From Ligustrum vulgare (lineage: Eukaryota; Streptophyta; Magnoliopsida; Lamiales; Oleaceae): a DNA stretch of 64,000 nucleotides. Shown here in pieces: positions 1-64,000 of this stretch. The notes beneath the pieces are model-generated. The model saw only the letters and a list, made by a program, of their open reading frames with translations, did no database searches and had not been told where the DNA came from. Location of the stretch: positions 37,492,929 through 37,556,928 of the forward strand of contig OY743190.1 in assembly GCA_963555705.1 (NCBI GenBank), read 5' to 3'. The position numbers and the translations under genes were made by a program. Position 1 is the stretch's first letter, and every line of letters starts with the position of its first letter.

Positions 1-92
1 TTCTTGTGTTTATTTGACTGGATCTGGATCTTTCCTACGTTTTCAATTCATTATTCCGCGTTTCGTCGAGATTCCAGATTGGGATCGCGTCA
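1..92 (+). repeat. 3' end of the left LTR of element A
   Basis: The stretch matches the last ~93 bases of the LTR that ends at 3464, with a few substitutions, and ends in the same GCGTCA. It lies directly before a primer-binding site, so it is the 3' end of a 5' LTR whose start lies left of the window. Confidence 0.85.
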
Positions 93-94
93 TC

Positions 95-106
95 TGGTAT
101 CAGAGC
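95..106 (+). other. Primer-binding site, tRNA-iMet type (element A)
   Basis: TGGTATCAGAGC, two bases after the LTR end. This is the standard plant LTR-retrotransposon PBS complementary to the 3' end of initiator methionine tRNA. It fixes the orientation of element A as plus. Confidence 0.9.
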
Positions 107-521
107 TTGGATCTAAATTCAGTTTTGGTATTTCTTAACTTTTTCTTGTTTTTCTTGAGTTTTCTTGTTTTCCTTGTTCTTCGTGCTAGTAAAAATTTTC
201 CATTATTTGATCCATACAAAAATCCAACAAAAATTCAATCTTGTTTATTCTAGTCAATTCCTATCCAAATTCAATTTCGTTTGTTAAGCTGCACTCGTAG
301 TCGAATTTCGGTCTAAAAAAACAAAAAATTTATTATTTTCCCGAATATTTCGAATTTGTCTCAATTTCCAAATTCTCTTGTTCTTACTCGTGTCTTATCG
401 TGTCCTACCCTTGCATGAGTTCTTGGATTGTTTTTGAAGTGCTTGGAATGGGGATTTTGAGCGATACACAAGCGATATTTTTTTGTGAGGAATATTCTAC
501 TTATTTCTGTGAAGACTAATA

Positions 522-2163
522 ATGTCTAGCAGATGTGATTCATCATCTTCATCAGTTGGGGACAACGGGGGAATTTACAGAAGGGAGCCAGCAACTTCAT
601 CAACGAGCCACAACAAACGATCGGAAGGTATGAATAGGGTGAATAAGAATGATGTAGTTGTGATGGGGACTTTACGTGAGCAATTTGAGAAGTTGATGAC
701 TATGATGGATAAGCAGGAAGAAACTATTAATAAGTTGCATAGGGAACAAACTCATATGGGTCCTAGAGCTAGGAGGGAAGACGGGAGAGATCATAGGGGG
801 AGAAATAATCAAAGGGTTGGATATGGGTTTGATGATGATGAATTTGTGAGTGAAAGGAGTAGTATCCAATAATCTGTGGCTAGTGTAAGGAGGATAAGGG
901 GTAGAGGAGATAGGTATGAAAGGGAAAATAATAGAAGAGATCGTGGAGTTCGGGATGAAGTAGATGATAATCTAGGTAAAATAAAAATGTCTATTCCACC
1001 TTTTCATGGGATGAGTGATCCGGAGGCTTACCTAGATTGGGAGAAGAAGGTAGAGTTGATGTTTGATTGTCACAATTATTCAGAAGGAAAGAAGGTAAAG
1101 TTAGCGGTAGTTGAGTTCACCGATTATGCAATTAACTGGTGGGATCAATTGGTGAAGGATTGAAGGAGGAATGGTGAGGGGCAGTGGATACATGGCGTGA
1201 GATGAAAATCATAATGAGAAAGAGGTTTGTCCCAAGCCATTATCATAGGGATATTTATCAAAGGTTGCAGGGGCTCACGCAAGGTTCTAGGAGTGTAAAG
1301 GAATATCATAAAGACATGGAGGTAGCCATGATTAGGGCCAACATAGTGGAGGATCGGGAAGCTACAATGGCTAGATTTTTGAGTGGGCTGAACAAAGATA
1401 TTACCAACTTCATTGAGTTACAACATTATGTGGAACTAGGAGACATGGTGCATATGGCAATGAAGGTGGAGAGGCAATTGAGTCGAAAGGGGACATCTAA
1501 ACACTAACCGGGAACTTACCCTACATCATAACCGAGGAAGGATTACAATGATAAGCATGTCCCGAAGGGAAAGGAGGAACCTACAACTAAGGGTAAAAAT
1601 ATTTCTGATTTTCAACCTATTAGGGATAGAAATATTAAGTGCTTTAAGTGTTTGGGGTCGGGCCATATAGCATCACAGTGTCCAAATAAGAAAGTAACGC
1701 TCTTGCGTGAAAATGGTGAAATTAGTTCTGAGGATGAATTTAAGGGAATGCCTAGGTTGCAGGATGCGGGGGCTAATAGTAGCGATCAAGAGGGATTTAC
1801 TTATGCGGTGAAAGGGTCCCTTGTGAATAGATGTGTCCTAAATTCTCGAACTAAGATGGTTGAAATTGATGAACAACGGGATAATCTTTTCCACACTAGG
1901 TGTTTGGTAGGGAAAAAGGTTTGTGGGATGGTAATTGACGGGACAGTTGTACCAATGTGGTTAGTACATTTTTGGTGGAGAAATTGGGATTTCCTAAGGT
2001 GGAACACCCAAACCCCTATAAATTACAATGGTTAACAGAGTCGGGAGAGCTTAAAGTGAACAGGCAGGTTAATATTAAATTCACCATTGGGGGTTATAGA
2101 GATGAGGTTGTGTGTGACATGGTCCCGATGCATGTTGGGCATATTTTGTTGGGAAGGCCATGA
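522..2163 (+). pseudogene. Decayed Ty3/gypsy gag-protease (element A)
   Basis: Gag would package element RNA and protease would process it. The gag core (PPFHGMSDPEAYLDWEKK at about 988-1041, then INWWDQLV near 1131) is followed by an RNA-binding zinc knuckle C-X2-C-X4-H-X4-C at about 1640-1681 (CFKCLGSGHIASQC). A protease-like segment ends in HILLGRP at 2161. The frame is broken: TAA 870-872, TGA 1161-1163, a frameshift between about 1163 and 1184, TAA 1505-1507, another shift near the protease active site (about 1935-1960), and TGA 2161-2163. The start is the ATG at 522, about 415 bases after the PBS. The exact Ty3 lineage was not determined. The element is non-functional. Confidence 0.85.
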
Positions 2164-2683
2164 CAACATGATAAGAGAATGGTGCATGATGGGTTTAAAA
2201 ATCGATATTCTTTTGTGAATGGTGGAAAAAGGATCACTCTTGCTCGGCTATCACCTAAAGAGGTCCAAGAGGACCAATTGAAGATAAAGAGCAAGTTTGA
2301 GGGGGAAAAATAAGAGCGTTGAGGCCACGACCTCAGAAAAAGGAGAGGTGTGAAAATTGAAAACAAGAGACTTGAGGCCTCGACCTCAAAAAAAGGTGAC
2401 CTTGAGAGCGAAAAGAAAAAGAAAAGAGAGTCCACCACAAAAATGAGTTTATTTGTATTTGCTAACACATCCCTTCCTAGTTTAGCTAATTCTGTTTTGC
2501 AGGTACTAAAATCTAATCACAAAACTAAGGCCAAAGGGAAAATTAATTACCGGACAGAACAGCTCCAAAAGATGATGAACAACACAAAACATGAACAGGT
2601 CCCTCGAACCAACGAAAGCAAGAGATACATAAAGGAGATGCCATATACAGATTCGAGGTAGAATCCTTTTCAAGAAAGGGGGA
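2164..2683 (+). pseudogene. Pol remnants flanking a deletion, and PPT (element A)
   Basis: The sequence runs from post-protease coding remnants (LSPKEVQEDQ near 2250, then a Lys/Glu-rich stretch to about 2450 ending in TTKMSLFV) straight to what looks like a polyprotein tail (NPFQERGDD at about 2661-2688). No RT, RNase H or integrase lies between, so most of pol has been deleted. A purine-rich tract (about 2671-2683, AAGAAAGGGGGA) before the right LTR is the polypurine tract. Confidence 0.75.
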
Positions 2684-3464
2684 TGATATGACCCAAGATA
2701 GGAGACCGAAAGAGAAATCAAGTTACCATCGATGCAACAGCAATCTAGGTGGGAAAACAAGCAAATTTCGTGTTGGACCCCGAGTCGAGAATCAAACCCG
2801 ATCGAGTTGTTTCAAAGGGACGAAGAGAGGGCCAGCTGGGAAGGTCACGCGATCGCGCAAGCAAAGGAAGGTGCGATCGCTCACTTGCATCAAAAATCAA
2901 GTCGAGAGTTTCAAGGCTAACCAAGCGATCGCGTGAGGTTAAAGCACGCAATCGCGCGGTTGAAAACATGTCAGATTTTCGCTAATTTTAAGTTAATTTC
3001 CGCTTTATTAATTATTAAGTCTATTTACGAACCCTAGTGTGGCTAGGTCAGTTTTTAGGCGTGTTTTGACTTTATATTATGTTTTTCATTCATAACATTG
3101 AACAACTTGGTTATTATTGAATTGATGTGAGATTTTTCTCTCTAGAAAAGGAGGATTCCTTTTTCTTGTTTTTGAAGAATAGTTCATAGAACTTATAAAA
3201 TATTTCCTTGAATATTTGTGACGTTCCAGTCAGAAACTTATCAAGGAGTTTAACATCCCTTGTGGCATTTCGAAAACCTCGGTTCTTCAATCCGCATCGT
3301 CATTCATTGCGTCGTGATTGTTGGGTCCAGGTCCTATCGTCAATTTTATCTTTCCAGTATTTTAATTCTTGTGTTCTTGTGTTTGTTTGGCTGAATCTGG
3401 ATCTTCCTACGTTTTCAATTCATTATTCCGCGTTTCTTCGAGATTCCTGATTGGGATTGCGTCA
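2684..3464 (+). repeat. Right LTR of element A
   Basis: About 781 bases, starting TGATATGACC after the PPT and ending TTGCGTCA. Its last ~93 bases match positions 1-92. It holds several GCGATCGC-like palindromes at about 2847-2957. No coding content is supported. Confidence 0.85.
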
Positions 3465-4000
3465 CATTCTCCCCCATTTGAATCCGCTTATGTCCTCGTA
3501 GCAGGAAGTGAACTTCATATCAACACGCATTTTCTTCAATTGCAAGAATCAAGAGGCATCATACCCTCATGGACAGGCATTCACAAGATTGTACTCCCAC
3601 ACTTGCTCGCAGTAACTTGTACATTCTTCCTCCGACACCACCCTTCACCATATGCCCCCATAAACACTAGTTCTTCGGTGGAAGGCCTCCAAACCGCAGC
3701 GCCTCCAGCACATGTCGGAACACGTACCCACTACATTCTCGTGGGCCCTGCAAAATGCTCTCCACAAAACTCTTTGAAAGGCAATCGCGCAACGCTGCCC
3801 AACACACACATCTTCCCCATAACTTCCTTCTTTGTGTTTCGCATGCTTGCCGACACGATCCGTGGCCCAAAATCTTTTTTTCCGTAAGAATTCATGTCAT
3901 TGATCTCGACAAGAGCAACAACGCATTTAAGCGGTCCCGCTCTGATACCAACTTTCACGGATCGCGGGTTTAGCTCCCGAGGTTTATCGCCTCTAGGTAG
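3465..4000 (-). mobile_element. Fragment of a minus-strand LTR element (C)
   Basis: GCTCTGATACCA at 3939-3950 is the exact reverse complement of the tRNA-iMet primer site, so this piece carries the start of an LTR element oriented to the left. The open frames here show no recognisable domain. The LTR that should lie right of 3952 has no clear terminus, so the fragment is old or truncated. Confidence 0.5.
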
Positions 4001-4800
4001 CTTATCTCTCATTCATTGGCCGACAAGGCAGATGGATATGATGTAAGGGAAATACTTGCAATATGATCATATCATTAGAGCACTTAATAGTAAAATAGGC
4101 CAACCGTCTAGCTGTTTCCGGCTTGCCGAACCGTATGAGGAGATAAACATTTTCACTGCCTGACACTTAGGCTTGTTAGAACATTTGTTCTGAATGCATA
4201 CAAGTAGAGATTAACATTAATCTCACTAATATGAGTAATCAAATTGGAACCATTAGAGTACTTTATTGATTAATGGAATAGATTTCAAGGATGAACTTTA
4301 AAATCTTGCTGTAACTACGAGGACTATTATATATTTGACCCAACAAAGGAACTTAGACCCAAGATGACATTATGATAAGAAAGGATTTTTCCTCGTTGCT
4401 TACTACGGTGATATATTGACTTTTGGGTCCTTGTTGACTTCTGACGTGTGATATTCCATCCCGAACCAAGAATTTCGTTTAGATTGTTGTGAAAACGATT
4501 AATTGGATATGAAGTCTAACCTCTTTTATGTCTTTATTATTATATTTTTGAATAAAAAAAATAATAAAATGAATTCTATATATAAGGTATATTTACATTT
4601 TACATATTTTATACTATATTTTACGTAATAGTAACAAATAACACTATTGGAAATTAATCGGGTAAGAACGATTCTGGAAGGAAAGTCAATGTCCGGAAAA
4701 GTTTAAACTATTTTTAAGAGTTCGAGTTCCATCTGTCAATATTATTAACATAAATCCAATCACTTATATGTTAATTTATATTTTTATATTTATTTGATTG
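4001..4800. other. AT-rich spacer left of element D
   Basis: No supported gene, domain or clear repeat. It was contiguous with the sequence right of 14255 before element D inserted. It could be the decayed LTR of fragment C. Confidence 0.5.
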
Positions 4801-5354
4801 TGATGGACAATAATTCTCTCTAGCCCGAACATCACCCGTTATTTTCCCCGACCAGTATGTGTCCCCCCCGAGGACCATATACCCCGAGGAGATACTTCAC
4901 ATGTTCCAGTCCCTATGTTGGTCGGAGTCATAGCTGCTCGGGGTTGTCCTCGAGACCGGACGTGGGGCCCCCTATCTGTCGTGTAATATGCCTATTTTTA
5001 CGGATGCTAGGAGTCCTCCCCTCATCCAAAATCTGATGATACAATCCCTGAAAAGTAGGAAGATGATTCCTAACGGGACTCATGCAACAAAGGTATTTCA
5101 GTCATATTATAACTCGTTTAGATATCTCTATATCTATAAATAGGTGGCTCTCAATCACAAGACAGGTACACAATTCTTATTTTTTCAGTATATAGCCTCT
5201 TGCATAAATCTTCATCTTCCTCTTTACTGACTTAAGCATCGGAGGGGCGACGAGGACACACCTCCTCGCCTTTATTGCAGGTATTCGAAGTTCCAGTTCG
5301 TGCGAGATTGTTGATCAAGCTCGAGATATTGAGGTACAATTTTCTGCATCATCA
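4801..5354 (+). repeat. 5' LTR of element D
   Basis: It begins TGATGGACAATAATT and ends GCATCATCA. Compared with the 3' LTR it lacks 33 bases of the U3 region around 4853. A TATA box lies at 5135-5144. Confidence 0.95.
5135..5144 (+). promoter_or_regulatory. TATA box of the element D LTR
   Basis: TATAAATAGG in the middle of the LTR, conserved at 14031-14040 in the 3' LTR. It is placed as expected for the promoter of the genomic RNA. Confidence 0.75.
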
Positions 5355-5355
5355 T

Positions 5356-5373
5356 TGGCGTCGTCTGTGGGAA
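5356..5373 (+). other. Primer-binding site of element D
   Basis: TGGCGTCGTCTGTGGGAA begins one base after the LTR end, where a PBS belongs. It starts TGG, complementary to a tRNA CCA end. I have not assigned the tRNA with certainty. Confidence 0.8.
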
Positions 5374-5388
5374 TCGAAACTAGAAGTC

Positions 5389-7907
5389 ATGGTTAATATA
5401 CGTTCTGGACTTCCGCAAGCAAACTTACCTGCCCATGATCACACTGTCGAGGGAGAGCAGGTACCCCAAGCAACACCACCAGACCAGTCTACGCTACCAG
5501 GAAACCAGACATCACACCCCCAACCCGCTGCTGATACCAGGCAGCATTGGAGGAGCTCCGTCAACAGGTTGCTACCCTCATACAGATGCTCACGCGGCAG
5601 AGCCAACGCGTTACCCCGACAACCGAGGATGGGAATGCTTCACGAGTTCAGCCGCAGAACCATGCCCCTAATATTGGTAGGGCCAGTACTTCGGAATTGT
5701 CGCCATCGCCTCCAAACGTGAGCTCTAGAACGGTGGCCATGCCCCCTGCCGAACTCGCGAGAATTATCCAGGATGGAATAGCAGCGGGTATACGACAAAA
5801 CACACAGGCCCCAGCGGGGTTCACCTCGAACACACCATTCACGCCAGATGTTTTGGCCTTTCCCCTACCGGACATGTTCAAGTTCCCGAGAATAAAAGAG
5901 TATGATGGTACAACCGATCCAGTGAACCATCTTAATATGTACACTGATGTTATGAATTTGCAAGTCGCCCCCGATCAGGTTATGTGCAAGGCTTTTCCCC
6001 AAACTTTGACAAGTGCCGCTAGAGATTGGTTCTCTACTCTTGAACCAAACTCTATTCCGACATTCTAGGATCTTGCTAATAAATTTTCGGCCTTCTTTGC
6101 AAGTAGTAAGCGTATAAGGAAGACAGCTGCTTCGCTCATGAGACTCAGCCAAGGACAGAATGAGACACTGCGCGAATTCATGACCAGGTTCAACGCAGAA
6201 AGGTTGCAAGTCCCCGACCTTCATATTTCTGCTGCCGTATCAGCTCTTACTTAGACTGTAAGGTGTGAGGCCTTCAAGATGTCCCTATCAAAAACACCTC
6301 CAAAATCTGTGACTGACCTTCCCACTCGGGCTGAGAAGTACGTGAATATGGAGGAAGCCATGTATCCGAAGAAGAGCGATACAACCCCCGAAAAATCTGA
6401 AAGGAAGGATAACAAAAACGATCGAAAGAGACAGCCTGATGACAGTTCAAGGCAGGGGCGTGATCGTGATGATCGGGGAAAAGCAAGGACAGAGCAGCCG
6501 CCTTCTTTCACTCCTTTGAACACCCCTCGGGCCGATATCCTTATGGAGATCAAGGATATGAAGGAATTGAAGTGGTGAGCCAGAATCAGGTCCCCGCCAG
6601 ATACGCGTGACAAGAGCAAGTACTGTGATTTTCACCGTGACCATGGGCATACCACCGAGACTTGCTACGCCTTACAGCGAGAGATAGAAGCATTGATCAA
6701 GAGGGGTTTCCTGAAAACATATGCGGGGAATGACAAGTGGCAGAAGCATGATCATGAACAGGGTCAGCCTACGGCTAGAACAATCAATGTTATCATTGGT
6801 GGAACAGCTTCAGGGGGAGCCTCACAAAATGGGCGCAATATATATGCTAGAAAATCCTCGGGACCCGGGCCTGTTTGTCACCCGGAAATCACATTTGGGT
6901 CTGACGATATGGAAGGAGTGATCACCCCTCATGACGATGCTATGGTAATTACAGTAATCATAGCTAACTACGAGGTGAGGAGAATACTGGTAGACAATGG
7001 AAGCGCAGCTAATATGTTATCGCATGAAGCTTTCATTAAAATGGGGATATCAACGAGCAGCCTAAGGCCTATTAGGACTCCCCTACAGGGATTTGGGGGG
7101 AGTATCATCATGCCCGAAGGCACTACCGAGCTTCCTTTAACATTGGGGACAGACCCCAAGCAGGCAATAGAAATAAAAATGTTTCATGTTGTGAGGGCTC
7201 CTATGACGTACAACGCAATACTTGGCCGACCACTGTTGAACAACATTAAAGCAATAGTGTCAACATATCATCTTGCCATGAAATTTCCAATAGTAGAAGG
7301 TGTGGGGGTTGTTCGGGGAGACCAGACAGTAGCAAGGCAGTGTTATGTTACTAGTGTCAAGAACCTCCTAGCTGAGGTTACACAGGTAGATGCAATGGAG
7401 CCCAACCTCGAGCACCGAGGTAGGCTTTCCCCAGTTGAGGAATTGTTGGAGGTCGAGGTCGGACCAGGGAAGAATGTCATCATTGGTCGGGATCTCGATG
7501 ACGGTCTGAAAATCGTGCTCACACAGTGTTTGAAAGAGAACATTGATGTATTTTCCTGGAGTGTTGAGGACATGCTTGGAATTGAGCCCAAGATTTCCGC
7601 GCACAGTTTAAACGTAAAACCCGATGCACGGCCCATTAAACAAAGGAAGAGACAGTTCGCCCCTGATCGTCGAATTGTGATTCAAGAAGAGATTGGTAAG
7701 CTCTTAAAGGCAGGGTTCATCAGGGAGGTTCACTACCCAGACTGGCTTGCAAACGTGGTATTGGTAAAGAAGAGCAATGGAAAGTGGCGAGTTTGTGTGG
7801 ACTATACTGATCTGAATAAAGCATGCCCCAAGGACAGCTATCCGTTACCACGAATTGACAACCTCGTGGACAACACCTCGGGCCATAAAGATGTACATCT
7901 TCCTTGA
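5389..7907 (+). pseudogene. Gag-protease and RT N-terminus of element D, broken
   Basis: Structural protein, protease and the first part of RT. The first ATG after the PBS is 5389 (MVNIRSGL). A one-base shift near 5541 moves the frame to the one carrying the gag core: PPAELARII (about 5745), FPRIKEYDGTTDPVNHL (about 5884), RDWFSTL (about 6021). The zinc knuckle at 6624-6665 is C-X2-H-X4-H-X4-C, typical of Tat elements. Protease has ILVDNGSA at about 6984-7007 and later ILGRPLL. RT begins around 7610 with IKQRKRQF, RVCVDYTDLNKACPKD and YPLPRIDNL. Three in-frame stops (TAG 6066-6068, TAG 6252-6254, TGA 6576-6578) and a one-base insertion near 7888 disable it. The first TAG replaces an expected Trp codon. 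Confidence 0.9.
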
Positions 7908-10638
7908 CGCATTTTCAGGTTACCCCCAAATCCCCATGGCAGAGGATGATCAGGAAAAAACATCATTTATGACTGATTCAGCGATCTATTGTTATAAGGT
8001 CATGCCCTTTGGCCTGAAGAATGCTGGCGCAACCTATCAGAGGTTGATAAACAAGGTCTTTGCAGGATTGATTGGGAAAAACATTGAGGCGTATGTTGAT
8101 GACATGGTTGTCAAAAGTATAGAAGCTGACAGACACGTTCATGACCTCGAGGAAGTGTTCTTCACGCTCGGAAAGTACATGATGAAATTGAACCTCGCTA
8201 AATGTGTGTTCGGGGTATCGTCGGGAAAGTTCTTGGGCTTCATGATCACTCATCCAGTTATAGAGGCCAACCCCGATAAGATACAGGCTCTAATTTCAAT
8301 GGAGTCTCCCAAAAATAGAAAAGATGTTCAGAAGCTGATTGGCCAAGTAGCAGCGCTTAACAGATTCATGTCAAGAGCATCTGACAAGTGTTTCCCCTTT
8401 TTCAGAAAAATTAGGGGAAATAAGAGCTTCGAATGGAATGAGGAATGTGAGCATGCGCTGCGACATCTGAAAGAATCCCTAGCAATGCCTCCTGTACTTA
8501 CAAAACCAAGTCCAGGAGAAGTTTTATCCCTATACTTAGCTGTCTCCCAGAATGCAGTAAGCGCAGTACTCGTCAAGGAGGTTGGTGGAGCCCAGCAGCC
8601 CATATATTATGTCAGCAAAGTCCTCCTTGACGCTGAAACCCGTTACACCCTTGCAGAGCAATTGGCGTTGGCACTAGTTGTGGCTGCAAGGAAGTTGAGG
8701 CAGTACTTCCAATCACATGCGATCGTGGTACTTACAAATCAGCCCTTGAAGCATATACTTCAAAAGCTCGATGTATTCGAGAGATTGCTAAAATGGGCCA
8801 TTGAACTTGGGGAGTTTGATATTGAGTTCAAGCCCCGACCATCGGTAAAGGCACAGACCTTGGCGGATTTTATTGCTGAGCTCACACCAAGGCCTCGGGA
8901 GCCAACAGATAGCCCGAGCATATCTGATTACTGCTGGAAATTTTTTTTGGATGGAGTATCCAACTCCTCGGGCTCGGGTGCAGGGGTCATACTTATAAGC
9001 CCAGACGGACAGGTTGAAATACAGTGCGCTTTGAGATTTGAATTTGAAACAACAAACAACGAAGCAGAATACGAAGCCGTCATCATTGGGCTTGAGGTTG
9101 CTCACAACCTTGAACTTAATCATGTAAAGGTATACAGTGATTCCCAGCTTGTAGTAGGACAAATCGATGGCACATTCGAGAAGAAAGAAGAGAAGATGAG
9201 TTTATACTGCCTGCGTGTTCACAACCTACAGAGAATGTTCGGAAGTTGTGAGATCATGAAAATACCTAGATCAGAAAACATCAAGGCCGATTCACTTTCT
9301 AGACTTGTGTTCATGAGCGTTGATAATCTTGAGAGAAGCGTTCACATGAAATATGTGTCACACCCCAGTATTGACCCGAGGCCCGCGATTATGGACATTA
9401 ATCATGAGCCATCATGGATGGACCCCATCACCAAGTTTTTGACCAAAGGAAGTCTCCCCGGTGACCAGAGGGAGGCCAGGACATTTAAACAAAGAGCAGC
9501 AAGGTACTGCATGATAAACGGAGTTCTTTTTAGAAGAAGTTTTACCCTGTCCTATCTCAGATGTCTCAAAACTTCTGAAGCTACTCAAGCTCTTGCAGAA
9601 GTACATGAAGGCATGTGTGGGAATCACCAGGGCGCTAGATCATTAGCCCACAGACTCCTCAGATACGGATACTATTGGCCGACCATGAGGACAGATGCTG
9701 TAAATTATATGAAGAGGTGTGACAAGTGTCAGAGGCACGGAAATATCATACACCGACCAGCCGAAGATCAAACTCCTATTCCGTCTTTGGGACCGTTTGA
9801 ACAGTGTGGAATCGATATCTTGGGCCCTTTTCCCATTGCACGAGGACAGTTGAAGATCATAGCAGTGGCAGTTGAATATTTCACTAAGTGGGTGGAGGCA
9901 GAACCCCTAGCAACAATTTCAGAACCCGAACTAAGATCTTTCGTTTGGAAATCTATCAAATGTAGGTTTGGCTTACCAAGAGTATTGATAACGGACAATG
10001 GCAGACAGTTTGATAATGAGCAAATCAAAAACTTTTGTGCAAGTCTTCATATTGATCACCGTCAGACATCAGTTGCGCACCCCTAAAGTAATGGGCTTGC
10101 AGAAGTCACGAACAGGATAATACTCCAAGACCTTCTCACGAGGATAGGAGATGCACGAGGCTCTTGGCCCGAGCAACTACCCGCCATACTTTGGTCTTAT
10201 ATGACCACACACCGAATAGCTAATGGGGAAACTCCATTCATGCTTGCCTTTGGGATAGAGGCGACAATCCCCATTGAAGTAGGCATGCCCAGTTACAGGC
10301 GTCTTTTCCCAAACATGGAAGGGGAATGTATTGGCGAGCACCTCAATTTGCTTGAGGAAGTTCGTGAGCAGGCAAGCACGAGGATAGCGTCATACCAGAA
10401 TAGAACGGCCAAGTACTTCAGCAGAAAGGTTACACCAAGAAAGGTTAGGGCAGGAGATCTTGTGTTGAGGAAAGCAGAAGCAGCTGGTCATCCACCAGGT
10501 AAGCTCGGGGCATCTTGGGAGGGACCCTATGAAGTCATACGACAGACCCGAGGAGGATCATACAGTTTTCGGGATCTCAAAGGAACGCCACTACCAAGAC
10601 CTTGGAATGCAGATAATCTCAAAATCTACTACAAGTAG
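7855..10638 (+). pseudogene. Pol of element D: RT, RNase H, aRNase H, integrase
   Basis: Continues RT in the next frame (YIFLDAFSGY at about 7892) with the catalytic YVDD at 8092-8103. The Ty3-type RNase H follows (YYVSKVLLDAETRYTLAEQ, about 8606-8662). A second, archaeal-type RNase H begins about 8935 with FFLDGVSNSSGSGAG, then NNEAEYEAVI, YSDSQLV and ENIKADSLSRL, keeping its D, E, D and D residues. Integrase shows the H-H-C-C zinc region (GNHQGARSLAH to CDKCQRH, about 9620-9736) and core motifs GIDILGPFP and LITDNGRQF. A TAA at 10084-10086 replaces an expected Gln codon in the integrase core; the same frame then runs to 10638 (NLKIYYK). Without readthrough the integrase is inactive. Confidence 0.92.
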
Positions 10639-10775
10639 CAGTATCAAACTTTGCAGTTCATTCCCTTTACTTTGTTTTTATTTTTTAATTTTTGTTATGG
10701 CCTGCGTGCCAACTTTTATTTTTCCAAGAACATCTCTGAATAAAAGGTACTTCTCACCGATTATGTTTTTCATCT

Positions 10776-10875
10776 CGAAAGCCTTCCCCACGAGGAAGCA
10801 CACAAAGTCTTGCCCATGAGCAAGCACTCGAAAGCCTTCCCCATGAGGAAGCACGCAAAGCTTGGCCCACGAGAA
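10776..10875 (+). repeat. Short direct repeats in the element D 3' region
   Basis: CGAAAGCCTTCCCCA followed by a (c/t)GAGGAAGCAC tail occurs twice (near 10779 and 10828). Related TTGCCCA/TTGGCCCA units lie between and after them. No coding potential is supported in this stretch. Confidence 0.65.
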
Positions 10876-10989
10876 GGAAACTCAAACACTAACCCCGAGC
10901 ATCACCTATAGCACTTCCATCATAATTACGGTTCTTAATGATCGGGGTTCCAGACATGATCGGGGTTCTAGACATGATCGGGGGTTACA

Positions 10990-11335
10990 CATCGCGTTTA
11001 TTATCAATCCCCGTCACCGAGATTAAACATGATGTTCATTAATAATCCTTTACTCGAGGTTATAACATAATGTTCATCAATAATCTTTGCTCGAGGTTAT
11101 TACTTGATGTTCATTAATAATCCTTTACTCGGGGTTGTAACATGATGTTCATCTATAATCTTTGCTCGTGGTTATTACTTGATGTTAATCATTAATCCCC
11201 TGATCGGGGTTATAACATAATGTTCATCAATAATCTTTGCTCGAGGTTATTACTTGATGTTTACTATTAATCCTCTGCTCGAGGAACGTACATAATGTTA
11301 TTATTAAACCTTAAGCTCAGGGTTAGTACATATTT
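10990..11335 (+). repeat. Tandem array of 37-38-bp units (element D)
   Basis: About eight degenerate units built on AATAATCnTTnCTCGAGG followed by TTATnACnTnATGTTCAT. Two unit variants alternate (CCTTTACTCGAGG and CTTTGCTCGAGG), giving a higher-order period near 75 bases. It sits between pol and the antisense gene, the same position in which Retand elements carry an amplified tandem repeat. Confidence 0.8.
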
Positions 11336-11496
11336 TAAATCCCATGATCAGGGTTGCACCTATGCTCGGTATGTAAAGATCATGTTCTATGCTCGTACGC
11401 TACTGTTCAAATATACGTAATGCCAAAAAACAGATCTTCATTACAAAACTTATAAAGAAGTTTATACAAAAAAAAAAAATGTGTTCGGGGTCCGAA

Positions 11497-13291
11497 CTAG
11501 CTAGGGGGATTTTTGTCAACAACCTCCAGCTCGTCGCCTGAACCATATTCGTCTCCATCCTCAGGAGCATCCTCTAATTTTGAGAGAACGAGGCCTTCTG
11601 TAAGTTCGGGGTCGCCCTGAATGTCCTCGGTCGAAATCCCTTTTTTGCGCAGCATAGCTCGCGCTTGTTTGAAAGCATAATTATAGGATCCCGAGGCGTA
11701 CTCCCCTCGTATAAGCCCGAACTCCTCGGAGCCCTTAAACGCCTCAACTGCGGATGCGCGAGCAGCCTCGGCAGTGACCAGCTTTTCCTCATAATTTTTC
11801 TGGGTCCGCTCAAGCTCGAGCTTCAACTCTTCAGCTCGATCCATAGCTTCCCCAAGTTCCTTCTTCAGTGCGTCCTTCTCCCGCTTCAACTCTTTGTTTT
11901 CACCCCCGAGCTGCTCTATCTTCATCTCACGGATCGTCACATTATTGCTCATACCCTCAGCTCGTCCGCCCTCGTCAGCAACCCGGAGTGCGATACCCTG
12001 GGCAATGAACAGAGCTTGCAATGTTGACGAGCCATGAGAACGGGGGGTTAAAATAAAAATCATAAAAAATAATATGTTCTTACCTTGTTCAGCACGGCCT
12101 CCAGATGCCTCAGGCCAGTGCTCGGGGTTAGCTCCTTCCTGTATCTCTCCACAACATCAGGCGATTGAGAAGCCTCCTTGGACGTGTCGTCCTCAAGCTC
12201 CACGACTTCGGGGGGGACTTTTTCCGGGGAGACTCGAGGAGGTGGAGGAGGTACTTCCTCGGATTCTTCATCTCGAAGTATTGGGCGCGAGCCTTCCCCA
12301 GGTCCACTGGCGACTCGAGGCCTCTTCTTGCCTTTTCTCACAGGGGGCCGACCACTGGCTCCGGCCTTGCCTTTCAAAAAAGTGTTCAATCGGGATGGAT
12401 CAAACGTCATTGTCCCTGCAAAATATTGGCAAGGCATTATATTGAGCACAAAAAAAAAAAAGGGAAAGATGGAAGAGCACGTGTCCTACCCCCAAAATTA
12501 GTGACTCCAGCACGATCTAGGGCGTCATCCCCGAGCAATTCATCCAAGTTATTTGCTAATGGCTCTAAACCCTCAAGCAACATCCTATCACGCTCTAAAG
12601 CCTCAAAATAAGCTTGGCCCTCGTTGAACTTTACGGTATCTGGAATTACCCAACTCGACCAAAAGGGATTTTCGGGCTCTTGAGGAATTATGTAGAAAAA
12701 CCTCTCCTTCCAACCTCGAAGGGAGCTCGGCATCCTAGGCATCTTAAATCTACCCCGACTAGACAAATAGGAAAAACAGGAAAAGTGGGGAAGCTGTTTG
12801 AGCTCGAACACCAACCTACAGAGATCTATTCGGGGAGCTATTGACAATACCCTACAGGAAATGAAAAAATATACCAACATCCTCCAAGCATTAGACACTA
12901 GTTGACCCGGGCACATAGAGTGCTCAACAAGGAACTGAACAAAGAACGGATGTAGTGGCCACCTTAACCAGGCCTTCAAAGCATCCCTATATACTAATAT
13001 CTCCCCCTCTTGAGCACGCACTACCCTATCCTCAGAAGTTGGAGCCCTAATATCACATCGAGGCATTAGACTGAATTCCCTAGCAACCTCGATGATCTTA
13101 TGCTCCTTATATGTACATCTAACGTCAGGGTAGGTTAGTGGTGTTTCCTCCTCCCCCTGAACTCGAGGCCTAAAATCTACAGGGTCTGCCACAGTAATTA
13201 AAGAGTTCCCTACATCCTCGGGATTACGGCGCTCGCTACTTGAACTGTTGGAGCTACTGTCACTACCCGAACTCTCACTACTACTAGACAT
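11497..13291 (-). CDS. Antisense three-exon gene carried by element D
   Basis: Coding on the strand opposite to gag-pol. Exon 1 is 13291-12490, exon 2 12415-12084, exon 3 11997-11497. Introns 12489-12416 (74 b) and 12083-11998 (86 b) are GT-AG; the second donor is AAG/GTAAGA and the first acceptor TTTTGCAG. Phases match exactly (802, 332 and 501 nt; 545 codons, 544 aa). The protein starts with a Ser-rich low-complexity region (MSSSSESSGSDSSSNSS). A globular part includes WLRWPLHPFF and WKERFFYIIP. Exon 2 is Pro/Glu-rich and basic; exon 3 starts with a long Glu/Lys/Leu coiled coil (EQLGGENKELKREKDALKKE) and ends acidic. No stop or frameshift interrupts it, in contrast to gag-pol. Such antisense ORFs are known in Retand and other Tat elements; their role is unknown. 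The second acceptor is chosen by phase. Confidence 0.8.
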
Positions 13292-13425
13292 TTCCTAGAA
13301 AATTGATTAACTTAAGAGTTCGAGCTCTTACCTTAAATATCAGCGCACCAAAACACACTCCTCGAGCACGACCTCTGTGATTTCACTCTCAATGGAAAAG
13401 GTAGAGTACCAAATGGGGGAGGCTC

Positions 13426-13435
13426 CCTATTTATA
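13426..13435 (-). promoter_or_regulatory. TATA box for the antisense gene of element D
   Basis: TATAAATAGG on the minus strand, 135 bases upstream of the ATG at 13291. The same ten bases form the LTR TATA box. It implies a separate promoter driving transcription away from the 3' LTR. Confidence 0.65.
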
Positions 13436-13645
13436 ATGATAATGTGCATGAATACCAACGGTCGTGTGATCTAAGCCATAAACGACGACACTTGTCACCA
13501 ATCTGTGGCCCACGTGGCCTGCCAAACGTCACGTCATTTCAGATCGACATGTCACATGTCAGGAACCTCTCTAAGGTACCACTTCATCCCCGAGCCTTTC
13601 TCATCATTCAATTGTGCATCCATGCTTCTCCATAGCTTGAGCATG

Positions 13646-13661
13646 GATGCGCGGGGGCTAG
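13646..13661 (+). other. Polypurine tract of element D
   Basis: A G-rich run (GCGCGGGGGCTAG) immediately before the 3' LTR start, where plus-strand priming occurs. It is interrupted by pyrimidines, as in many Tat elements. The 370 bases between here and 13291 hold the antisense leader and no other gene. Confidence 0.65.
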
Positions 13662-14250
13662 TGATGGACAATAATTTTCTCTAGCCCGAACATCACCCGT
13701 TATTTTCCCCGACCATGATCAGTCATGGTATAGCACTATCTCCGAGCAGTATGTGTCCCCCCCCCGAGGACCATATACCCCGAGGAGATACTTCACATGT
13801 TCCAGTCCCTATGTTGGTCGGAGTCATAGCTGCTCGAGGTTGTCCTCGAGACCGGACGTGGGGCCCCCTATCTGTCGTGTAATATGCCTATTTTTACGGA
13901 TGGTAGGAGTCCTCCCCTCATCCAAAATCTGATGATACAATCCCTGAAAAGTAGGAAGATGATTCCTAACGGGACTCATGCAACAAAGGTATTTCAGTCC
14001 TATTATAACTCGTTTAGATATCTCTATATCTATAAATAGGTGGCTCTCAATCACAAGACAGGTACACAATTCTTATTTTTCCAGTATATAGCCTCTTGCA
14101 TAAATCTTCCTCTTCCTCTTTACTGACTTAAGCATCGGAGGGGCGACGAGGACACACCTCCTCGACTTTATTGCAGGTATTCGAAGTTCCAGTTCGTGCG
14201 AGATTGTTGATCAAGCTCGAGATATTGAGGTACAATTTTCTGCATCATCA
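13662..14250 (+). repeat. 3' LTR of element D
   Basis: 589 bases, TGATGGACA to GCATCATCA, followed by the target duplication GATTG at 14251-14255. It retains the 33 bases missing from the 5' LTR. Confidence 0.95.
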
Positions 14251-14255
14251 GATTG

Positions 14256-15611
14256 GATATTTATCTCCTAATTTGTCCTAGCTAGATAGTGAGTAGTGAC
14301 TCATTGGAGTACGTCAACCTTGAATTCTATTGTCCCTTTGAGCTTCAGACAATTTGTTCATTTGAGTTAAACTAGTGGTAAACGCGTGTCACAAGGTGGT
14401 TGCACGTGTTACTATTGGATGAATGTGATGAGTAACATTTTCATATAATTAATAATGTTGTTTGAAAGTTGTTGAGGTAATAGATATTATCAAAAGAAAA
14501 AATAAAATTGTTGAAATGTTATTTATGAAAAAAAAATTTGAATTTATGTATATAATGTGAAAATATTAATGAATAAATTTGTTTTTCTTTCTACTTCTAT
14601 GATTATTATTTTTGTTGAAAAGTCTTTTTCTTTTTAATTCATTGGATCGTTCAATTTTTTCCTCCTGTCTTTTAGGAAAAGTGTAGCGTAGCTTTTCTTC
14701 TTGTTTTTGTTTTCCTACGTACGTGGTGTAAAAAGCAAATAGTAAAACATGAGTTTTTTAAAGTTTACTAAACGTAAGCACATGTTATGCACGTCTTATA
14801 AATATGATAAATGTTAAAATAACGTTTTTTAATTACTATGTTTTTTTAAAGTAGTTGACGTAATTGATAGTGTTCAACAAAAATGATAAATTGACTTCAA
14901 TTTTTAATATATTAATATTTTATTGAAAATTTTCATCCAGTTCTTTGAAATATATATTAGACAATTATTTTAAATGTCAAATTAATGAATAAGGCTCCGT
15001 TCGACAGCCACAAAGAAATTATAATGTATTTTATTTGTATTTTTCAGGTAAAAAGTGTGGTTTAAAGTTGGAGATAGAAAATGGTTACTATTAAAAGTGA
15101 TTTGGGAAATTTTATAATTTAAATTTGGATTTAAAATGGGTAAAACTACAGTTGTCGAACATACCCTAAATCGCGTGTGATATATTAAGAAGTAATCTGA
15201 TATCATTAAATATTAGGAAAATTAATAATTTCCTTATAAAATATTCATGATAAGTTGCGAAAAATGTGAAAAAACATGTATAGATAAATTAAATTAATTT
15301 TTTAGCATATTTTAATATGATTTTTTATGCTCCCATTTGGAAGAAATTAAAATAAGATTTTTATTCTAAGTCAAAATCAACAATTAATTTTAACCACACA
15401 TTTCATCGGACCAACAACTTTTAACCACGTTTTATTAATTTCTATTAAAATCTATTAAAAATCTAATTTTAATCATTACCAAACAGTGACTATATAAATT
15501 TAAACTAAAATTTCAATTTCAATTTTTTCTTTTCCAAAGAGTTTTGAAATTATTTATTTTATATTCTTAATTAGAAAACAATTAAAAATTATTATTTTTA
15601 TATAAACTTTT
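14256..15611. other. AT-rich flank between elements D and B
   Basis: No gene is supported. Bases 15361-15490 resemble 54990-55135 (both hold ACAA...TTTTAACCAC/TTTTCAACCAC followed by TCTATTAAAA-type runs), which points to a shared old dispersed repeat. A possible MITE lies at 14992-15171. Confidence 0.5.
14992..15171. mobile_element. Candidate MITE
   Basis: About 180 bases with imperfect terminal inverted repeats: AGGCTCCGTTCGACAGC at the left, and AGGGTATGTTCGACAAC on the opposite strand at the right. No open frame. I found no clear target duplication, so the call is tentative. Confidence 0.4.
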
Positions 15612-15992
15612 TGACCACAAAAGGTGGAACCTTAGATAAACACGTCTCAGCTCTTCCCTGTTGAATACGTGAACTTTCTGTGCACTTGGACAAACAGTCA
15701 GTATGCAACGAGAGCCAGGGTGGCTCCTGTTTGCATTCTGATACTCAAGTCAGGACTCATTGTGAGTAAATATAATTTGGATGGGGAAAATATATAAGAG
15801 TGTAAAAGAGAGAAAGGAAGTGATATTTGTATATTGTGTTTGAGTATTGAGTCACTAACATTTTTCTTGGAGGAAAAGGTGATCTATTTATAGAAAGAGT
15901 CATTGTCACTGGCTATGATACGTGCCGCACTTTACAAGTGGCAAATCCTCAACCCTTCATGAGGTAAACTATTTCTTTAGTTATAATTGATG
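15612..15992 (-). repeat. LTR fragment of element B (3' LTR side)
   Basis: Roughly 75-80% identical by eye to 49208-49580, sharing AACACGTCTCAGCTC, TTGGACAAAC, CTATTTATAG and CCCTTCATGAGGTAAAC. It is cut at 15993 by Athila-like element F. On the minus strand it ends ...GTGGTCA, an LTR-type terminus. Confidence 0.65.
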
Positions 15993-17501
15993 TGTATTAA
16001 TCGCAAGTGTAAGATCGCATCCAAGTAATAAAGTGGATAAAAGAGTTCGAGTTATCGTCCTACATGGATTATGATTAACTACCGAAGTTATTCTAACCCT
16101 TACTTTATTTGAACAATTAAAGAATGGAGTTTTTGTGTAAACTAAATGATTTAACGGAAACCAATTAAACAAGAAAGCAAATTGTGTTTTTACAATGAAT
16201 GAATGAGAAGTTGGGATTTCACGATTTCACGTAGTTAATACTTTTAATTTCATCATTCAAGTTTTAATTTCATAATGTGATCGATTGAGTTCACTTATGC
16301 ATATGAAATTCCTCTCTTGAGTTTAAATAAAATCTACCTAATTATTCAACCGTGTTTCTAGATAGCAGGTCATAATGATTAGGTGCTTAGAACACAAGAA
16401 CTCAATTAAAGAACGCAATAACAAGAAACGTATATCTCTGTCGTTCGTTCAATTACCAGATTTTATTCCTAAATTTAGGTCATTAGTTCACCTCTTGGAT
16501 TATGAAAACAACATATTTAATCAATGAATTTGTGGAAAGTTAATTCATGCATTAATCACAAAATAAAATCATCGCATGCAATCTATACGTAAAACTTGAA
16601 CAATGCAATTAAAACCGAAAAACTAAGTTACATCGTTAATTCCAACAAGAAGTTTAGTCATTCATCATATTGGAATTTAAAACACAAATAATAATAATAA
16701 ATAAAAATATCAGGAGTTTACTAAAGGAACAGGTAAAAGAACTCTTGTAGCAAGAAGTAGCTTTCATGTGTTGATCTTCAACTCTCACGCCTTTGCCTCC
16801 AATTAGCTTCAACAATCTTGATAGTAGGATGATGAATCTTGCCTCTTGAATATGTGCGCAAATTTCCCTAAATCGTGCATGAGACGTAGTATATATATAG
16901 GTTGTCAAGAGACCTTGGAAAAACAATACATAAATTCGCGCATGGGCTTGTTATCGCACTGGGTCACACTACTGTGCAGCCGCGCAGTAGGATTTGTGGT
17001 GGCCATGTAGGAAACAAAAATTGAGATCTGCCCATTTGAAATTCGATCATGTGGCCACCTGGTTAAGGAGTTGTGGCCACGCAGTACACTTATTTTAGCT
17101 CAATTTCCATCTTTTTCAGTGCGTTTAAGTAGTTCCTTGAGCTTTATTTGCACGAGAGTCCTTCATCTTCTAATTGCAACAACTTAGTCCATGAACTTCT
17201 GAATCACTTCAATTTCTCTTCCTAACTATTGTTCATCTTCAATTAAGCCCTCGAGCTTTGATTTCTCACATTTAGCTCCTCTTGAAAGTCCTGATTAACA
17301 ACATCAACGTCCACTTTTTCCAATTTAGCTCCAAATGTCTTCCAATTGTGCTTTATTTCCATCCATTGCTTCATTCACATAATTTTGGGATAATTTCTAA
17401 AATGTAAAAAAATAGAAAGCAATTTAAGTAGTATTTATTCAAGAATGACAATGAATTATCTAATTTAGATATACAAGTAAGTGTATAAAATACACTTATC
17501 A
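15993..17501 (-). repeat. 3' LTR of Athila-like element F
   Basis: On the minus strand it starts TGATAAGTGTATTTTATACA and ends TTGCGATTAATACA. Both ends are typical of Athila LTRs. It contains no supported gene. Confidence 0.8.
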
Positions 17502-20500
17502 GATACTCCTAAACTAGAATTATTGTTCGTTCTCAAACAATCTAGAATTAAACTAATGAATCAAAATTTGTTAAGTAACAAATATTTTTGTCATGTTAAC
17601 ATGTTTACCATATGCCTCAAGAATCCAGATCTTATCGTATTTTAGCGTGGAGCTTTGAACAACACAATAAAACAATTCTAGTTATCACATACTACATTTT
17701 CAAGTGTGTGTGTCAGTAAAAAAAGTTAAAAGCATACTTATGCAAAAATATACTTAACATTGCCTAACTTATAATGTATAAGAGTAAGCCCAAATCCACG
17801 TGGTCAACCTCTGATGTTCTAATGATTTTCCTTTCATCGCTCATAGATGATCACAACTTACTGCTTTTATCTCAAATCCCCGAATTTTATATATAGTGGT
17901 TTCTAAACATTTTTCATTACATCTTTCCACACAAGATAGTCAGAATTAGAAGCATGCCCGCACAACAAATCAATTGTACGCAATCCCCAATTTTACACCA
18001 CTTATCTCCACTATTTTTAGTCAACTAGGCTTATACCATGCATTTAATTATGTTATGGATGACTTTTTTCTTTTTATTGTCCTTGCCTTTTACCATCTTT
18101 GTGCACTAATTTTCTTATTTGCTTTCTTTTTGACCCCTATAGCAAGTATTAGGTCGATATCTCCCGAGCCAGATGACTTTAGGGCACTAGGTTCAGAGAA
18201 TCCCTTTAACTTAATAATTTGAGTCACAAAGGAGACAAAGAAAAGTTTAAATATGCTTTATTGTCTTATTTTTAAGTTCACTCTCTCTTAAACTTTCTAA
18301 TTGACCCATGTAACGAGCTTTGAGCCGATAGCTCCCAACTCATTTTAATTTAGGATACCAGGTTTTAACACCCATAAAAGCTTACTTGCTGGAGTAAAAA
18401 AAGGCTACGAATAGTAGAATAAGACTTTTAGAACATTTATGTTTTTATGCTAATGTTGGTTTATACCCGTTGACCAAACCATTTCAACTAAAAGTGCAAA
18501 ATCAAGAACCAGAAACCCTTAACCCATCAATACATGCACATACTAATCTTTTCACCCCCAAACTATTTCTCAAGCGGTTTGGTCCTTAATATAGGTCGGG
18601 ATGTCTTAAGATCTTAGATTAGGGATTATATAGACATTTCTATGTTCAAGTTTCATAAATGTACCCTACAAATATCAAACATACTCCCACGCAAGTAATG
18701 ATTAAATAATGGCTATGTGCGCATGAAGATGAAATCAAGTATGTAATGACTAGTTAAGAAAACACGAGTTTCTATGTTGTTCATTACAATGGCTAAAGCA
18801 CAAGGTTTGCAGCGACCGAGAATTTTCGTGACTTATTTGAATAAATATTATTTATTTTAAAAACCTGTCGCTACGACTTTGCCAATTTATTTTTAAAACA
18901 CTTGTTCGTCTAGCCAATTATATTTATTTAAAATCTTAGTCCAATTTCAATTTTATTAAAAGTGTCTCATTTTCATTATTTTGTTAACAGCCTAACTCCA
19001 TCCCCATGTTTATTCATTTTCCTTAATCGGCTGAATCAATTCTAAAATCCTTACCATTTCACCCATTTCTTTATCACACATTTCCCCCAGTTTTGTAGAT
19101 TTTCGTTGCCAGCCTCTTCATCCACTTTCCCTCAATCAACCAATTTTTCCTCCCTAATCTTCACTCACTCATTCACCAATCAAGCGTTTACCAAATTGAA
19201 GCACAACCTACACGTTAATAACTTCCCTTCCCCAGCGTCATTCCCACACACAGACCTTTAGCATGGTACTCCTTTCCCCATCGTCATTCTCGCACAGTAC
19301 ACAACTGTCTGCACTAGCAGAATTCCATATGCTCATTGCCTCTAATCCAAACCAGAGGAAAGTAGATGATGTTGAGAATTGTCTACTTGATTTGAGTTAT
19401 GAATCGAAGGGGACGAGTGAAACTATACAGTCATGCACCCTATGACTTCATCACAAACACAGAGCCCCCATTGTCTGCAAATTCGGCCACTACACCACCC
19501 AATCTCACAAACTGCAACTCGACTGCACACCCAAAGCCTCGACCTTCACTGCCAAATCTCCAAATCCAGACACCAACAATTACCACAATTTTACCATCCA
19601 ACGTCCCTGCCTTCCACACCACTTTAAGCCTTAGATTTTCTAAGTACTAATTTAGTAAAAACTTCTTCTATTTTTCTTGGCTAGACGAAACATTTGGTGA
19701 TTTAGAATATTGACGTACCCGCTCTATTTTCAAACTCACGAATTTGAGGTGGACTAGCCACACTATTTAGTTTAAATTATAATTGCATGTATTACGTGAA
19801 TTTATGTGATTTATAAGCTTTGATGCATGAGAAGAGACGAGACGAGAATATCTCTTATCAGATAAAAAGCAAGAAATAATGTTGTTATGCATAACTTACA
19901 TGCTTTAACACATAAGACGAGTCTACCCAAACCCTATGATGTTTAAAGAGCTTATTATATAATGATGATGATGATGATGTCACTGTATGATTGCATAAGT
20001 ATGTGTTCAATTATTCTGTAAATTAATTATTGACGATGAGTCTGCTGAGTTCGAAATACTCATTCGGTTATTTTAACAGCTTTTGCAGATTTCGGAGATG
20101 GTGGCGAATGAAGGGCAACGATGGCAAATTAATAATGATGCTATTTTTAAAGTCAAGTTTTATGAATATTGCATATGATTTAGTTTCTGCTATATTTTTC
20201 ATATAATAAAGCTAATGTTTACAAATTTAGTTATTTTTCGCAAAAATTTCCCCAATAAAGTTAGCTTTAAAGGACGACGTGGTGTCCCATGTTTCACGTA
20301 ACTTGGGGCGTTACAAGGTTAATCCAAATTATATCTTAGGTAATAAATAAATTAACAAGAATTTTCAATTTTTTTTAATCTATCCCAAATAATCGAATGA
20401 ATGTAAAGCACGAATAAGATTTTCACCCCAAAACTAGAAATATAAATTTCCCTTAATGTATGTCAAAAAGATATGATGACTAAATAAAGAAATGCATAAC

Positions 20501-22163
20501 AGAGGGGTTCAAGTACTTCTCAGGTTTGAGAATGCAAATTCTTCAATTTGGAGCTTTCCTTTAAATTTAAACTTGGATGCTTTCACTTGTTCCATGCTTG
20601 GTTTTGATGTGCTACAAATGGTGTGTTCCTCGCATAAGTGAGATAAGTACAATAGGCACATCAAATTTATAAGCAAACGTAGGCAACCACATCCACAACC
20701 CCAAAACTAAAGACAAAACATAGATTTGAATTCGTTTTGAAAATGGTCAACTACCCATTTTCAACCCGACATCGCCATGAAATACTGAAATTTTTTCGAG
20801 ACATATTTGGACACATGAAAGCATGTATTGTGGTCTCTAATATATCAAGAATTCAGATCATTTGGAGATCAATAAAGTTGTAGAATGAAATGTCAAAGTG
20901 GTCATTGCTGATTGGAAATTGGTGCAATATCATGTAGTGCCCTAGATGTGGTGCCTAAATGTGCTTTTCATTCCAAATCCAAATTTTTTGCAATGTGATG
21001 ATGCAACTCATGAATGAATGACTCATAATTAGTGCTAAGCATGAATTGAAGATGAATGTTCAAATTGTTTTGCAAAAATTCAATGACGAGCATTCCTTAA
21101 CATTTTATCAAACATATACTGTGCACATTATAAAACAGTAGAAAATCATAGAGTTTGAAACTTGGAGTTATCCCAAATTTTTAACCTATGTTTCACAATA
21201 AATTCAACATTAAATACTAGCCTATTCCACAACTCAATATTCCATTAAATCAAAATCTCCATAAAAGCAAGAAAATCCCAAAGATTTACAAATTTGCAAA
21301 AATAATGAAGAAGCATACCTTAGTGAGAGATTTGAATGTGATGCAAGCTTTGTTGATGTTCAATTCCACGGGGATTTACTTAAGTTAGGTGGTATGATGT
21401 GTTGAGGTGAATTTTGGGAGAAAAAACGAGGTTATATGTTATTTGTGAAAATACATGTCGCACATTAAAAACTGTCGGATTTGCACTATAGTTCAGCCCG
21501 CGGACACGCAAAAGGAATTATGGTGGCTGCATTGTCAAAAATTGTAGAATCTGTTAATATTTATTGTAACCGCATGACCTCCTAATGGTATGGACGTGGC
21601 CCCGTGGTTCACCAACTGAAACCAAATTTTTATGTAAGTAGAATTTTGAACTCAAATTTTTTACTCCAAAACACCTTGTTCTCTATGTACTCATTCGCCT
21701 ACACTCTATTCATGATTGAGTTTATGATTTAATACCATAATTCAAGTACACAATAGAAACTAAAAATTCAATGGAATGAACATCCTTTGAATGTCAATAT
21801 GCATCAACTTATGCTTTCAACTTTAAGGCCTGAGATTTATGATGAAATTGATGCTAAGATACTTCAAGCCGGGAACATGCTTTTGATAACTCCCAAAATA
21901 GATGCAAAGAAAGCAAGGAAATTATGATAACTCAATGATGTCAACAAACACTGATAAAGCAAATAAATCCTAAATTACTAATAAAGCATACTTAAATGAA
22001 AAGGATATAAAGTTGGGTTGTCTCCCAACAAGTGCTATGTTTAAAATCTAAAACTTGATTTTTTGTAGAGTTCCTCAAGGTGGTTCAAGATGTGGTGTTG
22101 AGACAATATCTCCCTTTTGGCTTTGTCCTTACACACTCTGAAGCCTCATGTTTCAACTTGGTA
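17502..22163 (-). other. Noncoding 3' internal region of element F
   Basis: Read on the minus strand this is the long untranslated region between protease and 3' LTR typical of Athila. It ends in CTAGTTTAGGAGTATC beside the LTR. Parts at about 17770-18420 match the complement of 25730-26010 in element G (for example TCTAATTGACCCAT near 18296). The conserved phrase GTTGGGTTGTCTCCCAACAA is at about 22013-22032. The nested solo LTR at 18808-20315 accounts for 1.5 kb of it. No gene is supported. Confidence 0.7.
18808..20315 (+). mobile_element. Solo LTR with AGGTT target duplication
   Basis: 1508 bases from TGCAGCGACCGAGAATTTT to GGGGCGTTACA, flanked by perfect AGGTT repeats at 18803-18807 and 20316-20320. 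The 5' end resembles the LTR of element H (TGTAGCGACCAAGAATTTT, then CTGTCGCTACGACT against GTGTCGCTACTATT), so it belongs to a related family. No internal region remains, indicating LTR-LTR recombination. The small open frames inside (around 19260-19650) show no recognisable domain. Confidence 0.88.
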
Positions 22164-22547
22164 TTAAATATTCCCTTTTTCCTTCAATGTTGGTTCCACC
22201 TCAATTCTTGAACAATTTTCGAGATTAGGGTTGTTGCTCTCAAATTGTGTGAGGTTAAATGTTACTTTGTCTTCTTCCATCCTAAATATCATTTCCCTTT
22301 TCTTGACATCAATCAAAGCCCATGCAGTCGTGAGAAATGGCCTCCCTAAGATCAATGACATCTTTTCATCTTCCTCCATATCCAAGATCACAAAATCTGC
22401 CGGGAATACATATTTGTCGGCCTTGACTAGCACATCATCAACCACTCCATATGAGTAACGAATGGATCTATTAGCTAGCTGCAACATAATGGTCTTTGGC
22501 TTGGTGTCTCCTAAGTCCAATTTCCTGTAAACAGAGAGAGACATCAA
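22164..22547 (-). pseudogene. Athila-type aspartic protease remnant (element F)
   Basis: 127 residues containing LQLANRSIRYSYGVVDDVLV, FPADFVILDMEED and LILGRPFLTTAWALIDV, the order seen in Athila proteases. The active-site Asp region upstream of MMSLSVYRKLDLG is not intact in this frame. Protease would process the polyprotein; here it is a fragment without RT downstream. Confidence 0.85.
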
Positions 22548-24158
22548 ATTAATGCTAGATCCTAAATCACATAAAACTTTTTTAAATTTTAAATCACCAA
22601 TTCGATAAGGGATAGAGAAACTCCCTATATCTTTTAACTTCGGTGGTAGCTTATTTTAAAGAATTGCACTACATTCTCATTTGAAGACACCATATCACAA
22701 TCTTCTATCCTTCTCCTTTTAGCCATCACCTCCCTCAAAACTTTGAGTAGCTTGGAATCTCCTTTATTGCCTCAATGAACGGAATGTTTAAATGCGACTT
22801 TCTTGACATCTCTAGGAATTTGGAGAATTGATGATCTTCATTGTTCTTCATTTCCCTTTGAGGATATGGAATCGGAGGAACACAAGCTTTGACTTTATGC
22901 TTCACTATCTCTCTTCACTGTTCGCCCTTCTTCCTTCATCAAACTGATATTTTTCCTTTGGGCAATCCTCTTTTCGCTCTTTTTTCCCCTCAACAGCTTC
23001 GTTATATTTGTCCACTTGAATTTCCTTCACTCAACCCTACTTGGAGTAGTGATTGCATAAACATTCTCCCTTGGATTGGTTTCAGTATTGGTAGGAAACT
23101 ATCCAAGTTGCCTTTCTGTTCTTTTTATTGCCAACTGCCCGACTTGATTTTTCAGCTCCTTGATTTATGCTTGTTGAAATTGTAGCATATCTTGTTGAGT
23201 TTTCATAAGCTACAAAATCATGTCCATATTCTCCTTCAATGTAAGCTGAACATGTTGCTGCTTTTGCTGCTGTTATTGTTGTTGAAAACCTAGCAGATTT
23301 TGAACATGCAAATTATTAGACCATCAACATTTTAGATGTTTCCTCCACTCGGGATTATTTGTTTGAGAGTATGATCCCTTTTACATTTGATTATTCCCCA
23401 TGTAGTTTGCTTGCTCCACAACTGTCTGATCTTGAATTGGAGCAGGACACTGTTAGCTGCCACTTTCTCAAAATTTTCTGATGCTTACTTATAAGTTAAG
23501 TCCATCAAAGACCCGCCAACAGTTGAGTCCACATGTCTTTTATTCTCATCAAACCATTATAGAATTGCTGAACCATTATCCAATCTGAAATTCCATGTGT
23601 AGGACATTACCTGAGCAATGCATTGAATCTCTCCCAAGATTCAAATATTGATTCTTTGAGCTGTTGACAGAAAGCCAATATTTTCCTCCTAAGCTTTGAA
23701 ATTCGACTTGGCAGAAAGAACTTATCCACAAACTTTTGACTCAAAATTGTTGACGAAGGTATTGATTTAGCTGGTAGAGAGTAATACCATGCCTTAGCCT
23801 TGTCTGCAAGAGAGAATGAAAATTGTTTCATTTTTACAACTTCTGCTAGAACTCCATTCATGCGATGCATGTCACAGATTTTTGAAAAGCTCTCAAATGC
23901 GCATGGGGATCAAGAGAAGGTAGCCCATGGAATGCCGCTAACTGTTGGATCAAGGAAATCAATGAAGTTTTGATTTCATAATTGTTTGCTGGTATAGCTT
24001 GCGGTACCACAAAAGTCATGATATTCCCCCACAGAAGGGATCATGTATTCCCTCAATGGTCTTCCTCCTCGAACTTTAGGTTGCTGCTCAATTACTGCAT
24101 TCAATAGATTGTTAGGATTCAAGGGGTTATTTGGAACCCCATCCACTGCCATTCTCAA
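22548..24158 (-). pseudogene. Athila-type gag remnant (element F)
   Basis: Pieces of gag on the minus strand. LREYMIPSVGEY near 24050 is the N-terminal part. FSFSLADKAKAWYYSLPAKS (about 23818-23759) and KFFLPSRISKLRRKI with ESWERFNALLR (to 23607) are the core capsid motifs of Athila gag. Downstream to 22548 the frame is closed by stops. A Gln-rich stretch encoded near 23257-23285 remains. Confidence 0.85.
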
Positions 24159-24350
24159 GTTTAGTTGTTGAGATGCTTCTAACTGCTATTTACGTCTTTG
24201 TCTCAAAGTCCGCACGATTTTTGAATCAAAGGGAAGAAAATCAAAAGTTTAGATCTCCTTAACATGAAATAAATAAATAAACTAAAAATAAAAGGGCTAA
24301 AGTAAAATTCAAATTAATGCAAAAATTAAAAGATATCGATATTAATCAAT

Positions 24351-24369
24351 AATCCCCGACAACGGCGCA
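24351..24369 (-). other. Primer-binding site, tRNA-Asp type (element F)
   Basis: On the minus strand TGCGCCGTTGTCGGGGATT follows a dozen bases after the LTR end. It matches the Athila primer site family (TGGCGCCGTTG-type) with one base missing at its start. Confidence 0.8.
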
Positions 24370-24381
24370 TAAAACTTGATA

Positions 24382-25292
24382 TGTACTAATCGGAAGTTTA
24401 TGATATCACATCCAAGTAATAAAGTAGACAAAAGAGTCCGAGTTATCGTCTCACAGGGATTATGATTAACTATTGAAGTTATTCTAACCCTTGCTTTATT
24501 TGAACAATTAAAGAGTGATATTTTAGTGTAAACTAAATGATTAAATAAAAGTAATTAAACAAGAAAGCAAATTGTGTTTTTGCAATGAATGAATGAGAAG
24601 TTGGGATTTCATGATTTCATATTGTCAATAGACTCAATACTTTTAATTCCACCATTCAAGTTTTAATCTAATAATGTGATCGATCGAGTTCACTTATGCA
24701 TATGAAATTCCTCTCTCAAGTTTAAATCAACTCTACTTAATAAGTCAATTGTGGTTCTAGATAGCAAGTCATAATGATTATGTGCATGGAACGTAAGAAC
24801 TCAATTAAAGACCATAATAACAATAAACGTATATCTCTATCGTTCATTCAATTATCGGGTTTTATTCCTGGATCTAGGTCATGAGCTCACCTCTCGGATT
24901 ATGAAAGCAACTCGTTTAATCAATGAATTAGTAACCAGTTAACTCACACGTTAATCATAAAATAAAACCATCACATGCAATCTATACATTAAACTTGAAC
25001 AATGCAATTAAAAGTGGAAAACTACGCTACATCATTAATCCTAACAAGAAATTTAGTTGTTCATGATATTAGAGTTTAAAACACAAATAATAGTAAATAA
25101 AAAAACATCATGAGTTTATTAAAGGAACAGGTAAAAAAATTTTGCACCAAGAAGTAGCTTCACATCTTGATCTTCAAATCTCACGCCTTTTCCTCCAATT
25201 AGTTTCAACAATCTTGATAATAGGATGATGAATTTTGTCTCTTGAATATTAGCGTAAAGGTTCATCAATCGTGCATGAGAAGTAGCATATAT
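24382..25292 (-). repeat. Truncated 5' LTR of element F
   Basis: Matches about 900 bases of the 15993-17501 LTR from the PBS side. Similarity stops at about 25292, where sequence of the oppositely oriented element G begins. The first ~600 bases (U3 side) of this LTR are gone. Confidence 0.8.
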
Positions 25293-26356
25293 TGTTGGTG
25301 CTTGCAATGAGATTTTCATTTGCCCAAGACTACTTATGAGTGCCCCACCACTTCTTGGGATGTCTAGTAACTTCTTTCTTCTTTCTTTGATTTTATTTTA
25401 CGTATTAAGGACAATGTTCATTTCAAGTTTGGGGGTGATTCTTATTGTGCATTGACATGTTAAATAGCCTTGCAGGCCAGTATTACTTGATGTTTAAAAT
25501 TATTATTGATTCATGATTTATGACCAATATGATACTTGTGTCCATTTTTACAAAAATGCTTATCCATGCAAGGTCCTATTTATCTTTAGCACAATAGTCA
25601 TGATTGATTGCGGATGAGTTTGGGAATTTTTGAAATGTGAAGAGGTTAATGGAGTAGAAGAACTAGGTTGTGAGCTTGTATTCTGATTTTTATCAACCTA
25701 TCCAATTTTTCCTAATGCTCTAAATCTCTTGATCTTATTGTAAAATAAGTTTGGGGGTCTTGGGAGTCACTGCCCTAAAGCTCGCTATATGGGTCAATTA
25801 GAAAACTTAATGAGTAGGGTACACACACACACAAAAAAAAAAGAAAAAAAATCATTGCATTTGCTAATAAGTCTACCTCACTTCGTAGCCTTTTTGACTC
25901 AAGTTATTAAGTTCATAGGGGTATTTCAAAACCCTAGTACCCTTTGATCTTAAAACAATCGGGGAGTTACCGACCTAAAGCTACAATGGGTCAATTAGAA
26001 AGCTTAAGAGAGTGAGTAAGTCATGAGCAACCATCACATTAGTATATAGTAATCATGCATTTATATACTTGCATAAGGGCTTAGATTAACAGTGGGTTTA
26101 AATTGCTTAGTATAAGCTTGAATGTCGAAGCACTCATTTAGTGGAGAATCAGTGCATTTCTAGGTTGTCAAAATATGATAAGCTGACTTCTTTTTGGTAG
26201 CATTATTTGGAACCATATTTTTTGAATTGATTCTACAATTTTACACTCAAGAGTAATTTGCAAGTTATCTAACATTGTTGATCTATATTCCATGTTACTT
26301 GATTGCACTGGTAGATAATTTTGCTCGAGACGAAGAAAAGCTCAAGTTTGGGGGTG
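25293..26356 (+). mobile_element. 3' internal end of Athila-like element G
   Basis: Noncoding 3' region of a plus-strand Athila-like element, with TTTCAAGTTTGGGGGTGATT near 25413 and the polypurine tract AAGTTTGGGGGTG at 26344-26356 directly before an LTR start. Its middle is complementary to 17770-18420 of element F. Everything 5' of 25293 is missing. No gene. Confidence 0.75.
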
Positions 26357-27950
26357 TGATAAGTGTGCTTACACACTTATTTTGCTTTTGAATCGGTAAT
26401 TTAATTGAAAAAATGAGCAAATCTCTACTTATAACTTGTGTTTATCTTGTACAATTAGGTACAACTTCAATTGGAAAGAAAATGAACAGGATTGAAGAGC
26501 AATTCAACTCAAAGAGGTGTAAATTTGATGTTCAAGGACATAATTGAAAGAAATCAAAAGTTTGAGGACTCAATTGTAACATACCAAAAAGTTGAGGACC
26601 AAGGTTTACTACTCAAATTCAAGGAGAATCACAAGAGAAAGCAAAATAATTGCTTAATTGACGAATTTGAGTAAAAATGGATCAATCGCATACAAAAATG
26701 TGACAAGTGCCGAAACTTGAGGACGAAGGTTGCAATTTTCTAGATTTCAAATGACAAAAACCTCATTTGGGCTTGCTGTGTGGTGGACGTTGTCTTCTTT
26801 TCTTTTCCTTTTTGTAGAGTTCGGTTTCTTCCGCTGACTTCTTTCATTTTCTTTTTGGTTTTTCTTTTCTTTTATTTTTCTTTTCTTTTCTTTTCTTTTT
26901 CAACTACTTAATAATTTTTGGGGAACTAATCAAGTACACAAAGAGAATACATCTAAGGTGGAAATATTTGGGAATATCATAGCCAAGCTTCAAAAAAGGA
27001 TCTTATCTATAGCTTTTTATTTTCTCAATTATATTGCCATATTTGTAATGTATTGTTATAATTATTCTCCTTTGTATTATTTATATAACATGGGCTAATT
27101 TATTTGTTGGGATTTATGGTACTAGTTTAACCTAGCTTGGATTAATTCCAATATTTACTATTTTATGATTAGATACTTAATTTCATTTTTGTTTGTTATT
27201 GGAATTATTCCATGTGTTTGATTGATCACCAAATATGTGATTTGTGAGGTGTATGATAATCGAGAGATATTGTGCCTTTTAGACCAAATAACAAGTGTCC
27301 TAAGTATTAATTTTTGTAGATAGAAATATACTCATATCCCTAGGTGATCCATTGAGCTATTTTCACAAAGAGTTAATGCAATTGATTGTGTTTTAATCGA
27401 CATAGAGATATAGTAGTTAAACCAATTGATTAGGGTTAATTTCACTCGATAGAGGTAATTAGCTAAATTTGGAAAATTGGGTCTAACATTGTAAGACCGC
27501 TTTTCATTTTATGGACAATTCTGAAATCCCACGTGATATTTATGTTAATGTTGTTATAAATTTTAAATTGATAATTTTAATGTCTATAATTTTAATTATT
27601 TTGCAGTGGAAGAACTTGGACGCCGTCTCGATCAATGTACAATTTAAGTCTTATAAATTTTCTCAGTCAAATTGTTTACTTTAATTGTTAAGATTGCAAA
27701 TTCTATATTTATTAATTTGTAAGTGGTGTGAATTGCATTCATTGAAATTGGGGGTAAAGTTTTTAATACATTTTAGTAATTTATAGAGGGTGTTGCACTA
27801 AATTTCGAAACTTAGGAGAGTTGAGGGACTGAATTGCAACTTTTCGAAAGTTTTGAATTTATAACCCTAACCCCCTTCCCACACCCGACACTCTCGCTCT
27901 CTCCTTCACTCGGTCTCTCCATCCCATTTCTCTCTACGTCCCTTGCCTCA

Positions 27951-27952
<2 letters not shown>

Positions 27953-27990
<38 letters not shown>
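27953..27990. repeat. (CT)n microsatellite
   Basis: About 19 uninterrupted CT dinucleotides inside the solo LTR. Confidence 0.95.
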
Positions 27991-27993
<3 letters not shown>

Positions 27994-28226
27994 CGACTCT
28001 CTCTCCCTCCTCTCGGCTCCGCCTTCCTCAACCCCTTCCCCGGCGACTTCGACCTCCAACCACCATCGCCTCTCCCTAGGTCTGTCTCTTACGGTCGTCC
28101 ACCACGACCCAACCACCACACCACCAATCTCACGGTAAGGCACTCCCCAACACACTGCCCATACACATGACGCACACACAGCACCACCCTGGTCACATAC
28201 ATCGCGGCACAGATACTTTTTGGGGG

Positions 28227-28248
28227 GTGTGTGTGTGTGTGTGTGTGT
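28227..28248. repeat. (GT)n microsatellite
   Basis: About 11 GT dinucleotides inside the solo LTR. Confidence 0.95.
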
Positions 28249-29487
28249 ATAGAATTGATTTATGTATACATACGTGTGTATAATTTTCACCATGGAATTC
28301 TCAGATTTCGAAAATTGTATATCAGTTTGGTTAATTGATATTTTAGCTTGATTTCAAATTCTTAATTTGTTAAACTTTAGTTTTGGGGCTATATGTGTAT
28401 ATATGTATGTATGTATGCATTTCAGACTTGTCGATGTATGAGGATGTGCAGATTTTGATTAAGCATGAAATTAAGTTTGTCAGTTAGCTATTCGAGTTTA
28501 ACTATGAGTGAAAATTGTAATTTGTCTAATTGGGAAAACTTCATGAATGGTTAGAGTCGTTAGTAAGAATTTTGTTAATTTTGGTATAAGTTGTATATAA
28601 GGTGACATTGAGAGATGTGAATTTTGAATTTTTAGTTTTACATGGTTAGTTATAGATTTACTTTTAACTTTCAGTTGAAATTTCCGGATTTGGTAAAGGA
28701 TTATGGAATTTGGGAATTTAGTTAACTTAATTGTGATTTTAGTGTGAACGTGAGTAATAATTATAATTCCTAAAGTTTGGGAAATTTGTAAAGGCGAGTA
28801 CATTTTTCAAACTTTGGTTTTGATTTAAGTACCTTAATAGGTAAGCTTAAAATGTTGTGTTGAATGGTTTAAATCTTTGCTTTCGAGTATTGAATGGAAG
28901 TATTTAATATATGTTAATACCTTGTTTGGAATAAATGATCACAAGAATGAAAAAGGGAAAGAAGATTTATTGTTTTAACTTGTTTAATGTAATGTTAAAA
29001 GAATGATGAATATATAAATTTGAACTGAAAGTATATTTTACTAAATGAATATATGCAACTAAGATTTTGGTAAATTGATGACACGGGCAGTCGAAACTCC
29101 TCCACTTGCAAACCCAGATAACGGTAAATCCTAAGGACGTCAAGTAAGTAAACTACCCCTATTTTCATTGAAGTTAAATGTTTAATGTGTAATTAATGTG
29201 GTTAAATTATATTCTTGAAATTTATTTGCTTGTGATGCTTTCCATGAACTTTATACATGTATGTGTTATTAAGGGAATGTTTAAGCATACATGTTATCAT
29301 GTCATTGCATCGTCAAGCATGCATTGTCATTGAGTTGGGGAAGTCAAATGATTTTAAATGAAGAATGTGGTAAGTTCAAGTTTTCTCAAAATGCATGTAT
29401 CCCAAGTTTTAAGAAAGAATTAGTGTACTTCTATGCCATGAAATGTGCGAGTGGGAAATGGGGCGCGAGGGACCAGCGTACCCGAAT

Positions 29488-29785
29488 TAAACCGTTGTTG
29501 CAGTGGTGAATATTAAACCGCTTTGCAGTGACGATTGCTAAACCGTTTGGCGGTGGCAAACATTAAACCATTTTGCGGTGACGATTGCTAAACCGGATGG
29601 TGGTGGGAAATATTAAACTTGCGGTGACGATTGCTAAACCGCTTGGCGGTGGCAAATATTTAAACCGCTTTGCGGTGACGATTGCTAAACCGCTTGGCGG
29701 TGGAAAATATTAAACCGCTTTGCGGTGACGATTGCTAAACTGATTGGAGGTGGCAAATTTTAAACCGTTATGCGGTGGAAAAGTG
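29488..29785 (+). repeat. Array of ~25-bp mini-hairpin units
   Basis: About twelve units, each beginning AAACCGC and containing a GCGGTG partner (AAACCGCTTTGCGGTGACG alternating with AAACCGCTTGGCGGTGG). Each unit can fold as an ACCGC/GCGGT hairpin with a 3-base loop. The alternation gives a ~50-base higher-order repeat. Confidence 0.85.
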
Positions 29786-30832
29786 ATAACCTGGTTCCAA
29801 ATAAAGAAAAGTGCCCACTGCATTCTGATTGGCTAGAAGATACACTAAGTGAGCTCACGATGGAAATGAAGTTAAAGTTTTGGAAATGTTTAAGTGAAAG
29901 TTTGAAAAGTATGAAAGTCTTGAAAAGTAAAGTAAATGGGAATGCATATTTCGAATTGTTTAAGTATTTCATGTCATGAGCATGCATCACGTGCATAGTT
30001 TACTTACTGAGCTTTAGCTCACCCCAATCCATCCCCAATATTTTAGGTGATGAAAGCTAGATGAGACGAGGAGGGCACTCGGTGACAGACTCAGGCTATA
30101 CCCACCTTCAACCTTTGAAAATAAAGTTAAATTAGAATTTATTTAAGTTTCTCATTAATTATTCCTTAATCCATATATTATTATTAATTGTTTGGTTGAA
30201 ATTAGCTTTGAATAAGTATGAGTGTAGTATTAGAGATTAAATTACCTCTTATTTCATTTGCTAAAGTTTATTTACTTGGAATTATATTGTTGAGGAGTTT
30301 GGGACTTATTGAAATGGTTTTGATGATGTTTGGAATTGAATGAGTTGAGATGTGTACTTTAAAATGGTTTTGATGTCCCTCTACAGGTTGGCTATGTCCA
30401 ATTTATAGAGGAGACTCTGCCGAAATTTTTGTAAAATTTTATAATAGAAAAAATGAAAATGTTGAGGTTTTAAATGATTTCTTTTCCGCATTTAAGTAAA
30501 GAAAAGTTAACACGCCTAGGTTTAAGATTCGGAACTTGGGGTGTTACAAACATTGTAAATGAGTAATTTATTAATATACATATTGAGAAATTAATTAGGC
30601 AACGGTTAAATGAAACCATGAATCCCAACCATGTTTTCCTCTAAGATCTTTTATATTCCCCTCTTTCGTAGATTTTTAGTTATTTTCAAAATCCGTCTTT
30701 TAATTGTGTGTCTAATTTGTTAAGATTAAATTAACTAGAGAGTAATTGAGTATAAATTCCTCGTGAGATCGACAATCTAGACTAAAAAAGTCCACTTTAT
30801 TATTTGTACGCGACTTGTGCACTTAGGGTACA

Positions 30833-31105
30833 CACTTTTAGTGAACACATGGGGATATAATTGTAACTAGAGTAAGCATCCATGAAGGTTAGCATCTCAT
30901 GCCCTCGTTTTGAATCTACCAGTTGATCAATCCAAGGTAGATAGAAGTTGTCTTTTACACAGGTCTGGTTGACATTAGTAAAATAAATATACACTCTCAA
31001 TTTCTCACTTTCCTTGAGGACCACTACTAGATTGGACACCCACTTCGGGTATCTAGATTCCTCGATGAAGCCATTTTCCAATAGCTTCGACACATCTTCT
31101 TTCAA
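30833..31105 (-). pseudogene. Reverse transcriptase fragment of element B
   Basis: Residues VSKLLENGFIEESRYPKWVS, KLRVYIYFTNVNQTCVKD and FMDAYSSYNYIPM are the N-terminal half of a Ty3/gypsy RT. The frame ends where the LTR of element G begins, so the YxDD catalytic motif, RNase H and integrase are missing. Confidence 0.85.
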
Positions 31106-31943
31106 GGCTTCACACTACCCCGGGCACATAGGCCGTCGCTTCTACTTATACTGGGTGTTTTGGGTCAATCTGTAACTTGTGGCTAACCAACCATAGACCC
31201 ACTATATCATCATTTTTCCATGCGAATATGTCCAATTTTTGTCAAATGAAACTTTTTAGCATTTCCTTGAACACATGCACTAAGTCGTGTCCAATCCACG
31301 GCTCTGGTAAGATCATGGTATCAAACGGGAAGCACTCCAATTTTTTTAGCTGAAGTGGGGCGACATTCTACACCCATTATTCTTGGATCCAAATCAGATG
31401 GATCTTCTCATTCCTGCATTATGATATTCATTTCTTCTCTAAGTGTGGCACCCAATCATTGATGGTGTGAAGGTGGATCAGTCATCGCAACATCATTGAT
31501 CATGTTGACTATCTTATCTTGGGATTTTTCTATTGCATTTGTGTAGCAATCCCGGGATTCGGTTTGACTACTTCTAACTATTACTATATTATTTTCTATT
31601 CGGAACTTCGTGCAAATGTACCTTGTGTGACTCACAACACCAAGATCAATTAGACCTGGCCTTCCTATTGAGTCGTGGTATGAAGAGCTTTTGTCAAAAA
31701 CCAAGAGTTCCATATGTATCCTAGAGATAGTAGGGGCTTGCCCTACTTCTGTCATTAGGATTATGGAACCTCTGGTACCAAATAGTACCCAGTAAAGCTA
31801 TAGATAGGGTGTGGACCCGGAATTAGTAGGGTATCAATGCCCATCTTATCATATGTCGCCCCATAAATCACGTTCACTAATGCTCCATTGTCTACAAACA
31901 TCCATGACATGCCATTTTTACCATCCACTATGTGGATTACCAA
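31106..31943 (-). pseudogene. Aspartic protease region of element B
   Basis: The minus strand at 31943-31761 has MSWMFVDNGALVNVIY, the protease active site with DNGA in place of DTGA. The fold continues in 31755-31456 (FDKSSSYHDSIGRPGLIDLG). Stops and frame changes separate the pieces; 31106-31455 is degenerate linker to RT. Confidence 0.75.
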
Positions 31944-32016
31944 ATCTCATCATCTAGTGTAAAGGTGATGGGATCTGTCTTTGAACTTCCAGCATGGTGT
32001 GAATTTATGTGATAGT

Positions 32017-33061
32017 TCACATTGGTAGGCTCCTTAGCCTCCCTGATATACTGCCTCTAAGAGTTGTTGGTACTACCCCTTGGTGTGGCCCTTCAAAGAT
32101 GGTGTTGATCTCATGGATTGGTGGATGATTTGGAGAAAGATATACGTTCTTGATATTTTTATCAGGTACTAGAGCTTTGTTTCTGTCATTGCTCATATCT
32201 CTCAAATGATTGTTGTTCCCTCCTCTCTGAGTATTCCTTTTGTTATTCCAGCGAACAGTTACATTGTGCCTTTGATTTGACCAATGTGGGTTTCCCCTAT
32301 TCTAGGTTCAATTGCCTCCTCCTTTCCTTTCATTTTCTATCTATTCCTAACATTTGCACATCTCTACAGTCATCTGTTGCATGCCCATAGAATCTGTGGT
32401 AGGCACAATATAGCTCTGTCATCGGCTATTTTCTATTCTGGCTTGTGCTTGCTCCTTTCGAAGTGAGACAAGAGCTGCAATTGGAAGCACGAAGTGCAAG
32501 TTTGAAATAGCGTCAATGATTTTGGGTACATAACTTGATCCAAACCCTGGGAAAGGGCATGAACCACTTCCATGACTATTTTCGGATAGGTTTTTGTTTC
32601 CTCCATTGGCTTTAGATTGATTTTCAGTGTTATAACGCTCTTGGGGTGACCATCTCTGGCCCGTGTCATCTCTTCCAAGAGGATTTCCTCTTTCATTAAG
32701 TTTAATAGAGCATTGCAATATCTAGGTTTTCAACTACAGACATCTCTCCAGAACATGCTCACCATGTACAAACCTCCTTTCAGAGCGAAAAACATTTATT
32801 CCTCTGTTATATTTTCGTAGTTGTGCATTTCTTCTGTGAATCGGGATACGTAACTTTTTCAGTTACTCATTTTTTCCCTGCCTCATATCTTGCAAGTGAT
32901 GGACTGAAAGTTTCCTAGATCTCAATGATACAAAACAATTTTTGAAGGCTGTTTTCAAGTCCTCCAAACTAGGAATGCTTCCAAGTAGAAGCTTCTTGTA
33001 CAATCGTATGACATTCCCTTCAAGAGTTAATGCAAAGGCGTTGTATTTGAGGGTAAGGGTA
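32017..33061 (-). pseudogene. C-terminal gag of element B with CHHC zinc knuckle
   Basis: Minus-strand gag remnant. CAYHRFYGHATDDC (about 32413-32372) is a C-X2-H-X4-H-X4-C knuckle typical of the Tat clade. Upstream, GSIPSLEDLKTAF (near 32969-32931) and VTLTLKYNAFALTLEG at the right edge are gag core. The gag is interrupted at 33061 by insertion of element H and resumes at 48212. Confidence 0.8.
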
Positions 33062-33342
33062 TGTAGCGACCAAGAATTTTTACGCGATTAATAATTATTT
33101 TAATAGAAAATCGTGTCGCTACTATTTCACCCATTTTTATTAAGTAACGCCGCGACGTATTCGTATAGCCAAGTCAAGAAATAATCGAGATCGTTCGATT
33201 TTAAATTAAATTCCGAATTTCTAAAAAATATCTCCATTCTCTTGATTTAAAGTATATTAAGTCCAAGTACTTAATTCAATGTTATCCCAATATTTATTTA
33301 TACAAAAATTATTTTTATTATTGAAATTAAGAAAATATATGC

Positions 33343-33850
33343 AAGCATGAGAGGTTCCATTATATATAATAATTATGAGAATCTTAATTTAATAAATATG
33401 GAAAAGTATATGAATGGTTGATAGACTCCATTATATGTAATCATGAAGAGCATAATATTTGTATAAATATGGAAAAGTATATGAATGAATTATATACTCC
33501 ATTATATGTAATCATGAAGAGCATAATATTTGTATAAATATGGAAAAGTATATGAATGATTGATAAGACTCCATTATATGTAATCATGAAGAGCATAATA
33601 TTTGTATAAATATGGAAAAGTATATGAATTAATTATATACTCCATTATATATAATCATGAAGAGCATAATATTTGTATAAATATGGAAAAGTATATGAAT
33701 GATTTATATACTCCATTATATATAATCATGAAGAGCATAATAATTGTATAAATATGGAAAAGTATATGAATGATTGATAGACTCCATTATATATAATCAT
33801 GAAGAGCATATTATTTGTATAAATATGGAAAAGTATATGAATGGTGCTTT
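33343..33850 (+). repeat. 71-bp tandem repeat in the element H LTR
   Basis: Seven units with period 71, each containing ATATGGAAAAGTATATGAAT, TCCATTATAT and AATCATGAAGAGCATAAT. The array lies upstream of the TATA-like box, where U3 enhancer repeats would sit. The same array recurs at about 40001-40508 and 46658-47165. Confidence 0.9.
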
Positions 33851-33923
33851 ACTTTAAGAAAATGATGTGTTAAAATTAATAGAATTGAATGATTATGTTT
33901 ACAATATGCCAACTTTATACATC

Positions 33924-33931
33924 TATTTAAA
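33924..33931 (+). promoter_or_regulatory. TATA-like box of the element H LTR
   Basis: TATTTAAA followed by pyrimidine-rich sequence with ACACACAACTCTACACAT, plausible for a plant transcription start. Conserved in LTR 2 and LTR 3. Confidence 0.5.
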
Positions 33932-34069
33932 CCCATCTCTTTTACACACAACTCTACACATATACACTTATTTCCAATCTCTTGACAAAATCCACAAGTA
34001 AGAGAAATTCAAGGTGGTCAAGAAAGTTTTGGTCCATTTACTACTACACTTCATTTTAATCTTTTAAAA

Positions 34070-34390
34070 GGTAAGTATATCTTATGTTTTTATGAAAAGT
34101 AAGTATGTTTTTATGAAAGGTAAATATACCTTATGTTTTTATGAAAAGTAAGTATGTTTTTATGAAAGGTATTACCTTATGTTTTTATGAAAAGTAAGTA
34201 TGTTTTTATGAAAGGTAAATACACCTTATGTTTTTAAGAAAAGTAAGTATGTTTTTATGAAAAGTAAAATACATTATGTTTTTAAGAAAAGTAAGTATGT
34301 TTTTATGAAAAGTAAAATACATTATGTTTTTAAGAAAAGTAAGTATGTTTTTATGAAAAGTAAATATACCTTATGTTTTTACGAAAATGT
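34070..34390 (+). repeat. ~49-bp tandem repeat in the element H LTR
   Basis: Units alternate CTTATGTTTTTATGAAAAG and TAAGTATGTTTTTATGAAAG, period about 49, downstream of the TATA-like box, so they would be transcribed. Also present at about 40728-41048 and 47385-47705. Confidence 0.88.
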
Positions 34391-34900
34391 TTGGATCATT
34401 GCTATGAAATCAATCTCACAAGATTGCTATGGGTCTCATATGATATGTTTATGATTATGCTAAGGGGACCGGAGTTTAGTAGCGCTACACATAAGAATTC
34501 TTGCCATAAAAGTTCGGTAAAATTCTTGTGTCTCTCTTTGTTTATGAGGATTTCGATCATATCCTATGTTATGATGAAAATGATCTATATGCTTTCAAAA
34601 GAAAATTATGCTTGGTATACTTACTGGGATTTTATAAATCTCACTCCACGATATTTACCATTTTCAGATAATTGAAGGTTCGAGGCGGTCAACATGGAAG
34701 TGGCAAAAGTGGTTAAGATTGATGAGATAATTATGTTGAACTTTATGTAAGAAAATTATGTTCTATTTTTATTCACAAATTAAATTATGGGATTCTAATT
34801 ACTCTTTTGAATAATTTTACATTACTATTTAAGTCTAGATAATATGATATGAGTCACTTTTAGTGGCACTCGAATGGTCGAGAATTCGGGTCGTCACAGT

Positions 34901-34912
34901 TGGTATCAGAGC
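34901..34912 (+). other. Primer-binding site of element H, copy 1
   Basis: TGGTATCAGAGC, four bases after LTR 1. It is a perfect tRNA-iMet type PBS, confirming that these long repeats are LTRs. Confidence 0.93.
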
Positions 34913-36970
34913 AAGTTATACTTTTCTGTAGACTCCTTAAATCATTTCAAAATATTTCTACAAGAAATTGCAATTAATCTATTTTTAATTTCAGTTAAAG
35001 TAATTAATTTTCTTCATATTTTACATCTCTTGGAAAAAAAATGTTTATGCATGTACAGTAAAGCAGTAGGTTACTGTTCGGTGAACAGTAACCGGGACAC
35101 TGTTCACATGAATAGTACTCGTGACGGTCACTGTTCATCATTTAAAAAAAATTTGTGTTCGGTGAACAGTGCATTTACTATTCAAAAAAAAAAAATAAAA
35201 AAAAAAAATTAACTATTGATTTTGTCGTGATGGAGAAATATGAATGGATATACTTTTAAGTCTCTTATCACTTTAGACCTAACTTTATGTATTTGAAAAA
35301 TTTTCTTAGTTGTCTAAATTATTATTTAAGTAAATCATTAGCAAATTGTTATTATGAATCAGATTTTGGTCTAATCATTTATGCAAATTTTATTTTGAAT
35401 AACCAAATTATTTTATTTGGTATTATATTAAATTGGGCTCAATCATGTATGAAAATTTTAATTGGGCTAAGTAAATTACTACATGTATTGATAGTGTATC
35501 AATTGGGCCAAATCTCATGTAAAGATTCAAAAATGGTTAATGAATTTTTTCTAAGAAATAGACCATTATTTAATTATGAAAATTTTAACTCATCAATACG
35601 CTACGCCACCTTCCACGTTTTGACTCCTCGAACCAGGTATGTTATGTATAATAGCAATTACATGGCATTTATGATTATATTGAAGCATGTTAAGTATGAA
35701 ATATTCATATGTTATGAATCTTTATGTGTTACACATAATATACATGTCAAGTATGATATAAATTGATAGAAGACTCAATTTTTTTTATTCTTTTCAATGT
35801 AGAATCATGAGACAGAGAGGATATTTATATGAATTTTGGTTCATATTAAGCTTAGTAAGATTGACTCAATTAGAAATTAAGTTGGGTTGTAACTTTTGCC
35901 CAAAATATATGGAATAATATATTAAACAAACAAAATTAATAATGAATTCGTACAATAATTTATCCCTTTATCACTACCTTTGTGTAAAAACAAGGGAAAA
36001 ACTGTGGATGGTTATTAGTACTTCCTCTTCAAGTTTCAATTTTCGGTTCAATAATTTATCCCTTTATCACTACCTTTGCTTAAAAGCAAGGAAAAACTGT
36101 GGATGATTATTGGTACCACTCTTCAAGTTTCAATTCTGAAAAAAAATTCGGAAAGAAAGAAAGAGAACGGGTGTTGAGCATAATGGGAATAATATGACTT
36201 AAGAATGATTTTCAAAATAATTGTTGTCCTTGAGTTTAGAAATGATGAACCTTAAATGGACTTTGCATAATTGATTTTAGACATGGCACTAAGTATGAGA
36301 AGTCAACAGAAATGATTAGAAATATGTTCAGATTATCTATCATTTAGATTTAATGAGAAATAGCGAGCCAATTTTATGAAGTTTTATGAGATGTTAAGAT
36401 TATAAGTGATGTGGTTTTAATGAGACTTTTATGAGAAGCATTATGAAGTTAGAGATTTAAAGATTTGGTTATTGGGAATTAAGTAATGGATATTATGTTG
36501 AGTAAGTGAATCATGCCTCTATATTGAAGAGAAATTTATTATGAACTTTGGCCTTGTGATTAAATTTTGGGAATATGATTTATGACTTATAAATATAAGT
36601 ATGAGTAATCTTTTGAGCCAATTAAGGTATGGAAGGAAGTGATATTGTGATATTGAAAAATATGATTTGAAATTGTTATGTTGAGGAATTATGAATTGAA
36701 TTATGGGATATTTTTTTTGATATATTGAAGTGTTGGAATCGTTTTCAATATTTTTAGATCATTGTGATCAAATGTGGAGTTATTTATTATTGTGAGTTAT
36801 GAAGTATGCTTATGGTTTGGGATAAGTCCAAATTACAAGGGAGACTTTGTCCAGAATTTTATCATTTGGAATTAAGAGCATGATATGATAAGCATCCACT
36901 AAAGAAATTAAGGTTAGACATGCAAGTTCATTTACATCACAAACGAGATTTAGTAGATGATAGCAGAGAT

Positions 36971-36976
36971 TTTATT
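36971..36976 (-). promoter_or_regulatory. Possible polyadenylation signal for the antisense genes, copy 1
   Basis: AATAAA on the minus strand, about 325 bases downstream of the LOG-family stop codon. The same hexamer lies at 43628-43633 in copy 2. Position is plausible, but the motif is common in AT-rich DNA. Confidence 0.35.
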
Positions 36977-37077
36977 ATTTTCTCATAAGGAGAACATACA
37001 AAGAGTCACACTGGAAAAGAAATACATGAAACACGCAAAAGCAAAAGAAAGCAACATGGGAAATTCCTCAAATTGAG

Positions 37078-37290
37078 AGATGTGTTTCCGGAGTAGCCGT
37101 ATCCTACCACCTCTGACCTTTTGAGGAAATAAAGAAACCTTCAAAGAGGTGTGTTTCGAGAGTAAGAATACTCCGTAATCTACCACCTGGAACCTTTGAG
37201 GTACACACAAGATTTAAACATTAAGGAAATCCTAGGAAATTAGAGGGGTGTCTCGAGAGTAAGAATACTCCGTACTCTACCCCCACCTAT
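37078..37290 (-). repeat. Three hairpin-forming repeats downstream of the LOG-family gene, copy 1
   Basis: Three imperfect units (about 37078-37125, 37145-37200, 37241-37290), each with GTGT(T)TC, a GAGTA/TACTC-type mini stem (loop AGAA in two of them) and a TCTACC(A/C)CC end that can pair with the GGTG start. They lie between the LOG-family stop and the possible polyA signal. Repeated in copy 2 at about 43735-43947. Confidence 0.7.
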
Positions 37291-37298
37291 TCTAAGAT

Positions 37299-37952
37299 TC
37301 ATAAAGTTAAGTTTACATTAACCGGACTCCATTTTCGCTTGATTCCCCTTCCTTGCGACCAATCTATCTTAACCCCTGCTGGATCTTGTATTGAGATATA
37401 TGACTGCAGCTTATCCAGTAGTTCATCAATAGTAGGAGCAGAAATAAGGAGCCTTCTGGAAAATGGAGAGATGAATCCCTGTTCCACAGCATAATCAAGA
37501 AAGGTTAACAAACCATCAAAGAAATTGTTAACATTCAGAAGCCCAATAGGCTTAGTATGGAGATCTAGTTGAGCCCACGAGGTAATGTTAAAGATTTCTT
37601 CTAAGGTACCAAAACCTCCGGGCAGGGCTATAAAGGCATCAGAACCATATAGCATACAAGTTATGCGTTCATGGATGGATAAGGTTTGAACTTCATGCCC
37701 TCGTGTTTTGCCTGCAACATCTACCAAAGGGACAGGTATGACACCGATTACTTTTGATTTCTCTGCAAGAGCAGATTGGGAAACACAACCCATTAGACCA
37801 CTGCTACCACCCCCATACACAAGAGTGATACCTTTTTCCCCCAGTTTCTTTCCAAGATCTACGGCCGCTTCTAGATAACTGAAGCCTTTCCCCACTTTTG
37901 ATCCACAAAATACACAAATAGTTTTGATCTGTCGAAGTTTTGGTGCTTCCAT
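37299..37952 (-). CDS. LOG-like: LOG-family cytokinin-activating enzyme carried by element H, copy 1
   Basis: 217 aa, the usual length for plant LONELY GUY proteins, which release active cytokinin bases by hydrolysing cytokinin nucleoside 5'-monophosphates in the cytosol. Visible motifs: ICVFCGS (12-18), YGGGSSGLMG (46-55), HER (94-96), DAFIALPGGFGTLEE (105-119, the phosphate/active-site PGGxGTxxE signature) and TSWAQLDLHTKPIGLLNV (124-141). The catalytic Arg (R96) and Glu (E119) are kept; the usual Lys-Ala-Glu-Met after that Arg is instead ITCM. The C-terminus has a basic extension (GRGIKRKW). There is no intron, whereas plant LOG genes normally have several, so it was captured from a spliced transcript. 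It is antisense to the LTRs, with TTTAAATAG 75 bases upstream of ATG. It is identical to the second copy at 43956-44609. Confidence 0.9.
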   Translation of the reverse strand: MEAPKLRQIKTICVFCGSKVGKGFSYLEAAVDLGKKLGEKGITLVYGGGSSGLMGCVSQSALAEKSKVIGVIPVPLVDVAGKTRGHEVQTLSIHERITCMLYGSDAFIALPGGFGTLEEIFNITSWAQLDLHTKPIGLLNVNNFFDGLLTFLDYAVEQGFISPFSRRLLISAPTIDELLDKLQSYISIQDPAGVKIDWSQGRGIKRKWSPVNVNLTL

Positions 37953-38026
37953 CTTTGATAGTATAGAAGAGAAAACTTACGAAGAAGATGTGATTTTGGG
38001 ATGCCTGAACTATGAAATATGTTTGG

Positions 38027-38035
38027 CTATTTAAA
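38027..38035 (-). promoter_or_regulatory. TATA-like box upstream of the LOG-family gene, copy 1
   Basis: TTTAAATAG on the minus strand, within a short GGCT/AGCC palindrome, 75 bases before the ATG at 37952. The same nonamer lies before the Cys4 gene. The copy 2 equivalent is 44684-44692. Confidence 0.5.
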
Positions 38036-38248
38036 GCCGGAAAAATTTACTGTTTTTGATTGATTATGAAAAAGTAAAGATTTACTTTTGACAAAATCGG
38101 CCAACTTTTGACTGTTTTACCAAAGATATCACCTTTCGGTGATTTATTTCCAGCTTTATCAAAACTCGAGAAAGGAAAATATATTTTATTTCCAAAACGC
38201 GTGAAAGAAAACAGCAAAATATTTTAAATGTGTATCAAGAGATTTACC

Positions 38249-38848
38249 TTATATCATTGTTGAACTGCCAGAAGCCTCATTTTGTAAAACAGACTGGCAA
38301 ACAGGATCTTTTGCTATTATATTTTGGAGACTACAACGATTTTTGTCCTCGTTAAACTGAGCGTATAAGGAGAGAAGTTCACGTTGCACATAACCACTTG
38401 GGTGCGTCTCAAGAGTCAGTCGAATATCATCCAAAGACTCCTTACTCAGTCCACCCTTTATGAATTTGATTTTATCATCCCGATTAGTAGAAGAATATCC
38501 TACTGTTTTGCAACGAGTATCACAGTTCCAACGAGCACATTTGTAGCAACCATTCAGCCTTTTTGCTCTTCGTTTCTTTGCGAAAGTGCTTTTGCCTAAA
38601 CCAGGCATGTGCTTTGGAAATGTCATAGGTAATTCACCAGATAGTCGAACCTTTGCTTCGATCAACCAGCGAACATCTTCTGAAACACCATGAGCCATCA
38701 GCAACCTCAATCTTTCGAGTCTTATTCGATAAATTTTCCTCAGATCATTCATTGGAAGACTGGAATAATACTTGCGAATGTTTGTAAGAATGATATCCAT
38801 GTTTTTGATGGATCTAACCTCTTCCCAGCATGAACTATTTAAAAGCAT
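38249..38848 (-). CDS. Cys4 arginine-rich protein, viral NABP/suppressor-like, copy 1
   Basis: 199 aa, intact. The N-terminal half is Arg/Leu-rich and helical (LRKIYRIRLERLRLLMAHG, 36-54). A basic run KKRRAKR (91-97) leads directly into C101-X2-C104-X4-C109-X3-C113, followed by VGYSSTNRDDKIKFIKGG (116-133). A basic patch running into a cysteine finger, then a conserved hydrophobic-basic segment, is the layout of the small cysteine-rich nucleic-acid-binding proteins of flexiviruses (carlavirus type), several of which suppress RNA silencing. I infer RNA/DNA binding; silencing suppression is a hypothesis. The real start may be Met17 (MDIILTNIRKYY), because TTTTAAATAG overlaps the first codons. 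It is antisense to the LTRs and upstream of the LOG-family gene with a 296-base gap, so the two could share transcripts. Identical to copy 2. Confidence 0.6.
   Translation of the reverse strand: MLLNSSCWEEVRSIKNMDIILTNIRKYYSSLPMNDLRKIYRIRLERLRLLMAHGVSEDVRWLIEAKVRLSGELPMTFPKHMPGLGKSTFAKKRRAKRLNGCYKCARWNCDTRCKTVGYSSTNRDDKIKFIKGGLSKESLDDIRLTLETHPSGYVQRELLSLYAQFNEDKNRCSLQNIIAKDPVCQSVLQNEASGSSTMI
38835..38844 (-). promoter_or_regulatory. TATA-like box of the Cys4 gene, copy 1
   Basis: TTTTAAATAG on the minus strand, 35 bases before the Met17 codon (ATG at 38800). If this is the promoter, translation must start at Met17 rather than at 38848. The copy 2 equivalent is 45492-45501. Confidence 0.4.
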
Positions 38849-39719
38849 TAAGGATCGGAGGGAATCCGCGTGATATTGATTCCAGCAAGAAAGCGCGGAA
38901 TAGAATAATGGAAAAGAGGGAACAAGAGTTTATGCGCCGTTTACTTTCTTGATAAAAGGAAGATTTGATGATGACGGGATTTGAGATATGGAATATTTTC
39001 TTGGATTTTTGGGTACTGATATTTTGATATAATAATCAAGGTATAGAAATAATACGGGGATACGTGAAAGTGAAATAATGACTGTATTGAATCAGGATTA
39101 ATAAGTTTGTGCAAGTGAAAGGAATACCTTACGGGAAATGTTATGATATTTGAGTTAAGAATTTTAATTATTTGGGAGATATTTGTTTATTGAATTTTGC
39201 AGAAATTTTGGGTTACAAATATTGGAAAGATAAACTGATGATTATGTTGATATGTGAATAACATGTTTGGGTATATTACATAGAGAATATTCAGGTAATC
39301 GTTTTAATTATTTTGGGATATTTGGTGATAAGAAGAAATGACAAATTATTATGGTATGATATGTTAGTAAAGATTTATTGAAATTTTAGAGATATTAATA
39401 CGAATATTTGAGGTTACATGATACGATGATAAGTGACAGGTTACATGAGTACTACAAGATATGATGAAATATCACATACGATTGGAAATTTTCATTTTGA
39501 GTTAGAATTTATGAGTAGACACATATGTCTATTATTGATAAGAAAAATACATGTTCTTAAGAAAACAAAGAGATGATTTAGTAAAAGTCCAGTGGGTTAG
39601 ATATTATAATGATGAGATTACTAAGAGAAAGAAGAGAAGAGATTCTGATTAAGTGTTCAGAAATCATAAGATCAAGTAAGTTTAATTTCGAGGACGAAAT
39701 TATTTTAAGGGGGTAAGTT
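38849..39719 (+). other. 3' internal region and PPT of element H, copy 1
   Basis: AT-rich, without a supported gene. It ends in TTTCGAGGACGAAATTATTT followed by TAAGGGGGTAAGTT, the polypurine tract (about 39705-39715) directly before LTR 2. This PPT context resembles that of Tekay/Del-type Ty3 chromoviruses, a plausible source of the mobility proteins. A promoter for the Cys4 gene, if upstream of 38848, would lie here. Confidence 0.65.
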
Positions 39720-41554
39720 TGTAGCGACCAAGAATTTTTACGCGATTAATAATTATTTTAATAGAAAATCGTGTCGCTACTATTTCACCCATTTTTATTA
39801 AGTAACGCCGCGACGTATTCGTATAGCCAAGTCAAGAAATAATCGAGATCGTTCGATTTTAAATTAAATTCCGAATTTCTAAAAAATATCTCCATTCTCT
39901 TGATTTAAAGTATATTAAGTCCAAGTACTTAATTCAATGTTATCCCAATATTTATTTATACAAAAATTATTTTTATTATTGAAATTAAGAAAATATATGC
40001 AAGCATGAGAGGTTCCATTATATATAATAATTATGAGAATCTTAATTTAATAAATATGGAAAAGTATATGAATGGTTGATAGACTCCATTATATGTAATC
40101 ATGAAGAGCATAATATTTGTATAAATATGGAAAAGTATATGAATGAATTATATACTCCATTATATGTAATCATGAAGAGCATAATATTTGTATAAATATG
40201 GAAAAGTATATGAATGATTGATAAGACTCCATTATATGTAATCATGAAGAGCATAATATTTGTATAAATATGGAAAAGTATATGAATTAATTATATACTC
40301 CATTATATATAATCATGAAGAGCATAATATTTGTATAAATATGGAAAAGTATATGAATGATTTATATACTCCATTATATATAATCATGAAGAGCATAATA
40401 ATTGTATAAATATGGAAAAGTATATGAATGATTGATAGACTCCATTATATATAATCATGAAGAGCATATTATTTGTATAAATATGGAAAAGTATATGAAT
40501 GGTGCTTTACTTTAAGAAAATGATGTGTTAAAATTAATAGAATTGAATGATTATGTTTACAATATGCCAACTTTATACATCTATTTAAACCCATCTCTTT
40601 TACACACAACTCTACACATATACACTTATTTCCAATCTCTTGAAAAAATCCACAAGTAAGAGAAATTCAAGGTGGTCAAGAAAGTTTTGGTCCATTTACT
40701 ACTACACTTCATTTTAATCTTTTAAAAGGTAAGTATATCTTATGTTTTTATGAAAAGTAAGTATGTTTTTATGAAAGGTAAATATACCTTATGTTTTTAT
40801 GAAAAGTAAGTATGTTTTTATGAAAGGTATTACTTTATGTTTTTATGAAAAGTAAGTATGTTTTTATGAAAGGTAAATACACCTTATGTTTTTAAGAAAA
40901 GTAAGTATGTTTTTATGAAAAGTAAAATACATTATGTTTTTAAGAAAAGTAAGTATGTTTTTATGAAAAGTAAAATACATTATGTTTTTAAGAAAAGTAA
41001 GTATGTTTTTATGAAAAGTAAATATACCTTATGTTTTTACGAAAATGTTTGGATCATTGCTATGAAATCAATCTCACAAGATTTCTATGGGTCTCATATG
41101 ATATGTTTATGATTATGCTAAGGGGACCGGAGTTTAGTAGCGCTACACATAAGAATTCTTGCCATAAAAGTTCGGTAAAATTCTTGTGTCTCTCTTTGTT
41201 TATGAGGATTTCGATCATATCCTATGTTATGATGAAAATGATCTATATTCTTTCAAAAGAAAATTATGCTTGGTATACTTACTGGGATTTTATAAATCTC
41301 ACTCCACGATATTTACCATTTTCAGATAATTGAAGGTTCGAGGCGGTCAACATGGAAGTGGCAAAAGTGGTTAAGATTGATGAGATAATTATGTTGAACT
41401 TTATGTAAGAAAATTATGTTCTATTTTTATTCACAAATTAAATTATGGGATTCTAATTATTCTTTTGAATAATTTTACATTACTATTTAAGTCTAGATAA
41501 TATGATATGAGTCACTTTTAGTGGCACTCGAATGGTCGAGAATTCGGGTCGTCA
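39720..41554 (+). repeat. LTR 2 (middle LTR) of element H
   Basis: 1835 bases, shared by the two internal regions. By eye it carries four private substitutions relative to LTR 1 and LTR 3 (about 40644, 40834, 41084, 41248). It contains the same tandem arrays. Confidence 0.93.
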
Positions 41555-41558
41555 CAGT

Positions 41559-41570
41559 TGGTATCAGAGC
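41559..41570 (+). other. Primer-binding site of element H, copy 2
   Basis: TGGTATCAGAGC four bases after LTR 2, identical to copy 1. Confidence 0.93.
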
Positions 41571-43955
41571 AAGTTATACTTTTCTGTAGACTCCTTAAAT
41601 CATTTCAAAATATTTCTACAAGAAATTGCAATTAATCTATTTTTAATTTCAGTTAAAGTAATTAATTTTCTTCATATTTTACATCTCTTGGAAAAAAAAT
41701 GTTTATGCATGTACAGTAAAGCAGTAGGTTACTGTTCGGTGAACAGTAACCAGGACACTGTTCACATGAATAGTACTCGTGACGGTCACTGTTCATCATT
41801 TAAAAAAAATTTGTGTTCGGTGAACAGTGCATTTACTATTCAAAAAAAAAAAATAAAAAAAAAAATTAACTATTGATTTTGTCGTGATGGAGAAATATGA
41901 ATGGATATACTTTTAAGTCTCTTATCACTTTAGACCTAACTTTATGTATTTGAAAAATTTTCTTAGTTGTCTAAATTATTATTTAAGTAAATCATTAGCA
42001 AATTGTTATTATGAATCAGATTTTGGTCTAATCATTTATGCAAATTTTATTTTGAATAACCAAATTATTTTATTTGGTATTATATTAAATTGGGCTCAAT
42101 CATGTATGAAAATTTTAATTGGGCTAAGTAAATTACTACATGTATTGATAGTGTATCAATTGGGCCAAATCTCATGTAAAGATTCAAAAATGGTTAATGA
42201 ATTTTTTCTAAGAAATAGACCATTATTTAATTATGAAAATTTTAACTCATCAATACGCTACGCCACCTTCCACGTTTTGACTCCTCGAACCAGGTATGTT
42301 ATGTATAATAGCAATTACATGGCATTTATGATTATATTGAAGCATGTTAAGTATGAAATATTCATATGTTATGAATCTTTATGTGTTACACATAATATAC
42401 ATGTCAAGTATGATATAAATTGATAGAAGACTCAATTTTTTTTATTCTTTTCAATGTAGAATCATGAGACAGAGAGGATATTTATATGAATTTTGGTTCA
42501 TATTAAGCTTAGTAAGATTGACTCAATTAGAAATTAAGTTGGGTTGTAACTTTTGCCCAAAATATATGGAATAATATATTAAACAAACAAAATTAATAAT
42601 GAATTCGTACAATAATTTATCCCTTTATCACTACCTTTGTGTAAAAACAAGGGAAAAACTGTGGATGGTTATTAGTACTTCCTCTTCAAGTTTCAATTTT
42701 CGGTTCAATAATTTATCCCTTTATCACTACCTTTGCTTAAAAGCAAGGAAAAACTGTGGATGATTATTGGTACCACTCTTCAAGTTTCAATTCTGAAAAA
42801 AAATTCGGAAAGAAAGAAAGAGAACGGGTGTTGAGCATAATGGGAATAATATGACTTAAGAATGATTTTCAAAATAATTGTTGTCCTTGAGTTTAGAAAT
42901 GATGAACCTTAAATGGACTTTGCATAATTGATTTTAGACATGGCACTAAGTATGAGAAGTCAACAGAAATGATTAGAAATATGTTCAGATTATCTATCAT
43001 TTAGATTTAATGAGAAATAGCGAGCCAATTTTATGAAGTTTTATGAGATGTTAAGATTATAAGTGATGTGGTTTTAATGAGACTTTTATGAGAAGCATTA
43101 TGAAGTTAGAGATTTAAAGATTTGGTTATTGGGAATTAAGTAATGGATATTATGTTGAGTAAGTGAATCATGCCTCTATATTGAAGAGAAATTTATTATG
43201 AACTTTGGCCTTGTGATTAAATTTTGGGAATATGATTTATGACTTATAAATATAAGTATGAGTAATCTTTTGAGCCAATTAAGGTATGGAAGGAAGTGAT
43301 ATTGTGATATTGAAAAATATGATTTGAAATTGTTATGTTGAGGAATTATGAATTGAATTATGGGATATTTTTTTTGATATATTGAAGTGTTGGAATCGTT
43401 TTCAATATTTTTAGATCATTGTGATCAAATGTGGAGTTATTTATTATTGTGAGTTATGAAGTATGCTTATGGTTTGGGATAAGTCCAAATTACAAGGGAG
43501 ACTTTGTCCAGAATTTTATCATTTGGAATTAAGAGCATGATATGATAAGCATCCACTAAAGAAATTAAGGTTAGACATGCAAGTTCATTTACATCACAAA
43601 CGAGATTTAGTAGATGATAGCAGAGATTTTATTATTTTCTCATAAGGAGAACATACAAAGAGTCACACTGGAAAAGAAATACATGAAACACGCAAAAGCA
43701 AAAGAAAGCAACATGGGAAATTCCTCAAATTGAGAGATGTGTTTCCGGAGTAGCCGTATCCTACCACCTCTGACCTTTTGAGGAAATAAAGAAACCTTCA
43801 AAGAGGTGTGTTTCGAGAGTAAGAATACTCCGTAATCTACCACCTGGAACCTTTGAGGTACACACAAGATTTAAACATTAAGGAAATCCTAGGAAATTAG
43901 AGGGGTGTCTCGAGAGTAAGAATACTCCGTACTCTACCCCCACCTATTCTAAGAT
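41571..43955 (+). other. Leader and noncoding internal region of element H, copy 2
   Basis: Matches 34913-37298 almost base for base. Differences seen: a G-to-A change at about 41750 and shorter A-runs near 41850. The inverted repeat, the 95-base duplication and the three hairpin repeats are all present. Confidence 0.8.
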
Positions 43956-44609
43956 TCATAAAGTTAAGTTTACATTAACCGGACTCCATTTTCGCTTGAT
44001 TCCCCTTCCTTGCGACCAATCTATCTTAACCCCTGCTGGATCTTGTATTGAGATATATGACTGCAGCTTATCCAGTAGTTCATCAATAGTAGGAGCAGAA
44101 ATAAGGAGCCTTCTGGAAAATGGAGAGATGAATCCCTGTTCCACAGCATAATCAAGAAAGGTTAACAAACCATCAAAGAAATTGTTAACATTCAGAAGCC
44201 CAATAGGCTTAGTATGGAGATCTAGTTGAGCCCACGAGGTAATGTTAAAGATTTCTTCTAAGGTACCAAAACCTCCGGGCAGGGCTATAAAGGCATCAGA
44301 ACCATATAGCATACAAGTTATGCGTTCATGGATGGATAAGGTTTGAACTTCATGCCCTCGTGTTTTGCCTGCAACATCTACCAAAGGGACAGGTATGACA
44401 CCGATTACTTTTGATTTCTCTGCAAGAGCAGATTGGGAAACACAACCCATTAGACCACTGCTACCACCCCCATACACAAGAGTGATACCTTTTTCCCCCA
44501 GTTTCTTTCCAAGATCTACGGCCGCTTCTAGATAACTGAAGCCTTTCCCCACTTTTGATCCACAAAATACACAAATAGTTTTGATCTGTCGAAGTTTTGG
44601 TGCTTCCAT
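43956..44609 (-). CDS. LOG-like: LOG-family cytokinin-activating enzyme, copy 2
   Basis: Encodes the same 217 residues as 37299-37952, including the PGGFGTLEE active-site signature and the catalytic Arg and Glu. No substitution was seen in the protein. The TTTAAATAG box is at 44684-44692 and the hairpin repeats follow the stop codon. Two intact doses in one locus mean that any expressed activity would be duplicated. Confidence 0.9.
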   Translation of the reverse strand: MEAPKLRQIKTICVFCGSKVGKGFSYLEAAVDLGKKLGEKGITLVYGGGSSGLMGCVSQSALAEKSKVIGVIPVPLVDVAGKTRGHEVQTLSIHERITCMLYGSDAFIALPGGFGTLEEIFNITSWAQLDLHTKPIGLLNVNNFFDGLLTFLDYAVEQGFISPFSRRLLISAPTIDELLDKLQSYISIQDPAGVKIDWSQGRGIKRKWSPVNVNLTL

Positions 44610-44905
44610 CTTTGATAGTATAGAAGAGAAAACTTACGAAGAAGATGTGATTTTGGGATGCCTGAACTATGAAATATGTTTGGCTATTTAAAGCCGGAAA
44701 AATTTACTGTTTTTGATTGATTATGAAAAAGTAAAGATTTACTTTTGACAAAATCGGCCAACTTTTGACTGTTTTACCAAAGATATCACCTTTCGGTGAT
44801 TTATTTCCAGCTTTATCAAAACTCGAGAAAGGAAAATATATTTTATTTCCAAAACGCGTGAAAGAAAACAGCAAAATATTTTAAATGTGTATCAAGAGAT
44901 TTACC

Positions 44906-45505
44906 TTATATCATTGTTGAACTGCCAGAAGCCTCATTTTGTAAAACAGACTGGCAAACAGGATCTTTTGCTATTATATTTTGGAGACTACAACGATTTT
45001 TGTCCTCGTTAAACTGAGCGTATAAGGAGAGAAGTTCACGTTGCACATAACCACTTGGGTGCGTCTCAAGAGTCAGTCGAATATCATCCAAAGACTCCTT
45101 ACTCAGTCCACCCTTTATGAATTTGATTTTATCATCCCGATTAGTAGAAGAATATCCTACTGTTTTGCAACGAGTATCACAGTTCCAACGAGCACATTTG
45201 TAGCAACCATTCAGCCTTTTTGCTCTTCGTTTCTTTGCGAAAGTGCTTTTGCCTAAACCAGGCATGTGCTTTGGAAATGTCATAGGTAATTCACCAGATA
45301 GTCGAACCTTTGCTTCGATCAACCAGCGAACATCTTCTGAAACACCATGAGCCATCAGCAACCTCAATCTTTCGAGTCTTATTCGATAAATTTTCCTCAG
45401 ATCATTCATTGGAAGACTGGAATAATACTTGCGAATGTTTGTAAGAATGATATCCATGTTTTTGATGGATCTAACCTCTTCCCAGCATGAACTATTTAAA
45501 AGCAT
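44906..45505 (-). CDS. Cys4 arginine-rich protein, viral NABP/suppressor-like, copy 2
   Basis: Encodes the same 199 residues as 38249-38848 (basic run 91-97, cysteines 101, 104, 109, 113). Same upstream box and the same 296-base gap to the LOG-family gene. Preservation of both frames in both copies is consistent with very recent duplication and does not by itself prove selection. Confidence 0.6.
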   Translation of the reverse strand: MLLNSSCWEEVRSIKNMDIILTNIRKYYSSLPMNDLRKIYRIRLERLRLLMAHGVSEDVRWLIEAKVRLSGELPMTFPKHMPGLGKSTFAKKRRAKRLNGCYKCARWNCDTRCKTVGYSSTNRDDKIKFIKGGLSKESLDDIRLTLETHPSGYVQRELLSLYAQFNEDKNRCSLQNIIAKDPVCQSVLQNEASGSSTMI

Positions 45506-46376
45506 TAAGGATCGGAGGGAATCCGCGTGATATTGATTCCAGCAAGAAAGCGCGGAATAGAATAATGGAAAAGAGGGAACAAGAGTTTATGCGCCGTTTA
45601 CTTTCTTGATAAAAGGAAGATTTGATGATGACGGGATTTGAGATATGGAATATTTTCTTGGATTTTTGGGTACTGATATTTTGATATAATAATCAAGGTA
45701 TAGAAATAATACGGGGATACGTGAAAGTGAAATAATGACTGTATTGAATCAGGATTAATAAGTTTGTGCAAGTGAAAGGAATACCTTACGGGAAATGTTA
45801 TGATATTTGAGTTAAGAATTTTAATTATTTGGGAGATATTTGTTTATTGAATTTTGCAGAAATTTTGGGTTACAAATATTGGAAAGATAAACTGATGATT
45901 ATGTTGATATGTGAATAACATGTTTGGGTATATTACATAGAGAATATTCAGGTAATCGTTTTAATTATTTTGGGATATTTGGTGATAAGAAGAAATGACA
46001 AATTATTATGGTATGATATGTTAGTAAAGATTTATTGAAATTTTAGAGATATTAATACGAATATTTGAGGTTACATGATACGATGATAAGTGACAGGTTA
46101 CATGAGTACTACAAGATATGATGAAATATCACATACGATTGGAAATTTTCATTTTGAGTTAGAATTTATGAGTAGACACATATGTCTATTATTGATAAGA
46201 AAAATACATGTTCTTAAGAAAACAAAGAGATGATTTAGTAAAAGTCCAGTGGGTTAGATATTATAATGATGAGATTACTAAGAGAAAGAAGAGAAGAGAT
46301 TCTGATTAAGTGTTCAGAAATCATAAGATCAAGTAAGTTTAATTTCGAGGACGAAATTATTTTAAGGGGGTAAGTT
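45506..46376 (+). other. 3' internal region and PPT of element H, copy 2
   Basis: Equivalent of 38849-39719, with the polypurine tract TTTTAAGGGGGTAAGTT just before LTR 3. No gene is supported. Confidence 0.65.
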
Positions 46377-48211
46377 TGTAGCGACCAAGAATTTTTACGC
46401 GATTAATAATTATTTTAATAGAAAATCGTGTCGCTACTATTTCACCCATTTTTATTAAGTAACGCCGCGACGTATTCGTATAGCCAAGTCAAGAAATAAT
46501 CGAGATCGTTCGATTTTAAATTAAATTCCGAATTTCTAAAAAATATCTCCATTCTCTTGATTTAAAGTATATTAAGTCCAAGTACTTAATTCAATGTTAT
46601 CCCAATATTTATTTATACAAAAATTATTTTTATTATTGAAATTAAGAAAATATATGCAAGCATGAGAGGTTCCATTATATATAATAATTATGAGAATCTT
46701 AATTTAATAAATATGGAAAAGTATATGAATGGTTGATAGACTCCATTATATGTAATCATGAAGAGCATAATATTTGTATAAATATGGAAAAGTATATGAA
46801 TGAATTATATACTCCATTATATGTAATCATGAAGAGCATAATATTTGTATAAATATGGAAAAGTATATGAATGATTGATAAGACTCCATTATATGTAATC
46901 ATGAAGAGCATAATATTTGTATAAATATGGAAAAGTATATGAATTAATTATATACTCCATTATATATAATCATGAAGAGCATAATATTTGTATAAATATG
47001 GAAAAGTATATGAATGATTTATATACTCCATTATATATAATCATGAAGAGCATAATAATTGTATAAATATGGAAAAGTATATGAATGATTGATAGACTCC
47101 ATTATATATAATCATGAAGAGCATATTATTTGTATAAATATGGAAAAGTATATGAATGGTGCTTTACTTTAAGAAAATGATGTGTTAAAATTAATAGAAT
47201 TGAATGATTATGTTTACAATATGCCAACTTTATACATCTATTTAAACCCATCTCTTTTACACACAACTCTACACATATACACTTATTTCCAATCTCTTGA
47301 CAAAATCCACAAGTAAGAGAAATTCAAGGTGGTCAAGAAAGTTTTGGTCCATTTACTACTACACTTCATTTTAATCTTTTAAAAGGTAAGTATATCTTAT
47401 GTTTTTATGAAAAGTAAGTATGTTTTTATGAAAGGTAAATATACCTTATGTTTTTATGAAAAGTAAGTATGTTTTTATGAAAGGTATTACCTTATGTTTT
47501 TATGAAAAGTAAGTATGTTTTTATGAAAGGTAAATACACCTTATGTTTTTAAGAAAAGTAAGTATGTTTTTATGAAAAGTAAAATACATTATGTTTTTAA
47601 GAAAAGTAAGTATGTTTTTATGAAAAGTAAAATACATTATGTTTTTAAGAAAAGTAAGTATGTTTTTATGAAAAGTAAATATACCTTATGTTTTTACGAA
47701 AATGTTTGGATCATTGCTATGAAATCAATCTCACAAGATTGCTATGGGTCTCATATGATATGTTTATGATTATGCTAAGGGGACCGGAGTTTAGTAGCGC
47801 TACACATAAGAATTCTTGCCATAAAAGTTCGGTAAAATTCTTGTGTCTCTCTTTGTTTATGAGGATTTCGATCATATCCTATGTTATGATGAAAATGATC
47901 TATATGCTTTCAAAAGAAAATTATGCTTGGTATACTTACTGGGATTTTATAAATCTCACTCCACGATATTTACCATTTTCAGATAATTGAAGGTTCGAGG
48001 CGGTCAACATGGAAGTGGCAAAAGTGGTTAAGATTGATGAGATAATTATGTTGAACTTTATGTAAGAAAATTATGTTCTATTTTTATTCACAAATTAAAT
48101 TATGGGATTCTAATTATTCTTTTGAATAATTTTACATTACTATTTAAGTCTAGATAATATGATATGAGTCACTTTTAGTGGCACTCGAATGGTCGAGAAT
48201 TCGGGTCGTCA
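46377..48211 (+). repeat. LTR 3 of element H
   Basis: 1835 bases, near identical to LTR 1. It is followed by AAGGGTA at 48212-48218, repeating the seven bases before LTR 1. Confidence 0.93.
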
Positions 48212-48967
48212 AAGGGTAACTCCAACCATTTCCATGCTTGCACGATAATTCAAGAGATGATCATCAGGGTCACCTCTTCTAGAATATTTGATAATTCATT
48301 ACATCTCAAAGTCAAATGGAATGGGATATTGGTGAATACCTTCAGAGGAAGGGCTGATCTCTTTGTTATCATATATTTCATATGAATGAATTATGGTCCG
48401 ACATTTTTTTCAATGTGGGGATGTGCTTGGCCATACGGTTGCTGGTTAGGTCTATCTTATGAGGTGACAAAGTCTAACCATAATATGGCCTTGAATAAGT
48501 AGGTGGAATTCCCTGTGCTTGAGAGTGAGCTTCCGCAACCCTTCTCTTACACCTGTTTCTAGGCACTTGCGCTTGAGGATGAGCTTCTTCAGCCCTCCTT
48601 TCATACTTATTTCTAGGTTCTTATGTTTGAGGACAGGCTTCTATATGGTATTCAGGGGGGAAAGTTTCGATTCATCTTCTTCTGCATGAGACTGCATGGA
48701 GTCTATTTCCACATCACTTGAAGGTATGAGGTAATAATTTGAAGTGTCTATACCAGAGGATCGATTCCTTGGTTTATTTCATAGATGATGCGGAGATATA
48801 GTAGGATAATTTGCATTTATCATCTCATCATGTAAGCATTCATGGCTATTTTTTGCACAATTTGTTGGCTTTGCTTCTCTACCATCTGTGCCGCTAGGTG
48901 AATCATATTTCTCATTAAATGTTGACTTCATGCCTGCATGGTGGATCATACCAAGATACCTCATCAT
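48212..48967 (-). pseudogene. N-terminal gag of element B, right of the element H insertion
   Basis: Minus-strand reading near 48270-48212 gives RRGDPDDHLLNYRASMEMVGV, which continues in frame into TLTLKYNAF at 33061 once element H and one repeat copy are removed. Further right is N-terminal gag leader with stops (open frame 48967-48779, no domain). This was the disrupted target gene. Confidence 0.75.
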
Positions 48968-49207
48968 TGGTATTATGTTGTTAGTCCCTACTTCTTAGTG
49001 GGATAGCGTCATTGTTGCTTTTTCTCATGGTGGATATGAATTTGAAGTTATTCTTTCTTCAAGATCACGTAACTTTAATTTCAAAAGTTTGACCCTTCTT
49101 CAAGGTTTCTTAGGACATTTTTTACTCTTTTTCAAGAGGTTCTTTATCCTTTTCAGGGTTCTTTGTATGCCTTTTACCAATCTTTTTCAATAGAAGATGC
49201 TAAAATT
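48968..49207 (-). other. Untranslated leader of element B
   Basis: Lies between the gag remnant and the LTR. No clear primer-binding site is readable, so it is degenerate. Confidence 0.45.
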
Positions 49208-49590
49208 TGACTACAAAATTGGCTAGACCTTGGATCAACACGTCTCAGCTCCTCCCCTTTGAACATGTAAACTTTACTGGGCAGTTGGACAAACGAAGTT
49301 AACAGGCAATGGAAACTGGGGTGGCTTCTATTCGCACTTCGATGCTGAAGTAAAGACTTATTATGAGTGAAATATAATTGGATGCAGGAAATATGTGTTC
49401 AAAAGAGAGAAATTAGAGTGAGAGTATGAGTATCGTGTGTAATGTGTTAAATTATTGACCTCTTCCTTTGTGGCAATTGCAATCTATTTATAGGAATCGT
49501 CATCCAAGATCATGACACATGTTACTCTTAACACATGGATGAACTCCATCCCTTCATGAGGTAAACCATTTCTTTGGTAATAATATTACC
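49208..49590 (-). repeat. LTR of element B (5' LTR side)
   Basis: Homologous to 15612-15992. On the minus strand it ends TTTTGTAGTCA. CTATTTATAG near 49495 is a TATA-like box read from the minus strand. The outer edge is not clear; similarity fades around 49590. Confidence 0.65.
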
Positions 49591-50243
49591 TTCCATCATA
49601 GGATTGCGACTACTGTCATAGAATAACTCTCTCCATTAAAGATGTTAGATCAAGATTTCCCTTGCAAAAAAGTTACGTCTCTCCAACACTTTGAGTATTC
49701 TTATCACCTTTTTGGAGCATGGACTTCGGTTGATGCCAGTCCACTATGTATCGATACTAGTAAGAAAAATAGCTATTTGGGAAAGCTACAATGTTATTAG
49801 GAATTTATTGGTCTTATCATTAGTATAACTCTCATTAAAGTTTTGGAATCTAAATTATAAAAATGGATAATATCAGAAATCTTAAAATTTAAGAAGCTAG
49901 AGATAGTAATATCTTATAAAGGACAAAGGTTTCTTTTACTAAATGATAGACATTTTAGATAATTTATACTATGTGTATAATAACAGAATTTCTAATAGAA
50001 CCTTCATTACTAGCTCAGTTACATGTATAAGAGCTGTTAAGCATTTATCCGCATGTATCGATACATGATACATGACAGTTATTTAGTGACCGTTAAAATT
50101 TAAAAGTTAGTTGGTTAGACAAAACTAGTAACAAGTGTCGATACATAAAACATAACTTTTATAGAAACACGCGTAATTTACATATGTATATTATTTTAAA
50201 GCCGCTACCGAAGTTTTTACATTACTCCAAAAAAAACCTCGTA
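49591..50243. other. Unassigned spacer
   Basis: No gene is supported. It contains TATCGATAC-type palindromes near 49749 and 50057, and a related GTCGATACA near 50138. Confidence 0.5.
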
Positions 50244-50768
50244 CTACATATTAGTGAAATTAAAAACATCCGTGTAAACTAGCTCAAATGTGCTTACATC
50301 ATAATATTCGACTTTCATTTTAGTATATTCATAACGATATAAAAAGGGATGATCTGGAGGGTAACTCCAAATCTCAGTCTCCGTGGTGTACATATATGTC
50401 AGGCCATCCTCTGAAGCTTTCCACCCTTGAGAAGTTGATTTAAAATACTCACGATCAAGCATATGAAATAAAACATGAAAATATGAATACAATGGTATTC
50501 AACAAGTAACAAGATTTTCAATTTTAAAACATGAATTTCAAGAGGGCCCGTATTACAAAAAAATATGTTATCCCATTTGAGCAATAACTCCAGCAGGACT
50601 TACAATCCCGATCATATATTTCAAGTAGGAATGAATTTCCCGTAATTCAAGCAAGTCAAGAGCCATAAGGTGTAAGGTCAAGAGGGATAACCAAATGAAA
50701 TGTAATAATGCAAGAAAAGATTTCAAGAGGACAAGAACAAGATAAAATAATTTTGCACGAAGTAGCAT
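50244..50768 (-). other. Possible exon fragments of an unknown gene
   Basis: Two minus-strand open segments. 50768-50568 is strongly hydrophobic (LFYLVLVLLKSFLALLHFIW, membrane- or signal-like). 50492-50244 is aromatic-rich (GWKASEDGLTYMYTTETEIW, then YRYEYTKMKVEYYDV) with ordinary codon use and ends at a stop. I do not recognise the family. They could be host exons separated by an intron, or chance frames. Confidence 0.25.
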
Positions 50769-50944
50769 TTTAGACTATTGCAGTGTTACTTCCCTTGTTT
50801 AGAACCAGAAAATCAAGACGAAACAAAATTATCAAGCTTCTATCATACTAAATTAAATGGAAGTATCGATACATATTCAGGTATCGATACTTATAAGAAA
50901 ACAATAGTTCTAGTTTTGTGATGTCAAAATGAGAAATTTTTTTA

Positions 50945-51509
50945 TTGATTTTCCATGTGTCACAATAAATACATCTATGATCTTCTTCTTAAAGTCAAAA
51001 TGACAGGTGTTAAATCAATAACAACTCCCATCAACAACTCCTCTACTCTTTGCCTTCAAGATGGTTCTCCCTCTCTTGACGCCACACTTAATAGAAAAGT
51101 GGTTGGTGCTCTACAATATCTATCCCTTACCCGTCCTGACATTTGTTTTGCTGTAAATAAATTATCTCAATTTATGAGCAGCCCATCTGAAACTCATTGG
51201 ATAGCAGTTAAGCGTATCCTTCGTTATCTCAAACACACAATTCATCATGGTCTAAATCCTCCACTCTCTCCTTGTCTATTTTTACTGATTTGGATTGGGT
51301 TATCAACATTGATGATCGTTCCTCCACATCCTCTTATATTCTATATCTTGGTTCCTCTCCTATTTCTTGGTGTTCAAAGAAACAAAGAATCATTGCACGA
51401 TCCTTAACTGAAGCTGAATATCGTTCACTTGCCACTTGCTCCTCTGAAGTTCTATAGGTTTGCAATCTTTTATCTGAATTTCGTATTTCTCTTCCTTCCA
51501 CTCTGTTGG
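50945..51509 (+). pseudogene. Ty1/copia RT-RNase H remnant (element K, left part)
   Basis: The end of copia RT ([48 protein letters not shown]) leads into RNase H ([39 protein letters not shown]). There is a frameshift around 51270 and a stop at 51455-51457. The N-terminal two thirds of the polyprotein are missing. It breaks at 51509 where an Athila-type LTR is inserted. Confidence 0.88.
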
Positions 51510-53151
51510 TGTAAAATCGCAAGTGCACGATATCGCTAACAAGTAGTAAAAGTTGTCGATCCCACGAGGACTGGTTAATTCGTTATAAATTTACTTCAAT
51601 TCTAAAATTCCAAGACTAAAACAAAAACTAACTGAGAAAATAAAATTGCAAGAGAATTCAAAAACGACAATAATATTGAGAATAAATGAAATAAGCAATG
51701 CAATTAAAATGGAAATAGAAAATTAAACTAAAAGCAATTAATAAAAGCAAGAAACAAAGTTGTGGGTTTTGTAACAATTAAGTGAATATCGGGATTAATG
51801 ATTTCGAAGTTATGTTCTAGCTTAATTTCTCATCTCAAGTTGTTTTCTAAAATTGTATTTGATCGAATTCACGCATATATCTAACCCTCTCTTGAGTTCA
51901 AATTAGGCTTATTTAACTAAGTCAACCATGTATCTCTACAGCAGGTCAGAGTTCTCCTTAGCTAAATGGATTAAATCTCCTAGAAATTCATAAGTGATCA
52001 TAAGCAACCACAAATTCATATCTCTATCTTTTTGTTGAAATTGTCAGATTTTATTACGTGATCTAATTGTTAACTCACCTCTCGGATTATGAAAACAATC
52101 ATTAAATTATGAATTGGAGATCAAGCAACTCAAGCATTAAACGCAATAATAAAATCAATACGTGAAAATAAAATACCAACTTGAGAATTAAAATTAAACT
52201 AAAAAGATTAAATCTACATCATCAATTCCGATTATAAAATTTAGCTACTCATGTTCTTGAAATAAAAAACAATAAATACTGTAAACAAAACCCGAAATTT
52301 GGAGAATTGAAGAATTAACATCATCCCCTTGCACCACCAAAATCACCTCAGCCGTATAACAATTTTTATCCACAGTCGCTTGTCAAATTGTTGCACAACC
52401 GAGTAACCTCCAAAAAAAGAATCCAGCCGTGTGACCCCTTCTTCACCAATTTGTCTCTCTAGCCATGTATATGTGTATATATCTAATTCTCCAAAATCAG
52501 CCGACCACTCTCAAGGTAACCACAATTCTTGTCCCCTCCAAAGTGCTGTCGTTTTCCAATTAAATTCCCTCCGGCTGCTCTCCCCTTTGTAACCTCTCGG
52601 CTGTGTCTCTTTCTTTTTATTCCCAACTATATCACACAGCTTTAATTCTTCCCAAGCAGCTCCCTTTCTTTATTTGATCCACAGTCGTCTCTCTCCAATG
52701 TAAGCCAGCCGCACCCTTGTGTGTGTATATATCTCTCTCAATTCTCCCCTGGCTGCTCACTCTCTTGGTTGTGTCCTCTTTTTTTTTCTCTTTAATTCAC
52801 TAGGCTGCTTTACCTTCAAACCAGCAATGTGTGTGTATATATATACACACAAATCAATCATAAGGCTCAAATCAAATATATTTTTATTTAAGCCTCTAAA
52901 TTCTTCCAAATATGATAAGTTGGTCCTTGAGTCTTCATTTGTGCAATTAAGCTCTTGAGTTTCAAAACGTCTTCGATTAGCTCCACGTTTCATCCAAAAT
53001 TGAGTTTTTTCTCCAATTTCTCATTTTTCTTGATTTTGAGATAAAACCCGAAATAATGACAAATAATAACAATTAAATAGAATTTATTCAAGAAAAGCAA
53101 AATAATATCCTAATTTTGACAAATAAATAAGTGTATAAAATAAACTTATCA
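51510..53151 (-). mobile_element. Athila-type solo LTR inserted in copia element K
   Basis: On the minus strand it starts TGATAAGTTTATTTTATACA and ends TCGTGCACTTGCGATTTTACA: 1642 bases of LTR with no internal region. Copia RNase H sequence continues on both sides (LPSTL on the left, YLSHNPVFHS on the right). A clean five-base duplication is not visible. Open frames around 52719-52993 are low complexity. Confidence 0.8.
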
Positions 53152-53389
53152 TACTCCTACCATCTTTTATATCTATCTCACAATCCAGTTTTTCACTCTC
53201 CCATGAAACACATTGCAATTGATTATCACTTTGTTCGCACCCATGTCGTAAATAGCACTCTTCGTGTATCCTACATCCTTACCCAAGATCAACTTGCAGA
53301 CATTCTAATAAATTCATTAACACCATCAAGGTTTGAGCACTTACGTCCAAGATTGGCGTCTCCAATGGATCCTCCATCTTACGGGGGCC
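53152..53389 (+). pseudogene. Ty1/copia RNase H C-terminus (element K, right part)
   Basis: YLSHNPVFHSPMKHIAIDYH, then VRTHVVNSTLRVSYI and QDQLADILINSL, the conserved end of copia RNase H. A G-rich PPT (ACGGGGGCC) precedes the LTR. Confidence 0.88.
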
Positions 53390-53596
53390 TGCTAAGGAAA
53401 CTATTATTGAAGATAAATCAGAATCTTCTTGATTATGATCTCCACAATATTCATGTATATCATTTATCTCTTTGCATCTCTTCCATAGATAAACATCATA
53501 GTTTCCTAGTGCCAGTAGAATAGTTTGTATATAAATATATCTTGTACTCTTCATTGAATATATGAAAAAGATTTTCATTCCTCCATATTATTATCA
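53390..53596 (+). repeat. 3' LTR of copia element K
   Basis: Starts TGCTAAGGAAACTATTATTG after the PPT, contains CTTGTACTCTTCATTGAATA and ends about TTATTATCA. The end is approximate. No 5' LTR is present. Confidence 0.6.
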
Positions 53597-54179
53597 CTAT
53601 TTTCTTGTTCAATATAATTCAATTGTGCTAGAACTCTCTCTTGAAATGAGAGCAAAAGAATCGAACAGACCTTGTAAGTTGATAGATTTTCAATTAACAG
53701 GCATGATGATTTGATTGGTTTCTAGTGAAACGCAAGTGACTCAGTTATTAGTCTATTTCATAAATATTAACCTTGCAAGGTGAATAACTGTGTATATTTT
53801 TTCAGATATTGCTCTTGCTAAGATTGAAGATGATAAGTGATTGTCGTTAGGAGGAACGTGATAAAAGCAAAGTGGAGAATAAGTCTCTTCTCCATGTCTA
53901 GTAAAAAAAAATTCAATCCAACCTTGACATGATAGTAAGACATGATCAAATAACTGCATCAACATGAGTAGTGGGCCGTGATGAAAAAAATTAAGTTTTA
54001 ACATACTTTATAATTTTATAGTTTCATAAAATTGGTTGTCAAAAAATTCTGTTCACTACAAATTTTGCTCCAAATTAAAAATTGAATTGAAGATTCCCAG
54101 AATCTCAGTTCCTTTTAAATATATAGATATAGATATAAATAGATATAGATTTTAATGGTCATATACAAATATTTGATTG

Positions 54180-54460
54180 ATTAAGATAAAACATATGTTT
54201 ATAATTATTGTGATTGATGTTATTTAGAAAATCTGGAGAAAATGTTAAGTATTGGATGCAAATGCAGAAGTTTCGAGTTAACATATTACGATCATGTAAA
54301 AACAACATTTGGTTCGAGCTGGTTAGCTTGAAGTGCGATTTAGAAAATAAATGTTGAACTTAATGATATATCATACAAAGTATATCTAGAGGGTGAACCT
54401 AATTTGATAGCAGATATTGATTCATTGATAAATTGCAAGATATTGTAATACAACAACATA
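54180..54460 (+). repeat. Diverged direct repeat, copy 1
   Basis: Shares blocks with 55190-55450: GGAGAAAATGTTAAG, GAGTTAACATA against AAGTTAACATA, GATCATGTA, TTAGCTTGAAGTGCGATT against TTAGCTTCAAGTGCGATT, and AAAGATATTGATTC-type ends. Noncoding, family unknown. Confidence 0.75.
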
Positions 54461-55189
54461 TTTATTATTGGAAATTACATTATTGGAATTAGTGTTTATA
54501 TACAAATGTTATAACTTATTTATTTATATATATTAAAGAAGAACAACCATCAAAAGATTTTCCAGACTAAAATACCTTCTAAAAATGGATTGATGCATTT
54601 ATGTCGTTTGTTTATAAATTCTATACTAATCGAAAATGAAATACGTGAAAAATAATCAAACTTCATCTAAATTAATACATTTGGCCATTTAAAATTAAAA
54701 TCCATTGAAAAATTAATTTTTGCAATGATTAAGAAACTTTAAAATTATGGATTTTGATTTTTTTTTTCACTGTGCATTAATTGTCCTCCACAATAATTTT
54801 AAAAATACAATCTCTTAAATCTTGATTAGTATTGGGAATATATATATATTATCAAAACAAATATAAGATTAATTTTAATAATTTTCTAAAGATTATATGC
54901 TCTATCTAAAATTTTTGATATAATTTCTTGACCTTCAACGTTGCCCAATTGTCACATCATGATAATTGTAAGATTTGCGTAAACCCCTGTGTGATGTGAA
55001 TTAAAATCTGAGTAATAATCTAAATCAAAGTCAATAATCAATTTCAATCACAAATTATATGGGATCAACGACTTTTCAACCACACATCTTATCTACTTTT
55101 ATCAAAATCTATCAAAAATTTGATATTAATTTAACTACTTGAGTTTGTAATAATAGTATAATTTTACTGGTAATAAAAAAGTATATGAT

Positions 55190-55450
55190 GAATTAAGATT
55201 AAATATACGTTTATAATTGTTGTGATTGATATTTTTGAAAAATATTGGAGAAAATGTTAAGGCAAATGCAGTGGTTCCAAGTTAACATACAAGATCATGT
55301 AGTAACAACATGACTCGAGCCGATTAGCTTCAAGTGCGATTCATAAAAATGTGGAATTTAATGGTATATTGTACAAATGATATATAGAGCGTGAATCTAA
55401 TTTGACAAAAGATATTGATTCGTCGGGTATTGTATTACAATAACATTAAT
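55190..55450 (+). repeat. Diverged direct repeat, copy 2
   Basis: Partner of 54180-54460, about 1 kb downstream in the same orientation. Confidence 0.75.
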
Positions 55451-55676
55451 ATGATAAAAAATTTCTTTATTACATTATATATACGGACAATATAAATAAT
55501 TCACAATCTCAAGCTTTTAAAGAATTATATATATATCATTATCTTATTCAAGTATTTATATTGTTATATATAATGTATTAAAAAGTTACTTTAATAAAGA
55601 AGATGCTTTCTTTAAAAAAATTACTTTTAAAAAGTAAAAGATTTCCTTAATTAGATTCGACAAAGATTGATGTTTC

Positions 55677-56575
55677 ATTTGAGCTGACACATATTGAAGA
55701 GTAAATTTTTTGAGCAGTGAACTCGGTAATCTCTGAATTCATCAAGAAAACATTGTTCATATAGTTATTTGGTCCTTTGAAATTCTTCATGAAGAGATTC
55801 GTCAAGCTCAATTCCGTAGCAATCATCTTCATTTTGGTAGAAGTCAAAGTTTGCTTCTGAGCTGGTCTCAGATGAATCTTGAACTAAAGATTTTGAAGCG
55901 TTTTTAGCAAAAGCATCAATTTTATTTGCTAAAATTGCATTTCTTCAGGGTTAGTGCATTTTGCAAGGAGTATTAATAACCTACATTTTTCTGCTAGGAA
56001 ATCATCATGTGAATCTTGTAGTTTCTTTGTGGGGAATCCTTCATTTTTTTTAATTGAATCCAAGAATTAACTGGCTTAGGACAACAGTTTTGTTGACACC
56101 ACCATCCTAGCTTAGTGGTACCAGGGAGGCCTTTCGAATTCATAAATTCCATAGGTCCATGGTTCGAAACCCCCTGGGGACGCGTCCACCTCGCGTGGAA
56201 CAAATCCACACCATGCGGTGGACAATTCGCTGTGTTGGCCGAGCCATAAGTACCTCAAAGACTGGTGGCGTCAACAAGTTTGTTTCATGGAATTTGGACC
56301 ACCATTTTACTTTGATTTTTCTAACAATCTCTTTAGGACTAAAAGAATTATTTGTATCTTGAAAAATAAAAAAGTCACAGCAGAGGATCCATGAGACGTT
56401 AAAATTGAGGACAAATTGAAGCAAAACATTTTCTTGAGGCTTAAGGAGTGATTTTGCCTCATTTTTTAAATGATTGAATCCTTGAAGAGAGAGACCGAGT
56501 AAAATATTCTCTTCAAGTCCGAAATAATTAAACTAATTTTGAAACCATTTTGGAAAATTATATTGACAATTTTGG
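55677..56575 (-). pseudogene. Pararetroviral C-terminal region, copy 1
   Basis: Degenerate coding sequence with VKWWSKFHETN (minus strand, about 56319-56287) and NCCPKPVNSWIQLKK (about 56090-56046). It matches the plus strand at 63286-64000 in reverse, forming an inverted repeat. It carries the SINE-like insertion, which the other arm lacks. Confidence 0.7.
56094..56271 (+). mobile_element. tRNA-derived SINE candidate
   Basis: 178 bases absent from the homologous viral arm at 63570-63590. It carries RNA polymerase III box A (TAGCTTAGTGGT, 56108-56119) and box B (GGTTCGAAACC, 56161-56171) at tRNA-like spacing. It is flanked by 12-base direct repeats differing by one base shift, CAACAGTTTTGT (56082-56093) and CAACAAGTTTGT (56272-56283). 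There is no obvious A or T tail. Confidence 0.7.
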
Positions 56576-57079
56576 TGAAATAGGATAAACCAAGAACGAT
56601 TGACTGGCCTAAAAAGAAAACATTAAACCTGGAATCTTAATAATCCAAGAAATTCAAGTGAGAAGAGAAACTTTCTCCTTTTTCAAGGTTCATCTTTTTC
56701 TCTAGCCAAGGGTGTTGTCCCCAGTCGTCATATGGAAACACTTTGCAAATTGAACATTTTGAAAAATCAATATGTTGAGGATTTGTTTATTTTGAGTGTG
56801 AATAATAATCGCTAATCTTGTTTTGAGAATGATTTTTCATATAATTCATGGGGTTTTTGAAGAGTGGAAGGTAAAAAATTGAAAATTTGGAGGAAAAATA
56901 TCCTTTAAGCACTCATTAAGATCAGAGTACTTTTCAACCCAAGAGGGTTCCATATTGAAGATAGAAAAATAATTATTTTTAACAAATTATTGAAAAGGAT
57001 TTTTATTGATTTCTGGATGTTTTCCAGATCCAGCTTGAACAACCTTTTTGTAGTTTAAAGGTTTTGGCTTTTCTGGGGT
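56576..57079 (-). pseudogene. Degenerate pararetroviral linker
   Basis: Between the RNase H region and the C-terminal arm. Several frames hold short viral-like pieces (VVQAGSGKHPEINKNPF near 57050-57000; MEPSWVEKYSD near 56955-56920). No intact frame. Confidence 0.5.
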
Positions 57080-57902
57080 TCAAGGAATTTTGCCAAGAAT
57101 CGAACAGTTGTTTGCAGTAGAAAGAGCAAGAGTGTTTGAAGAAGATGTATTTTTGTTGGAAATTTGAATGTAGTCTTCAATTGAAGGAACTGGCAAGACA
57201 GATTTCTTGCCTTTGTTCTTGTTTTTTGAAGAAGTTGTTGCAGAGGAAGTCATATCCTCAAGAACTTTGTTGTACCAATCTATGTTGACACTTTTCTTTG
57301 ATTCTCTCTTTTTGGGTGGCCTCTCTTTCACTCGGAATTTCTCTCTTTTTAGTAAGAAACTCTCTTGTGAGGACGTCTGCAAAAACGTTATTTTTACCTT
57401 GTATATATAGAATTTTGAAATCAAAACACGATAAAATGACTTTTCATCTTGCAAAAATATGTTTTGAAACAAGATTTTTAACGTCTTTTTGTAAAACGTC
57501 CTTGGATACTTTACAATCAGTTTTTTAAATAAATGATTCATTAATTAAATCATCTTGAAATTTTGAAATACAAAGAACAATTGAAAGAATTTCTTTTTTG
57601 ACCGTAGAATAATTATTTTGAAGACCAGTCCAAACATCGAAATAGTAACGGACCAGCTATTCTTGATTTGAACCTTTTGGAATCTGCTTTAAGACTCCAC
57701 TAAACCCTATGTCTGACGCATCTGTCTCTACGATATCATTGGCATCTAGATCAATAATGGATAGGCATGGGATAGTTTTGACAGCACTTTTGGCCTTTTG
57801 AACTACTAAGGTGCACTCTGGACCCCATGATTTTGGATTTTTCTGTAGTCTTTTGAAAAGAGGAGTACATAGTATTCTGATATTTTGAATAAAGTTGGAC
57901 AC
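57080..57902 (-). pseudogene. Pararetroviral RNase H region
   Basis: LFKRLQKNPKSWGPECTLVV is the RT-RNase H connection; IVETDASDIGFSGVLKQ contains the first RNase H Asp. Downstream (57541-57080) is a basic Ser/Lys-rich tail (RPPKKRESKKSVNIDWYNKV, then IEDYIQISNK). Frame breaks lie between 57657 and 57541. Confidence 0.82.
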
Positions 57903-58062
57903 GTAATTGACGCACCCTAAAAATCTCTGTAGACAAGTTTTATCAAGAATTTGATCAAGAAATTTATTAGTAAAATCTAAACTTCTTTGAATTGGTGTAA
58001 TAGTTCCTTGAGAAATCGCATGTTCAAGAAAACGAATACTTGTTTGACAAAGAATGATTTTC

Positions 58063-58721
58063 TTAGCAGAAACTTAAACCATTAATTTTGACAATATTAA
58101 AAAAGGTATTTAGATGTTTGAAATGTTGTTCTAAACTTTCAGAATAGAGAAGAACATCATCAATGTAAACAATGACAAAATTTTGATAATGATTGAAAAT
58201 ATCATTCATAATTTTTTGAAATTCAGATGGGGCATTTTTTATACCAAAAAGCATAACATTCCATTCGTATTGACCAAAATGAATGTTGAATGCAGTTTTA
58301 TATTATCTTCTTCTTTGATTTGAATCTGCCAAAAGCCAGATTTCACGTCAAATTTGGAAAAGATAACTGCTTTGAGAAGTCGATTGAGAAGATCTTTCTT
58401 TTGAGGGAGTGGATATCTAATCCATTGAAGAGCAGAATTGAGAGGCTTGTAATTAATTACAAGTCTAGAAGCACCACGTTCAATTTCTGCTTGATTAAGC
58501 ACATAAAACACAAAGCAACTCCATGGGGATTTACTAGGACGAATGAGTCTCTTTTCTAGTAAATCTTTGAATTCTTTGGTACAATAGTCAAGAAGTTCCT
58601 TATTCATTTGAATAAGTCTTGACTTGGTTGGAATCACTAGTTCGTGAAAATCAGAATTGTAAGGAAAAGAAACATTATGTTTCTTCCTTTTCCAAAATGC
58701 ATTTGGAATAGTAGAACACAC
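58063..58721 (-). pseudogene. Pararetroviral reverse transcriptase
   Basis: RT in two overlapping frames: SRLIQMNKELLDYC, RPSKSPWSCFVFYV, RLVINYKPLN and KFDVKSGFWQIQIKEED, then after a frameshift near 58250 FGIKNAPSEFQKIMNDIF and the catalytic YIDDVLLYS (about 58162-58136). The wording around RPSKSPWSC and APSEFQ is characteristic of Caulimoviridae rather than Ty3 or copia. RT would copy the pregenomic RNA; the frameshift disables it. Confidence 0.9.
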
Positions 58722-58796
58722 TTCTGTTTCAATTTTTTGAAGAAATTGAGAAATTTCTTGTTTATTTGAAGAATTTTGTAATTGATCATTAATCCT

Positions 58797-59345
58797 TTAA
58801 AATTTAACTTCTTCTTTGAGAAAACGAAAATGTTGTTTTTTGAAATTAATATTTTTTATAATTTGAGAAATGGATGCCTGTTTAAGAGCATTAACATCTT
58901 TGAAAGAAAGAGGATTAGTAAATTTGAAAAATAAATATTGCCCAAAAATATTTTTTTTAAACCCCTTTTCAGTTAATTGATAAGGATAAATTTGAACAAT
59001 GAAAGGAGTGACAAGAATTACTTCTTGGTATAAATCTTTTACTAAATAAAAGATATTTTTGAAACAAATATTTGAATTGCAGACATGAGCTTTTGAAAGT
59101 TTATAATGAACGTTCAATTTTGTACCGCTTGCTCCATAAAGTCTTTCAGTAGTTTTTCAAAGTATTTTGAAGGAATTAAACCTTCACGAATACAATTTTT
59201 ATTAGCACCAGGATCAATAAGAACTCTTGTTGTTAACTAAAAACTTTTGTCAACAACAATATTCATTTGACCGTACCATTTTTGAAGTTGAACACAGTTA
59301 ATAACATTGATCTTTTCTTCGTCCGTAAGAGGAAATTCAGAGTCA
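58797..59345 (-). pseudogene. Pararetroviral aspartic protease region
   Basis: NVINCVQLQKWYGQMNIVVD near 59311-59252 leads to the active-site motif LIDPGANKNCIREG (about 59222-59181). The following 59117-58797 frame (HYKLSKAHVCNSN, FIVQIYPYQLTEKGF) is the rest of the domain. The Asp-Pro-Gly-Ala variant is close to that of other caulimovirids. A stop lies just before the active site. Confidence 0.75.
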
Positions 59346-60188
59346 TTAAATCGTTTAGGATGATCGTATTTTTCAATGTAGTTTTGCTCTTTTTGAGAGC
59401 TAGACTCAGACTCATCGGAGGAGGATGAAGAATCAATTTGAATATTGGAAGAGTTACTTTTTAAAAGTACAACTTCAAGTTTGATGACTTTAACTTGATG
59501 TTCAAGACAAGAAATTTAAGATTTCATTTCTCTAAGTTCTGATTTTAAATAAGAACTAGAGGATTTTGAAGATGATTCATGACAAAACCTATTTAATGTC
59601 TTTCATATTAAATGGTGTAGGAGCAAGGTTTGAATTTGAAGGAAGGAGATGAGAGAACTTTTTCTTTAACTGAGGATTATCAATTTTCTCAATTATTTCT
59701 TGAATAAGTTCTTATTCTTTATTTAAAACATTTATGGTTTTGCAACCACAAACTTCTTTACTGTGGCTAGAATGAGAAGAGGAGAAAAAATTAGATTCGT
59801 TATCAAAATTTTCTTGATACTGATAAACTTGCTCTAATCCGGAGTCGGAATTTTCTTCTGAACTGGAATAAAGTAAATTGAGGAGTTCAAGCTTAATATC
59901 TTCATCAATTAGAAGATTATTAATATTTTGTTTTAAAGGACATTTGTTTGAATAATGACCTATTTGATGACATTTGTAACAAGTGACTTTGGAAGAATTT
60001 TGAAATCTCTTTGGTTTTGATTGAAATTTTCTTCGAAAAGTCTTTTGAGTAGTTTTTTGAAATTGAGGAGGAGAGTTTGAAGCAATTTTTTTTTCTTTTG
60101 AAAATTTCTTTTTCTAAGGAAAGAATTGAAATTTTTTTCCTTTTATTTTTGAAGATGGAGGAACAATTTTTTCAAAACCATATTATTC
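59346..60188 (-). pseudogene. Coat protein C-terminus with CCHC zinc knuckle
   Basis: CYKCHQIGHYSNKC at about 59981-59940 is a C-X2-C-X4-H-X4-C knuckle that ends the capsid domain. It follows a Lys/Phe-rich basic stretch near 60150-60000. The rest is a low-complexity Ser/Asp/Glu linker toward the protease. Multiple stops. Confidence 0.75.
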
Positions 60189-60977
60189 TCAAAATGATCC
60201 AAGCTCATTTCTAGTCCCATATCTTTCAGATTTGAGCTTAGCTTTAAGCTTGATATCGTTGCAAAGAGCAAGTCCTTCCTTAGTGATATAACTAATGATT
60301 TCTCCATAGGTTATATCAGAATAAGGAATAATATCTGAATTTTGAGATTTGATTGAATTGCGAACCTTTTCTGCAAAGAGTTTTGGAAGTCTAGAAATAA
60401 ATCTTTCTTTCCAAAAGTCATTATTGCAGTCTTCATGGAGCATAAATATAGAAAGTAAGATATCCTTATACCATCTAAAGTCATGTAATTTTGAACAAAT
60501 AATATTCATCAAAATTTCTGATGATCTATCTTGAAGGAGGGTTGGAGTTCCAATAAAATGTTTGATAACTAAGTAAACACGAGTATGAAAACAATCACTG
60601 ACGACATTTTCATTAATAACTTTGCTTGCTTGGAGTACTTCTTGTCTTTCATTTTCTAAAAGATAGTTTCCCCACCAATAACAATGTTGGTACAAGCCAC
60701 TTCATCAAGATTTCTACATTTGTAAGCAGAAAAACAAATTGACATTTTTTTCAATAGTTTGAATAATTTGAAATTTAGTCATTCCATCAATATTCCATTT
60801 GACAACTTCATCTCCAGAATAGGTATCGATACCTGGTTCATGAGCACACTGCTCATATGGGTGTTGTATAATTGGTATAATGCTGTTTTTGTGGGAGTTT
60901 GTACTTTGATGCTCTTTAAGTGATAGACACATTCTATTGTTGTTTTCTACAGAATTAAATATATGATTTATTTTCAA
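60189..60977 (-). pseudogene. Pararetroviral coat protein core
   Basis: Two frames: 60977-60714 with SGDEVVKWNIDGMTKFQIIQ, and 60695-60189 with LHDFRWYKDILL, FWKERFISRLPKLFAEKVR and ITYGEIISYITKEGLALC, conserved blocks of caulimovirid coat proteins. The capsid would package the DNA genome. A frameshift near 60705 separates them; the N-terminus is cut off by the copia insertion. Confidence 0.85.
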
Positions 60978-61748
60978 ATCTTTGAATTTGATCTTTTCGT
61001 TTGCGGTTTAGCATCAAGGTTGGAAAGATTTAACATGATCTCACTTAAGGATAAAGTTGGACCAGTTGGAAATAGGCATGTTTATAATCTCATTGTATGT
61101 AATTTCCATGCTACACATCCATACTTGATCTATGTCATTGAATGTGTTAGTATGGTGACCATTTATGTGTTTAGTTACCAATATTAGTGTAATGAAAGCC
61201 GCTTTGATCCCATGTTGACATTGGAGATGGACCAGATTGTAACTAAGTGGATGTTTCAAAGCAAGATAGCATTTTGGTGCGCACATAAGGTATACATTAT
61301 AATTGTTTTGGATTACTCATGTAGCCCAAGTGGGAGATTGTTGGAATTAATCTTTTATGTGGGCTACAGAGTTAATTACAATAATGTTGGGCTATCTAAA
61401 TTAATAGAGCCAATTAAGTGATCTGAATATTTGGGCCCTAAAAAAATCTATTGGTATGGGTTTTGCAATGTGTAGAGACCCGATAGCCTAATTAGGGTTG
61501 ATGGAAACCTAATTAGCTATCATAAAAGGACATCTTATGTGGTTATGGTCCCCCAAGTCAAATTATAATTTTTCGCGTCCTTCTTGTGTCCATTGCGAGA
61601 GGAAAACATGTTGAACAAATAAGGAATTTGGCTGTGGAAGATCAAACTCCCGTTCAATCAGATTCAACGGATCTAGGTATGTATACCTTTTATTATTCTT
61701 GGTAATTTGACATGATTGATCTTAGTCTATATAGATTTAATTCTCACA
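60978..61748 (+). mobile_element. Ty1/copia 3' end and LTR inserted in the pararetrovirus
   Basis: Noncoding copia tail with the PPT AAGTGGGAGAT (61328-61338) followed by an LTR starting TGTTGGAATTAATC at 61339 and ending about TTCTCACA at 61748 (410 bases). Viral movement and coat protein sequences lie on the two sides. The 5' part of the copia element is missing and the left edge is approximate. Confidence 0.7.
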
Positions 61749-61891
61749 CCTTCCTGGTTGAAAAGGAAATTTAGTTTTATAAAGATCTAGTAGAAGAAGA
61801 TCTAGAGAATTTTGAGAATTTTGATGAAGACGACTCTCCAAAAATCATCTTAACACTTCCATCTGGAAATGATAAAATTTGATTATGAGTA
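61749..61891 (-). pseudogene. Viral linker downstream of the movement protein
   Basis: Bases 61815-61880 are the reverse complement of 63226-63290 (sharing ATGATTTTTGGAGAG and CATTTCCAGATGGAAGTG), so the inverted viral copy begins with this same segment. Confidence 0.7.
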
Positions 61892-62524
61892 TTATTGACA
61901 GGAGCGGGTTTCTGGTTTGTTTGGCTTAAGAATATCCCATTCAAGGCTTCTACTTTGAAGATTCCAAGGAATTCTTTTTGGAATCATAGTATTAGAATGA
62001 AGAGTATTAACTTCCATAAGAAGTGATTCATCTCTTGGGGATGAATGAAGAGCTCGTATATTAAGAGTAGTATTGAGAAGGTTGTAATAAACTCGGTATA
62101 TTACAGCAAAGGATTTTGATTCTTCCAAACTAAGATTCTTAGTTTGAATATGAAGTTTTAAAGTTTTAAGAAGATGTTGATCAAAGAGACTAACAGTAAA
62201 ATTAGGATAACAATTTGAGAAAATAGGATCACTTTCTAGATTTGATTCTAGAATAGTGAGCAAAGAGTGTTCAAAATTTGAATGCCTTTGATCATGAAGT
62301 GTGAGCAAAATTGGAATATGTAAACCAAGTCTGAACAATGGTTTAAGAGCAATTTGAACAAGACAAATATTTAAGAATTGAAATTTCTTAAGATGTTCCT
62401 GTATAGAATTTTTTGAAAATAAAGCAATATCTGTATTTTTGACCCTTAATAGCAAGAGTTTGCTCAAAGGTTTTAATAACATAATTTTGAGTGAAATCAA
62501 ACTGTCATATTTTATATATAGCAC
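61892..62524 (-). pseudogene. Pararetroviral movement protein (30K type)
   Basis: 210 open codons: ICLVQIALKPLFRLGLHIPI, LLTLHDQRHSNFEHSLL and CYPNFTVSLFDQHLLKTLKL are the core of caulimovirid movement proteins, which open plasmodesmata for virus spread. The N-terminus is degenerate (stops upstream of 62524). It is first in the polyprotein order, directly downstream of the leader. Confidence 0.85.
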
Positions 62525-63225
62525 TTTTGTCTACCTTAGAAATAGTCCAGTTATTTAAAAGTCGTTCAATTTGAGTAATTTGAAATTCATTTGAATTGAA
62601 ATTATTTTGAAGAGTTTCACTTTCATTCTTTTGAGAAATTTCTTCTTCATTTTGAAAATTGCTTGAGAAGTTATTAATCTTTATTTCTTGAACTACCCGA
62701 TCCTCTAAACTAACCGGAAAAAGAAGACATACTGTATCACAATAAACTTAGAACCTAATACCACTGTGGAAATTATGCAACAAGACAGACTAAATCCAAG
62801 CAACCCAACCAACGTTCTCTTAGCTCTCGAGCTTTACGGGAATAAGCTAACCACCCTGACCTGCAACACAAGTTTAACAGTGATATATATACCAAGGGTA
62901 TTTTGACAAAGAATGGCTATGATACCAAATGACCCAGGTAATAGATAAAGAAATAAATAGAAATAAAACTTGTAAAAGTAACACAAAATGTTTAAAGAAA
63001 CTTTTGAAATTTTATTAATTCTGAAAAGAATACAAGATATATTGAAAGAGTAGAGAAATTTAACACTTGTTAAACGTTGAGTTACAATGAAACTGAAACT
63101 CTAAATTTATAACAAGTAAAGGTATATTGATGAGAATCTTGAAAATTTGATTAAAGCCTGAAAGTCATTGATTGGACAGTTGCTTGTTGACTACTTTTTC
63201 AAAAGTAGGAATCTCCTAATCAAAT
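62525..63225 (-). other. Pararetroviral leader and promoter region
   Basis: Between the inverted copy and the movement protein. It includes the tRNA-Met-like PBS (62914-62927) and, upstream of it on the minus strand, AT-rich sequence with TTATAAATTT near 63115 as a possible TATA element. 62525-62750 holds degenerate N-terminal viral coding sequence. No intact gene. Confidence 0.55.
62914..62927 (-). other. Pararetroviral tRNA-Met primer site
   Basis: TGGTATCATAGCCA on the minus strand, matching the caulimovirid tRNA-Met primer site at all but one base, and about 390 bases before the movement protein. It marks the conventional genome origin. Confidence 0.75.
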
Positions 63226-64000
63226 TTTATCATTTCCAGATGGAAGTGTTAAGATGATTTTTGGAGAGTGTTAAGATGATTTTTGGAGAGTCATCTTCAT
63301 CAAATTTTTCAAACTGGTTTCAAAATTGGTTTAATTATTTCGGACTTGAAGAGAATATTTTACCCAGTCTCCCTCTTCAAGTATTCAATCATTTCAAAAA
63401 TGAGGCAAAATCACTCCTTAAGCCTCAAGAAAATGTTTTGTTTTAATTTGCCCTCAATTTTAAAGTCTCGTGGATCCTCTGTTGGGATTTTTTTATTGTT
63501 CAAGAAACAAATAATTCTTTTAGTCCTAAAAAGATTGTTAGAAGATTCAAAGTAAAATGGTGGTCCAAATTCCATGAAACAAACTGTTGTCCCAAGGCAG
63601 TTAATTCTTGGATTCAATTAAAAAACAATGAAGGATTCCCCTCAAAGAAATTTCAAGATGCACATTCCGCTTTTCTAGTAAAAAAAAGTAGGTTAATAGC
63701 ACTCCTTGCAAAATGTACAAGCCCTGAAGAAATGACAATTTTAGTAGATAAAATAAAATTGCTGCTCTTGCTGAAAACGCTTCAAAATTTTCAGTTCAAG
63801 ATTCATCTCAGACCAGCTCAGAAGCGGACTTTGACTTCTACCAAAATGAAGATGATTGCTATAGAATTGATCTTTATGAATCTCTACATGAAGAATTTCA
63901 AATGACCAAATGATTATATGAACAAAGTTTTCTTGATGAATTCAGAGATTATCAAGTTCACTGCTCAAAAAATTTACTCTTCAATATGTGTCAGCTCAAA
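63226..64000 (+). pseudogene. Endogenous pararetrovirus copy 2, inverted and rearranged
   Basis: Plus-strand viral coding remnant. It begins with a segment matching 61815-61880 (PDGSVKMIFGESSSS), holds a 22-base tandem duplication (about 63248-63291), then jumps to the C-terminal region (SNWFQNWFNYFGL, VKWWSKFHETNCCPKAVNSW) matching 55677-56575 in reverse. The internal coat-to-RNase H part is absent, so this is a deleted copy. It has several stops and runs off the window end. Confidence 0.75.

Follow-up and report, generated by a model that had tools for sequence, protein, structure and literature searches.

The window analysed here, a stretch of 64,000 nucleotides from Ligustrum vulgare, contains an LTR retrotransposon that carries a LOG-fold gene and an NABP-like zinc-finger gene on the minus strand. 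The locus raises the question of what these two genes are and what they might do for the element and its host.

That the element is an LTR retrotransposon is confirmed by LTRs starting with TG, a target-site duplication, a primer-binding site after the 5′ LTR and a polypurine tract before the 3′ LTR (Table 1); the latter two lie on the plus strand and agree with the architecture described in the first-pass annotation. The arrangement is LTR–internal region–LTR–internal region–LTR, with three LTRs and two internal regions, and a single 5-bp GGGTA duplication brackets the entire array. The LTRs, previously called perfect, are real and only near-perfect, with 99.73–99.89% identity among the three. 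They run from TGTAGC to GTCACA and are 1837 bp long; the earlier figure of 1835 bp is explained by the last LTR, which ends in CAAA instead of CACA. Whole units are 99.9% identical, and the internal regions differ by one transition and one indel in an A-run, both outside the cargo genes. The insertion looks very young and likely is, since the two outer LTRs differ at just two sites, and the intact frames of this copy therefore prove little.

The statement that gag and pol are missing held for the frames scanned. No Pfam match to either exceeded its cut-off in 10 scanned frames and two non-cargo frames, and the best tblastn match of gypsy pol/integrase in internal region 1 had an E value of only 0.13. 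Thus, the gag and pol coding of an autonomous Ty3/gypsy element was not detected in the frames scanned, nor was TRP28 (PF04195), the domain expected of a Retand-type element, in the frames scanned, both cargo genes among them. Each internal region contains, as previously noted, two intact antisense genes, with frames of 217 aa (LOG-fold) and 199 aa (NABP-like).

Table 1. Coordinates of the element and its cargo within the window
Feature	Position	Strand	Remarks
Target-site duplication GGGTA, left	33057..33061		
LTR 1	33062..34898	+	1837 bp; tandem ~71-bp and ~48-bp repeats inside
Internal region 1	34899..39719		
Primer-binding site TGGTATCAGAGC	34901..34912	+	presumed match to the 3′ end of tRNA-iMet
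LOG-fold gene, copy 1	37299..37952	-	217 aa; PF03641, 1.3e-33; AtLOG3 2a33, 4.7e-58; Foldseek rank 1, 2a33_B
VNVNLTL C-terminus, degenerate EAR-like alternating tail	37302..37322	-	copy 1
Basic KRK, candidate nuclear localisation signal	37332..37340	-	copy 1; by inference
NABP-like Cys4 gene, copy 1	38249..38800	-	183 aa from the conserved Met; ORF to 38848, 199 aa; PF05515, PF01623
Polypurine tract AAGGGGG, ahead of LTR 2	39707..39713	+	
LTR 2 (common to both units)	39720..41556	+	four private substitutions
Internal region 2	41557..46376		
LOG-fold gene, copy 2	43956..44609	-	identical to copy 1
NABP-like gene, copy 2	44906..45457	-	identical to copy 1; ORF to 45505
LTR 3	46377..48213	+	terminus CAAA, not CACA
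Target-site duplication GGGTA, right	48214..48218		

The domain search proposed as a check on the LOG-family call upheld it. In a Foldseek search, the structural model of the protein had 2a33_B as its first match (TMt 0.96), and TM-scores against canonical LOGs were 0.93–0.96 on the target. Besides the fold, the window protein has the PGGxGTxxE motif and keeps the catalytic pair R96 and E119 (Arg99 and Glu122 in CgLOG numbering). The adenine/prenyl pocket is altered, Ile97 replacing Lys100 and Asn122 replacing Glu125; the roles of these pocket and catalytic residues in characterised LOGs are taken from the available text of PMC4979012. Relatives show the same picture: Lys100 is kept in five and Glu125 in four of 115, compared with 114 of 114 rows for each residue in a control set that was recruited with LOG3 and is therefore biased to LOG3-like proteins. 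The substitutions are consistent (Lys to Met, Ile or Leu; Glu mostly to Gln or His), and the catalytic residues persist, Arg99 in 108 and Glu122 in 113 of the 115.

The LOG proteins analysed group in a single clade to the exclusion of LOG3-type LOGs: a 71-row tree splits 52 window-type sequences from 18 canonical ones with support of 97/97, LOG8 being one row of an otherwise LOG3-like canonical sampling. The root is unsure because the long branches of the canonical rows and the bacterial outgroup meet and the bootstrap is unsettled; the split itself is independent of root placement. A search of BFVD with the LOG model returned six matches at E 0.001, several of them unnamed, and gives no indication of a plant-virus origin, since the best was a phage LOG-family protein (5.7e-10). 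A scan of viral contigs with the LOG alignment detected one distant LOG, at 29% identity (L001). A possible promoter, TTTAAATAG, lies ~75 bp upstream of the LOG start.

The C-terminal tail of the LOG family, basic and ending in LxLxL, had escaped the earlier description. LxLxL, which is short and which we take to be the co-repressor-recruiting EAR pattern, stands at the extreme C-terminus of 91 of the 115 relatives and of none of the 114 LOG3-type proteins; its rate in shuffled tails is 0.0036. In most of the relatives analysed, basic residues precede it, and the ends follow the pattern LDLSLSL/LDLTLRL. Among the 90 relatives picked solely by a basic pair followed by 6–10 residues, the numbers with a hydrophobic residue at positions -1 to -7 are 89, 1, 90, 1, 90, 0 and 88. 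The strict pattern is absent from 24 of the 115 relatives and also from the window protein, whose VNVNLTL is shared in form by its closest relative, P0121. In the model, the tail has a pLDDT below 50 on a confident LOG fold. We infer that the tail may work as a nuclear localisation signal and an EAR motif that binds TOPLESS-type co-repressors.

The second cargo protein had been likened to the Cys4 proteins of flexiviruses, and Pfam bears this out: the 199-aa frame matches Viral_NABP (1.1e-07; 32.5 bits, cut-off 23) and Carla_C4 (7.6e-05; 23.1 bits, cut-off 20.9). Its start is likely the second Met, at 38800, because this residue is invariant in 43 aligned rows (the window and 42 relatives chosen from the 120 listed, truncated and over-long models excluded). 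The motif CX2CX4CX3C is full in 108 of the 120 relatives listed and incomplete in 12, and the AlphaFold model is poor (pLDDT 61). By family, the protein is predicted to bind nucleic acid, and it may blunt silencing as viral cysteine-rich proteins (CRPs) do; these are silencing suppressors, one of them also a transcription factor, according to the available text of PMC12172455. Two scans of viral contigs with the NABP found no relative. A LOG–NABP fusion protein made through an intron in the window was rejected despite donor- and acceptor-like sites between the frames, because the NABP frame ends in a stop codon ahead of the nearest donor.

Neither cargo gene looks like a one-off capture, a possibility raised in the first-pass annotation; relatives of both are found in many plants. 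For the NABP, 413 of 471 candidates are relatives at E 0.01; they come from several plant orders, and the named hosts belong to the rosids and asterids. Four Orobanche gene models among the 120 NABP relatives listed also contain PF03641 and so join both genes. Reevesia accounts for 38 of the 120 LOG relatives listed, and these appear dispersed, since they lie on sequences of 16 different lengths. The sole locus recovered by scanning genome contigs with the NABP alignment (L002, 3.3 kb, from a contig catalogued under a bacterial MAG) has an integrase followed by the NABP gene in sense orientation and no LOG match over its whole length; consequently, the antisense orientation and the gene pair are not universal. 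Between the window and this distant copy, dN is 0.29 and dS 1.26, and the resulting dN/dS of ~0.23 shows that the NABP protein has evolved under constraint. An origin of the entire cassette DNA by capture from an L002-like element was rejected, as good alignment is confined to the NABP coding part (72% over 445 columns).

How the element may work can be outlined tentatively, with slightly more doubt than confidence: it would be a young LTR element with no detectable gag-pol, whose antisense genes encode a LOG-derived protein predicted to recruit co-repressors in the nucleus and a zinc-finger partner with predicted nucleic-acid binding. The tail of the former would allow nuclear entry and then recruitment of TOPLESS-type co-repressors, the partner would bind nucleic acid and possibly damp silencing, and both together would adjust transcription or silencing of the host or the element in favour of copying, gag-pol being supplied in trans by a relative. 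On these sequence features, the element would probably influence its host cell. A more far-reaching scenario seems rather doubtful to us: a captured hormone enzyme turned TOPLESS-recruiting nuclear repressor would be paired with a captured virus-type silencing suppressor, as a eudicot-wide module that reprograms host transcription and small-RNA defence.

The LOG-like protein could instead be a working cytokinin-activating enzyme, raised active cytokinin promoting division and transposition. The Pfam and PDB matches, the PGGxGTxxE motif and the catalytic Arg and Glu agree with this, as do four of the 115 relatives that have both pocket residues (P0161, P0212, P0236 and P0237). Against it, Lys100 is replaced in 110 and Glu125 in 111 of the 115 relatives, and both are replaced in the window protein. 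Alanine changes at crucial AMP-site and catalytic residues, save Ser19, are reported nearly to abolish activity, although the available text does not itemise these residues or name Glu125 among those changed; the prenyl site does vary naturally among bacterial LOGs, for example in MmLOG, so that a changed pocket is not proof of lost activity (PMC4979012). As it was worded, the earlier designation of a cytokinin-activating enzyme is unsupported: the pocket Lys and Glu are replaced, though the catalytic pair is kept. Their absence and the basic LxLxL tail of the family make this reading doubtful, and we regard it as unlikely; a LOG-derived protein recruiting co-repressors in the nucleus is the better inference. 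The kept catalytic residues nevertheless suggest that some enzyme activity may still be under selection, and the core likely still binds a nucleotide 5′-monophosphate with a different base. An N-glycosidase for nucleotides of another base, with the tail a mere nuclear address or stability signal, would account for conserved catalytic residues and phosphate-loop motif next to a consistently changed base pocket. It is nonetheless an improbable alternative, as the alternation at four tail positions (88–90 of 90 rows) matches a docking motif more closely than an address.

Two other explanations concern the element as a whole. The three-LTR array might have arisen in assembly from one insertion with two LTRs, as assemblers tend to mishandle repeats with units of 99.9% identity; the four substitutions of LTR 2 found in neither outer LTR, and the clean duplication around the array, make this quite unlikely. 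An artefact would leave the cargo finding unaffected. Alternatively, the genes may be chance captures that travel with the element and serve it in no way. Plant LTR elements are known to capture genes, as the available text of PMC7264820 has it, and intact frames are weak proof in so young an insertion. Such passive carriage is very unlikely in view of the hundreds of NABP relatives spread over several plant orders, the NABP dN/dS across a deep split, and the catalytic residues and tail conserved among LOG relatives.

Pathogens use EAR-type tails to steer plant co-repressors, and mobile elements would join them if the co-repressor-recruiting reading is true. Some plant models annotated as LOG or LOGL10 (P0125, P0180 and P0218 among them) may be genes of mobile elements and poor cytokinin enzymes. 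The available texts of PMC7264820 and PMC11963269 describe what accessory ORFs do in plant LTR retrotransposons as unknown or undetermined. Here, two cargo proteins of recognisable ancestry and a short conserved docking-like tail make function directly testable.

Gypsy elements with a LOG-type (YgdH) domain are already in print for Citrus and Populus (PMC9289625, citing Steinbauerova et al. 2011), so that the claim of no described LTR element is too broad. They share with the window element a LOG-type domain inside a plant LTR retrotransposon; their consensuses were found by reverse transcriptase, which was not detected here, and neither an NABP partner nor a changed pocket nor an EAR-like tail is mentioned in the available text, which is also silent on the orientation of the YgdH domain (PMC9289625). 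None of these three features was found in our literature search, although Steinbauerova et al. 2011 may describe more, and no paper was found on an LTR retrotransposon with LOG, lysine decarboxylase, carlavirus or NABP under those names, one of them a rare spelling. The internal regions of Retand-, Grande- and RIRE2-type elements likewise contain accessory ORFs in antisense, some of them nuclear or with predicted DNA binding, and some Retand elements are termed non-autonomous. According to the available texts, these ORFs sit between pol and the 3′ LTR of gag-pol elements and encode mainly TRP28, also SMC and other domains, none of which occurs in the window frames scanned (PMC11963269, PMC7264820).

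With the cysteine-rich proteins of betaflexiviruses and carlaviruses (PF05515, PF01623), the window NABP has in common a basic stretch followed by a Cys4 motif. It differs in being borne by a plant genome and retrotransposon, with ~183 aa and C-X2-C-X4-C-X3-C; the likeness is one of Pfam profile, and no other viral gene was seen adjoining it. Canonical plant LOGs (LOG3, At2g37210; LOG8, At5g11950) share the fold, PGGxGTxxE and catalytic Arg and Glu with the window protein, whereas window-type LOGs have the pocket Lys and Glu replaced and, in most relatives, a basic LxLxL tail. Canonical plant LOG genes have introns, unlike the uninterrupted LOG-fold frame of the window. Compared with EAR-motif repressors, window-type LOGs have the tail on a LOG enzyme fold, the window copy is degenerate and co-repressor binding is putative; common to both is a terminal pattern of the LDLSLSL/LDLTLRL type behind basic residues, as seen in the relatives of the window LOG.

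The window holds a single insertion with the order LTR-internal-LTR-internal-LTR, and one 5-bp duplication, GGGTA, bounds the whole three-LTR array (Table). PBS and PPT lie on the + strand and both cargo genes, a LOG-fold gene and an NABP-like Cys4 zinc-finger gene, on the - strand. The three LTRs measure 1837 bp each and differ pairwise at five (1-2), two (1-3) and five (2-3) positions; with only 2/1837 sites differing between the outer LTRs, the insertion is probably of recent date. Two differences separate the internal regions, both outside the cargo genes. Four substitutions in LTR 2 are absent from LTR 1 and LTR 3. Consequently, either the array has altered since it formed or it is not the product of a plain duplication of a single unit; the four substitutions hint that it arose through recombination with another copy. 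Each of the three LTRs contains two tandem arrays, possible promoter or enhancer repeats.

Features of the window and their positions
Feature	Position	Strand	Remarks
Three-LTR element	33062-48213		
Tandem arrays, LTR 1	33261-33914 and 34074-34412		~71-bp units and ~48-bp units
LTR 2	39720-41556		
Frame preceding gypsy pol	6579-7904		protease match only, below cut-off
Ty3/gypsy pol region	7816-10635	+	RT, RNase H and integrase domains in open frames
Aspartyl-protease fragment	22167-22655	-	
Stretch matching frame 6579-7904	30896-31785	-	E 7e-17
Broken frames, several	56143-62530	-	RT-like and zinc-knuckle stretches, judged by first residues; putative endogenous plant pararetrovirus

The Pfam scan took in fourteen references (4 + 10), one of them inside an LTR and two being the same frame, against a catalogue of 32 frames of at least 45 aa; only the two antisense cargo genes scored above a cut-off, and no gag-pol domain did. 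Searching internal region 1 with the window's gypsy pol and with the integrase of L002, a contig found with the NABP alignment, yielded a best E of 0.13. As a positive control, the L002 integrase recovered the window's own integrase with an E of 2.8e-56.

The closest solved structure by sequence to the LOG protein is AtLOG3 (2a33, E 4.7e-58), and the predicted model (pLDDT 87.7) matches 2a33_B with a TM of 0.96 on target. The search returned 7230 relatives at E 0.001 from 7568 candidates; the best 120 of these, with Xanthoceras, Diospyros, Reevesia, Diplodiscus, Populus, Primulina and Parasponia among the named hosts, formed the window-type set, and the 120 best matches to AtLOG3 the control set. 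Length filters of 195-260 aa (tail) and 190-260 aa (pocket) each left 115 window-type and 114 control rows. A 71-row subsample with the last 30 residues removed, comprising 52 window-type rows (window included), 18 canonical rows (LOG8 included) and one bacterial row, gave a tree in which window-type and canonical proteins separate with support 97/97, the bootstrap being unsettled and the branches at the root long.

The two sets differ at the C-terminus: a terminal LxLxL is found in 91/115 window-type rows versus 0/114 controls, and in 0.36% after shuffling of the last 30 residues. The 24 rows without the strict motif include truncated tails, near misses such as LDFSLSL and LNLTISL, three Xanthoceras rows described below, and P0121, which has the same tail as the window, VNVNLTL. 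So that rows would not be picked by the leucine motif itself, tails were also selected for two adjacent basic residues with 6-10 residues after them, and in the resulting 90 of 115 rows the hydrophobic counts at positions -1 to -7 were 89, 1, 90, 1, 90, 0 and 88.

The pocket residues, named after passages of PMC4979012 (CgLOG numbering), are each present in 114/114 LOG3-type rows (Ser19, Met96, His97, Arg99, Lys100, Glu121, Glu122, Glu125, Trp129). The 115 window-type rows retain Arg99 (108), Glu121 (112), Glu122 (113), Trp129 (114), Ser19 (108), Met96 (98) and His97 (67); Lys100 (5/115) and Glu125 (4/115) are rarely retained. The window protein itself has Ile at 96 and 100 and Asn at 125, and keeps Ser19, His97, Arg99, Glu121, Glu122 and Trp129. 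An alignment-free motif scan without length filter gave a similar picture: Arg in 103 and Lys in 8 of the 105 matching window-type rows (15/120 lacked the pattern), and both residues in 108/108 controls (12/120 lacked it).

Three Xanthoceras relatives (P0212, P0236, P0237) combine Lys100 and Glu125 with a basic tail that has no leucine repeat, making them candidates for an intermediate stage. P0212 and P0237, the two that entered the tree, are basal among the window-type rows, an order suggesting that the basic tail came first, and the leucine repeat and pocket change afterwards. Relative P0161 carries the leucine repeat together with both canonical pocket residues; thus, the two changes are not strictly coupled. 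The tree requires six changes for LxLxL (69 labelled rows) and two for the Lys state.

The NABP-like gene matches PF05515 and PF01623, both above the cut-off. Of 471 candidates from the protein search, 413 counted as relatives at E <=0.01; hosts named among the best 120 include Orobanche, an asterid, Populus and Xanthoceras, both rosids, and Acer. The full C-X2-C-X4-C-X3-C is present in 108 of these 120, and in an alignment of the window with 26 relatives picked from them (27 rows) cysteines 3 and 4 are invariant and cysteines 1 and 2 occur in at least 90%. Across a set of 43 rows, from which truncated or overly long models had been removed, the Met aligned with residue 17 of the window frame is invariant.

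L002 is a contig of 3330 bp assigned to a bacterial MAG (Candidatus Nomurabacteria). Its H2C2 and rve integrase domains are followed by an NABP gene of matching orientation and then by a PPT-like stretch. The NABP gene makes this retrotransposon contig look plant-like, and its presence in the MAG is likely contamination. Its NABP gene has no LOG partner: four LOG queries gave a best E of 0.032 on the contig, versus 3e-146 to 8e-69 on the window. Over 181 codons the NABP genes of the window and L002 differ at 54, 39 and 82 first, second and third positions (dN 0.29, dS 1.26, dN/dS ~0.23, rough because dS is high), a ratio that shows constraint on the protein.

Four Orobanche models among the best 120 of 413 NABP relatives also hold PF03641; they come from sequences of four different lengths, have the window's gene order (NABP then LOG) and lack the N-terminal half of LOG. 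The NABP and LOG matches P0014/P0141 lie on sequences of 8723 bases and P0012/P0220 on sequences of 4511 bases; given the equal sizes, each pair is probably on a shared contig. The antisense orientation was seen in the window only.

EAR motifs recruit TOPLESS-type co-repressors. The most economical reading of the sequences would be nuclear co-repressor recruitment by the LOG-derived protein coupled with nucleic-acid binding by the NABP protein. The former would have turned into a predicted nuclear protein with a tail putatively recruiting TOPLESS-type co-repressors; the latter would supply the predicted nucleic-acid binding and perhaps suppress silencing, by analogy with several viral CRPs described as silencing suppressors in sections of PMC12172455, where one viral CRP is also cited as a transcription factor causing hyperplasia. 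Retention of the catalytic residues suggests that nucleotide binding or an altered hydrolase activity of the LOG-derived protein may still matter.

Antisense ORFs are reviewed or surveyed in PMC7264820 and PMC11963269. The available portions of the former do not mention decarboxylase, cytokinin, nucleic acid binding or carlavirus, and those of the latter do not mention lysine decarboxylase, nucleic acid binding or LONELY GUY. Likewise, the accessible text of the plant LOG paper PMC11593424 makes no mention of retrotransposon, transposon or EAR, and excerpts of PMC6317226 none of YgdH. According to parts of PMC9289625, YgdH/LOG domains occur in Gypsy consensuses from two species of Citrus and, when a filter is switched off, from P. 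trichocarpa; that paper credits Steinbauerova 2011 with having reported them earlier.
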